Positions 1 through 46,054 of a DNA stretch of 46,054 bases are shown in pieces. The translations under genes were made by a program, and so were the position numbers. The notes below the pieces were generated by a model. It worked only from the letters and a program-made list of their open reading frames with translations. It ran no database searches and was not told the DNA's origin. Source of the stretch: Candidatus Omnitrophota bacterium (GTDB taxonomy: Bacteria; Omnitrophota; Gorgyraeia; 1-14-0-20-64-10); assembly GCA_016201735.1 (NCBI GenBank), contig JACQCH010000003.1, positions 1 to 46,054 of the forward strand, written 5' to 3'. Position 1 is the first letter of the stretch, and each line of letters begins with the position of its first letter.

Positions 1-73
1 GATTTTGCGTATCCCGCACACGCTGGAAGTCGTTCATGCATGTCAAGGGCGGTCCAACGTTCTTGCGACAATC

Positions 74-102
74 TGTGCTCGACGGTTAAGTTGATCGCCA
101 TG
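74..102 (+). repeat. 29-bp repeat TGTGCTCGACGGTTAAGTTGATCGCCATG
   Basis: Identical to the reverse complement of 45915-45943. Confidence 0.85.
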
Positions 103-119
103 AGTCTGAGGCCGAATTG

Positions 120-194
120 CATTTCGAGGCCGTTAGGCCGAGAAATCCCGATTTTCAAAGCGAGATCTCTCACCACTTCATGGTTCGAGATGAC
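120..194 (+). repeat. Palindromic repeat family 2 (~75 bp, two hairpins, ends in GAGATGAC)
   Basis: CATTTCGAGGCCGTTAGGCCGAGAAATCCCGATTTTCAAAGCGAGATCTCTCACCACTTCATGGTTCGAGATGAC. Confidence 0.8.
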
Positions 195-1389
195 ATCGAC
201 GAGATTGCTTCGGACACTTCGTGTCCTCGCAATGACGGTTGCGGTGCTTATTCCCTCGTCTGCTTATGCGGAGGCGGCGGTGGCTCTAAAGAGCGTGCCG
301 CCGATGCCCGAGGGAACGGTTCTGTTTGAGGGAGAGCAACGGTTCGCCCAGCGGGGTCGGATCGGAGGATTTGCCGTGAAGCCCTCCAAGTACGGGATCT
401 ACTACGACCGCCGGGTCCGCCGGGAAGGGTCGGCCGAAGAGCCGGTCTATGTCCGGTATTTGAAGACGCCGAACCCTTCGTTTGTCGGCGTCTATCTGAT
501 CCTCGTGGGGGATCTTTCCTCTTACACCACCCTGACCTTCTGGATCAAGGGGGCCAAGGGGGGAGAGACCTTTGAGCTGGGGATGAACGATGTGATTTCC
601 AACAAGCGGGAAGACGCGGTGATGGCCGGCTCGATTTACCGGTACCTGCCCCAGGGGATCACCACCGAATGGCAGCAGGTGAAGGTTCCCTTGGATGATT
701 TTTTTGGAGCGGATCTGGCCCGCGTTTACAGCATCGTGTTCGGCTTCAACGAGGAGGGAACCGGGGAGTTCTGGATCGAGGGGTTGGAGTTCCATGCCCA
801 GCCGCTGGTCGACCGGGAATCTGAAATCGCCGCCCGGGGGGAACTGCTTCTGGACAATTTCGACCACAGCGACCTGAATCTGTTGGGCCGGAAGGCCAAC
901 GCCTACAAACGGATCCCGTCGGTCTGCGCCTTCAGCCGGGTCCCCGAACCCCGGGTGGGGTCCCAGGGGCGGGGGCTCCGGCTGGATTGGGCGAAGCAGA
1001 CAACCGGTTGGTGCGGTTACTACACGCTGCTCAACCAGATTGACGGGGAATTCTTCGACTTAAGCTCCTACAAGGAGGTCCGTTTTTCCGTGCGGGGACT
1101 CAAGGGCAAGGAGAGCTTTGAGATCGGGATGGCGGATAAGTCATGGCTGACCATCGGCGATTCCGTCAAGGCCGGGTCGATTGAAAAATATCTCCCTCCT
1201 CAGGGGGTGACCTCCTCATGGCAAGAAGTAGTGATTCCTTTGTCGGGTTTTGGTAAGCTGGATTGGAGTCAGATGGGTTCATTCGTGATCAATTTCCCGA
1301 ACCCGAGCGAAGGGACGGTCTTTTTGGATAATCTGCGGTTTATTCGAAAAACACAGGAGGAACTGTTGAAGGAATGGGAGGGACAATGA
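190..1389 (+). CDS. Secreted protein with two tandem carbohydrate-binding-like (CIA30/CBM11-type beta-sandwich) domains
   Basis: ORF 40..1389; likely start ATG190 or ATG232. Signal peptide RLLRTLRVLAMTVAVLIPSSAYAEA. Repeated patterns LTFWIKGxKGxExFELGM...GSIxxYLPQGxTxxWQxVxxPLxxF appear twice; GWCGYYT in the second copy. Confidence 0.7.
   Translation: MTSTRLLRTLRVLAMTVAVLIPSSAYAEAAVALKSVPPMPEGTVLFEGEQRFAQRGRIGGFAVKPSKYGIYYDRRVRREGSAEEPVYVRYLKTPNPSFVGVYLILVGDLSSYTTLTFWIKGAKGGETFELGMNDVISNKREDAVMAGSIYRYLPQGITTEWQQVKVPLDDFFGADLARVYSIVFGFNEEGTGEFWIEGLEFHAQPLVDRESEIAARGELLLDNFDHSDLNLLGRKANAYKRIPSVCAFSRVPEPRVGSQGRGLRLDWAKQTTGWCGYYTLLNQIDGEFFDLSSYKEVRFSVRGLKGKESFEIGMADKSWLTIGDSVKAGSIEKYLPPQGVTSSWQEVVIPLSGFGKLDWSQMGSFVINFPNPSEGTVFLDNLRFIRKTQEELLKEWEGQ
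201..236 (+). repeat. Palindromic repeat family 1 (GAGATTGCTTCGGxCACTTCGTGxCCTCGCAATGAC)
   Basis: Further copies at 1394-1429, 10939-10974 and, diverged, 41691-41732. Confidence 0.8.
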
Positions 1390-2018
1390 GGACGAGATTG
1401 CTTCGGGCGCTTTGCACCCTCGCAATGACGGCGGTTTTTGCCATCCCGGCTTTCGCTGCCGAGGAGAAGAAGGTTCTCATCGATGATTTCGAGGGGGGGA
1501 TGTCCAACAAGCTCGGCGGCAACGGGAGCACCTATGTTCAGGAACCCTCCCGCGCCCTGGCCCTGGTCATGAAGGATAAAAAACTGGCCCACGATGGAGA
1601 AGGGATCTTGATGCTCAAGTACGACAAGAAAGCCAAGGGGGGTCCCTACGACTCTGGAGGGTGGTGCGGCTATTACACGATGGTCGGTCCGAACAAACGT
1701 TTCTTTGACGCGACCGCTTACAAGACCCTGACCTTTTGGGTCAAGGGGGCTACGGGAGAGGAGAACTTCGTGGTGGGAATCGCCGATCAGCACTGGAACG
1801 AGGTGGGGGATTCGGTCAAGTCGGAGGCGATCGGAAAGTACCTGTCCACCCGCCACCTGGCCAAGGAGTGGCAGAAGGCGAAGATTCCTTTGGATACCTT
1901 TCTGGTGGACATGAAGAAACTGGTCTCCATCGCGGTCTGCTTCGAAGGTTCCGTCCTGCCCGGTGGGGAGGGAAAGGGAACCGTCTACATCGATGGCTTG
2001 ACGTTCGAGGAGGAATAG
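1386..2018 (+). CDS. Secreted single-domain carbohydrate-binding-like protein
   Basis: Signal peptide MRTRLLRALCTLAMTAVFAIPAFAAEE; VLIDDFEGG...SGGWCGYYT...FWVKGATGEENFVVGIAD...GTVYIDGLTFEEE, paralogous to the neighbours. Confidence 0.7.
   Translation: MRTRLLRALCTLAMTAVFAIPAFAAEEKKVLIDDFEGGMSNKLGGNGSTYVQEPSRALALVMKDKKLAHDGEGILMLKYDKKAKGGPYDSGGWCGYYTMVGPNKRFFDATAYKTLTFWVKGATGEENFVVGIADQHWNEVGDSVKSEAIGKYLSTRHLAKEWQKAKIPLDTFLVDMKKLVSIAVCFEGSVLPGGEGKGTVYIDGLTFEEE
1394..1429 (+). repeat. Palindromic repeat family 1
   Basis: GAGATTGCTTCGGGCGCTTTGCACCCTCGCAATGAC. Confidence 0.8.
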
Positions 2019-2044
2019 GTGCCAGGCACCGGGTGCCTGGCACC
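2018..2044. repeat. REP-like hairpin GGTGCCAGGCACC-g-GGTGCCTGGCACC
   Basis: Perfect inverted repeat directly after the stop of the upstream CDS; the same sequence occurs at 9567-9604. Confidence 0.75.
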
Positions 2045-2063
2045 ATTAAAGGAGGAATTATCC

Positions 2064-2825
2064 ATGATCCGGGCACATTTAAGAACTTGGCTCAAAACGT
2101 CATCTCGAGCCCAGAAGGGGCGAGAGATCTCGTCTTTAAAGGTGAGATTTCTCCTCGCTTCGCTCGTCGAAATGACGATCATCCTGGGGTCCCCTTTTCT
2201 GACCCCGGTCCTTTCCGCTCCGGCCTCTCTGGTTCTGGTAGTGGATGATTTCGAGGGGGGGGAGGTGAAAAACCAGCTGGGAAACCGGGCCAACGTCTTC
2301 ATCAAGGCCCCCTCCAAGGCGATGGTGTCCCGCCGCGAGGATCTGATTGAGGGTAAGAAGACGAACGTTTTGATGCTCCGGTACGAGAAGAAAAACAGCG
2401 GCGGGCCTTATGACTCCGGAGGGTGGTGCGGATACTACACACTGCTGAAGTCTCCCGGGGCGTTGAGGGCCCCCACGCCGGACAACCCGAATCCGGAGCC
2501 GGTGGAAGAGCAGTACCTGGACGCCTCCGGCTACAAGGCGATCACCTTTTGGATCCGGGGCGAGAAAGGGGACGAGAATTTCGTCGTGGGGCTGTCCGAC
2601 CGTCATTGGGATCGGGTCGGGGATTCGGTCAAATCGCAGGAGATCGGGAAATATCTGCAGGCGGGAAAACTCACGACCCAGTGGCAGAGGGCCACGATCC
2701 CATTGGACGAGTACTTCGTTGATCTGACACAGGTGGCTTCCATCTCCATCGTGTTCGAGGGGGATCTGTTTCCGCCCTCCGGCCACGCCGGAACGGTCTA
2801 CATCGACAACATCACCTTGGAATGA
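2064..2825 (+). CDS. Secreted carbohydrate-binding-like protein, third tandem paralog
   Basis: AAAGGAGG ribosome-binding site then ATG2064. VVDDFEGGEVKNQLGNRANVF...SGGWCGYYTLLKSP...FWIRGEKGDENFVVGLSDRHWDRVGDSVKSQEIGKYL...GTVYIDNITLE. Confidence 0.7.
   Translation: MIRAHLRTWLKTSSRAQKGREISSLKVRFLLASLVEMTIILGSPFLTPVLSAPASLVLVVDDFEGGEVKNQLGNRANVFIKAPSKAMVSRREDLIEGKKTNVLMLRYEKKNSGGPYDSGGWCGYYTLLKSPGALRAPTPDNPNPEPVEEQYLDASGYKAITFWIRGEKGDENFVVGLSDRHWDRVGDSVKSQEIGKYLQAGKLTTQWQRATIPLDEYFVDLTQVASISIVFEGDLFPPSGHAGTVYIDNITLE
2101..2176 (+). repeat. Palindromic repeat family 2
   Basis: CATCTCGAGCCCAGAAGGGGCGAGAGATCTCGTCTTTAAAGGTGAGATTTCTCCTCGCTTCGCTCGTCGAAATGAC. Confidence 0.75.
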
Positions 2826-2838
2826 CGGCTGACCGTGT

Positions 2839-2913
2839 CATTTCGAGGCCGTCAGGCCGAGAAATCTCGTCTCTAAAAGCGGGATCTCTCGCCACTTCGT
2901 GGCTCGAGATGAC
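2839..2913 (+). repeat. Palindromic repeat family 2
   Basis: CATTTCGAGGCCGTCAGGCCGAGAAATCTCGTCTCTAAAAGCGGGATCTCTCGCCACTTCGTGGCTCGAGATGAC. Confidence 0.8.
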
Positions 2914-3838
2914 ACGGGTACTAATGCTAGTTATCCTCCTCTCCCTCTCTCTTTTTGTCGGCCATCCGGGACCGGTCTTTTCTGAAGAACCGCCCCGGGT
3001 TGCAGAACCGCTCCGGGCGACCTGGGTGTGGGACGTTCGGCTCCTGCTTTACCCGAAGGAACAATCTGCCCTCCTGAAATTTTGCCAGTCCCATCGAATC
3101 GGCACCTTGTACCTGTTCGCCTATAATTTAACGCCCCCCATGGATCAGACTTACCGGGAGTTTAACCGTCAGGCCCATCAGGCGGGACTGACGGTGTACG
3201 CCTTGGGGGGGGATCCCCGTTGGGGACAGCCCCGCTATCATCCGGTGCCGTTGGCCTGGGTCGAGTCGATCCGCCAGTTTAATCGTCAGGCCTCCAAACA
3301 GGAGCGGTTTGACGGGATCCACACCGATGTGGAGGTGTATCTGCTTTCCAAATCCTGGGACGAACATCCCGAGGTGCTCCTGGGCGGCTACCTGGATCTC
3401 CACGCGAAGATCGCCGACATTCTCAAATCCGACCTGGAGCCGATTTCCCTGGGGGTCGATGTCCCCTTCTGGTTCGACGACGACACCGCCTGGCGGATCC
3501 TTTGGCATGGGACGATCAAGCCCCCCTCCCATCACATACTGGACATCGCGGAATCGATCACGGTTCTGGCCTACCGGAATGCCGCGGAAGGGTCCGACGG
3601 AACCATTCAGCTGGTTTCGCTCGAGATGGATTACGCCGACCGGATCGGCAAGAAGGTTTTCATCGGTCAGGAAACGCAGAAGGATCTTTTCCCCCCCTAC
3701 GTGACCTTTGGGGGAACCTCTTGCGCGGTCATGGAGAGGGAGATCAGGAAGGTCTTTAAAGCGGTGGGTCGGCGGCCCAGCTTCGGCGGATTCGCGATCC
3801 ACCATTACGAGAGTTACCAACGGCTATGCGGCGAATAA
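2909..3838 (+). CDS. Secreted TIM-barrel/glycosidase-like hypothetical protein
   Basis: ORF 2822..3838; likely start ATG2909, signal peptide MTRVLMLVILLSLSLFVGHPGPVFSEE; DGIHTDVEVYLL, SLGVDVPFW and ITVLAYRN are barrel-like strands. Confidence 0.55.
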   Translation: MTRVLMLVILLSLSLFVGHPGPVFSEEPPRVAEPLRATWVWDVRLLLYPKEQSALLKFCQSHRIGTLYLFAYNLTPPMDQTYREFNRQAHQAGLTVYALGGDPRWGQPRYHPVPLAWVESIRQFNRQASKQERFDGIHTDVEVYLLSKSWDEHPEVLLGGYLDLHAKIADILKSDLEPISLGVDVPFWFDDDTAWRILWHGTIKPPSHHILDIAESITVLAYRNAAEGSDGTIQLVSLEMDYADRIGKKVFIGQETQKDLFPPYVTFGGTSCAVMEREIRKVFKAVGRRPSFGGFAIHHYESYQRLCGE

Positions 3839-4698
3839 GCGCATTTCTTCTTCTCCTTACCCAGCTTTGCTCGCCCCTGCTTCCGCAGGCCCTTGCCGAC
3901 GTGGTCTACCTGAAGTCCGGCAAGGATCTTAAAGGGCTGGTGGTCGAGGAGCATCGGGACCGGATCCTGGTGAACACGGAGGGGAAGGAGGTTTTCCTGC
4001 TTCGGAAGGAGATTGATGAGGTGTTCTACGACGACCCCGAGCGCAACTACCTGTATCTGGGAAATCAGGCGCTCGAGGGGGGGGAATTGAATCTGGCCAA
4101 GGAATTCTTCCGGAAATCCCTTCAGATCAATTCCGGTTTCCAAGAGGCGGAGGAGGCGCTTCACTGTCTGGAAGATCTTCAGCGGAAGGAGAAAGTTTCC
4201 CCGGGGCAGCCGGACCCGGCGGCCGCCTTAAAACTTCAGTGGGGGTTGGAGCTTGGGCGGACCAATCCATATCCGACGGTGCGTGTGGTCCGGGAAGGTT
4301 CCTTGGCCGCACGGGCGGGGATCGCCGCGGGGGATTCTTTGGTGAGCGTCTGGGGCTCCTCCTTGGGTTTCTTGCCGGTGGAGGAAGCGGCGCGGGCTCT
4401 GCTGGGTCCGCCTGCAACAAAGGTGAAGCTGGTCCTTCAGAGGGATGTGGAGCTCTCGCCCGGGCTGATGCTGGGGATCACGTTGGGGATGGAACGGCTC
4501 GGATTAACCGTCACGGCGGTGTCTCAAGGCGGCGCGGCGCAGGGGCATGGGATCAATCCGCTGGATCGGATTGTCTCCATCCAGGGACGCTCCACCCGCT
4601 ACCTGCCGCTCAATCAGGCGCGGCGAATTCTGGAAGTTGTTAAGGAAGAACGGGTCTCCTTAAGGATTCACCGGGATCTTATGATTCTTAGAGAATAG
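3826..4698 (+). CDS. Secreted PDZ-domain protein with TPR-like segment
   Basis: Signal peptide then VVYLKSGKDLKGLVVEEHRDRILVNTEGKEVFLLRKEIDEVFYD; VVREGSLAARAGIAAGDSLVSVWG and GINPLDRIVSIQGRSTRYL are PDZ-type. Confidence 0.65.
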   Translation: MRRISAFLLLLTQLCSPLLPQALADVVYLKSGKDLKGLVVEEHRDRILVNTEGKEVFLLRKEIDEVFYDDPERNYLYLGNQALEGGELNLAKEFFRKSLQINSGFQEAEEALHCLEDLQRKEKVSPGQPDPAAALKLQWGLELGRTNPYPTVRVVREGSLAARAGIAAGDSLVSVWGSSLGFLPVEEAARALLGPPATKVKLVLQRDVELSPGLMLGITLGMERLGLTVTAVSQGGAAQGHGINPLDRIVSIQGRSTRYLPLNQARRILEVVKEERVSLRIHRDLMILRE

Positions 4699-4711
4699 GG
4701 GGGATTGACAG

Positions 4712-5281
4712 ATGTCAGCTAAATTTCGGCGGACGCACTATATCACCGATTTTTCTCTGCAGATGCGGTATATCCTCGTCACCTTTCTGATGCTGGTCGC
4801 CTACTTTGGGATTTCTCTCTGGGTTGTTTATATGGCCGGCTGGCAGCATCTGGTGGAACGGCTTTCCCAGGTTTACCCGCAGGGGAGGTTGACGGAGATC
4901 CTGGGGCTGATCTATCTTCGGATGGCCCTCGGGTTCTTGCTGATGCTCCCGGTGACGTTCGGGATTACCCTGTTTCTTTCCCATACGATTGCCGGCCCGC
5001 TGGTCCGGATCAAGCGGTACCTGCGGCTAATGGCCAAGGGAGAGTTTGATCTGTCGCCGCTGGCCCTCCGGAGGTTCGATGAGTTGAAGGAGGTTGCCCA
5101 GCTGATCAACGAGATCACCTCCCATCAGGGGCCCCGTCTTCAGGAGCGCCGGAGTCTGGTGAATTCCCTGCAGGGGACGATCCAGGCGCTCCGGAACGAC
5201 CTGCAGCGCCTGCCCTCGATCGGGCAGGAGGTCCACCGGAAGGTCAATTTCCTGGCCGACTCTCTGCGCGTGCTGGAATAG
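4712..5281 (+). CDS. Two-TM membrane protein with HAMP-like linker
   Basis: Two hydrophobic segments followed by HTIAGPLVRIKRYLRLMAKGEFDLSPLALRRFDELKEVAQLINE (HAMP-like) and a coiled tail. Confidence 0.6.
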   Translation: MSAKFRRTHYITDFSLQMRYILVTFLMLVAYFGISLWVVYMAGWQHLVERLSQVYPQGRLTEILGLIYLRMALGFLLMLPVTFGITLFLSHTIAGPLVRIKRYLRLMAKGEFDLSPLALRRFDELKEVAQLINEITSHQGPRLQERRSLVNSLQGTIQALRNDLQRLPSIGQEVHRKVNFLADSLRVLE

Positions 5282-5329
5282 ATGAGGGCGTCGGGGTGTC
5301 GGGAGGCGGCTCCGGTACCCTCTTGCTTC

Positions 5330-5548
5330 CGGGTCCTGGCATGGGGCAGCCCAGTTCCGGCATCGGGCCTTGTTCGGATGGATAGTTCACAGTGACCATG
5401 TCAGAGCATAGGGAGATGGCCGAACCCGACAGGACGTTCCATGGAAAGTCGTACCTTTCAGCATGGGTTTCCATTCGATCAGGGCTTGAGCCTGAAACGT
5501 CGGCCCTGCTGGCGGAATCTGGCCTGCCCCCTGCCACCCGAAGCTCTT
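5330..5548 (+). repeat. ~215-bp dispersed intergenic repeat, copy A
   Basis: Core ACCATGTCAGAGCATAGGGAGATGGCCGAACCCGACAGGACGTTCCATGGAAAGTCG... matches copies B and C closely. Confidence 0.85.
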
Positions 5549-5553
5549 CTGCT

Positions 5554-6117
5554 ATGGCCCCGAGCCGATTCCTTTACTTTTCTCCTCTCTTTTTTCTTTC
5601 GGTTTCTCTCGTTCCCTTGATCGCTTCTTCCTCTCGTGCTTTTGCGGCCGATGCGCAGACGAGGGAGGAGGCCAAGGATACCAATAAGGACGGCAAACCG
5701 GACGAATGGAGGATTTACGACGGGGAAAAGCTCCTGCGCATCGAGAGGGATCGGGATGGGGATGGAAGAAGGGAGGTGGTGATCTATTTCAAGGACGGCA
5801 AGCCGGAGCGGGCCGAGATCGACCGCAACAACGATGGGAAGCCGGACATGATCCTTTTCTACAAGGAGGGCAAGCCAGACCGCCAGCAGGGGGATTTAAA
5901 TTTCGACGGGAAGCCGGATTACTGGGCCTTCTACAAGAATGGGATCAAGGATCTGGTGATCATGGACAAGAATCACGACGGCAAGCCCGATGCCTGGTTC
6001 TACTACAAGGAGGGGGGCCAAAAGATTTCCGCCGGGGTGATCGATGAGAACTTTGACGGAAAGCCGGACCGGACCGTAGGCGAAGTCCCCAAGGAGGAAA
6101 CCCGCCAGCCCTGGTAG
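5554..6117 (+). CDS. Secreted protein with six Asp-rich DxNxDGKPD repeats
   Basis: ORF 5392..6117; the N-terminal part is repeat A, so ATG5554 (MAPSRFLYFSPLFFLSVSLVPLIASSSRAFA) is the likely start. Repeats DTNKDGKPDEW, DRDGDGRREVV, DRNNDGKPDMI, DLNFDGKPDYW, DKNHDGKPDAW, DENFDGKPDRT. Confidence 0.7.
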   Translation: MAPSRFLYFSPLFFLSVSLVPLIASSSRAFAADAQTREEAKDTNKDGKPDEWRIYDGEKLLRIERDRDGDGRREVVIYFKDGKPERAEIDRNNDGKPDMILFYKEGKPDRQQGDLNFDGKPDYWAFYKNGIKDLVIMDKNHDGKPDAWFYYKEGGQKISAGVIDENFDGKPDRTVGEVPKEETRQPW

Positions 6118-6206
6118 TCCCGCGGATCTTGACGAACCTGCCGTTCCATGATAAAAAGGAAGTTCACCAACCGTAACAAAACCCAAAAGGAGTTCCGCAG
6201 AAAACC

Positions 6207-6974
6207 ATGGAAGTCGTTGTGAAGGAATCTTACGAAGAGATGTCGAAGCTGTCCGCGGAGCTGATTGCCGAGGTGATTCGGCGAAAACCGCGCGCGGTGT
6301 TGGGCTTGGCCACCGGGTCGACCCCTCTGGGGACTTATAAGGAATTGATCCGGCTGCATAAGCAGGAAGGCCTGGATTTCTCCCGGGTGATCACCTTTAA
6401 CCTGGATGAGTACGTCGGGCTGGTTCACGGCCATCCTCAGAGCTACCATTATTTTATGTCGGAGAATCTGTTTAAGCACATCAACGTCAACCCAAAGAAC
6501 GTCCATGTCCCGGATGGAACCGCCAAGGACATCCCCGGGTTCTGCCGGTGGTATGAGGAGCAGATCGTGAAGACCGGCGGGCTGGATCTGCAGCTGTTGG
6601 GGATCGGTTCCAACGGGCACATCGCCTTCAATGAGCCCGGCTCCTCGTTGGGTTCCCGGACCCGCATCAAGACCCTGGATGATAAAACCCGCCAGGACAA
6701 CGCCCGTTTCTTCAAGAACATGAATGAAGTCCCCAAGTACGCCATCACCATGGGCATCGGGACCATCATGGATGCCCGGCAGCTGATCCTGTTGGCCAAT
6801 GGGGCGGGGAAGGCCGACGCGATCTTGAAAACCTGCGAAGGCCCCATCACAGCCATCGTGCCTGCCACGATCGTCCAGCTGCATCCGAAGGCGACGATCA
6901 TCATAGATAAACAGGCGGCGACGAAATTGACCCGAGAGTACCCAGCGGAGCCCCGGGTCTTAGTCCTGGCTTAG
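6207..6974 (+). CDS. nagB: Glucosamine-6-phosphate deaminase
   Basis: LGLATGSTPLGTYKELI, VITFNLDEYVGL, LGIGSNGHIAFNEPGSSLGSRTR, ANGAGKADAI are NagB signatures. Confidence 0.95.
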   Translation: MEVVVKESYEEMSKLSAELIAEVIRRKPRAVLGLATGSTPLGTYKELIRLHKQEGLDFSRVITFNLDEYVGLVHGHPQSYHYFMSENLFKHINVNPKNVHVPDGTAKDIPGFCRWYEEQIVKTGGLDLQLLGIGSNGHIAFNEPGSSLGSRTRIKTLDDKTRQDNARFFKNMNEVPKYAITMGIGTIMDARQLILLANGAGKADAILKTCEGPITAIVPATIVQLHPKATIIIDKQAATKLTREYPAEPRVLVLA

Positions 6975-6978
6975 CAAG

Positions 6979-8964
6979 TTGAGCCTGCCTAATTACGACG
7001 TTATCAAGGCCGTTGAAACGGCCCGGGAGACCTCGGAGTTCCTGAAAGAAATCAAGGAGGCGAGATCCGATTTTGCCCTCTTGACTGCTTCTCCGGCCCT
7101 GGCGGCCAAGGCCGGCTTTCATCCGCTCACCCCAGCCCAAATCGGGGCTCTTTCCAAACAGGGAAATACCGCTTCCGACTGGAAATCAGTCCGGGCGGCA
7201 AAAGGATTTGATCCGGCCCGTGTCTCTAACTGCCATTTCGCCGGGCCGGTGCTCCTGTCCTCTTTCACCGGAACGGTGGAGGTGGAGGGGGTGGAGTTCC
7301 CGACGGGGCTGTCCCACAGCGTCCTCAGTTCCTGTGTCGTCGGAAAGAACGTGTTTCTAAGAAACGTCCGGCTGATCAACAAAAGCGTCATCCGGGAGGG
7401 GGCGGTCCTGTTTGATGTCGGAGCCCTGACGATCGACGGGGTCGAGAGTTTCGCCAACGGCCTGGAGGTTCTGATCGCCATCGAAACGGGAGGGCGGGAA
7501 ATTCCTCTGTTCGCGGAGCTCACCGTGGAGGGAGCCTGGGTGTTGAGCCGCTCCCGTGGCAACCAGGCTCTGATCGACTCCTACGCGGCCCAGATCCAGT
7601 CCTACGTCAAGGCCGCTTCCGCCCCGTTTAATGTCGTGGGCCCGAAGGCGAAGATTCTCCATACCCCCCGGGTGACCGGGATTTTCCTGGGGCCGTCGGC
7701 CGTGATTGATTCCGCGGCGGCCGTCTCCCACGCGGCCGTTTTGAGCGCTCCGGACGAGGCGACCCGCATCTCCGACGGGGCGCTCGTCAAATCCAGCATC
7801 CTTCAGTGGGGTTCCGAAGTGACCAGCGGGGCGATCGTCGACTCCTCGCTCCTCACCGAGCATTCGCACGTGGAGCGCCACGGAAAGGTGACCCACTCGC
7901 TCCTCGGTCCCAATACCGGAGTGGCCGAGGGGGAGGTGACCAGCGCCCTGTTGGGGCCGTTCGTCGGATTCCACCATCAATCCCTGCTGATCGCGGCCCT
8001 CTGGCCGGAGGGGAAAGGGAACGTCGCCTATGGAGCGAACATCGGCTCCAATCACACGGCCAAGGCGCCGGACCAGGAGATCTGGCCGGGGGAGGGAACC
8101 TTCTTCGGGCTGGGGGTCAATGTCAAGTTCCCGACGGACCTGACCCGCTCTCCTTACTCGATCATCGCCAGCTGCGTCAACATGCTTCCCCAGAAAGTGG
8201 AGTTTCCCTTCTCTCTGATCAACACGCCGGCCTCCGCCTATTCCGGCATTTCACCCGCCTACAATGAGATCCTGCCGGGGTGGGTTCTCTCCGACAACAT
8301 CTACATGGTCAAGCGGAACGAAGGCAAATACCAGAAGCGGAACAAGGCCAAGCGCTCCCGGTTCCTCTTCGAGGTGTTCCGCCCGGATATCGTGGACGGA
8401 ATGGCGGATGCCCGGAACCGGCTCCAGGTCCCCTCGATGAAAGAGCTTTACACCTCCAAAGAGATCCGGGGTCTGGGAAAGAATTACCTTCTGGAGGCCA
8501 GCCGGAAGAGGGGGGTCGAGACCTACACCTTCTACATCCGGGCCTACGCCCTCTCCGGCTTAAAGCGGGAGCTTGCAGCCCTCGCGGCCGGCCGGCAGTT
8601 GGACGTGGCGGGGAATCTTTTGAAGAGCAAATCTTCCAACGCCCGGTGGGAACATGAGCGGCAGTTGATCAACCAGGAGTTTCCGGGAGTTGGATTGGCG
8701 GATCTGTTAAAGGAGTTGGTCCGGATGCAGGAAAAGATCGCCGAGGATGTCCAATCCTCGAAGGAGAAAGATGATAAGCGGGGGGCGGAGGTGATTGAGG
8801 ATTACGCCGCTGCCCACAAGCCGGCGAGTCAGGACTCCTTCGTCAAGGAAACTTGGGGTTTCACCGAGCAGTTAAAGAAAGAAGTCCAGCAGATCATCGC
8901 CGGCCTCTCTCAAAGCCAGCCCCGCCGGATCAGCCCCTCCTCGACGTCGTCGAAGGTTTCGTAG
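6979..8964 (+). CDS. DUF4954-like protein with left-handed beta-helix (hexapeptide) region
   Basis: TTG start 4 nt after nagB. HPLTPAQIGALSKQGNTASDWKSVRAAKGFDPARVSNCHFAGPVLL; hexapeptide-type strand repeats. Family name is from memory. Confidence 0.65.
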   Translation: MSLPNYDVIKAVETARETSEFLKEIKEARSDFALLTASPALAAKAGFHPLTPAQIGALSKQGNTASDWKSVRAAKGFDPARVSNCHFAGPVLLSSFTGTVEVEGVEFPTGLSHSVLSSCVVGKNVFLRNVRLINKSVIREGAVLFDVGALTIDGVESFANGLEVLIAIETGGREIPLFAELTVEGAWVLSRSRGNQALIDSYAAQIQSYVKAASAPFNVVGPKAKILHTPRVTGIFLGPSAVIDSAAAVSHAAVLSAPDEATRISDGALVKSSILQWGSEVTSGAIVDSSLLTEHSHVERHGKVTHSLLGPNTGVAEGEVTSALLGPFVGFHHQSLLIAALWPEGKGNVAYGANIGSNHTAKAPDQEIWPGEGTFFGLGVNVKFPTDLTRSPYSIIASCVNMLPQKVEFPFSLINTPASAYSGISPAYNEILPGWVLSDNIYMVKRNEGKYQKRNKAKRSRFLFEVFRPDIVDGMADARNRLQVPSMKELYTSKEIRGLGKNYLLEASRKRGVETYTFYIRAYALSGLKRELAALAAGRQLDVAGNLLKSKSSNARWEHERQLINQEFPGVGLADLLKELVRMQEKIAEDVQSSKEKDDKRGAEVIEDYAAAHKPASQDSFVKETWGFTEQLKKEVQQIIAGLSQSQPRRISPSSTSSKVS

Positions 8965-9563
8965 CGGACGGAAGCAATCCCCTGGGCCTGCGCCCAGGTG
9001 TGGAGCTCATCCTTGGCAAAGGTGAGCTTGGCATGACGCGCCCCGCAGCGATCAGTGACCCCGTTGCCGACAAAGACTGTCAGATACCCCTGCTCGTTCC
9101 AGCCCCGGATCGGATCCCCTTTGCAGTGGCCGCACGCCTGGCAGTTTAAGGAAGGGTAGGGGAATTCCACGCGCCAGGAGCCGTTGTTCCGAATCAGGCG
9201 GTTGGCCAGATAAGGAAGGGGCCAGAGGCCCGCTTTTGAAAGAACGATCTCCAGGCACAGATCGAACCCGCCGCTTAAGCAGACGAGAGGAATTCCACGC
9301 TGGCGCATCGACCGCAGGAAACCCGGGAAGGTGGGGTCCACCTCCACTTTTTCAGTTAAGAGGGATTTCATCTCTTCCGGTGTCGCCCGCACCGATCCCA
9401 TCTCGGACTGAAGCCCATCCCGGATGGAGAGCTCCCCTGAGACCACCTTCTCTTGGACCTCGCGCCAGCATACGTCCCCGTACCGGTCGAGGATCTCCAC
9501 CAGGGTATCCTGCCGGGTGACGGTCCCATCGAAATCACAGGCGATGAGCAGCTGGGGTTTCAC
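8910..9563 (-). CDS. HAD-superfamily phosphatase (MtnX/SerB-like)
   Basis: LLIACDFDGTVTRQDT, CLSGGFD, GNGVTDRCGARHA. GTG at 9563 (VKPQLL) is the likely start; the ORF-track N-terminus beyond it is the REP repeat. Overlaps the 3' end of the DUF4954 gene convergently. Confidence 0.75.
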   Translation of the reverse strand: MKPQLLIACDFDGTVTRQDTLVEILDRYGDVCWREVQEKVVSGELSIRDGLQSEMGSVRATPEEMKSLLTEKVEVDPTFPGFLRSMRQRGIPLVCLSGGFDLCLEIVLSKAGLWPLPYLANRLIRNNGSWRVEFPYPSLNCQACGHCKGDPIRGWNEQGYLTVFVGNGVTDRCGARHAKLTFAKDELHTWAQAQGIASVRYETFDDVEEGLIRRGWL

Positions 9564-9566
9564 TGT

Positions 9567-9604
9567 ATGGTGCCAGGCACCGTGCAAATGGTGCCTGGCA
9601 CCAT
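9567..9604. repeat. REP-like palindrome ATGGTGCCAGGCACC...GGTGCCTGGCACCAT
   Basis: Perfect 15-bp arms; second copy of the element at 2018-2044. Confidence 0.75.
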
Positions 9605-9653
9605 CATTATCGGGATCGCAGGGTAGTGGGTCAATTTGAAGTTATTGGGTAGG

Positions 9654-9836
9654 TCAATTTCTCAAGAGATAGATGATAACAGATGCAACGAACCATACAA
9701 GTACCGCAAGCAGAGCGAATTCCCCCAGATTAGACCGATCTCCAACGATTGCATTAATGATTACACTAAATAGAAGCAGAACGGAAAGAATAGTACCGAT
9801 TCCAATAGCCCACTCTTGCTTTCGATTCAATTGCAT
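9654..9836 (-). CDS. Small two-TM membrane protein
   Basis: MQLNRKQEWAIGIGTILSVLLLFSVIINAIVGDRSNLGEFALLAVLVWFVASVIIYLLRN; divergent from the next ORF. Confidence 0.5.
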   Translation of the reverse strand: MQLNRKQEWAIGIGTILSVLLLFSVIINAIVGDRSNLGEFALLAVLVWFVASVIIYLLRN

Positions 9837-9850
9837 GGCATGATCATACC

Positions 9851-10084
9851 ATGCCTAAGCGGTCAAGTAAACCGCAAGACCCAAATCAGCTGGCCCACTC
9901 CATCGTGGAGCAGGTAACTCAATCTGCTTCAAGTCAGCCGCAGAAGAATCCTGCTGCAGTTACTTTGGGGCGGTTAGGAGGATTGAAGGGTGGGAACGCA
10001 AGGGCAAAAAAGCTAAGTAAAACACGTAAGAGAAAGATCGCTCAACAAGCGGCACTTTCTCGTTGGTCTAAAAAGAAGTTGTAG
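9851..10084 (+). CDS. Small basic protein (GGLKGGxAR family)
   Basis: AAVTLGRLGGLKGGNARAKKLSKTRKRKIAQQAALSRWSKKKL; a recurrent small bacterial basic protein type. Confidence 0.6.
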   Translation: MPKRSSKPQDPNQLAHSIVEQVTQSASSQPQKNPAAVTLGRLGGLKGGNARAKKLSKTRKRKIAQQAALSRWSKKKL

Positions 10085-10092
10085 GAGAGAAT

Positions 10093-10464
10093 TTGGCTGA
10101 TATAATCTTCAGCTCTGAGGGGAAGGTTATTTTTCCAACAAAGTATCATGGCGATGTAAGTCTATCTGAAATAAAATGGGGTATTATTTGCTCCCAACCG
10201 GAACGTCGTTACTATAGATACAATGGAGAGAAGATACCTACTACCTTAATAAATCCAGATTACGTTAGGCATCACAAGTCAAATCCAAATCAATTTCTCT
10301 ATTACAAGGCATTTGATCGCTACAAGATTACAGAAACAGCCGAGATTCCTCTCAAGAGCGGTTTTTGTTGTGTTATACTTGATACGTCAACGGCGAGAGT
10401 TTGCACAGTAATGCCTACAAGAAAGATTAAAAAAGGCGACGAGTTTAAATTGCCGAGGACATAA
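10093..10464 (+). CDS. Hypothetical protein, possible toxin of a toxin-antitoxin pair
   Basis: 123 aa, TTG start, immediately upstream (2-nt gap) of a DUF2283-like ORF. Confidence 0.45.
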   Translation: MADIIFSSEGKVIFPTKYHGDVSLSEIKWGIICSQPERRYYRYNGEKIPTTLINPDYVRHHKSNPNQFLYYKAFDRYKITETAEIPLKSGFCCVILDTSTARVCTVMPTRKIKKGDEFKLPRT

Positions 10465-10466
10465 AA

Positions 10467-10790
10467 ATGGCTGACTCAAAAGAAATTAAAGTTTCACAGG
10501 TATATGATGCGGAAGACGATATCTACTATGTTTCTTTTGAGACGGGTGAGCCGTCTTATGTAGAAGAATTAGATGACGATATTATTGTTGAACTCGGCAT
10601 ATTTACAAATATGCCGACGGGATTTCGAATTTTGAATTTCAAAAGTTTGGCCAAGAAGATCGAACTTGAAATGAAACAAATGCAGAAGAAAATACAAAGA
10701 GCAATGGAAGCTGTCCGAAAAGAATATCCTGCCAATTTTCGCCAGAGGGAAAACCAGGTTACAGCCGCTCTGCAAAAGACGTTTGCCTAG
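10467..10790 (+). CDS. DUF2283-like protein (possible antitoxin)
   Basis: YDAEDDIYYVSFETGEPSYVEELDDDIIVELGIFTNMPTGFRILNF resembles DUF2283. Confidence 0.55.
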   Translation: MADSKEIKVSQVYDAEDDIYYVSFETGEPSYVEELDDDIIVELGIFTNMPTGFRILNFKSLAKKIELEMKQMQKKIQRAMEAVRKEYPANFRQRENQVTAALQKTFA

Positions 10791-10912
10791 TTTTTAACCC
10801 ACCCCTCGTTTTCAGTAATTTGCTACACAGCTATAATTATTTGGAACTAACCCACTACCGATCGCAGGGACACCTTGTCAATCCTTCTCTCCCGATGTAG
10901 ACTAAACCCTTC

Positions 10913-13183
10913 ATGCAAAGCGATGTTGTTTTAAGACCGAGATTGCTTCGGGCACTTCGTGCCCTCGCAATGACGGTCATTGTTGGGTCCGCTTTTTTCC
11001 TCGCCCCTTTTCCTCTTCGACCTTCTCCCGCGATCGCCGCGGAGGTGACCCTCGATTTCTGGGAGCTCTCCGTCGGCGAGGAGCTGATGCGTTCCCTCCT
11101 GGACAAATTCGAGCGGCAGAATCCGGGGATCCATGTCCGGTTCCAGCAGCTCTCCTGGGATTACGGGCTGGACAAGATCATCACGGCGATCGCCGCCGGC
11201 AACCCTCCGGATGTCTGCGAACTGGGGACCGACTGGGTGGCCCAATTTTCCTCCACAGGGGTCTTGAGGGATTTGACGCAGGAGGTTTCCCCGATCCGGG
11301 AGCAGTTCCTCCTCTGGGATCCGGCGACCTATCGGGACCGGATCTACGGGGTTCCCTGGCTGGCGGGGACCCGGATCCTGTTTTACAACAGGAGTCTGTT
11401 TGCCCAGGCCGGGTTGGATCCGGATCATCCTCCGGCGACCTGGGAGGAACTTCTCCGGGCCGCCAAGGTGATCCGGGCGTTGGGACCGGACACCTATGGG
11501 TTCGGCATCCATGTGGGGGAAGCGTACGCTCCCTGGCAGGAGTTCCTTCCTTTCGCTTGGGGCAACGGGGGACAGATCCTGGATAAGGAATGGAAGGTCT
11601 GCCTCTTGGATCAGCCGCCGGTCGTGGAGGCGCTCAAGTTTTACCAATCCCTCAAACCGTATTCCTTGGTGGAACGCCAGCCGCAGGTCAACCAGCTTTT
11701 CGCGGAAGGGAAGATCGGGATTCAGATCTCCGGTTCCTGGAATCTCGCCCTGATCCCCCGGATGAACCCGACCCTCAATTTCGGGGTGGGCCTTCTGCCC
11801 AAACCCTCCCAGACGCGCGGATTCCCCGCCTCTTTTGCCGGCGGGGAGATCCTCGTTTCCTTAAAAAGCTCCGGGCATCCGGAAGAGGCATTGAAGCTCA
11901 TGCTGTTCCTGGTGCAGGAGGAGCAGGCGATGGCGGTCGTCGAGGCCCAGCGGAACATCACTCCGACGGTGAAATTGGCCATCGGGCATCCGTATTACCG
12001 GAGCCATCCGGAGCAAAGGCTTTTCTTCGATCAGGTCCGGACCGCGGTGGCCCCTCCGGCCCATCCGGAGTGGGTCAAGATGCAGGAACGGATCACCCGG
12101 ACGGTCGAGGAGGCGATCTTAAACAATCGGGACCCGGAGTCGGCTCTGAAGGAGACGACCCGCTTCATCAATTCGGTTCTTCAATCTCCCCAGGTCAAGG
12201 GACGCCTGAGCGACGCCATCGTCTTTTCCGGTTTCCTCCTGATTCTGGCGGGGCTGGCAGGGGCCGTCTGGATCTTCCGCCGCCGCAGGGGGGTCCGGGA
12301 GAATGTCCGTTTCCCCCTCTCGAGCATAGCGATCAGCCTCACCTTTCTGGCTCCTTGGCTGATCACCTTTCTTGGGTTCAGCCTGATTCCGCTCCTTCAC
12401 TCTCTCGTCTTAAGTTTCTCCCGGTACAACCTGTTAAGCTCCCAGATGGTTTTTGTCGGGGTGCGCAATTTCCTGGAGGTGGCGCGGGACCCGGATTTCC
12501 TGCGGGCGCTGTGGCACACCTGTTTGTTCGCCGCCGGGACGATCCCCCCGACGATGATCCTGGCCCTTTTCGCGGCGGTCCTGATCAATGTCAAGGTTCC
12601 CTTCAAGCAGCTTTATCAGGCGGGGCTGTTCCTCCCGGTGGCCACCTCCGTCATTGTCATCGCGACGATCTTCACCTATCTGTACGCCCCGGATGGCCTG
12701 GTCAACCGGATCCTGGAAACCCTGCATCTTCCGGTTCCCGTTCCCAGCTGGCTGCTCAATACCCAGTGGGCCCTGCCTTCGATCATGATGATGAACGTCT
12801 GGGCCAGTTTCGGCTACTACATGGTCCTGTTTCTGGCGGGTCTGCAGACGATCCCCGTGGAGCTGTACGAGGCGGCTTCGATTGACGGGGCCAACGAGTG
12901 GCAGAAATTCCGGCACATCACCCTGCCGCAGCTTAAACCGATCCTGCTGTTGGCCACCGTGATCAACACGATTCACGCCTTCCAGGTTTTTCCGGAGATC
13001 TTCGCGATGACGCAGGGAGGCCCCTTGGGGTCGACGACCACGGTGGTCTGGTACCTGTACGAGACCGGCTTCCACCGGTTCGACATGGGACATGCCGCCG
13101 CTGTCGGATACATCCTGTTCCTGATCACGATGTGCTTCTCCTGGATTCAGATGCGCCTCTTCAAGATGGAGGAGCAGGCATGA
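10913..13183 (+). CDS. Fusion of ABC sugar solute-binding protein and MalF/UgpA-type permease
   Basis: SBP part EVTLDFWELSVGEELMRSLLDKFERQNPGIHVRFQQLSWDYG...GNPPDVCELGTDW; then TM and permease with EAASIDGANEWQKFRHITLPQLKPILLL (EAA loop). Confidence 0.85.
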   Translation: MQSDVVLRPRLLRALRALAMTVIVGSAFFLAPFPLRPSPAIAAEVTLDFWELSVGEELMRSLLDKFERQNPGIHVRFQQLSWDYGLDKIITAIAAGNPPDVCELGTDWVAQFSSTGVLRDLTQEVSPIREQFLLWDPATYRDRIYGVPWLAGTRILFYNRSLFAQAGLDPDHPPATWEELLRAAKVIRALGPDTYGFGIHVGEAYAPWQEFLPFAWGNGGQILDKEWKVCLLDQPPVVEALKFYQSLKPYSLVERQPQVNQLFAEGKIGIQISGSWNLALIPRMNPTLNFGVGLLPKPSQTRGFPASFAGGEILVSLKSSGHPEEALKLMLFLVQEEQAMAVVEAQRNITPTVKLAIGHPYYRSHPEQRLFFDQVRTAVAPPAHPEWVKMQERITRTVEEAILNNRDPESALKETTRFINSVLQSPQVKGRLSDAIVFSGFLLILAGLAGAVWIFRRRRGVRENVRFPLSSIAISLTFLAPWLITFLGFSLIPLLHSLVLSFSRYNLLSSQMVFVGVRNFLEVARDPDFLRALWHTCLFAAGTIPPTMILALFAAVLINVKVPFKQLYQAGLFLPVATSVIVIATIFTYLYAPDGLVNRILETLHLPVPVPSWLLNTQWALPSIMMMNVWASFGYYMVLFLAGLQTIPVELYEAASIDGANEWQKFRHITLPQLKPILLLATVINTIHAFQVFPEIFAMTQGGPLGSTTTVVWYLYETGFHRFDMGHAAAVGYILFLITMCFSWIQMRLFKMEEQA
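10939..10974 (+). repeat. Palindromic repeat family 1
   Basis: GAGATTGCTTCGGGCACTTCGTGCCCTCGCAATGAC. Confidence 0.85.
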
Positions 13184-13252
13184 GCGACATGTCATTTCGA
13201 CGAACGGAGATTTGGCTCCAGCTCGGGGCGGGGTTCTCAGACCCGCTCGATC

Positions 13253-13469
13253 GGGGTCCTGTCGGGGGTGGGCCGGCTCCCGGCATCGGGCCTCATTGGA
13301 TGGGGTATTCACATTGACCATGTCAGAGCATAGACAGATGGCCGAACCCAACAGGCCTCTCCATGGAAAGTCGTTCATTTCAGCATGGGTTTCCATTCAA
13401 TCAGGGCTTGAGCCTCAAGGGTCGGCCCTGCTGGCGGGATCCAGCCCACCCCCGCCACCCCGAAGCTCG
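13253..13469 (+). repeat. ~215-bp dispersed intergenic repeat, copy B
   Basis: ATTCACATTGACCATGTCAGAGCATAGACAGATGGCCGAACCCAACAGG...; matches copies A and C. Confidence 0.85.
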
Positions 13470-13675
13470 ATGAATCTGCGAGGACTCCGGCTCGGGGGAT
13501 GGGCTTCGAAGGCACTCGAAATCCCAAACGGGCACGGTTCTCCGCCTGTGAGCTTGAATTCAGGCGGAGAGAGTGAGGGATTTCGTGTAGCGCAGTCCGC
13601 CTCGCTGGGGCGGACAAGCGGGCCTGAGAAGCCCTCCCACGAGCCGGGGCTTTCGATGGGGCGTTGGGAGCGGCG

Positions 13676-14971
13676 ATGAGGGAACGGTTTATTGTGGGGG
13701 CGGCGGTGGTGGTGCTCACCTTCATGCTGCTGCTGACCCTCATGCCGCTGGTTCTCATGTTCTACACCTCCGTCAAGCCGACCGGGACCCTGTTTCAGCG
13801 GACGAAGCAGGTGCTGGTGGCCGACTTCGAGGTTGGCGACCTGAACTCGATCGGCGGCCCGATCGATGTCGAAGTGATGGGCGGCGCTTCCGTCGAAAAA
13901 CAATTCCTGCCTCCGGAGCCTGCCTCTCGGGAGAACCGGGTGATGGGGGTCCGGTATTCCAGGCCGGACGAGGGGACGGCCCGGTGGCTGACCCGGATCG
14001 GCCAGGACATGCGAAAATTCGCCTGGCTGGAGTTCAAGGTGCGGGGGGAGGTCGGCGGCGAGAGCTTCACCGTTGATCTGGTGGACTTGAAAGGCCGCCG
14101 GACCTCTTTAAGCATCCAGCAATTTCTCCGGGGAGGATTGACGACCACTTGGGAGACGGTCCGGATTCCGGTGGAGGCCTTCAATCTGTCCCTCTTAAGC
14201 CCGGGCCTGCCGGAGCGTCAGGCGGAGGAACTGGCCCTAAGCTTCGATTCGGGGGCCGGCACGATTTATCTGGATGACATCCGGCTGATGTTCCGGGAGT
14301 GGACTTGGAACAATTACTGGGATGTTTTGATCAGCGGGCCTTTCGGCCGGTACGGGGTCAATTCCCTGGTGATCGCCCTGGCGGTCACCTTTGGGAACCT
14401 GCTTTTCTCGACGATGGTCGGCTACGCATTCGCCCGCCGGAACTTCCCGGGGAAGAAGCTGATGTTCTTTATGATCGTCGGCTCCATCGCGATTCCGCCC
14501 CAGGTCTTGATGGTGCCGGTCTTCATCCTGATGAAGCATTTAGGGTGGCTCAACACCTACTGGGCCCTGATCGTGCCCAACTTCGTCGCCCCCTTTAACA
14601 TCTTTCTCATGCGGCAGTACATCTCCAAGCTGCCGCCGGCCGTCGAGGAGGCGGCCCGGATCGACGGGGCGTCGGAATTCCAGATCTTTACCCGGGTGAT
14701 CATCCCCCTCTCCCAGCCGGCGCTGGCGGTCGCGGGGATCAACACCTTCATGGGATCCTGGAACACCTTCCTCTATCCGTTCCTCTTGACCAACACCGTC
14801 GAGATGCGGACCCTGCCGGTCGGGTTGGCCCTTTACAAATCGCTCCATGGGGTCGACTGGGTCCACCTGATGGCCGGCTCGGCGATCACGGCCCTTCCGG
14901 TGATCGTCGTCTTCCTCTGTTTCCAGCGGTACATCATCGAGGGGCTCACCCGTGGCTCCACCGTCGGGTAA
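13676..14971 (+). CDS. MalG-type ABC sugar permease with a ~160-aa carbohydrate-binding-like domain inserted after TM1
   Basis: TM1 VVVLTFMLLLTLMPLVLMFYTSVKP, then VLVADFEVGDLNSIGGP...GTIYLDDIRLMF, then WTWNNYWDVLISGPFGRYGVNSLVIA and EEAARIDGASEFQIFTRVIIPLSQPAL (EAA motif). Confidence 0.85.
   Translation: MRERFIVGAAVVVLTFMLLLTLMPLVLMFYTSVKPTGTLFQRTKQVLVADFEVGDLNSIGGPIDVEVMGGASVEKQFLPPEPASRENRVMGVRYSRPDEGTARWLTRIGQDMRKFAWLEFKVRGEVGGESFTVDLVDLKGRRTSLSIQQFLRGGLTTTWETVRIPVEAFNLSLLSPGLPERQAEELALSFDSGAGTIYLDDIRLMFREWTWNNYWDVLISGPFGRYGVNSLVIALAVTFGNLLFSTMVGYAFARRNFPGKKLMFFMIVGSIAIPPQVLMVPVFILMKHLGWLNTYWALIVPNFVAPFNIFLMRQYISKLPPAVEEAARIDGASEFQIFTRVIIPLSQPALAVAGINTFMGSWNTFLYPFLLTNTVEMRTLPVGLALYKSLHGVDWVHLMAGSAITALPVIVVFLCFQRYIIEGLTRGSTVG
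13805..14290 (+). other. Inserted CIA30/CBM-like domain in the permease (approximate limits)
   Basis: Starts VLVADFEVGDLNSIGG and ends GTIYLDDIRL like the secreted proteins at 190-2825. Replaces the normally short TM1-TM2 loop. Confidence 0.65.
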
Positions 14972-14989
14972 TCTCGCTCCAGGGAATTG

Positions 14990-15197
14990 CCCCGGCGGGG
15001 AGCGGTCCGATTCCCGCCAGCAAGGCCGACCCTTGAGGCTCAAGCCCCTTTCGAATGGGAACCCAAGCTGAAATGAACGACTTTCCATGGAACGTCCTGT
15101 TGGGTTTGGCCACCTGCCCATGCTCTGACATGGTCAATGTGAATACTACATCCGATGAGGCCGATGCCGGGAGCCCCCCCGCCCCCGCCAGGACCCC
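14990..15197 (-). repeat. ~215-bp dispersed intergenic repeat, copy C (inverted)
   Basis: Reverse complement reads GACCATGTCAGAGCATGGGCAGGTGGCCAAACCCAACAGGACGTTCCATGGAAAGTCGTTCATTTCAGC... Confidence 0.85.
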
Positions 15198-15205
15198 GAA
15201 AGCAG

Positions 15206-16477
15206 ATGAGTAACCGAAGGTGGTGGTTGGGCAAGGTGGTGACGCCGGCGGAGGTGATTGCCGACGGGGCGGTGGGGATCGAGGGGGAGAAGATTTCCTA
15301 CGTCGGGCAGGCGCCCAATGCTCCCCGAGATCCGAGGGACCCGGTTGAGTTCGTGGAAGGGTGGATCACCCCTGGCTTGATTGATCTCCATGTGCACGGG
15401 GCGGGGGGACGGGACCTCATGGAAGGGACTCCCGAGGCGATCCATGCGGTGTCCCGCACCTTGACAGCCCACGGGACGACCGCTTACTTAGCGACGTCGG
15501 TTGTCTGCCGGGAGCTTCAAGCCAATCGCCATTTGGAAATCGCCGCCGAACTGTGCCGCTCCCAATCGGAAGGAGCCGTTCCCCTCGGGATTCACATCGA
15601 GGGACCTTACGTCAACCCGGCCCGGGCGGGACTGATCCGGCAGGATCGGATCTGGCCGCCGGATCGGCAAGATTTATCGCGCCTGCTGAAATTTACCCGT
15701 GGCACTCTGCGAATGATGACGATGGCTCCGGAACTGCCCGGGGCTCTGGAGCTTCTTCCGGTTCTTTCTGATTCGAATGCCATCGGTTCCTTGGGTCACA
15801 CCGAGGCCGATTTCACGCAGGCCCGGGCCGGATTTAAGAATGGGATCCGGCATGTGACCCACCTGTACAACGCCATGCGCGGCCTCCATCATCGGGAACC
15901 CGGAGCGCTGGGTGCTGTCCTCGTCGATCACGGGGTGACGGTGCAGTTGATCGCCGACGGGGTTCATGTTCATCCGGAGATCCTGCGCTGGACTGCGGAA
16001 GTTCTTTCCCCGGAGGCGCTGGTCTTGATCACCGATGCTCTCCCATCCGCGGGACTGCCCGACGGGACGTACGCCTACGACGGCCGCCTCTACGAATCCA
16101 GAAACGGCTCCGCTTATTACAAACCGGTACCCGGTACCGGACTGGAAACGGATCAACTGTTTGGGACGACCCTTCTTCTGGATGAGATGGTCCGCCGGGC
16201 GGTCCGCCTGATGAAGGTGAGCTTCCCTCAGGCGGTCGCGATGGCGAGTTTCAATCCGGCCCGCACGTTAGGAGTGGACGGCACGGTGGGCTCGTTGGTT
16301 TCCGGCCGCCAGGCGGATCTGGTGATCTGGGATGAGACATTGCAGCCCATGGAAACTGTAGTAAGAGGCAAAACAATTTGGAGTAACAGGAGAACGGATG
16401 CCGCGGGGATGGCCCGCGATGGGAGGATCCACACCGGGCGGAGGGGCCCAGAGCGGGCCGCCCCGCGGTATCCGTAA
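15206..16477 (+). CDS. nagA: N-acetylglucosamine-6-phosphate deacetylase
   Basis: GLIDLHVHGAGGRDLMEGT, GIHIEGPYVNPARAG, SLGHTEADFTQA, GIRHVTHLYNAMRGLHHREPG, LITDALPSAGLPDG. Start at ATG15206; the upstream part of the ORF lies in repeat C. Confidence 0.93.
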   Translation: MSNRRWWLGKVVTPAEVIADGAVGIEGEKISYVGQAPNAPRDPRDPVEFVEGWITPGLIDLHVHGAGGRDLMEGTPEAIHAVSRTLTAHGTTAYLATSVVCRELQANRHLEIAAELCRSQSEGAVPLGIHIEGPYVNPARAGLIRQDRIWPPDRQDLSRLLKFTRGTLRMMTMAPELPGALELLPVLSDSNAIGSLGHTEADFTQARAGFKNGIRHVTHLYNAMRGLHHREPGALGAVLVDHGVTVQLIADGVHVHPEILRWTAEVLSPEALVLITDALPSAGLPDGTYAYDGRLYESRNGSAYYKPVPGTGLETDQLFGTTLLLDEMVRRAVRLMKVSFPQAVAMASFNPARTLGVDGTVGSLVSGRQADLVIWDETLQPMETVVRGKTIWSNRRTDAAGMARDGRIHTGRRGPERAAPRYP

Positions 16478-16484
16478 CACGCCT

Positions 16485-17486
16485 ATGCTCAAACTCGGTG
16501 TGAGTTATTACGGGAATCGGATCCCCTGGCGGGTGAAAGAGGATCTGAAGGAAATTAAAGAAGCCGGCTGCACCTACGTTGTCCACACCTTCAGCGAGGA
16601 GGATCTGGAGTTTTACCTGCCGGCGATGGCCGAGATCGTCAATGCAACTCACGAGCTGGGGATGGAAGTCTGGCTGGATCCCTGGGGGGTCGGCCAAGCC
16701 TTCGGCGGGGAGACCTACTCAAGTCTGATCGCCAAGGAACTCTCGGTCCGGCAGATCAGCTCCGATGGGGCATCCCTTCCGATCGCCTGCCCGAATCACC
16801 CCCTCTTTCGGGAGTTCCTTCTCAAATGGATTCAGGCCGGGGCAAAATTAAAAACCGATCTTCTGTTTTGGGACGAGCCCCATTTCATAATTCTTCCCGA
16901 ACGGGAGGATGCGCCCCCGAAATTGTGGGCATGCCGATGTCCGGTCTGCCAGGAGCTGTTTAAACAGCGCACCGGACGGCCGATGCCGGATCTTCTCACC
17001 CCTGAAGTGCGGGCCTTTAAGGAAGAGTGCCTGGTGGAGTGCACCCGCTTTCTTTGCGACGCCACCCGGGCCGAGGGTTTGAAGTCCAGCGTTTGTCTGC
17101 TGCCGTTCAAGTCCTCCTCGACGGTGAATAACTGGAGCAAGGTGGCCCAGATTCCTTCTCTTGGAATATTCGGGACCGACCCGTACTGGCAGCCGCATCA
17201 GCGGGAGATCGGCTCTTTCGTGGGCCGGTTCGCTAAAGAGGTCAAGGCCTTGGCCGATCAGTTCGGCAAGGAGGGGATGCTTTGGATCTTGAACTTCAAG
17301 ATCCCGAAAGGAGAGGAAGGGACCATCACCGAGGCGTTGGAGGCGGGGTATGCCCAGGGGATCCGGAACTTCGCCGCCTGGAGTTATTACGGAGCGGCGC
17401 CGATGAATCTGCGGGCCGAGGATCCGGCCGCCGTCTGGAAAACCTTGAGCGCCGCCTACCAGGAATTCCATCGAAGGAAAGGTTAG
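16485..17486 (+). CDS. Putative TIM-barrel glycoside-hydrolase-like protein
   Basis: MLKLGVSYYGNRIPWRVKEDLKEIKEAGCTYVVHTFSEEDLEFYL...LFWDEPHFII...CRCPVCQELF; ATG16485 chosen as start. Confidence 0.6.
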   Translation: MLKLGVSYYGNRIPWRVKEDLKEIKEAGCTYVVHTFSEEDLEFYLPAMAEIVNATHELGMEVWLDPWGVGQAFGGETYSSLIAKELSVRQISSDGASLPIACPNHPLFREFLLKWIQAGAKLKTDLLFWDEPHFIILPEREDAPPKLWACRCPVCQELFKQRTGRPMPDLLTPEVRAFKEECLVECTRFLCDATRAEGLKSSVCLLPFKSSSTVNNWSKVAQIPSLGIFGTDPYWQPHQREIGSFVGRFAKEVKALADQFGKEGMLWILNFKIPKGEEGTITEALEAGYAQGIRNFAAWSYYGAAPMNLRAEDPAAVWKTLSAAYQEFHRRKG

Positions 17487-17505
17487 CAATTTTAAGCGAT
17501 TTTAG

Positions 17506-17534
17506 TTGACAGAAGTGCTTCTAGAGGTTATTTT
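17506..17534 (+). promoter_or_regulatory. Sigma-70-like promoter TTGACA-17-TATTTT
   Basis: TTGACA 17506-17511, 17-nt spacer, TATTTT 17529-17534, upstream of the ROK gene. Confidence 0.5.
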
Positions 17535-17551
17535 CAAAACGTTTAAATTAA
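17528..17551. promoter_or_regulatory. Imperfect palindrome TTATTTTCAAAACGTTTAAATTAA, candidate ROK/NagC-type operator
   Basis: 16 of 24 positions match the reverse complement by hand alignment; overlaps the putative -10. Confidence 0.4.
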
Positions 17552-17581
17552 CTGCTCTCATCAGCCCAAAGAGGAGATCCC

Positions 17582-18793
17582 ATGATTCGAGGTGCCGAGA
17601 TCGATGAAGAATATTCCCTCACTGAACGTGAACGGAAAAACGTTGCAATTCTGGAGGCGATCAAGCGTTATGGCCCGATCTCCCGCACCGATGTTTCCAA
17701 GCTGACCAAGCTCAACATCGTGACGGTCTCCAACTACATCAACAATTTCATCGAGCAGGGGATCGTCATCGAGAAGGGGTTGGACATCTCTTCCGGCGGC
17801 AGGCGTCCGACGATCGTCGTGTTGAATCCGAAGTCGGCTTATGTCGTCGGAGTGGATCTGGGGGTCTTCCAGATCACGGCGGTCCTAAGCGATCTGGAAG
17901 GAAACGTCGTCACCCGTTCAAAAACCTCCCGGCCCCGGGACACGGCCGACAACGTGGTCAAGGCATTGAGCGAGCAGATCGAGCAGGTGATCAAGTCCTC
18001 CGGCTTGGAGGCGAAGAAGATCCGGGGAATTCAGATCGGGGCCTCCGGGGTGATCGACCGGGAAGTGGGGACGATCCGCTGCACCGAGGGGGTGGCCTCC
18101 ATCTACGTGCCGATCACGACCCTGCTCTCCGAGCGGTTCAAGGTTCCGGCGAAATTGGAACACGATGTCACCACCGCCGCCTACGGGGAATGGTCCTTGG
18201 GGGCGGGAACGGATGTGGACATCATGCTGTTCATGTACTCGGGGGTCGGCTGCGGCATGATCATCAACGGCGAGATCTACCACGGCCACACCGGTACCGC
18301 CGGCGAGGTTTCCATCCGGGGAGAGGCGGCCGACGTGTCGGATCTTTGGATCGGAAACATCGCGGCCCTGAAGCCCTGGGCGGCCCACTTGGGGATTCCG
18401 GATGAAGCCCGGGAAGCGATCAAGAGCGGCGGCGTTTCCAAGATCTCGGAGCGGGTGAAGGGGAAGCTGGATCAGATCACCCTGGAGACGGTCATCGAAG
18501 CGGTCAAAGAAGGGGACCAGCTGGCGATCGAGACCGTTCAGAAGGCCGGCGAACGGCTGGGGGTTCGGATCGCCTTCCTCATCAACCTGCTCAATCCCGG
18601 CGCCGTTGTAATTGGGGGCGGAATTGAAGCGGCCGGCCCGGCTCTCATGGAAGCGGTCAAGAAGATGGTGCGCCTCTGCGCGTTCGAGGAGATGGCCAAC
18701 GCGGTCAAGATCGTCCCCGCCCGTCTTGGAGAGGATTGCGTCGCCCTCGGGGCCGCCTCCCTCGTCATTCGCGACGTCTTCGCCGGCGTGTAA
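17582..18793 (+). CDS. ROK-family transcriptional regulator (NagC/XylR-like)
   Basis: N-terminal wHTH (ISRTDVSKLTKLNIVTVSNYINNFIEQGIVIEKG) plus ROK domain (VVGVDLGVFQITAVLSDLEG, EHDVTTAAYGEW, GHTGTAGEVS). Confidence 0.85.
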   Translation: MIRGAEIDEEYSLTERERKNVAILEAIKRYGPISRTDVSKLTKLNIVTVSNYINNFIEQGIVIEKGLDISSGGRRPTIVVLNPKSAYVVGVDLGVFQITAVLSDLEGNVVTRSKTSRPRDTADNVVKALSEQIEQVIKSSGLEAKKIRGIQIGASGVIDREVGTIRCTEGVASIYVPITTLLSERFKVPAKLEHDVTTAAYGEWSLGAGTDVDIMLFMYSGVGCGMIINGEIYHGHTGTAGEVSIRGEAADVSDLWIGNIAALKPWAAHLGIPDEAREAIKSGGVSKISERVKGKLDQITLETVIEAVKEGDQLAIETVQKAGERLGVRIAFLINLLNPGAVVIGGGIEAAGPALMEAVKKMVRLCAFEEMANAVKIVPARLGEDCVALGAASLVIRDVFAGV

Positions 18794-18823
18794 GAACCGT
18801 TAAACCGATCAACCATCCCAACG

Positions 18824-21244
18824 ATGCATTACGGCCACTTTAACGCGAACGGCAGGGAATTCATCGTCACCAAGCCGGATACCCCCCGCCCCTGGTTTAA
18901 TTACCTTTTCAACGACGTCTACCATGCTCTCGTCTCCCAGACCGGGGGAGGCTTTTCCTATTTCCGGGACCCGAAATATTACCGCCTTCACCGGTACGAT
19001 CACTTAAGCTCCGACCGGCCCGGCCGGTATCTGTACCTGAAAGACCCAGCCAAGAATCAGGTCTGGACATTGAACTGGCAGCCCACCCGCGAAAAACTCC
19101 AGGATTGGGAATGCCGGCATGCTCTGGGGTCGACGACCCTGCGCTCCACGGCCCATGGGATTCAGGGTTCGATCACCTATTTTGTCACCCGGGAAGCCCC
19201 CGTCGAAATCTGGCTCGTCTCCCTGAAGAATCTCTCCAAGGGCCGCAGGACCCTGCAGGTCACTCCGTTCATGGAGCTGGTCTGCGGGGATGTGGCGCTC
19301 GAGATCCATTACCGGAATATCCTGATGCTTTACAACGAGGCCAACTTCGACCCGGAACTGAAGTCGATCATCGCCTTCAAGCATCCGTTCAAATCCTGGC
19401 ACAAGCCCGGCTACGGATTCTTCTCAGCCACCTTTCCGATCGACAGTTTCGAGACCCGGCGGGAGAGCTTTGTCGGTCCCTATCGGGACCTGGACGATCC
19501 GCAGGGGCTCGAGGCGAAACGGCTGGGCAATCATTCGACCCGAGGCGAGGATATGGTGGCGGCCCTGCAGGGGACCGTGACCTTAAAGCCGGGAGAAACG
19601 CAGGAATTCGCCGTGATCGCCGGGATCACCGACAAGCGGGAGGAGATTCCGGCCCTGATCGAGAGGTTCCGGTCGCTGGAGGCGGCCCGTCAGGAACTGG
19701 TGCAGGTAAAGGACCATTGGCGCCAGACCCTCGAGAAGGTGTGGGTCGAGACGCCGGATCCCAATTTCAATTTGATGACGAACCTGTGGGGAAAATATCA
19801 GCTGTTCGCCATCACCCATTGGCGGGGAACCTCCCATTACCACGGGGCCGAGGGGGGGCAGGGGTACCGGGACACGGCGCAGGATGTCGAGGGGCTCTTG
19901 AGCGTCGACATCGGAACGGCCCGGGCGAAACTGGAACGGCTGATCTTCTATCAGTACAAAAACGGGCACGCGGTCTCCGGTTTCTCCGAGGTGGAAGGGA
20001 CCTGGGAGAACCAGGGGGTTCAGGGGGTCATCAAGAAGGCGGATGTCTCCGTGTGGCTGCCTTACAGCGTCGTCGCCTATGTCAAGGAAACCGGCGACAC
20101 CGCTTTCTTAAAAAAGGAGATCCCATTCCACGACGGGACCTCGGCCACCGTCTACGAGCATGTTCTGCGGGCGGTCCGGTACCTGTACGGCGCCCGGGGG
20201 GAGCATGGGCTTCCCTTGATCGGTCACGCCGACTGGAACGACGCCTACGACCATGTGGGAATCAAAGGGAAGGGAGAGTCGGTCTGGTTGGGGATGGCCT
20301 TCGTCCGGGCCTGCCGCCAGGTGGAGGAGCTGGCTTCTTTTCTGGGGGATGAGGGAATCGCCGAGGAGATGCGCTCCAAGGCCGAGGAACTGACCCGGAT
20401 TATCAACGAGGTCGGGTGGGATGGTTCCTGGTATCTGGCCGCGTTCAATGACAAAAGATACAAGATCGGATCCCATGAGAACAAGGAGGGGAAGGTTCCT
20501 CTCAATTCGCAGACCTGGGCGATCTTAAGCGGGGTCGTCCCGCCGGATCGATTGCCCAGCATCTTGGAAAAAATCGACCGGTATCTGGATACTCCGTACG
20601 GGCCGGCCCTGTTTCTGCCGAGCTACACCTCCTTTAATCCGGAGATCGGGCGGGTCACCGCTTTCTGCCCCGGCACGAAAGAGAACGCCGCCATCTTCTC
20701 GCATGCCTGCGCATTCAAGGTGGTCGCCGACTGCACGATCCAGCGGGGAGAGCAGGCGTACGCCACCTTCTCCAAGCTGATGCCGATGGCCAAGGCCAAG
20801 CAGGATCATGACCGGTACAAGGTGGAGCCGTACGTCTGGGCCGAATATGTGGTCGGCCCTGGCTCGAAAGACCGTTTTGGAGAAGGTGCTTTCACCTGGA
20901 ATACCGGGACGACCCCCTGGATGTACGTGGCGGCGACCGAATGGATCTTGGGGGCCCGTCGGGAGTTTGAGGGATTGAAGATTGACCCCTGTCTGCCGAA
21001 GCACTGGAAAAAGGCCTCGATCCGCCGGATCTTCCGGGGCTCCACCTATGAGATTACGATCCGAAACCCCGAGGGAGTTTCCTCCGGGGTTAAGCGGCTC
21101 ACGGTGGACGGGGTTGAGCAAAGCTCCAATCTGATCCGGCCCCATCCGGACGGCCGGGTCCACAAGGTGGAAGTCCTGTTGGGTAAGATGAGCTCGGCCG
21201 TTCGTGGTGAGCCTGTCGAACCACGAACGGCTCTGCACCGCTAG
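18824..21244 (+). CDS. GH94-family phosphorylase (cello-/chitobiose phosphorylase type)
   Basis: MHYGHFNANGREFIVTKPDTPRPWFNYLFND...GGGFSYFRDPKYYRLHRY...; ADWNDAYDHVG general-acid region. Confidence 0.88.
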   Translation: MHYGHFNANGREFIVTKPDTPRPWFNYLFNDVYHALVSQTGGGFSYFRDPKYYRLHRYDHLSSDRPGRYLYLKDPAKNQVWTLNWQPTREKLQDWECRHALGSTTLRSTAHGIQGSITYFVTREAPVEIWLVSLKNLSKGRRTLQVTPFMELVCGDVALEIHYRNILMLYNEANFDPELKSIIAFKHPFKSWHKPGYGFFSATFPIDSFETRRESFVGPYRDLDDPQGLEAKRLGNHSTRGEDMVAALQGTVTLKPGETQEFAVIAGITDKREEIPALIERFRSLEAARQELVQVKDHWRQTLEKVWVETPDPNFNLMTNLWGKYQLFAITHWRGTSHYHGAEGGQGYRDTAQDVEGLLSVDIGTARAKLERLIFYQYKNGHAVSGFSEVEGTWENQGVQGVIKKADVSVWLPYSVVAYVKETGDTAFLKKEIPFHDGTSATVYEHVLRAVRYLYGARGEHGLPLIGHADWNDAYDHVGIKGKGESVWLGMAFVRACRQVEELASFLGDEGIAEEMRSKAEELTRIINEVGWDGSWYLAAFNDKRYKIGSHENKEGKVPLNSQTWAILSGVVPPDRLPSILEKIDRYLDTPYGPALFLPSYTSFNPEIGRVTAFCPGTKENAAIFSHACAFKVVADCTIQRGEQAYATFSKLMPMAKAKQDHDRYKVEPYVWAEYVVGPGSKDRFGEGAFTWNTGTTPWMYVAATEWILGARREFEGLKIDPCLPKHWKKASIRRIFRGSTYEITIRNPEGVSSGVKRLTVDGVEQSSNLIRPHPDGRVHKVEVLLGKMSSAVRGEPVEPRTALHR
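21198..21230. repeat. Palindromic repeat CCGTTCGTGG-TGAGCCTGTCGAA-CCACGAACGG inside the GH94 3' end
   Basis: Perfect 10-bp inverted arms; encodes AVRGEPVEPRTA. Confidence 0.75.
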
Positions 21245-21295
21245 TTGTTAAGCGTAGCGGGAAATATTAGTAGTAATAAAATCTAGTTTAAGGCC

Positions 21296-21325
21296 TTGAC
21301 TTTTGTGCTCCGGAGCAGGTATAAT
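21296..21325 (+). promoter_or_regulatory. Sigma-70-like promoter TTGACT-18-TATAAT
   Basis: TTGACT 21296-21301 and TATAAT 21320-21325; start codon at 21335. Confidence 0.6.
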
Positions 21326-21334
21326 TAGGTCAAG

Positions 21335-23113
21335 ATGAGAGAAAAACTTAGACACATCACTCTTGCCGTTATCCTCTTGCTCTTAGCCATTCCGACCTTT
21401 GCCGCTGAAGAGCAGCCGAAGAAGAAAACCTTCTGGGAGCAGCACGGGAAGATAGAAGATCCCTCGAAAGCGCCCGCCGTTGTTGAGGAAGCGGCCGCCA
21501 AGGCCCCCATCCAGCAGGTCCCCCTGACGCTGGAGAATCTTCGCATCCCGGTCCAGCACGGCTCCATCAAAGAGACCTACGCTTCCCGAGAACCGATCAT
21601 CCTCCATATCCAGGACGCCCACGCCAACTACGAGGCCCAGAAACATTTGAGCGCCATCCTGGAATATCTGATCCAAGCTCATGGCCTTTCTCTTGTTCTC
21701 GTGGAGGGGGGCTCCCGCAACGACTCCCTTTCCTACATGCGGACCTACGCACCGATGGAGAAGCGCAAACAGGTGGCCGAGGAATTTCTTAAAAGCGGCA
21801 AGATCTCCGGGGAGAATTATCTGGATCTGACCAGCGACTACAATTTCACGGTGTTCGGGATCGAAAAGCCGGAGCTTTACGATCAAAACATGGAATCCTT
21901 CTTCAACGTGGAGAAGGTCCAGCCGCAGGCGTTGAGCGCCATCCAAGGGTTCCAGCAGGCGGTGGCCGGATTGAAGGAAATGCTTTATTCGGAACCGGTG
22001 AAGGCGCTCGAGATGCGGGAACTGGAGGTGGAGGCCGGCCGGGTTCCCCTGGCCAAACATTACCAGGCGCTGGCCGACGAGGCCAAGAAGGTGAAGGTCA
22101 CCCTCTCCGATTCGGAGTCTCCGAATCTGTTGAAATTCTTAAACGCCAGCCAACTGGAAGCGGATCTGAATTTCAAGACCGTGGAGACGGAGCGGACCCG
22201 TTTTCTCGAAACGTTGACCCGGAATCTCCCGAAGCCGGAGATGGACCAGCTTTTGAAGCAGAGTCTGGAACTGAAAGAAGGGCTGGTCACCCCCGCCACC
22301 TTTTATGGACATCTCAAGTCCTATGTTCGGCCGGAGCAGGCCTCCGAATATCCGACCCTGACCCGGTACATTCAGTACCTGGAACTTTTCGAGGGGATCG
22401 ATCACGCCACCCTCTTCACCGAGGTCGAGAACTTGAGCGACCGGATCAAGGACAGTTATTTCGGCAACAAGGATCAGAAGGCGCTGGCCCTGCTGGCCAA
22501 AGACATCGGGGTCCTGGGGGATCTGTTGGAGTTGAAATTGACCCCGGAGAGCTACAACTACTACAGCGCCCACAAGAAGGAGTTTAAGCCGGACCGGTGG
22601 GCCGATTCCCTGCGGGAGCTGGGGGCCAAGCAGAAGCCGCCCCTTTCCTTCACCTTGACGCCGGGCCCTTTGAACGGGGCGATGCCGGCGATGTCCAGTT
22701 TTTACGAGGTGGCCCGGGAGCGGGACACGGCCATGGTGGAGAACGCGCTCAAACAGATCGAGGAATTCAAGGTTCCTTTCGCCGTCTTGATCGCCGGCGG
22801 TTTCCACACCCCGGCCTTTGAGAGGATCTTCAAGGAGAAGAAAATCTCTTACGCGGTGGTGGCCCCCAAGGTGGGGAAGGTCACCGCGGCCGACACCGAG
22901 AAATATCACCGGGTCCTCAAGGAGACGTACGTCCCGATGTCCGAACCGTACCGCCGGAAGCTGGGTGTGCCGGGCACTCCGGATCTGCGCACCTCGAAGA
23001 AGGAAGAATCTGCCGGTGCGCCGGCCGCGCAGGAGAAGAAGGGGCCGCCCGCTGTCCCCGCCGCCGACACCGAGGTTCGTCCGGTGGCCGTCGCCGAGGC
23101 GGTGGAGGAGTAG
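21335..23113 (+). CDS. Secreted hypothetical protein, TraB/EreA/ChaN-like fold suspected
   Basis: Signal peptide MREKLRHITLAVILLLLAIPTFAAEE; IILHIQDAHANYEAQKHLSAILEYL, LVLVEGG, VLIAGGFHTPAF. Confidence 0.55.
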   Translation: MREKLRHITLAVILLLLAIPTFAAEEQPKKKTFWEQHGKIEDPSKAPAVVEEAAAKAPIQQVPLTLENLRIPVQHGSIKETYASREPIILHIQDAHANYEAQKHLSAILEYLIQAHGLSLVLVEGGSRNDSLSYMRTYAPMEKRKQVAEEFLKSGKISGENYLDLTSDYNFTVFGIEKPELYDQNMESFFNVEKVQPQALSAIQGFQQAVAGLKEMLYSEPVKALEMRELEVEAGRVPLAKHYQALADEAKKVKVTLSDSESPNLLKFLNASQLEADLNFKTVETERTRFLETLTRNLPKPEMDQLLKQSLELKEGLVTPATFYGHLKSYVRPEQASEYPTLTRYIQYLELFEGIDHATLFTEVENLSDRIKDSYFGNKDQKALALLAKDIGVLGDLLELKLTPESYNYYSAHKKEFKPDRWADSLRELGAKQKPPLSFTLTPGPLNGAMPAMSSFYEVARERDTAMVENALKQIEEFKVPFAVLIAGGFHTPAFERIFKEKKISYAVVAPKVGKVTAADTEKYHRVLKETYVPMSEPYRRKLGVPGTPDLRTSKKEESAGAPAAQEKKGPPAVPAADTEVRPVAVAEAVEE

Positions 23114-23116
23114 CCG

Positions 23117-23410
23117 ATGCCCCGATCTCCCAAACGATCCCGTCAACCTGATGAACCCAGCGAGAAACAGCGATTCGAAATTATCCTGGAGGATGTTCAA
23201 AAGAAACTGCAGTTGCTTTCCGAAGGACAGGATCAGCTTCGGAGTGAAATACAGGAGGGTTTTCAACGAGATGAGTTTAGGGAGAATCAAAGGTTCGACA
23301 TCGTTGAACAGGCACTAAAGGAAAATTCTCAAGATATTAAGAAACTTCGCGAAGAAGTCCGCAATCTTGTGGGACGAGTTACTGCCCATGAAGAGGCCCA
23401 TGTCAAATGA
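23117..23410 (+). CDS. Small coiled-coil hypothetical protein
   Basis: Heptad-like LQLLSEGQDQLRSEIQEGFQRDEFRENQRFDIVEQALKENSQDIKKLREEVRNLV. Confidence 0.5.
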   Translation: MPRSPKRSRQPDEPSEKQRFEIILEDVQKKLQLLSEGQDQLRSEIQEGFQRDEFRENQRFDIVEQALKENSQDIKKLREEVRNLVGRVTAHEEAHVK

Positions 23411-23580
23411 AAAAATCCAAGAAGGTTTTCAATCTTCTTTCTCGATCTGAAATAAAATCCACTGCCCGGTGGATATGCACCCTGGAGCCCAAAGAGAAGA
23501 ATTACATCGAAGATTCCCTCATAAAGATTCGCGATGGACTCAAGCAGATTAACGAATTATGGAGTAGCCATGCGGTTTAA
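23407..23580 (+). CDS. 57-aa hypothetical protein
   Basis: ATGA overlap with the upstream ORF; hand translation MKKSKKVFNLLSRSEIKSTARWICTLEPKEKNYIEDSLIKIRDGLKQINELWSSHAV; overlaps the next gene start. Confidence 0.45.
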   Translation: MKKSKKVFNLLSRSEIKSTARWICTLEPKEKNYIEDSLIKIRDGLKQINELWSSHAV

Positions 23581-26500
23581 ACAGGTTTTTTATTTTCGCC
23601 GGTTCTTTTCCGTCTTAACAATCCTTTCCTTTACCTTGTCCCAAGCCTTTCCGGCTTGTGACCGTGGCAGCCAGGAACTGGCTGCAGGAAATGGTGCGGC
23701 CTCTTCTGGCCGCAGCCAGGCCCTGCGCCCAGGCATTGAAGGCCGCTCCCAATCCGGCCTCGAGGAGGCGATCAAAGAAACTGCCTCTGCGCCTTTAACC
23801 CCGGCGTCTCAATCGGTTTCATCGGAAAACCTATCTTTTAAACCCCGAGACCTCTGGATTCCTCTGGCCGTGATGGAAAATGACCTGCGAGGCCCGGTCA
23901 CCCAGTCGGTAAAGGCGCAAGAAAATGTTTTTATCGTGGAAGGGGTTTTTGACGGTAGTCGGGACCTGGCCGACGGACGGGTAGCGATATTTCCTTCCCC
24001 TCTCCTCATCGATGGATCAACCGCATCGCAGGTTTTTGACATCGTTGAGAAAGGCAAAGAGAATCCTTCCGAGATGAGTTCTTTGCAAGCAGGGATCTTT
24101 GATCAGGTAATGGACCTTGCACGCAACGAGTCCGGCGCCAGTTTAACGGAGCATCTGGCAAAAGAGGCCAGAGCGGGTCGGGACGCTTCCGCGGCTATCG
24201 CCGCTGCCGCACTCCAAGAGAGAGGATATTTTTGCGGTCACTTCGGTTGGGTCGGAACGGAGAAGCCGGATTATCAGCCGATTCAAGGTATTGAAAAATT
24301 GGAACCCGCTCATTTGAGCCCCCTCTTCGATCTCATCCAGAAGAACCGCTTGGAAGATGTCCTGCGCCAGCCGGGCGTCTACGTTGCCAAGGAAGAAGAC
24401 GTCGTGGAAAAGGATGGGGCTGTCCAAGTGCGGCTCCGTCCTATCCAACAAGAAGGTGTCGAGGGTGCACCCGGAGAATGGATTACCCTCGATTCCCAGG
24501 AGATCCCCCTTTATCAGCAATTCCAAGATAGGGAAAAAGAGATATTCGAACTGCGGCGGAGCTTGAAGTATGCGATGGATAAGAAACAGGGGATTCACGG
24601 CGCACGCCGCCGACTGGATGCAGGGCGGACGTCAGTCGCCCAGGCCCGCCGGGCCCTTCTCCTCCAAGTGACCCGCCGACTCCACGGTCCCCGAGCGGTC
24701 TTCAGAAACCATCTTTTGGAGGATTATCTGGGAGGGGACGCCGAGCTGGATCGGTTTCTGGAGATTGCTTCTGGATTCAAGCGATTTGATCAGTATCTCC
24801 GGCTGTTCAAGAATCTCAACATGCAGGGCGAGCTTCAGAGGTTCGTAGAACGGCTCAACGTGGAGATCGAGAAAGAAGAGGAGATCCTAAAAGGGATCAA
24901 AAAGGCGAAACGGATCCGTTCCGCTTCGGATCTCTCCATCATGAGGCGACGGCTGGGGCGTCTGAAGGATATCGTATCGGCGATCGAGAAGGAAACCTTT
25001 GGGATCATAAGAGATGCTCAGCAGCTTGTGAGGGATCCCAAGACCTTGAAGGAACTTCTTCCTCGGGATCTGGCGGGTTTGTCCGACACGGCGGTCCGGG
25101 AACTTTATTCCTTATCGTTGACCTTCCGTTCCACCGACCGGATGATGGAAACCCGAGGGCGGGATTCTCTGGGATTGACTGCGTCCTTTACTTTTGCCGA
25201 TGAGCAAGCGTTCCAGCAGTTTTATAAAAAGGTTCTTTCTCCCAGAGATCAGACGCAGTTCAAAGAACGGCAGCAGATCGAGGATTTGGTCAATAACGCC
25301 ATTGAGGTAAGGAAAGGGTCGTCTCCGGACGGCAAGGAGGACCCTTCCAAGCCGGTCACGGTGACCTTCGTCTATAAAACCGCGATGTTGGTGGGCCGCC
25401 TGGGAGACAACGCGGCCCGCCTGACCGAGCAGATCACCCAGGACAGGATCTTCCAGCAGATCATCCGCCAGTTGGACAGCCAAAAGATGATCCACACTCG
25501 GTGGGCTTCCGCCGGCGTCATCTCTGAAGGAAATGCCCATCCGGTGGGAAATAAAGGGATTTACACCTTGAGTCTCAACGGCCAGACTCGGAAAGTGGAA
25601 ATGGTCATGCAGATTTCCTCGGATCGGATCGCTCCGCAGTATGGCAAGAACGGAAATATCTTTGCTGACCTCAACGGAGACATCACCAACTACAACAGCT
25701 GGGACTTGGTCGCGGCCCAATTCTTTCCGAACTTAAGGCGCCAGTACGAAGAACGGTCGCTGGACTCGGGGGTCATCGAGCGGACGATCAGCGACAACAT
25801 TAAAACTGATACGAAAGTGATCCCGCTGATCATCGAAGAGTTCCTGGCCAGGGGCGATACGATGGAAGAGGCCTTCCGAAAAGCAATAGCTCGCTTTAAC
25901 GGCTCCTTCTCCATCCAGTGCGTCAGCGATCTAGAGCCTACCAAACGATTCGTCGCTCTAGGGGGAGACGGGCAGGGTCTCTACATCGGGATCTCCGAAG
26001 ATGGGCTCATCCCGGCTTCGGAGGTGCATGGTTTTATTTATCGAACCCGCCGCTTTGTCAAGATCGAGCCGGTCAAGGTCAAAGAGTGGGGGATCGAAAG
26101 GACCGTTCCGGTCTATGTGGTCATAGATAAATCCAAACCGCCCACGGTGGAGAACATCTTTCTCTACCGGGCCGACAACGGAAAGAGGATTGAGCTCACC
26201 GAGGATGATATCGCGGTTACCGAGAACACGGCCCGGGATGTGGATTTGGGAGATAACCGCTTCTTTTTCATCAAAGAAGTTTTTGAAGCCCCGGAGATGT
26301 TCGAAGCCACCATTGAAGGCCGGGTGGATGTCCAAAAGAATGTTGCTACCGCTAAGGACGAGGCGGTGGTCAATCTCTCTGAAGACGAAATTCCGGAAGA
26401 GGTTCTCCATCAGATCGCCAACGGCAAATTAAACAAGATCCGCGTCATCGCCATGGGGACAGCCAATGCTGCTGGGCTCATCATCGCCAGAAAGTGGAAG

Positions 26501-29500
26501 CGGTCCATCGAATTGGCCAACCGGTATCGCCAAGCAAACGGACTTCCACCTGTTAAAATTGATGTAACTGGAGAAGTGGCGACGGAGACAGGGATGTTCG
26601 ATGTTCCAAAAGACATGTCGGACACCCTGATTGTTGCTGTTACACAGTCCGGTGGAACCAAGGACACCAATGTCACCTTGAGGAAGGCAATGACTCAAGG
26701 GCCAGACGGACGTGGCGCAACGGTTCTTGTCATTGTTAACAAGCGGGATTCCGATGCCGTCTTTATCGCCCAGGATAGTGGGGGCGGGGTGATTTACACG
26801 GGGACCGGACGGGAACCGGAGATTGCCGTCGCTTCCACGAAGGCCTTTTACGCGCAGATCGGCGCCGGCTACACCATTGGGATGAAGATTGCCCAGGCTC
26901 TCGGTCTGCCTAAGGACGATCCGGCCTTGGTCGGCGACGCCAGAGAATTGCTGGCGACGCCTCGGAAGATGGCGGAAACGCTGAAGACCGTTCCCCGCTA
27001 TGTTCCGCTTCCGGAGGAAAATCCTGCTGAAAGGGAACGGGCGCTGGCCCATCCTCTCGTGAAGGCCGCCCGCTTCTGGCCGCTGCGAAAAGGAGAGAAG
27101 GCCTGTTTAGGGGATGGCTTCGCGTATGACTCGGCGGAGGAGGTCCGAATCAAGAATTCTGAGCTGACCTACATGGCGATTGGCCGGGACTACATGACCC
27201 ATCCGAAACATATCAATTTGAGCGCAGAGCCATGGCTGTTGATTTTGGCAGCCAACATTCGTGGAGACGATGGCAGTTACTGGAGCAAATACGTGCTTCA
27301 GGAGTTGGAGAAATTTACCGCTCATCGGGCTGCTCCCATCGTCGTGGCTACGGAAAATGAGAGGGATACCTATCTTCTAGAAAGAGGGGAGCCCAAATTT
27401 TTTGTTAAAAGGAAGCGTCCCAATGGAACAGAAATGCTGCCCCGCCCCATCGACATCATCACTGTTCCGGAAGCGCCGGAAGACTTCTCTCCCATCTATT
27501 CCGCGATGGCGGGTCACCTGTTTGCCTATCACACCGCTCTGGCGATTAACGAGTACGCGGTGCTGATGGGGAAGATTCAACAGAAAGAGTTGGAAAACTG
27601 GGAGAGACTTTCCAAACAGGAATTTAAGAATCGAGAGATCCTTGAAAATCCCAGTTTCCGTTCAGCGGTGCGCGAGGTTTTTAAACCCCTTTGGGACGAC
27701 TTGGCGGATGGCGTGCGGCTCCCGGGAGATAATATGCAGGATATGCTGGTTCAACTCCGGGACGTCTACTTTGCCTTGACCGGAAGAATGGAATTTGATT
27801 GGGAGGAGCACTTCGGCAGAGAAGCGTCTCTCTTAGAGGCATTCCAAACCTTGACGGAACAGATCCGCACAGAATTGACCCGGACGATCGATTCCATCCG
27901 CCACCAGGCGAAGTTCGTGACGGTGGGGATCGAAGCGGGCGGGGCGGTCGTTGCCAAGGAACTCAAGGATTTCGCTGCGAAGCTGGTGATCAGCCGATTT
28001 CAACCGGGCGGCCAGCGGCTGGAGCCGGAGGTCATCCAGGAAACTCTACTTCAGTACATTGCGTATAAAAAGGATAATCGGCCGCACGTGGCGGTGATCC
28101 ATCATCCCTTGGAAGACAGAACCATGTCTCATCGGATCATCATCATGAAAGATCGGGATGGAATTTCTGGAGCGGCAGCCCGTGCCGCTATGGGGAAAGG
28201 AGCCGGAATAATAGAAGAGGCGGTCCTTCAAGTTGACAAAGCCATCGTGATCATCCAAACCCTAGATAAACCTTATGCGGTCATGGAAGGTGAACCGGCT
28301 AAGGCGTCCGGCTTAGAGGAAGTCCATCAGCCGCCCCGTTTGACCGACCTGACTCTCCAGTATTTGAGCCAAGTGGAGCTTGGAATTGGCAGCGGCCCCT
28401 GGGCTGAATTCGGAAACTGGCTGGTGACCAATACCGGAGCGATGATTGGAAGACCCGGAACTCCTTTGGAGGTGGATCTCACCAATATTGACCCAACGGC
28501 TGTTTTGGAGCCCGGTGTCCGGATTGTGGGCAAGGATGCTGTCGTTGAGGCGGAAGCGCGGATTGGCCGAGGTTCCTATCTGGAGAACGCCAAGGTACGT
28601 GCTCGAGCCCAGGTCGGAGCCGGCTCGGTTCTGATCTATAAGCCTTCCCCGCCAGACGAAATCGAACAGTGGCGGTTGTCTCCGAAGAGCCCCTACCTTG
28701 CTCAAGAACAGCCGACCGAGGTTGGAGAGGATTCTCGCCTCTCACCCGGAACCTATCTTTTGAACTTTAGCGTTGGGGCCCGCACCGTCTGGGAGAGGTT
28801 TAAGACTTATCCCAACATCGGTCAGAATGGAAGATTAGGCGCTGACTGCCGCTGCACCACCGCCAAATTGGTTCTTTCGGACATTCCGGACGGCTCCGTC
28901 GTCGGAAACTTCGAAGGGCCGTTTGAAGAGGAAAGAGTAACCGGCCCCATTGAGGTAAGCAATTTTGTGGGGCGTCCGGGTGAAAGACTTGGTCGGGCGG
29001 GACGCTCTCGGAATTATTACGTGGAGTACGTTGAAGGATTCTCGTTGCCGCCGATGGTTGTGGATCATGCAGGTCCTGAAGTCCACGATCGGACTTATCG
29101 CGAGCTGGGATTCATGTCTTCTCGGAAAATTTTTGGAAACCATGCGATCGCCCTGGAGTTTTCCGGGAGCCTCCAACCTGAACAGACCCGTCTTGAGAAG
29201 ATTACAGGTAAAGAGGTTTCAGCACACGGGATCGTGGCCTTTGGTTTTGGGGGAATCATCGGGGGCACCTCGAAGCTCATCGGAGTGACGGATTTGTGGA
29301 ATCGCGATGACATCCAGACGGCCGAAGATGTTCTGCGCCGGTTTGACCGGACTTACCTGGGACACTTTGCTGTGGTTGCTCCCCGGGGATTCGTCTATGA
29401 GGATGCGCATCACAGATCATGGAGAGGTACCGGCGAGGCTTGGGGCCGGGTCGGAAATTTCTCTCTCCGAGGAGCCCTGACCGCCCGGCAGGAGGTTCCT

Positions 29501-32500
29501 GCTTGGGTCTTGGACCACGCGATAGATGTAGTCCTGACCCAGATGGCGGAGGAATTCCTGGATTTGCAGAAACGGGATTCATGGAACGATCCACAAGTCA
29601 GGGAGCAGTTCAATGGGTTTATCCAGGCCGCCATCCGTTCGGAGATCGTGGAACTGCGGATTGATCGGGAGAAGAATCAGCAGGAGTTTGATAATTTGCG
29701 TAAGCGTCCGGACAGTGAGGAGATTCGGCAAAGGCGTGAGGAGATCAGCACGCGGCTTGGGATCATTGACAGCGGGATCATCCGGCTGGAGGAGCATCTT
29801 AACTCTCGGGCTTGGGTTGGGGAATGGAGAGTTCGCCCCGAGGAGGGACAGCCGGCCTTCGGCTCCTGGTGGAAAGAGAATGGCCGATGGGTCCATCATG
29901 GCGAAAAGGATGGGAGATACATCGGATATCCGGACCTGCAGCACACGATCGAAGATCTGGCGGCCGCCCAGCCAGATGAGGAACACCCGCAGCAGCCCTG
30001 GTATCCGATGATGACCGATGATGATTCGGAGGCCATTCTTGATCTATTCCAAGAGCCGAAGCAGGGTTCTGTAGCCAAGGATGCCGTGAGGGGAGAAGGG
30101 GCTTCGGTGCATCCTTCAGCGGTGATCGGTTCAGGGGCCGTGATTGAAAGCGGCGCCGTGGTCGGACCCGGGGTCCACATCGCTGAAGGAGCAAGGATAG
30201 AGTCTGGGGCTCAACTTGCCTACAGCTCAGTGGGCAGAGGTGCGAGAGTAGGCTCAAAGGCCAGAGCTTATGGCGTTCTGCTGCTGAACCGCAATGTCTT
30301 GGAGCCAGAATCCCACACTCGCCTTAGCATCGTGGGATCTCAGGGTGAAAAGGATTTCAGTAAGGTTGGCTCTAAGTCCGAGGTCAATCTCTCCAAGATT
30401 CAGGATGGTTCAAAAATCGGAGAAGAAAACCTGGTGATCGGCAGCATGATTGTCCAAGGTTCTAACTTGGGGGATCGGAACAAGGCCATCTACGGCCGGC
30501 TGGAAGATGTCCAAGCCGGGAACAACAACACGTTGAACAGCCTCATGCGGCATGTCCGGTGGGGCAACAATATCCGGAATGACCATCTCGCCACTTGGAT
30601 CGAAAACGAGATGGTTAACCCGGTCCTCATCCGAGTACCCGGGAAGAAACCAGTTCGACTGCACCTACCCGTTACCCATGGTGCCTACGCCACAGTTCAG
30701 GGCAGCCAGGAAAGACCAGTGGAGGTATTAGGATCATTCCTGGCTGGCCTGACGATTCTAGAACAGGGAGCTCGTCTGGACCGAGCTTTCGTAAAGAAAC
30801 GCGTGAGCTCGGAGGAAAGATTGTCGCCCTATACCTACGGTTTTGACGCGGGACAGGCCGCCAAAATCTTTGGAGGGGCTCTCCAGCGTCCCGGCCCCGC
30901 TTTTCTTTTCCGCTTCGGATTAAGCTACCCATGGAAAGGAACCCTTCCAGAGGACCGCTGGGCCATCGGATACCTGATTGAGCAGGGAGCCATCCAAACC
31001 ATTGAACGGATGACGGAACAACTCTCTGTTGTTAAGCCTCTTCGTGCCGATAGGGCCGACGCTGTGCGGAAACTGGTGGAGCTTCTGACTCAAAGGGATT
31101 TTCCGCAGGATGGGCCGACTCCGGCTCGACTCCGTTATGAGTTGGTTGATTCTCAAGGGAAGGCCATTCGCGCCCTCTACGAGGAGATGCAGGAGGAAAA
31201 AGAACATCCTTCTACACCCCCCGCGTCCTTTTTGCAGCTTAGCCGTCTTCAGCTTCTCGGGGGACTGTACTTGGCCATGGGGGCGCTCGACGGCCGATAC
31301 CGCCTTCGGCTGGATTCAGAAGGTAAGACATTGGTTTTCACAGAGGGAGTCTGGAATTATGATTCAGGAAATGGAAAATACAGATGGAAGGGGAATCTGA
31401 TTCCCGCGGGCGCGAGTGCCGAGCCCCTGCCGGCTGCGCCTTCCAAACACCGTAAGCTACGCCAGATTGTGATTCAACTGACAGAGGAATTTCACAAGAA
31501 TGGGAGGATCCGTTTCGAGACGGAACAATTTAAGAACCGCTCTCTCGTTGCAATTGCCGGACCCAAGAGCCATCTGCTGCGCCTCTTGGACGCTTTAATG
31601 ATTCCTCTCGGGCAAAGGGTTTCCACTCACGGTTTCCGCTCAACAGATCATGTTGGGGTCTCCTTTGTGGTAGTCAGCGGGGTTCTGAGTGATTCAGACC
31701 GCTTTGCAATCCAGGAATTGATCGATCGAATACTCCCAGGTTCTTTTGTGAATTTGTACGAGGGCACCACCTTAACCCCTGAAGAGGTGGATGGGCTCTT
31801 TGGAGTCTATAGGGATTTCCAGGAACGCAAGCAGGCAATTGTTCAGCCAAGCACCGATCCTTATTCTCCCGAGAAATCTTCAGTTCTTCTGGCGGTTCCT
31901 GCGGATGATGCCAGGTTTGAGGGGGTTTCACAGATAATTTCAGAGGTGTTTGGCCAGTGGGGTGTTCCGGTGTCGACCCCTATTGAAAAACGGTATCGCC
32001 CAACGCCCGATTCTAAAGAGGCGCGACTCCTCTACTATACAGTTAAGATGTCGCCGGCAAACCCACAGGTAGACGCAGCTGTGCATCAGATTGAGGCAGG
32101 TCTGCGTGACTTAGAGAAGTTAGCGGGGCTTGAGGAAAGGGCGGGACATAAGGAGATGGTCCGTCAGATTCAGGAATTTACCAGCACCCATTCCGGCGCG
32201 GAGGTTTCCTTCTCCGGTGGAATTTCTCCCCGGACAGGGCAGAGGGTTGGTCCCCAGGTGCTTAGCGGCGCGGACCTGACGCGTTGGAAAATCGATGATC
32301 TGGTTTCCGCTGCTGAAACCGTTTCTCCTGATGGGAAAATGGCGCTTCGGTTTGGAGGGGCGAACGGGACCAAGATCCAAGTTCTGCCGAGTACCGACGC
32401 TGGGATGGAGGAGGTAGCGGCGAACGGTTCCGCAAGACCGGTGGATGCGGAGGTGTTGTTGAGGGACAAGGTGAGACTGGAGTCCGCATCGTCTGCCGTT

Positions 32501-32911
32501 TCCTGGGTGGGCGCCATTGCAGGGCCGCATGAGAGCGGCCTGGCCTATGGGGTTGCTTTGAGTGCCGTGAAGACTCCTGACAGACAGCAGTCCTTGCCGG
32601 TGGCTTTCGTCGTGCTCAATGAGAAAGAAGCGGATTTGGTGAGGAAACTCGCCCCCTCCGGCACGATCTTTCTTGTCGGAAGCCCGGAATATCCAACGGT
32701 TCAGATCGCGGTCCAGAAAGCCGAGGAGTGGCTCGTTCAAATAATGGAGGTGAAGGTTCCTGAAGAGTTGAAACTCGGCACCGCCGGTCAACCGGTCTCC
32801 TCGTTGATCCAGAACCTCCTCCGGGATATTTTCGGAATCGAGGTGACTCCGGAATCGCTGGAGATGTGGCGGGGCTTTATCCGAGACGCGACGCTGGCTT
32901 TCCAGGCATAA
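23570..32911 (+). CDS. Giant exported multidomain protein 1: GlmS-like (GATase II + SIS) and left-handed beta-helix modules
   Basis: ORF 23534..32911; likely start ATG23570 (MRFKQVFYFRRFFSVLTILSFTLSQAFPAC). Internal GlmS-type motifs and hexapeptide repeats. Confidence 0.85.
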   Translation: MRFKQVFYFRRFFSVLTILSFTLSQAFPACDRGSQELAAGNGAASSGRSQALRPGIEGRSQSGLEEAIKETASAPLTPASQSVSSENLSFKPRDLWIPLAVMENDLRGPVTQSVKAQENVFIVEGVFDGSRDLADGRVAIFPSPLLIDGSTASQVFDIVEKGKENPSEMSSLQAGIFDQVMDLARNESGASLTEHLAKEARAGRDASAAIAAAALQERGYFCGHFGWVGTEKPDYQPIQGIEKLEPAHLSPLFDLIQKNRLEDVLRQPGVYVAKEEDVVEKDGAVQVRLRPIQQEGVEGAPGEWITLDSQEIPLYQQFQDREKEIFELRRSLKYAMDKKQGIHGARRRLDAGRTSVAQARRALLLQVTRRLHGPRAVFRNHLLEDYLGGDAELDRFLEIASGFKRFDQYLRLFKNLNMQGELQRFVERLNVEIEKEEEILKGIKKAKRIRSASDLSIMRRRLGRLKDIVSAIEKETFGIIRDAQQLVRDPKTLKELLPRDLAGLSDTAVRELYSLSLTFRSTDRMMETRGRDSLGLTASFTFADEQAFQQFYKKVLSPRDQTQFKERQQIEDLVNNAIEVRKGSSPDGKEDPSKPVTVTFVYKTAMLVGRLGDNAARLTEQITQDRIFQQIIRQLDSQKMIHTRWASAGVISEGNAHPVGNKGIYTLSLNGQTRKVEMVMQISSDRIAPQYGKNGNIFADLNGDITNYNSWDLVAAQFFPNLRRQYEERSLDSGVIERTISDNIKTDTKVIPLIIEEFLARGDTMEEAFRKAIARFNGSFSIQCVSDLEPTKRFVALGGDGQGLYIGISEDGLIPASEVHGFIYRTRRFVKIEPVKVKEWGIERTVPVYVVIDKSKPPTVENIFLYRADNGKRIELTEDDIAVTENTARDVDLGDNRFFFIKEVFEAPEMFEATIEGRVDVQKNVATAKDEAVVNLSEDEIPEEVLHQIANGKLNKIRVIAMGTANAAGLIIARKWKRSIELANRYRQANGLPPVKIDVTGEVATETGMFDVPKDMSDTLIVAVTQSGGTKDTNVTLRKAMTQGPDGRGATVLVIVNKRDSDAVFIAQDSGGGVIYTGTGREPEIAVASTKAFYAQIGAGYTIGMKIAQALGLPKDDPALVGDARELLATPRKMAETLKTVPRYVPLPEENPAERERALAHPLVKAARFWPLRKGEKACLGDGFAYDSAEEVRIKNSELTYMAIGRDYMTHPKHINLSAEPWLLILAANIRGDDGSYWSKYVLQELEKFTAHRAAPIVVATENERDTYLLERGEPKFFVKRKRPNGTEMLPRPIDIITVPEAPEDFSPIYSAMAGHLFAYHTALAINEYAVLMGKIQQKELENWERLSKQEFKNREILENPSFRSAVREVFKPLWDDLADGVRLPGDNMQDMLVQLRDVYFALTGRMEFDWEEHFGREASLLEAFQTLTEQIRTELTRTIDSIRHQAKFVTVGIEAGGAVVAKELKDFAAKLVISRFQPGGQRLEPEVIQETLLQYIAYKKDNRPHVAVIHHPLEDRTMSHRIIIMKDRDGISGAAARAAMGKGAGIIEEAVLQVDKAIVIIQTLDKPYAVMEGEPAKASGLEEVHQPPRLTDLTLQYLSQVELGIGSGPWAEFGNWLVTNTGAMIGRPGTPLEVDLTNIDPTAVLEPGVRIVGKDAVVEAEARIGRGSYLENAKVRARAQVGAGSVLIYKPSPPDEIEQWRLSPKSPYLAQEQPTEVGEDSRLSPGTYLLNFSVGARTVWERFKTYPNIGQNGRLGADCRCTTAKLVLSDIPDGSVVGNFEGPFEEERVTGPIEVSNFVGRPGERLGRAGRSRNYYVEYVEGFSLPPMVVDHAGPEVHDRTYRELGFMSSRKIFGNHAIALEFSGSLQPEQTRLEKITGKEVSAHGIVAFGFGGIIGGTSKLIGVTDLWNRDDIQTAEDVLRRFDRTYLGHFAVVAPRGFVYEDAHHRSWRGTGEAWGRVGNFSLRGALTARQEVPAWVLDHAIDVVLTQMAEEFLDLQKRDSWNDPQVREQFNGFIQAAIRSEIVELRIDREKNQQEFDNLRKRPDSEEIRQRREEISTRLGIIDSGIIRLEEHLNSRAWVGEWRVRPEEGQPAFGSWWKENGRWVHHGEKDGRYIGYPDLQHTIEDLAAAQPDEEHPQQPWYPMMTDDDSEAILDLFQEPKQGSVAKDAVRGEGASVHPSAVIGSGAVIESGAVVGPGVHIAEGARIESGAQLAYSSVGRGARVGSKARAYGVLLLNRNVLEPESHTRLSIVGSQGEKDFSKVGSKSEVNLSKIQDGSKIGEENLVIGSMIVQGSNLGDRNKAIYGRLEDVQAGNNNTLNSLMRHVRWGNNIRNDHLATWIENEMVNPVLIRVPGKKPVRLHLPVTHGAYATVQGSQERPVEVLGSFLAGLTILEQGARLDRAFVKKRVSSEERLSPYTYGFDAGQAAKIFGGALQRPGPAFLFRFGLSYPWKGTLPEDRWAIGYLIEQGAIQTIERMTEQLSVVKPLRADRADAVRKLVELLTQRDFPQDGPTPARLRYELVDSQGKAIRALYEEMQEEKEHPSTPPASFLQLSRLQLLGGLYLAMGALDGRYRLRLDSEGKTLVFTEGVWNYDSGNGKYRWKGNLIPAGASAEPLPAAPSKHRKLRQIVIQLTEEFHKNGRIRFETEQFKNRSLVAIAGPKSHLLRLLDALMIPLGQRVSTHGFRSTDHVGVSFVVVSGVLSDSDRFAIQELIDRILPGSFVNLYEGTTLTPEEVDGLFGVYRDFQERKQAIVQPSTDPYSPEKSSVLLAVPADDARFEGVSQIISEVFGQWGVPVSTPIEKRYRPTPDSKEARLLYYTVKMSPANPQVDAAVHQIEAGLRDLEKLAGLEERAGHKEMVRQIQEFTSTHSGAEVSFSGGISPRTGQRVGPQVLSGADLTRWKIDDLVSAAETVSPDGKMALRFGGANGTKIQVLPSTDAGMEEVAANGSARPVDAEVLLRDKVRLESASSAVSWVGAIAGPHESGLAYGVALSAVKTPDRQQSLPVAFVVLNEKEADLVRKLAPSGTIFLVGSPEYPTVQIAVQKAEEWLVQIMEVKVPEELKLGTAGQPVSSLIQNLLRDIFGIEVTPESLEMWRGFIRDATLAFQA
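24215..27570 (+). other. GlmS-like region: split GATase II then two SIS domains (approximate)
   Basis: CGHFGWVG (Cys codon 24233-24235), HTRWASAGVISEGNAHPVGNKG (~25490), VAVTQSGGTKDTNVTLRKA, EIAVASTKAFYAQIGAGY. Confidence 0.75.
28490..28640 (+). other. Left-handed beta-helix segment 1
   Basis: AVLEPGVRIVGKDAVVEAEARIGRGSYLENAKVRARAQVGAGSVL. Confidence 0.6.
30085..30540 (+). other. Left-handed beta-helix segment 2
   Basis: VHPSAVIGSGAVIESGAVVGPGVHIAEGARIESGAQLAYSSVGRGARVGSKARAYG... Confidence 0.75.
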
Positions 32912-32948
32912 ATCAGAGGATTTTCTTTGTAATACCAATGACATTTTC

Positions 32949-35900
32949 ATGAAACGGATTTATCAGCGGCAATCCATTCAGCGCCTAAGCGCCTGGGTTT
33001 TGATCCAGGCGCTTGTTGTTTCTCCGATTGTTCCCTCTTTTGCATTCGCTGAGCAAACAGACACCCTGAAAGTGGAGGCGGCCTTCGAAGGGACCGCCAG
33101 GCCCGGATTGGGAAACCGCCTGCTCACTCCCACCCAGTCTCCCGACGAGGATAAATTAACCGCCGGGCTGGAGGAACTTCCGGACTCGGCGAATCCGCTG
33201 TCGGAGGCGTTTGCCCCTGAACGGTACGTGATTTCTTCTCCTATGATTCCACCCCCTCAGGGAGAGGCGGTTTTGCCGATGGAGGTTGTTACTCCAGCCC
33301 AGGTGCGCCAACTCGTCGCATCGGGTAAACGGGTGGTTCTGCGGACCAGACTGGAGCGGGTCGGAGAGAGGTTGTGGGATAAACAAGCGGATCAGCAGGA
33401 ACTCCAATACCTTTACAGGATTGTTTACGATATCGCTGAAGGAGGGACTTCCTTAACGCCGCAGGAGATCACCCAGGTTATTGAGCTGTTGAATCATCCG
33501 AGTCAGGCAATCGCCGCCGCAGCGCGGGATGTAATCGTGAAGGCCCGGGTCCATGGATTGCCGGAAACAGTCCGCGGGTTAGCGCGAGGGTATCAACAAA
33601 GGCAGACGCGCATTCCGCCGGGGCCCTACGCCGATCACTATTTCAAGGACGCGATGACGGCCCGGCTGGATTTTACTCATCGGATGGAACTGGGCTCTCC
33701 GGAAACTCCCATCTTTGCCGGAGAGATGACCGAACAGAGGATGCATGAAATCCATGAACGGTTGAAGCGCTGGGTGGATCCAGAAAAATCACTGCTGTCC
33801 CAGCTGACCGGATCAGGACAGCGGATGGCCGCTCCCATTGGATTGGTGGAGGCCGGCCTCAGAGAGGAAGGGTTCCCAGCGCAGGAGATGATGGTGGACA
33901 TCGGGTCCCAGCCCCACGACTTGGTGAAGGTGCTCTTCGGTCTGGTAGCGAAGCGGTTCGTCGAGAATATGCCGAAGTGGCGGGAGGAATTTGGCAGGAA
34001 CGACAAGGAAAAGAAGATGCCCAGTCAATGGAACATCGCCATCGGGATGGATCCCCGCAGCACGGGCCCCGCCATCTTCCAAGTGGCCGCCCGGGTTTTC
34101 CAGAAGATGGGGGTCGGGGTGAAGTTCATCGGAATCACCAGCGCTCCCGAAGCGGCGGCTCGAGCGCTGTTGTCCGATCCCGGGGAAAACCTTTTGGCCT
34201 CCTATGAGATCACGCCGAGCCACATCCCGCAGGGATTCCAAGGAACCAAGCTGATGCTCTGGACAGGGCAGATTCTTCCCTGGGCCCGGGCGGAGGAGTT
34301 TAATAAGCAGATCCGTTCGGCGGTCCAAGATTTCAACGAGGTTCGGCAGGTGATGGAGTGGCTCCAAGACCCGGCGCTGAATGGCCCGGTCGATCAGATT
34401 CTTCAACGGATGCCTCAGGAGTACGCCGATTCCAAGCGCAGATACCACCGTTACCTGGAACAGCTCTTCGTGGGGTCCTCCAAAACCGGCCAAGAGGTGG
34501 AGGATCGCGTTGCCCAATTATCTGAGGAGCTTAATCGTCTTGGCATCACCGTCGTGATCGACGCCAACGGCGGGGCTAGGATCACGGACCTGCCCTTCTA
34601 TGATCGGCTCTTCGGCGGTTATATCGTCATCGGGGCCAATGCCGCGGAATTCGCGCACTCTCTCCCACCCGGGGAAATCTCCTCCAGAAATCTGATCGAA
34701 TTTGCCGAGGGAGTTGCCCCCGCTTTTGATCAAGACAGGATCTCCCTGATCCTAGTCAACCCGGATCCGGACGGAGACCGCAAAGGGATCGTTTACCGGG
34801 CCCCAAGCGGAGAATTTCTCTATCTGGACCCGCAGGCAGGATACCTGTTGGATGTTTTAAACCACGTGTTGTCGGCTGAAGAAAATAAGGTTTCGGGGAT
34901 TGGAGTGGTGGCCAATGAGGCGACGACGATCGTCGCCAAGATCCTGGCGGACCGGCTGGGATTTAAGTTTCTCATCACGGAGACCGGAGAGGCCAACGTT
35001 GTCCAAGGGATGAACCGGTTGATCCGGGAGCTGCAGGAACAGCATCCGGGGGATGTTTCCGTGATGGGAGGAGAAGGGTCCGCCGCGGCTACCATTTCGG
35101 GCGACGTTCAAGTCCGAGACATGGTCCAGGGGATTGTCTCGATGGTGAACTTCGCCCGAAATCCAAACCGGGTCAAACGGCTGATCGATCTGCTCGTGGA
35201 GGAGGAACAGGAAAAGAAACGGCTCCTGGAGAAGGTGGAGAGGGAATGGTATCAGCCGGGACAGATCCAGTACCTGGTTTATCACATTGTCCATGAGATC
35301 CTGCCACCGATGCGGAACACCGATCCCGGATACGATACGGAAGTCCTTCACGGGGTGGGGATCCAAGACCAGAAGCCATTTAAGGATACCGCCGATCGCC
35401 TGTTGGCTCCGGAGGGAGAGTGGGTCAAACGGTTTAGAGAGGAGACGGCAGATGTGCTGCAAGTTCCTCTCGACAGGATCCGAATCTCAGAGCCGATCAA
35501 TAGCATTGAGGATTACCAAATCCCAGTGGCCGGGAAACGGACGCTTCCCGATAAGCGCACGATCCATGACGGCGGTTACGAGATCCAGGCCTTTTACCGG
35601 GAACCCTCCGGGAAGGAGCATTACCTTTACAAGCTGGAGTTCCGGCGTTCCAAAACGCAGATCGGAGACACCCGCCGGATGGTTTTTGCCACGGTGACAT
35701 TTCTGCAGAGGGCCGAGGCGGAATTATTGCTCGATCGCCTGTACGAGCGGATTTATTCCCTCTGGCTGGCTTTCTTGAACGATCTGGAGGCCGAAGAGTT
35801 GATCGGTCATTTAAAAGGAGATTTTGGTCCGGTGCAGCCGTCCCTGGTTCAGAGCCTTACCGGATTGCTGGACCATCTGCTTTCCAACACTTGGCAGGCC

Positions 35901-38900
35901 CGGAAAGGCAGGGTTGAGCAACTGACAGATCCAGCAAAGTCGACCTACTCTAAGGTGGATGTCGGGAACATCAAGGAGCAGGATGCCGCCGTGGAAGGGG
36001 CGATGGCCCGCCTCGCGGCACTCTTGAATGAGATGGATCAGCCCATGAAGGAACTTCACACCCTCGCTGCTGAAATGAGGGAGAACAATCAAACCAGGGT
36101 GACGGAGGATCAGCAGAGTCGCCTGATTGCGGCCCGCCAATTTTTGGAAAAATCACCCCAGTTCTCTGTGCCTCCAATATCGTCCAAGAACCGCAATGAT
36201 TTGGCAAATACCATGGCACAGGATTTAGTCTCCAAAATCTTCCGATGGAAGATGAACCGTCTGCTCGGAGGATGGGATTTCTCCTTAACCCAAGACGTTT
36301 TGGCGCGAATCGACCGTCTTGGACAAATCATGGATGATTTGCATGACTTTGCCTTGAGGAAGGCCGCTGCGGAGAATCCGCGACAGGGAGTGGCCTTCTC
36401 CAACTTAGTGAATGCGAAAATCATCCTTTCTAAGGAGGTTGATTTCACCCAAGCAGCCGCGGGGATGGAGGAGCAGTTTAAGCCATTGGGAGAGGCGGTT
36501 CCGTTGGATCAGGTGCCGGTTTTTCCGTCGAATGCCCGGCCGGATTTCGGATCGGCTCCTTTTGTCTTTATTTCCCTGATGGCGGGGCAGGCGATTCGAT
36601 GGCAGGAAAGCATTGAGGAGGCCGGCCGCCAGGAAGAGTTCGCGGCCCGCACGGATCCAAGGACGGGGCAGGCGACTGAAATTCTTTCCAAAGGGTTAGT
36701 CCCCTTGAAGAATGTTCCTGGGTTTCCGGCCGGAACGGAACTGCCGGTGGGGTGGCTGCCCGTTTCCGCGTCTTTGGCGCTGGGAGGGATGGTGATCACC
36801 GTCGTCGGCCATCAGAAGGATCTGGTGATGGACCGGTTCACCCAATTGGATGCGCAGAAAAAGGTCTCTTACGTGGAGCAGACAAACCGGGATGGGACCG
36901 GAGGAGCGGTCTGGCGCGCTTTGGCGGCCGGCAATCTCCAGGGTTTGGCGGACAAACCGGTCATCATCGCTTCTGGAGACCAGCCCTTGCTGGACGCCAA
37001 CGTCTTTAAGGATATTCTACGGGCCCTTGAGAAAACGGATCTGGTGGTGGGAACTTCCGTGGTGAAGGATCCGAAGGACAAGGGCCGGATCGTGCGAAGC
37101 CGGAAGAACGGTTTGATCTTGGAGATACTTGAGCAGAAAGAGATCAGTGATGCCATTACCAAGGGGAAGCCGTTTCCTCAAAAGTATCACGATGCCGGCT
37201 ACGAAAGTTGGCAGGAGCTGGATGGGATTCATGAAACGAACACCGGAGTCTATGGGGTTCGAGTGAGTCTCATGCGGCAGTTCCTGTCCGGGATCCTGAA
37301 CAAAAACGCCCAGAACCAGTATTACGCCACCGACATGGTCGCGGAGGCCTTGAAGAAGGGGAAGATCGTGGCCGGTATCGATGTCCCCGCTTGGAAGATG
37401 CCGGATGTGACCCGGATCGGCGACCTGGAGGTTGTCGTCAATACGCTGAGGGATCGGGCGGAAGAGTTAAAATTCACCGCCGGGCTGGAGGAGGGAAAGA
37501 ACTGGACGGCTACGGAATGGAAATTGGCCTTGGAACAGGCGGATCAAATTCTTCGGACTTTCCCTCCTGACCTTACTCTCTCCCGGGGAATGTCTGTTCT
37601 CGTGGTGCTGAAGAACCGATACGGATCGGATTCGGAGAAGCTTAAGAAAGAGGTTGACCGACGGCTCAATCTGCTGGGGAAGTTTACCAGCCAGTTTGGA
37701 GACCGGGACGAACCGGTTCAGTTTATCGTCGTCCCCGCACGGGTTGACCTGATGGGAAACCATTGGGACTATAATGGAGGACCGCAGTTGGTCTCTACTC
37801 TGGATCGGGACTCGCTGGCTTTGGTGCGGGCTCGTTCGGATTCCGAGGTTCATATCACAAGTACATTGTTCCCATCGGAACCTGTCGTTTTTGATCCCAG
37901 GAAGAAGTTGGGTGGCCTCAATGGAGGTCTTCCGAACAGAAAAAAGCCGCTTCGGAAGGAAGATTGGGCCGATTATGCGATGGCAGCTTGCGCCTATTGG
38001 TTGAATGAATGGTTGAAGGCGGATTCAAGTGTGAAATGGAATGGTTTCGAGGGAATCTTTGATACCTCGGCTCCTCTCGGGATGGGGCTGGCGACCTCTT
38101 CCAGCTTCCTGACTGCCGCCGCGATCGCCTTTCATGAGCTAAACGGTAAAGAATGGGAGTCGGATCGGCGGAGCTTCGCTGCAGGGTGCGGCCGTGCGGA
38201 ATGGCTTCGAGGGACCCGTGGGGGCTGGTCGGATCATCTGGCGGCTTTGATGGGAAAAAAGGGACATCTGATAGTGGCTTATCCCGATGAAGAACCCCAA
38301 TATTTCAAATTACCTGCGGGTTGGAATTTTGTAATCATCAGCAGTGGTGTCAGCAGGAGGATGGCTGGGACGGCCTTGCCGTGGTTTAACCAGCGTTCAG
38401 CCGAAACCAATCTGTTTGGGCGGGTGTTGTTCGGTCAGCTTTTAAAAGAGGAATTGGGAAAGATTTCCAAAGAGAAAGCGGAGCAGATTCAAAAGGAGTG
38501 GTCTCTTTGGGAGCTGATTGATTTCGGGATGAAGAACGGTCTCGATGAGGAGAAGTTGAGTGGGATGGTCGCAGAACTACCTGATTCGCTGACCGAAAGA
38601 GTCGACGGCACGCGTTATTCTGCTCTGTTTCGTCAGGTCGAACAGAATTATCCAGGGCTTCGGAACAAAGTGGCGCGTTCTACCTATTACGTTCGGAATC
38701 GTGTCTTGTACATGGTCCGGAATTATGTTCGAATGAAGAGGATCTCCTCTCTTTTGGAGAAAGAGAGTTTCGATGATTTTGGAGAGTTGATGGCCCGAGA
38801 ACTGAAAGATCTGATCGATCTTTATCGGGTTTTGGATTACCCCGCAATTCAGGAGTTTCTGACCCCGATTCTGAGCCTTGTGGATGTGGATGGAAGAGTC

Positions 38901-40868
38901 AATTGGACGGGAGGGGGATTTGGAGGTGCCGCCGTGGCCTTGCTTTCAAAGGGGTGCTCGTTGGATGATTTCCGAGACCAGATGAAGGAGTTAGACTATT
39001 TCAAGAGAAAGACGAAACTGCGCCAAGCGCTGCTGGACGGCAGGGCCCTCTTTGTTGTCCAGCCGACCCCGGGAGCGGAGGTGGAAAAGCCCTGGCGGTT
39101 TGAGAAGAACGATTCGGAGGCGACCAGTGGTCTAGAGGAGTGGGAGAGACGGATTGAGGATTACTACCAGGATGCAACGGTTGCGGTATTGGGTGGCCGA
39201 GGTTTTGTAGGTGGGCGCTACTTGGATCGCTTGCTTGATCGATATGGTCCGATGGTCGGGAGGGTCAAGGCGGTCACTACCCAGGACCCCGATCGACTCC
39301 GAGAGCAGATAAGCGCCTTGCCCGGGGCGAGAAAGCTGGAGCCGATTCAAGGAGATCACCTTGTGCTTGGAGATGTTCGGAAATTGATCCAAGGAGCCAA
39401 GATTATCATCGATACCGCAGGATTGGCATGGCAACATCTCCCAGGCGGCCGGTCCACCTCCCTTGAAGATGAGCTGCTCCAGAACAGTTTGAGTGCGGCA
39501 CTGATCGGGTACGCTCTGGAACCAGGCCAGCGGCTCCTTTGGACTTCCAGTAGCGCCAGCGATTATATGTTTGCTCGTTTGACGAAACCCGAACAGTACC
39601 AACTATGGAAAGAAATCGACCGGAGGGCTAGAGCTTACGTTGAATGGATTCGATCCTTAGGCAATACAGTTCCTGCGCGGGAGCAGCTCCTTGCCTTTAT
39701 TGCGGATGATCTGAATTCGCATCCGCCGCAGAGCTTTTTAGATGGACCCGAGAGTTCTGTCCAAAAAACCGTTGTTTATGCGCGAGCCTTTAGCTACCCC
39801 TATTCTAAGCTGCTGGGGCAGCGCATTCTGGAAATCATAGGACAGGGAGGTAAGAAAGATATTCGGGTGCTCAAGATTTCCGATGTGTATGGGCCGGGAC
39901 AGGGGTTAGGCCCAATGGTTTGGAACCCCAGGCATAAGCCGAACCCTCAAGCAGCGCGGCGGCCGCAATGGTTCCTGGCTGTTTACGAGGCGATTCGGGA
40001 AGGTAGATACAGGCCTTGGATGAGAAAGCAACCGGAGGGGAAAGGACCCGAGGGGGGGTTCCGTAAAGTGAGCGGTCAGATACAGCAAGAGATTCTTGAC
40101 GACTATGCGGCTCCGACCCATATCGATGATGTGGTAGAGATGTTGTACAGGGCATCGGCTATTGAATTACCCACCCAACCTGAACCCCAGGTGGTGTTGT
40201 CCGTCAGTGCTCCCTGGATTCCCAACGTGGAGATGGCAAAGCAAATTTCCAATGTGGTTGGTGTAAAGGTTCTTGGTAAAGAGATAGAGGTTGTTCCTGG
40301 AAGACAGGTTTTGCGAGATAAGCCCCCTTCAGCAAGCGAAGATTTAGCGTTTTTAGGAATGCAGGGACGCTTGGTACCGTTTCAAGAGGGAATTGCTCGA
40401 CAGCTTGCATGGTGGAGACAAACTCGATCCTTTGCCGGGCTGGAAGAAAAAATCCAGTTGGCGCCGGGGGCGGCGTTGAAGCGGGTGATCTTTGTGGGGC
40501 CGGAGGTCGCGACTGGGGAACTGTTCAGGGGACTGGCTCGATTTCGACCCGCCGGTGGTGAAAAACTTGGGTGGGTGGTATTCGCCCGGGATGCGGCTCA
40601 CAAACAGGAGATTGAAGCCGGGTTGGAAGAGGCCGGGCTTGAAGCCCTGGAGCCGGTCGTCGATGTCAGCGCTTCCCCATACAACGGGAATCCTCACGCG
40701 GCCATCGCGGATTTTCAATTGAAATATTGGGGTAGAGGAAATGAGATCCATGTCCTGCTGACTCTCTTCAATCTGGCGGGGCTGGGACCTTTTCTCAAGA
40801 TCGAAGACGTTTCTTTCCGCTCTTGGCTGGAGCGGCTCGATCTCCAGCTGGAAGCCTACTACCAGTAA
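32949..40868 (+). CDS. Giant exported multidomain protein 2: phosphohexomutase, GlmU-like NTase, GHMP kinase and SDR epimerase modules
   Basis: Signal peptide MKRIYQRQSIQRLSAWVLIQALVVSPIVPSFAFAEQ; catalytic-family motifs listed in the subregions. Confidence 0.88.
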   Translation: MKRIYQRQSIQRLSAWVLIQALVVSPIVPSFAFAEQTDTLKVEAAFEGTARPGLGNRLLTPTQSPDEDKLTAGLEELPDSANPLSEAFAPERYVISSPMIPPPQGEAVLPMEVVTPAQVRQLVASGKRVVLRTRLERVGERLWDKQADQQELQYLYRIVYDIAEGGTSLTPQEITQVIELLNHPSQAIAAAARDVIVKARVHGLPETVRGLARGYQQRQTRIPPGPYADHYFKDAMTARLDFTHRMELGSPETPIFAGEMTEQRMHEIHERLKRWVDPEKSLLSQLTGSGQRMAAPIGLVEAGLREEGFPAQEMMVDIGSQPHDLVKVLFGLVAKRFVENMPKWREEFGRNDKEKKMPSQWNIAIGMDPRSTGPAIFQVAARVFQKMGVGVKFIGITSAPEAAARALLSDPGENLLASYEITPSHIPQGFQGTKLMLWTGQILPWARAEEFNKQIRSAVQDFNEVRQVMEWLQDPALNGPVDQILQRMPQEYADSKRRYHRYLEQLFVGSSKTGQEVEDRVAQLSEELNRLGITVVIDANGGARITDLPFYDRLFGGYIVIGANAAEFAHSLPPGEISSRNLIEFAEGVAPAFDQDRISLILVNPDPDGDRKGIVYRAPSGEFLYLDPQAGYLLDVLNHVLSAEENKVSGIGVVANEATTIVAKILADRLGFKFLITETGEANVVQGMNRLIRELQEQHPGDVSVMGGEGSAAATISGDVQVRDMVQGIVSMVNFARNPNRVKRLIDLLVEEEQEKKRLLEKVEREWYQPGQIQYLVYHIVHEILPPMRNTDPGYDTEVLHGVGIQDQKPFKDTADRLLAPEGEWVKRFREETADVLQVPLDRIRISEPINSIEDYQIPVAGKRTLPDKRTIHDGGYEIQAFYREPSGKEHYLYKLEFRRSKTQIGDTRRMVFATVTFLQRAEAELLLDRLYERIYSLWLAFLNDLEAEELIGHLKGDFGPVQPSLVQSLTGLLDHLLSNTWQARKGRVEQLTDPAKSTYSKVDVGNIKEQDAAVEGAMARLAALLNEMDQPMKELHTLAAEMRENNQTRVTEDQQSRLIAARQFLEKSPQFSVPPISSKNRNDLANTMAQDLVSKIFRWKMNRLLGGWDFSLTQDVLARIDRLGQIMDDLHDFALRKAAAENPRQGVAFSNLVNAKIILSKEVDFTQAAAGMEEQFKPLGEAVPLDQVPVFPSNARPDFGSAPFVFISLMAGQAIRWQESIEEAGRQEEFAARTDPRTGQATEILSKGLVPLKNVPGFPAGTELPVGWLPVSASLALGGMVITVVGHQKDLVMDRFTQLDAQKKVSYVEQTNRDGTGGAVWRALAAGNLQGLADKPVIIASGDQPLLDANVFKDILRALEKTDLVVGTSVVKDPKDKGRIVRSRKNGLILEILEQKEISDAITKGKPFPQKYHDAGYESWQELDGIHETNTGVYGVRVSLMRQFLSGILNKNAQNQYYATDMVAEALKKGKIVAGIDVPAWKMPDVTRIGDLEVVVNTLRDRAEELKFTAGLEEGKNWTATEWKLALEQADQILRTFPPDLTLSRGMSVLVVLKNRYGSDSEKLKKEVDRRLNLLGKFTSQFGDRDEPVQFIVVPARVDLMGNHWDYNGGPQLVSTLDRDSLALVRARSDSEVHITSTLFPSEPVVFDPRKKLGGLNGGLPNRKKPLRKEDWADYAMAACAYWLNEWLKADSSVKWNGFEGIFDTSAPLGMGLATSSSFLTAAAIAFHELNGKEWESDRRSFAAGCGRAEWLRGTRGGWSDHLAALMGKKGHLIVAYPDEEPQYFKLPAGWNFVIISSGVSRRMAGTALPWFNQRSAETNLFGRVLFGQLLKEELGKISKEKAEQIQKEWSLWELIDFGMKNGLDEEKLSGMVAELPDSLTERVDGTRYSALFRQVEQNYPGLRNKVARSTYYVRNRVLYMVRNYVRMKRISSLLEKESFDDFGELMARELKDLIDLYRVLDYPAIQEFLTPILSLVDVDGRVNWTGGGFGGAAVALLSKGCSLDDFRDQMKELDYFKRKTKLRQALLDGRALFVVQPTPGAEVEKPWRFEKNDSEATSGLEEWERRIEDYYQDATVAVLGGRGFVGGRYLDRLLDRYGPMVGRVKAVTTQDPDRLREQISALPGARKLEPIQGDHLVLGDVRKLIQGAKIIIDTAGLAWQHLPGGRSTSLEDELLQNSLSAALIGYALEPGQRLLWTSSSASDYMFARLTKPEQYQLWKEIDRRARAYVEWIRSLGNTVPAREQLLAFIADDLNSHPPQSFLDGPESSVQKTVVYARAFSYPYSKLLGQRILEIIGQGGKKDIRVLKISDVYGPGQGLGPMVWNPRHKPNPQAARRPQWFLAVYEAIREGRYRPWMRKQPEGKGPEGGFRKVSGQIQQEILDDYAAPTHIDDVVEMLYRASAIELPTQPEPQVVLSVSAPWIPNVEMAKQISNVVGVKVLGKEIEVVPGRQVLRDKPPSASEDLAFLGMQGRLVPFQEGIARQLAWWRQTRSFAGLEEKIQLAPGAALKRVIFVGPEVATGELFRGLARFRPAGGEKLGWVVFARDAAHKQEIEAGLEEAGLEALEPVVDVSASPYNGNPHAAIADFQLKYWGRGNEIHVLLTLFNLAGLGPFLKIEDVSFRSWLERLDLQLEAYYQ
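34000..35900 (+). other. Phosphoglucomutase/phosphomannomutase (GlmM-like) module
   Basis: EITPSHIPQGFQGTKLM (Ser loop, Ser codon 34218), VNPDPDGDRKG (metal loop), VMGGEGSAAATISGD (sugar loop). Confidence 0.75.
36525..37475 (+). other. GlmU-like nucleotidyltransferase module
   Basis: NRDGTGGAVWRAL, IIASGDQPLLD, ETNTGVYGVRVSLM, NAQNQYYATDMVAEALKKGKIVAG. Confidence 0.75.
37720..39080 (+). other. GHMP (galactokinase-like) kinase module
   Basis: VPARVDLMGNHWDYNGG, SAPLGMGLATSSSFLTAAA, GTRGGWSDHLAALMG, WTGGGFGGAAVALL. Confidence 0.8.
39165..40330 (+). other. NAD-dependent epimerase/dehydratase (extended SDR) module
   Basis: VAVLGGRGFVGGRYL nucleotide-binding loop; YPYSKLLGQRIL (YxxxK); VLKISDVYGPGQG. 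Confidence 0.75.
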
Positions 40869-40921
40869 TTCCCCCTCACGCCGGCTTGCCAGGCGCTGAT
40901 TCCCTTTGATATACTGGCGTC

Positions 40922-41686
40922 ATGAATAAAACCAAGAAGGGCCGGATTGTCTCTTTGATTACCATCGGGTTGGTCGGTCTGGTTTTCTTGTCCCGGGGGC
41001 ACACCCTGAACGCGGCGGTGGAGATGCCGGCGGCGGACTACACGAAGGGGTTGTCCTGGCTCGGGCACTCTTCCTTCCGTCTGGTCCGGGGCGGGGTGAC
41101 GATTTATTTTGACCCTTGGAAGTTGACCGGGCAGCCGCACGACGCGGACCTGATCCTGATCACGCACCCTCATTTTGACCATCTCTCCCCAGGGGATGTC
41201 GCCAAGGTGGCCAAGGCGGACACCGAGATTGTGACCGTTCCGGGGGCTGCGATGAAGCTGGAGCAGGCGGCGGTGCCGGGAAGGATTCATCTGGTCAAGC
41301 CGGGCGATACCCTCACTCTTAAAGGGGTGAAGGTGGAGGCGGTTCCCGCCTACAACCTCACCAAGGTTTTTCACCTTCGAAGCAACGAGTGGGTCGGCTT
41401 CATTGTGGAGGTGGACGGCACCCGGATCTACCATGCCGGAGATACCGACTTCATCCCTGAGATGAAGATGTTCCAGGCGGACGTGGCGCTCCTGCCGGTC
41501 AGCGGCACCTATGTGATGACAGCGGAGGAGGCGGCCCGAGCGGCCAAGGCGATGACGGCCAAGGTGGTGATCCCCATGCACTATGGGTCCATTGTGGGGA
41601 CGGCCGCCGATGCCAAGCAGTTTGAGAAGCTCTGCGGCGTGAAGGTCGTCGAGATTCTGGTGAAGGAGGGTGGTGAGAAACAGTGA
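40922..41686 (+). CDS. UPF0173-like metal-dependent hydrolase (metallo-beta-lactamase fold), exported
   Basis: LSWLGHSSFRL, LILITHPHFDHLSPGD, GTRIYHAGDTDFIPEM, VVIPMHYGSI. Confidence 0.85.
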   Translation: MNKTKKGRIVSLITIGLVGLVFLSRGHTLNAAVEMPAADYTKGLSWLGHSSFRLVRGGVTIYFDPWKLTGQPHDADLILITHPHFDHLSPGDVAKVAKADTEIVTVPGAAMKLEQAAVPGRIHLVKPGDTLTLKGVKVEAVPAYNLTKVFHLRSNEWVGFIVEVDGTRIYHAGDTDFIPEMKMFQADVALLPVSGTYVMTAEEAARAAKAMTAKVVIPMHYGSIVGTAADAKQFEKLCGVKVVEILVKEGGEKQ

Positions 41687-42174
41687 TATGGAGATTGCTT
41701 CGGCGGCCCCTTCAGGGCTCCCTCGCAATGACAATGGTATTGTTGCTCACTCCCGTTTTTGCCTCCGAGGATCTGAAGGTCGGAGCCCAGGTGGACAAAA
41801 AGCAAGTCCCTGCCGGCGAGCCGTTTACCTTTTCCATCACGATCGCCGGTTCCATTCAAGAGACGCCGAAGGTCCATCTAACGGCCTTCGATGGATTCGA
41901 GATCCTCTCAACCGGGCAGTCCCAGTCGCTCCAGATCCGATCAGGCCAAGTTAACTCCACCCTCACCCTCTTGTACACCCTGGCTCCGACAGCGCCGGGC
42001 ACGCATACCCTCGGGCCCGTTAAGATCGAGTATCAAGGAAAGGAATACCAGACCCCCCCCATTGAAGTGACCGTCCTACCGGGCAGGGGCCCTCCCAGGA
42101 AGAGGCCGCAGCGAAGGCCGGAACCCACCCCAGAAGAGGAATCTCTTCCGCTTGAGGGAGGAACGATCCTGTGA
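41683..42174 (+). CDS. Exported BatD-like N-terminal domain protein
   Basis: Signal peptide MTMVLLLTPVFASED; VGAQVDKKQVPAGEPFTFSITIAG...GTHTLGPVKIEYQGKEYQTPPIEVTVLPG. Overlaps the upstream stop. Confidence 0.65.
   Translation: MIWRLLRRPLQGSLAMTMVLLLTPVFASEDLKVGAQVDKKQVPAGEPFTFSITIAGSIQETPKVHLTAFDGFEILSTGQSQSLQIRSGQVNSTLTLLYTLAPTAPGTHTLGPVKIEYQGKEYQTPPIEVTVLPGRGPPRKRPQRRPEPTPEEESLPLEGGTIL
41691..41732 (+). repeat. Palindromic repeat family 1 (variant loop)
   Basis: GAGATTGCTTCGGCGGCCCCTTCAGGGCTCCCTCGCAATGAC. Confidence 0.7.
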
Positions 42175-43010
42175 GTTGTGCTTCGACAAAGCCTGCCCTG
42201 AGCCTGCCGAAGGGCTCAGCACGAACGGCTCGCATATTCTTTGCGTTTACAGTCATTGCCGTGTTGCCCGCTGTGGGCGGATGTTCATTTGCTTGGAAGT
42301 CGGCCCGGGAGCGGGGGCTCGAGACGGAGGCGGAGCAGTTGAAAGGACGGCTCGCCGAAGCGGATCGGTCCCGGAAGGATCTGTTGAGGCAGGCGGACCA
42401 GCTTCAGGCGGAGTTGAATCGTCTGCAGGATGAACGGGCGCGGGAGGTCGAGCGTCTTACCGAAGAGAAAGGGGCGGCTGCCCATCGGGCGGCCCAAGAG
42501 ACCGCCCAAGAGAATCAGGAGCTCCTCAATGCCCAGCGGCAGCTCGCCGAGGGGCTGAAGAAGGAGCTGGGAGACGCCCGGGCGAAGCTGGAGATGACAC
42601 AGCGGGGGCTGGTCCTGACCCTCCTCGATGAGATCTTCTTTGATTCCGGAAAGGACATCGTGAAGCTCCAAGGGGTTGAGACCTTGAAGAAGGTGGCGGC
42701 AGTGCTCAAAGAGGCCGTCCCGGATTCTCCCGTCGCGGTGGAGGGCCATACCGATAATGAGCCGATCAAACATTCCGGTTGGAAATCCAACTGGGAACTT
42801 TCCGCGGCCAGGGCCCTCGCGGTCCTGCATTATTTCATCGGTTCCGAGGGGTTGGAGCCCTCCCGCCTGAGGGCCGTGGGGCTCGGGGAATATCAACCGG
42901 TTGCCTCGAACGACAGTCCCCAAGGGCGCCGCCAAAATCGCCGCGTGGAAGTGGTGATTCTCCCCAGCACCCTGAAGAAGGTGAAGAGTGACCCCGCCCC
43001 TCCGGAGTGA
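42171..43010 (+). CDS. OmpA/MotB-family peptidoglycan-binding lipoprotein
   Basis: Lipobox AVGGC; coiled coil; FFDSGKDIVKLQG...VAVEGHTDNEPI...NWELSAARALAVLHYFI...RRQNRRVEVVILP. Confidence 0.85.
   Translation: MSCASTKPALSLPKGSARTARIFFAFTVIAVLPAVGGCSFAWKSARERGLETEAEQLKGRLAEADRSRKDLLRQADQLQAELNRLQDERAREVERLTEEKGAAAHRAAQETAQENQELLNAQRQLAEGLKKELGDARAKLEMTQRGLVLTLLDEIFFDSGKDIVKLQGVETLKKVAAVLKEAVPDSPVAVEGHTDNEPIKHSGWKSNWELSAARALAVLHYFIGSEGLEPSRLRAVGLGEYQPVASNDSPQGRRQNRRVEVVILPSTLKKVKSDPAPPE
42182..42228. repeat. Dispersed repeat CTTCGACAAAGCCTGCCCTGAGCCTGCCGAAGGGCTCAGCACGAACGG within the lipoprotein 5' end
   Basis: Related to the palindrome at 21198-21230 (TGAGCCTG..CGAA, CACGAACGG); read in another frame it gives CPEPAEG. 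Confidence 0.6.
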
Positions 43011-43232
43011 TGCCCTCGGCAGGGAGGGTGGGTTCTTTAAGATCCGAGGAGATGCGACAGGTGATTTTCAGAAAGAGTGGTCCATTCGAGTGGGAGACAG
43101 CCGAGGGCATCTGTGCTTTTGGCACAGTGCCCCTGTCCTCTGAGCCGGGATTCAACCAGACTGCTGGAGGTATTTGGGTGATATCACAGAATAGCAGACC
43201 CAGAGGACAGGGGCACTCCGGAGGGGCGGGGT
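42991..43232. repeat. Nested inverted-repeat (cloverleaf-like) segment between the lipoprotein gene and thrC
   Basis: 19-bp arms 42991-43009/43214-43232; 12-bp arms 43009-43020/43100-43111; 17-bp arms 43126-43142/43201-43217; all perfect. Confidence 0.85.
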
Positions 43233-44454
43233 GATTAAGGGTCTTCGCTGCCGCGAATGCGGCCGGGAATTCCCGGCGAAGGCCCTGTTTGTCTGCGAAT
43301 ACTGTTTCGGCTCCCTGGAGGTGGACTACGACTATTCCTCCATCGGCAGACAGATGACCCGGCAGTCGATCGAGAGCCGTCCCCGGAATATCTGGCGGTA
43401 TCGGGAACTTTTGCCGATCGACGGGGAACCGACCGTCGGGTTCAACACCGGGATGACCCCCTTCTTCCGGGCCGACCGGCTGGCCAAGGAACTTGGGCTA
43501 AAGGAGCTTTACATCAAGGACGACTCGGTCTGCCATCCGACCCTTTCCTTCAAGGACCGGGTGGTCTGTGTGGCCCTCTCCCGGGCCAGGGAACTGGGAT
43601 TTGACACCGTCGCCTGCGCCTCGACGGGAAACCTTGCCAACGCTGTTTCCGCCCTCTCCGCACAGGCCGGGTTCAAACGGTTCATCTTCATCCCGGCCGA
43701 CCTGGAGATGGGAAAGGTGGTGGGCTCTCTGATCTTCCATCCCCGGTTGATCGCCGTCGAGGGGAATTACGACGAGGTGAACCGCCTCTGCGCGGAGATC
43801 GCCGCCCGGCACCGGTGGGCCTTCGTCAACATCAATATCCGTCCCTACTACGCGGAAGGGTCCAAGACGTACGGTTTTGAGGTGGCCGAGCAGATGGGTT
43901 GGAAGGCGCCCCGGCACATCGTGGTTCCCGCCGCCAGCGGCTCTCTGCTGGTAAAGATATGGAAAGGGTTCAAGGAATTTCATAAACTGGGTCTGATCGA
44001 GAAGCCCCACACCCGGCTCTACGCCGCTCAGGCGGAAGGATGCGCCCCGATCGTCACCGCCATCGTCGAGAACTCCGACATCATCAAGCCGGTTAGACCT
44101 AAGACGATCGCCAAATCGCTGGCCATCGGCAACCCCGCCGACGGCTATTACGCGGCCGACGCGATCCGGGAGACGCAAGGGTGGGGAGCGGCGGTGAGCG
44201 ATTCGGAGATCGTCGAGGCGATCAAGCTGCTGGGAGAGACGGAAGGGGTTTTTACCGAGACGGCTGGCGGGGTCACGCTGGCTGCCGCCCGGAAGCTCAT
44301 CGAACAAAAGAGGATTCCTCGCGATGAGTCGATCGTCATCTGCATCACCGGTCACGGGTTAAAGACCCAGGAAGCGGTCGTGGACCATATCGGAAAACCG
44401 ATTAAGATCAAGCCGACCTTAAGTTCTTTTGAAGAAGCAGTCGGCGATAAATAA
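43231..44454 (+). CDS. thrC: Threonine synthase
   Basis: N-terminal zinc-ribbon-like CRECGREF..CEYC; HPTLSFKDRVVCVALSRARELG PLP lysine; ASTGNLANAVSALSAQAG. Confidence 0.9.
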   Translation: MIKGLRCRECGREFPAKALFVCEYCFGSLEVDYDYSSIGRQMTRQSIESRPRNIWRYRELLPIDGEPTVGFNTGMTPFFRADRLAKELGLKELYIKDDSVCHPTLSFKDRVVCVALSRARELGFDTVACASTGNLANAVSALSAQAGFKRFIFIPADLEMGKVVGSLIFHPRLIAVEGNYDEVNRLCAEIAARHRWAFVNINIRPYYAEGSKTYGFEVAEQMGWKAPRHIVVPAASGSLLVKIWKGFKEFHKLGLIEKPHTRLYAAQAEGCAPIVTAIVENSDIIKPVRPKTIAKSLAIGNPADGYYAADAIRETQGWGAAVSDSEIVEAIKLLGETEGVFTETAGGVTLAAARKLIEQKRIPRDESIVICITGHGLKTQEAVVDHIGKPIKIKPTLSSFEEAVGDK

Positions 44455-44469
44455 TAAATAGGAGGAGAG

Positions 44470-44751
44470 ATGGCCATTACGGTTCGAATACCAACCCCTT
44501 TGCAGAAACTCACCGGGGATAAGCCGGAGATCGCGGCAGTCGGCGGGACGGTCCAGGAGCTCCTGGCGGATTTGGAGCGCCAGTATCCCGGCTTCAAAGA
44601 CCGGCTCTGCGATCCCCAGGGGCGCCTGCGCAGGTTCGTCAACATCTACGTCAATGAAGAGGACATCCGGTTCCTGAAAGCGGAGGCCACTCCCTTGAAG
44701 GATGGGGATGAGGTCTCCATTATTCCGGCCATCGCCGGCGGGGCGGAGTAA
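44470..44751 (+). CDS. MoaD/ThiS-family sulfur-carrier-like protein
   Basis: Ubiquitin-like VRIPTPLQKLTGDKPEIAAVGGTVQELLADLERQYPG...LKDGDEVSIIPAIAGG. Confidence 0.85.
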   Translation: MAITVRIPTPLQKLTGDKPEIAAVGGTVQELLADLERQYPGFKDRLCDPQGRLRRFVNIYVNEEDIRFLKAEATPLKDGDEVSIIPAIAGGAE

Positions 44752-44754
44752 CCG

Positions 44755-44994
44755 ATGCCGAAGAAAGTGGTGCATCTCATCTTCCCGCAGCGGCTCATCA
44801 AAAGGCCGGTCATCTATACCATGGCTCTCAAACATCATGTGGTCCCCAACGTCCGGCGGGCGAAGGTCACCGAGACCGTCGGTGAGATGGTGCTGGAGTT
44901 GGAGGGGACCCGGGAGAGTCTGGAGAAGGGGATTCAGTTCCTGACCCGCCAGGGGATCAAGGTCCAGCCGGTGTTGGGGGATGTCATCGAGTAA
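44755..44994 (+). CDS. NIL-domain protein
   Basis: KKVVHLIFPQRLIKRPVIYTMALKHHVVPNVRRAKVTETVGEMVLELEGTRESLEKGIQFLTRQGIKVQPV. Confidence 0.75.
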   Translation: MPKKVVHLIFPQRLIKRPVIYTMALKHHVVPNVRRAKVTETVGEMVLELEGTRESLEKGIQFLTRQGIKVQPVLGDVIE

Positions 44995-45000
44995 CAACGA

Positions 45001-45582
45001 GTGGCTGACGATCACGAACTGATCGCCGGCATTCTCTCGGGGGACCCGGAGGCGTTCCGGACCCTGATGGAGCGCCATGCCTCCGGAGTGATCAACCTGG
45101 CCTACCGTTTTCTTGGGACCGTCGCCGACGCGGAAGACGTCACCCAGGAAGTTTTCCTCCGCCTGTACCAAAACCCGCCCCGTTTGGATCCTTCCGGAAA
45201 GCTGTTCACCTGGCTCTACCGGGTGACGGTGAATCGCTGCCTGGACCTTTTGCGCAAGCGGCCCCGGGAGGCGAAGGTTTTGTCCCTGGATGAGCCGCTG
45301 GCGGGCGGCGAGGAATCCGGAGCGACCCTGGCGGACCGGTTGGCCGCGCCCGCCGGCGGATCCGCGCGGGACCAGATGGTTCAAGCGGAGCTGGCGGCCC
45401 TTACCCGGCGGGCCGTCGCTTCCTTGCCGGCCGCTTTGCGCCGCCCGTTGATTCTTTCCACCTTCGAACAGCTTTCCCACCAAGAGATCGGACGGATCCT
45501 GCGCTTAAGCCCCAAGGCGGTCGAGCGCCGCCTCGCCCGCGCCCGGGAACTCCTCAAGGCTCGCCTCTCCCCTCACCTCTGA
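45001..45582 (+). CDS. ECF-type RNA polymerase sigma factor
   Basis: FRTLMERHASGVINLAYRFLGTVADAEDVTQEVFLRLYQ (region 2) and LPAALRRPLILSTFEQLSHQEIGRILRLSPKAVERRLARARELL (region 4). Confidence 0.9.
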   Translation: MADDHELIAGILSGDPEAFRTLMERHASGVINLAYRFLGTVADAEDVTQEVFLRLYQNPPRLDPSGKLFTWLYRVTVNRCLDLLRKRPREAKVLSLDEPLAGGEESGATLADRLAAPAGGSARDQMVQAELAALTRRAVASLPAALRRPLILSTFEQLSHQEIGRILRLSPKAVERRLARARELLKARLSPHL

Positions 45583-45728
45583 TTTCCTCCGTTCCTTTTT
45601 TGGGGGTAGATTTTTGTTGCAAATTAGAAGACAATTGTATACTATCTAAGAAGACGCTTTATGGTTTGAGTGGGGATTATTTTGGGAGAATTAATTCGAT
45701 AGATTCCAAAGATAGGGGTTTCTGCGAT

Positions 45729-45914
45729 ATGATTACACAAGCGATGAAAATAAAAACGGCCGGGATCCTCCCGAAAGAGCAAGCCATTTTAGAACGATGG
45801 CGTAACACAATTCAATGGATGGATTGTGTTGAAGGTATGAAGTTACTTCCTGAAAAATGTGTTGACCTTGTTGTTACCTCTCCCCCTTACGATGGTATTC
45901 GGACGTATAAGGGA
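45729..45914 (+). pseudogene. N-terminal fragment of a DNA (adenine or N4-cytosine) methyltransferase, apparently interrupted
   Basis: Hand translation ...NTIQWMDCVEGMKLLPEKCVDLVVTSPPYDGIRTYKG contains the TSPPY catalytic motif; similarity ends where a 29-bp repeat begins. The frame stays open to the window end. Confidence 0.6.
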
Positions 45915-45943
45915 CATGGCGATCAACTTAACCGTCGAGCACA
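45915..45943 (-). repeat. 29-bp repeat, inverted copy
   Basis: CATGGCGATCAACTTAACCGTCGAGCACA is the exact reverse complement of 74-102. Confidence 0.85.
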
Positions 45944-46054
45944 AATCATGAATTGGTATACTGAAGACCCGCGGGGCTCCCCCCAACAGGACATAACTGC
46001 GCCCTGGAGGTGCGCTGCGGATGCCCCACAAGCCAAAGGATCCCGTCTCGGCCA

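Follow-up and report, generated by a model that had tools for sequence, protein, structure and literature searches.

Why should the unrelated enzymes of two giant bacterial proteins be set apart by one and the same short peptide? The question is raised by two open reading frames (ORFs), here called giant 1 and giant 2, in the window analysed, a stretch of 46,054 nucleotides from a Candidatus Omnitrophota bacterium (contig 17 of genome G000, 1.81 Mb and 95% complete). The original prediction had listed nine copies of a peptide of the type [AS]G[LM]EE in the two proteins, regarding it as a linker, a proteolytic processing site or a scar of gene fusion. All nine are indeed found in frame where it had placed them, but the list was incomplete, since an AGLEE at 40617-40631 had been missed.

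Giant 1 is a single ORF of 3125 aa on the forward strand (23534-32911), consisting of a signal-peptide-like N-terminus followed by a GlmS-like block, a left-handed beta-helix block and a C-terminal domain. The GlmS match spans much of the isomerase part, and hexapeptide repeats are present. The sequence CGHFGWVG at residue 234 is a candidate for the N-terminal cysteine of the GlmS glutaminase, and does not adjoin the motif. One SGLEE (23753-23767; ALRPGIEGRSQSGLEE) follows the signal peptide and has similar counterparts in the genomes G008 and G004, while a second one (28307-28321) marks the border between the GlmS-like and the beta-helix blocks. The AGMEE at 32399-32413 opens the C-terminal domain, which is homologous to another protein, C58, from the motif of C58 itself onwards. 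The remaining copy, AGLEE at 32123-32137 (EKLAGLEERAGHKE), may be incidental, because the usual flanks are absent.

Giant 2, also a single forward-strand ORF (32949-40868; 2639 aa), holds a signal peptide, a phosphohexomutase with an intact DPDGDR loop, a GlmU-type uridyltransferase, a GHMP sugar kinase of the galactokinase/GalNAc-kinase type, a short-chain dehydrogenase/reductase (SDR) and a C-terminal domain. The placement of the motif between these modules agrees with the domain map, in which the signal peptide is followed by a motif at residue 72 (AGLEE, 33162-33176, read as TAGLEE from 33159), the phosphohexomutase (107-1165), a motif at 1171 (AGMEE, 36459-36473), the uridyltransferase (1268-1478), a motif at 1511 (AGLEE, 37479-37493; TAGLEE from 37476), the kinase (1579-2042), a motif at 2060 (SGLEE, 39126-39140; TSGLEE from 39123), the SDR from 2078 onwards, and a motif at 2496 (AGLEE, 40434-40448; FAGLEE from 40431) before the C-terminal domain. 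The blocks 107-1181, 2059-2493 and 2493-2633 recur in other genera with ends that match the motifs, and the homology block shared with the genome G009 begins at the SGLEE at 39126. The phosphohexomutase block (33267-36441) is 48-58% conserved in other genera, and the named relatives found to carry it are Candidatus Omnitrophota metagenome-assembled genomes (MAGs). The C-terminal domain (family A; 40434-40865, residues 2496-2639) occurs in 14 proteins of the order and is C-terminal in every one of them; its alpha/beta structure model (pLDDT 82) gave no significant match in the PDB. The tenth copy, AGLEE at 40617-40631, is probably not a boundary mark, as it sits inside a helix of this modelled domain and is lost in several orthologs. 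In the models, which were built from five sequences, a stretch of low confidence begins where the motif lies, and in the giant 2 junction 850-1540, poorly modelled overall (pLDDT 50), confidence falls right at the motif.

The motif is far more frequent than composition would predict. Shuffled versions of giant 1 and giant 2 contain on average 0.031 and 0.020 copies, respectively, AGLEE and SGLEE are the top two repeated pentapeptides of both proteins taken together, and [AS]G[LM]EE is absent from all other reading frames of the window. When the G000 genome was searched with a degenerate DNA pattern encoding the motif, 88 matches were obtained, against 6 with the reversed pattern, and the stretches covering these matches encode 105 copies at the protein level, distributed over 31 ORFs, the longest of which has 5634 aa. 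Among the 28 G000 motif ORFs of at least 300 aa (40,448 aa), AGLEE is found 60 times (0.2 expected), AGMEE 33 times, SGLEE 8 times and AGLED once. In the motif ORFs of G000, G001 and G002, no pentapeptide is more frequent than AGLEE. Sampling of the order members relied on MAG stretches selected for containing matches, and the densities per protein should not be read as averages over whole genomes. In G000, the motif has the consensus context P-P-A-A-G-[L/M]-E-E; across the sampled genomes, proline (1.8-fold), serine, alanine and threonine are over-represented in the ten residues preceding the motif, and cysteine, methionine and tyrosine are scarce.

There is strong support for the motif as a punctuation of modules, both from the ends of homology blocks and from the bracketing of Pfam domains. 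The two outcomes that the original prediction had named as speaking against it, random placement and a lack of enrichment, were both checked, and neither was observed. Among 52 proteins, a motif is found no more than 15 residues away from 62 of 149 distinct block ends, whereas in 1000 random placements this number averaged 11 and never exceeded 21. As the motif itself could set the alignment ends, the test was repeated on 100 proteins with the motif masked, and 104 of 364 ends still fell within this distance (26 expected; maximum 40). Several Pfam domains are framed by motifs on both sides, such as WD40 (564-903, motifs at 559 and 911), PP2C (271-490; 240 and 545), HAD (1442-1626; 1419 and 1669) and AKR (608-797; 559 and 845). 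A Pfam TAT-signal match directly follows a motif, and several modules show a Tat-like RR with a hydrophobic segment about 9-15 aa downstream of it, so that they look as if they had an N-terminus of their own; this enrichment is modest (8 segments versus 3.8 expected). The motif is also kept at an old orthologous junction in three genera (C13 position 3329, G001 1905 and G004 1827), where it reads AAGLEESNP, AAGLEEIAP and ASGLEENP.

The proteins carrying the motif share a characteristic anatomy. According to a crude hydrophobicity rule for calling signal peptides, a hydrophobic leader followed by [A..]LR is found in 65 of 81 five-prime-complete ORFs with at least two motifs, compared with 28 of 692 ORFs without motif, and on inspection a leader seems to be present in most of the remaining 16, too. 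The first motif commonly lies a few dozen residues past the leader, and in many proteins the last one is 150-200 aa away from the stop. Homologs of the C-terminal 180-residue pieces are themselves C-terminal in 191 of 197 matches. In two G001 proteins, a motif is found only 12-18 residues before the stop. Its position directly after the leader and so close to these two C-termini indicates that the motif is more than an inter-domain spacer.

Only one order of the Omnitrophota uses the motif. Nine of the ten other genomes of this order have 13-126 pattern matches, against 1-7 in the control, while 0-9 were counted in the 48 class members outside it, and no further genome exceeds 9 in a sample of 286 genomes of the phylum. 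The tenth relative, Omnitrophica CG11_big_fil_rev_8_21_14_0_20_64_10 (G003), appeared empty with the standard pattern. Its orthologous junctions are spelled [AS]GLE[A/S/T] instead, and genome-wide it contains 72 copies of [AS]GLE[AS], against 9 in the control, and few GLEE. The genome G027, from another order, was considered as a further user of the motif (25 [AS]GLE[AS] versus 4), but its enrichment was taken as chance because no contig has more than one or two of the dispersed matches. Large ORFs with FBPase homology are found in four members of the class from other orders, several of them with a signal-peptide-like start; the motif is not used in them, and a de novo search of the signal-peptide-led large proteins of these genomes found no comparable repeated pentapeptide. 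One of these ORFs starts with a stretch that reads as triosephosphate-isomerase-like. Signal-peptide-led large proteins of 1,400-2,500 aa exist in related orders without the motif, which implies that fusion does not need it.

Spelling varies between genomes in a concerted manner. Leucine and methionine share position 3 in a ratio of 75/33 in G000, 71/1 in G001 and 92/10 in G002; G001 adds TGLEE, with threonine at position 1, G004 adds AGQEE and AGAEE, and in G003 the last glutamate is replaced by A, S or T. Because most of these searches prescribed the residues at positions 2 and 4, independent evidence for the constancy of Gly2 and Glu4 comes only from a single-substitution scan of G000, in which alternatives were at chance level. 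That the same change occurs at many unlinked sites of one genome fits coevolution with a recogniser acting in trans, and such whole-genome shifts suggest a factor of this kind.

The mechanism proposed on these grounds, to which about even chances are given, is that the carriers are polyproteins and the motif a processing site for a putative dedicated endoprotease. In each carrier, a leader that resembles a signal peptide and ends near xLR would be followed by a series of modules evolving independently of one another and, in most cases, by a C-terminal domain. The sequence [A/S/T]-G-[L/M/Q/A]-E-[E/A/S] at the borders would be the recognition site for the endoprotease, predicted to be encoded by these bacteria, which would separate leader, modules and C-terminal domain. 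As in processed polyproteins, a single ORF holds, judging from its sequence, several independent units with a conserved short sequence at their borders. No peptidase domain was found in the G000 carrier proteins scanned with Pfam. Counted against processing are the modest Tat-like enrichment, the motif-free large proteins of related orders and the uniform codons of G000-G002. Of the three options in the original prediction, processing is favoured rather than settled upon, whereas a plain linker or a scar is weakened by the copies that follow the signal peptide or precede two C-termini by 12-18 residues, and by the genome-wide shifts in spelling.

Whether the conserved object is peptide or nucleic acid bears on several of the other explanations. 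A DNA repeat or mobile element was rejected, as 81 of the 83 pattern matches inside G000 ORFs of at least 300 aa lie in frame 0 of the coding strand. One of the two main rivals, possible but clearly less probable than processing, is a junction scar, in which the short conserved DNA GCCGCCGGG[AC]TGGAGGAG would serve as a recombination site for module exchange and the peptide would be its translation, tolerated as a linker. In its favour, modules have been exchanged between proteins and between genera, with the motif at the edges of the exchanged pieces, and the motif codons of G000-G002 are more uniform than the background, spelling GGAGG, with GAG at the fourth residue in 85-89% of cases (background 57-68%) and identical 21-mers present. 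In G004, however, the peptide is kept with 20 GAG and 26 GAA codons (43% GAG versus a background of 39%); AGVEE, only one base away through a GTG codon, is absent from the 28 G000 motif ORFs; dialects change genome-wide; and retention at the old three-genus junction supplies part of the counter-evidence to be expected. Biased copying of junctions could also account for uniform peptides, but should then produce uniform codons as well, which G004 lacks. Because codon use in G004 is close to background and the matches of G000 lie in the coding frame, it is the peptide that is conserved, and the uniform codons seen in some genomes may stem from copying when modules were shuffled. The same data led to the rejection of the idea that the motif pauses translation between modules like a Shine-Dalgarno sequence, or provides an internal start there, a most improbable reading to which the GGAGG kept in most G000-G002 motifs had given some appeal: nucleotides are not kept regardless of the peptide, as seen in the G004 codons and the lack of a GTG variant in G000, and no start codon recurs consistently downstream of the motif.

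Among explanations at the peptide level, an uncut short linear binding motif, by which the junctions would dock to a scaffold, shell or export factor to build a multi-enzyme particle, is the other main rival, about as probable as the junction scar and clearly less so than processing. It would account equally well for the specificity, the dialects and the flanks, and it would give a sense to the gathering of enzymes of one apparent pathway behind a shared leader and with shared C-terminal domains. Docking peptides, however, usually occur once per protein, whereas here up to nine or more copies stand between unrelated modules, and the docking reading is without a known partner. An ordinary helix-start sequence favoured by composition is in line with the copy at 40617, which lies in a helix, and is hardly credible for a motif about 300-fold above expectation, restricted to one order and located at borders.

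The nature of the modules adds a further aspect to the preferred reading as processed polyproteins. Judging from their domains, giants 1 and 2 appear to encode a UDP-GlcNAc-type pathway, and their leader is unexplained because the encoded reactions are normally cytosolic. With the caveats of incomplete genomes and salvage routes, a glmS match above the curated cut-off is found in no genome of the order and in 14 of 14 control genomes; some weaker GlmS-like matches of the order lie in ORFs of 1,400-3,800 aa. A more speculative proposal, considered improbable as a whole, is that the order moved many enzymes, including an amino-sugar (UDP-GlcNAc) route for which no canonical glmS exists elsewhere, into signal-peptide-led polyproteins cut at a motif coevolving with its protease, perhaps so as to bring these enzymes to a separate compartment.

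No earlier description of the motif was found among the literature matches listed, which cover open-licence papers. Sorting tags such as LPXTG, PEP-CTERM or the T9SS C-terminal domain combine a signal peptide with a single C-terminal signal handled by a dedicated enzyme or machine, whereas the Omnitrophota motif is internal and repeated. Closer in layout are the plastid polyproteins of euglenids and dinoflagellates, in which one targeting presequence precedes several units joined by a conserved decapeptide linker, and whose processing upon import has been described in E. gracilis (PMC6242988). Both systems have one targeting leader, several units and a short conserved sequence between them. 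The euglenid proteins, however, are eukaryotic and mostly tandem copies of one protein with a ten-residue linker, while the Omnitrophota carriers, known from sequence alone, are bacterial, combine different and unrelated enzymes, use a five-residue motif and are encoded by dozens of genes per genome. In Mycoplasma hyopneumoniae, proteome-wide endoproteolysis takes place at S/T-X-F-X-D/E by a protease yet to be confirmed (PMC4772806). There, too, one short motif dominates over many proteins of a bacterium, but the Mycoplasma sites were mapped by mass spectrometry, whereas the Omnitrophota motif is read from sequence and lies at the module borders of giant multi-enzyme ORFs. Giant ORFs have been reported from the same phylum, reaching 39,678 aa in Velamenicoccus archaeovorus, most of them poorly conserved and with few annotated domains (PMC10066038); the parts of that report considered here describe giant multi-domain proteins and do not mention a punctuation motif or processing.

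If the motif is a processing site, a bacterium would produce a large share of its big proteins in the form of polyproteins, which are known chiefly from viruses and from certain plastids. The poor annotation of Omnitrophota giant ORFs would then be partly explained, since annotating them would have to begin with their division at the motif. The dialects offer a genetic handle for finding the recogniser, and the presence of apparently cytosolic sugar-nucleotide enzymes behind signal peptides raises the question of how these cells are organised.

Among the genomes of the order, proteins holding at least two copies of the motif, the five-residue [A/S/T]GLEE-type peptide, end in alanine in 61 of 88 cases, with AA, SA, QA and FA as the endings, and a terminal alanine is far commoner in them than in motif-less ORFs. 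Tat-like segments, consisting of a pair of arginines and a hydrophobic stretch, begin about 9-15 residues downstream of a motif on two contigs of the source genome G000 (C16 and C30) and in two other genomes of the order (G003 C42 and G004 C13); most of them are located internally in giant proteins.

The sole class V FBPase match in G000 (C13, 34475-35728) is a module within a 2583-aa motif-bearing ORF. FBPase homology is also found in large, often signal-peptide-led proteins from other orders of the class (G026 C41, G016 C1, G030 C204, and G043 C57; stretches L181-L185), preceded in G026 C41 by a TIM-like stretch, and the motif is absent from these proteins.

Several leaders (L042, L040, L038, L050, and L053) are interrupted by an insertion, for example GVYPEPSRGALR or PSVRAELVEAR, that resembles the translation of a short palindromic DNA repeat.

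Upstream of the two giant ORFs of the window, positions 6207-21241 look like an amino-sugar/oligosaccharide cluster, comprising a NagB-like isomerase, an amidohydrolase, parts of an ABC transporter, a ROK protein, a GH94 phosphorylase, and CBM30 proteins. No canonical glmS was found in 11 genomes of the order. A GlmS/GlmM/GlmU-type route seems to be encoded in the giants (23534-40868 in the window, and also in G004, G005, G006, G008, and G003), which start with a signal-peptide-like leader despite the route that they seem to carry; the leader sequence ALRPGIEGRSQ[S/G]GLEE is common to three genera.
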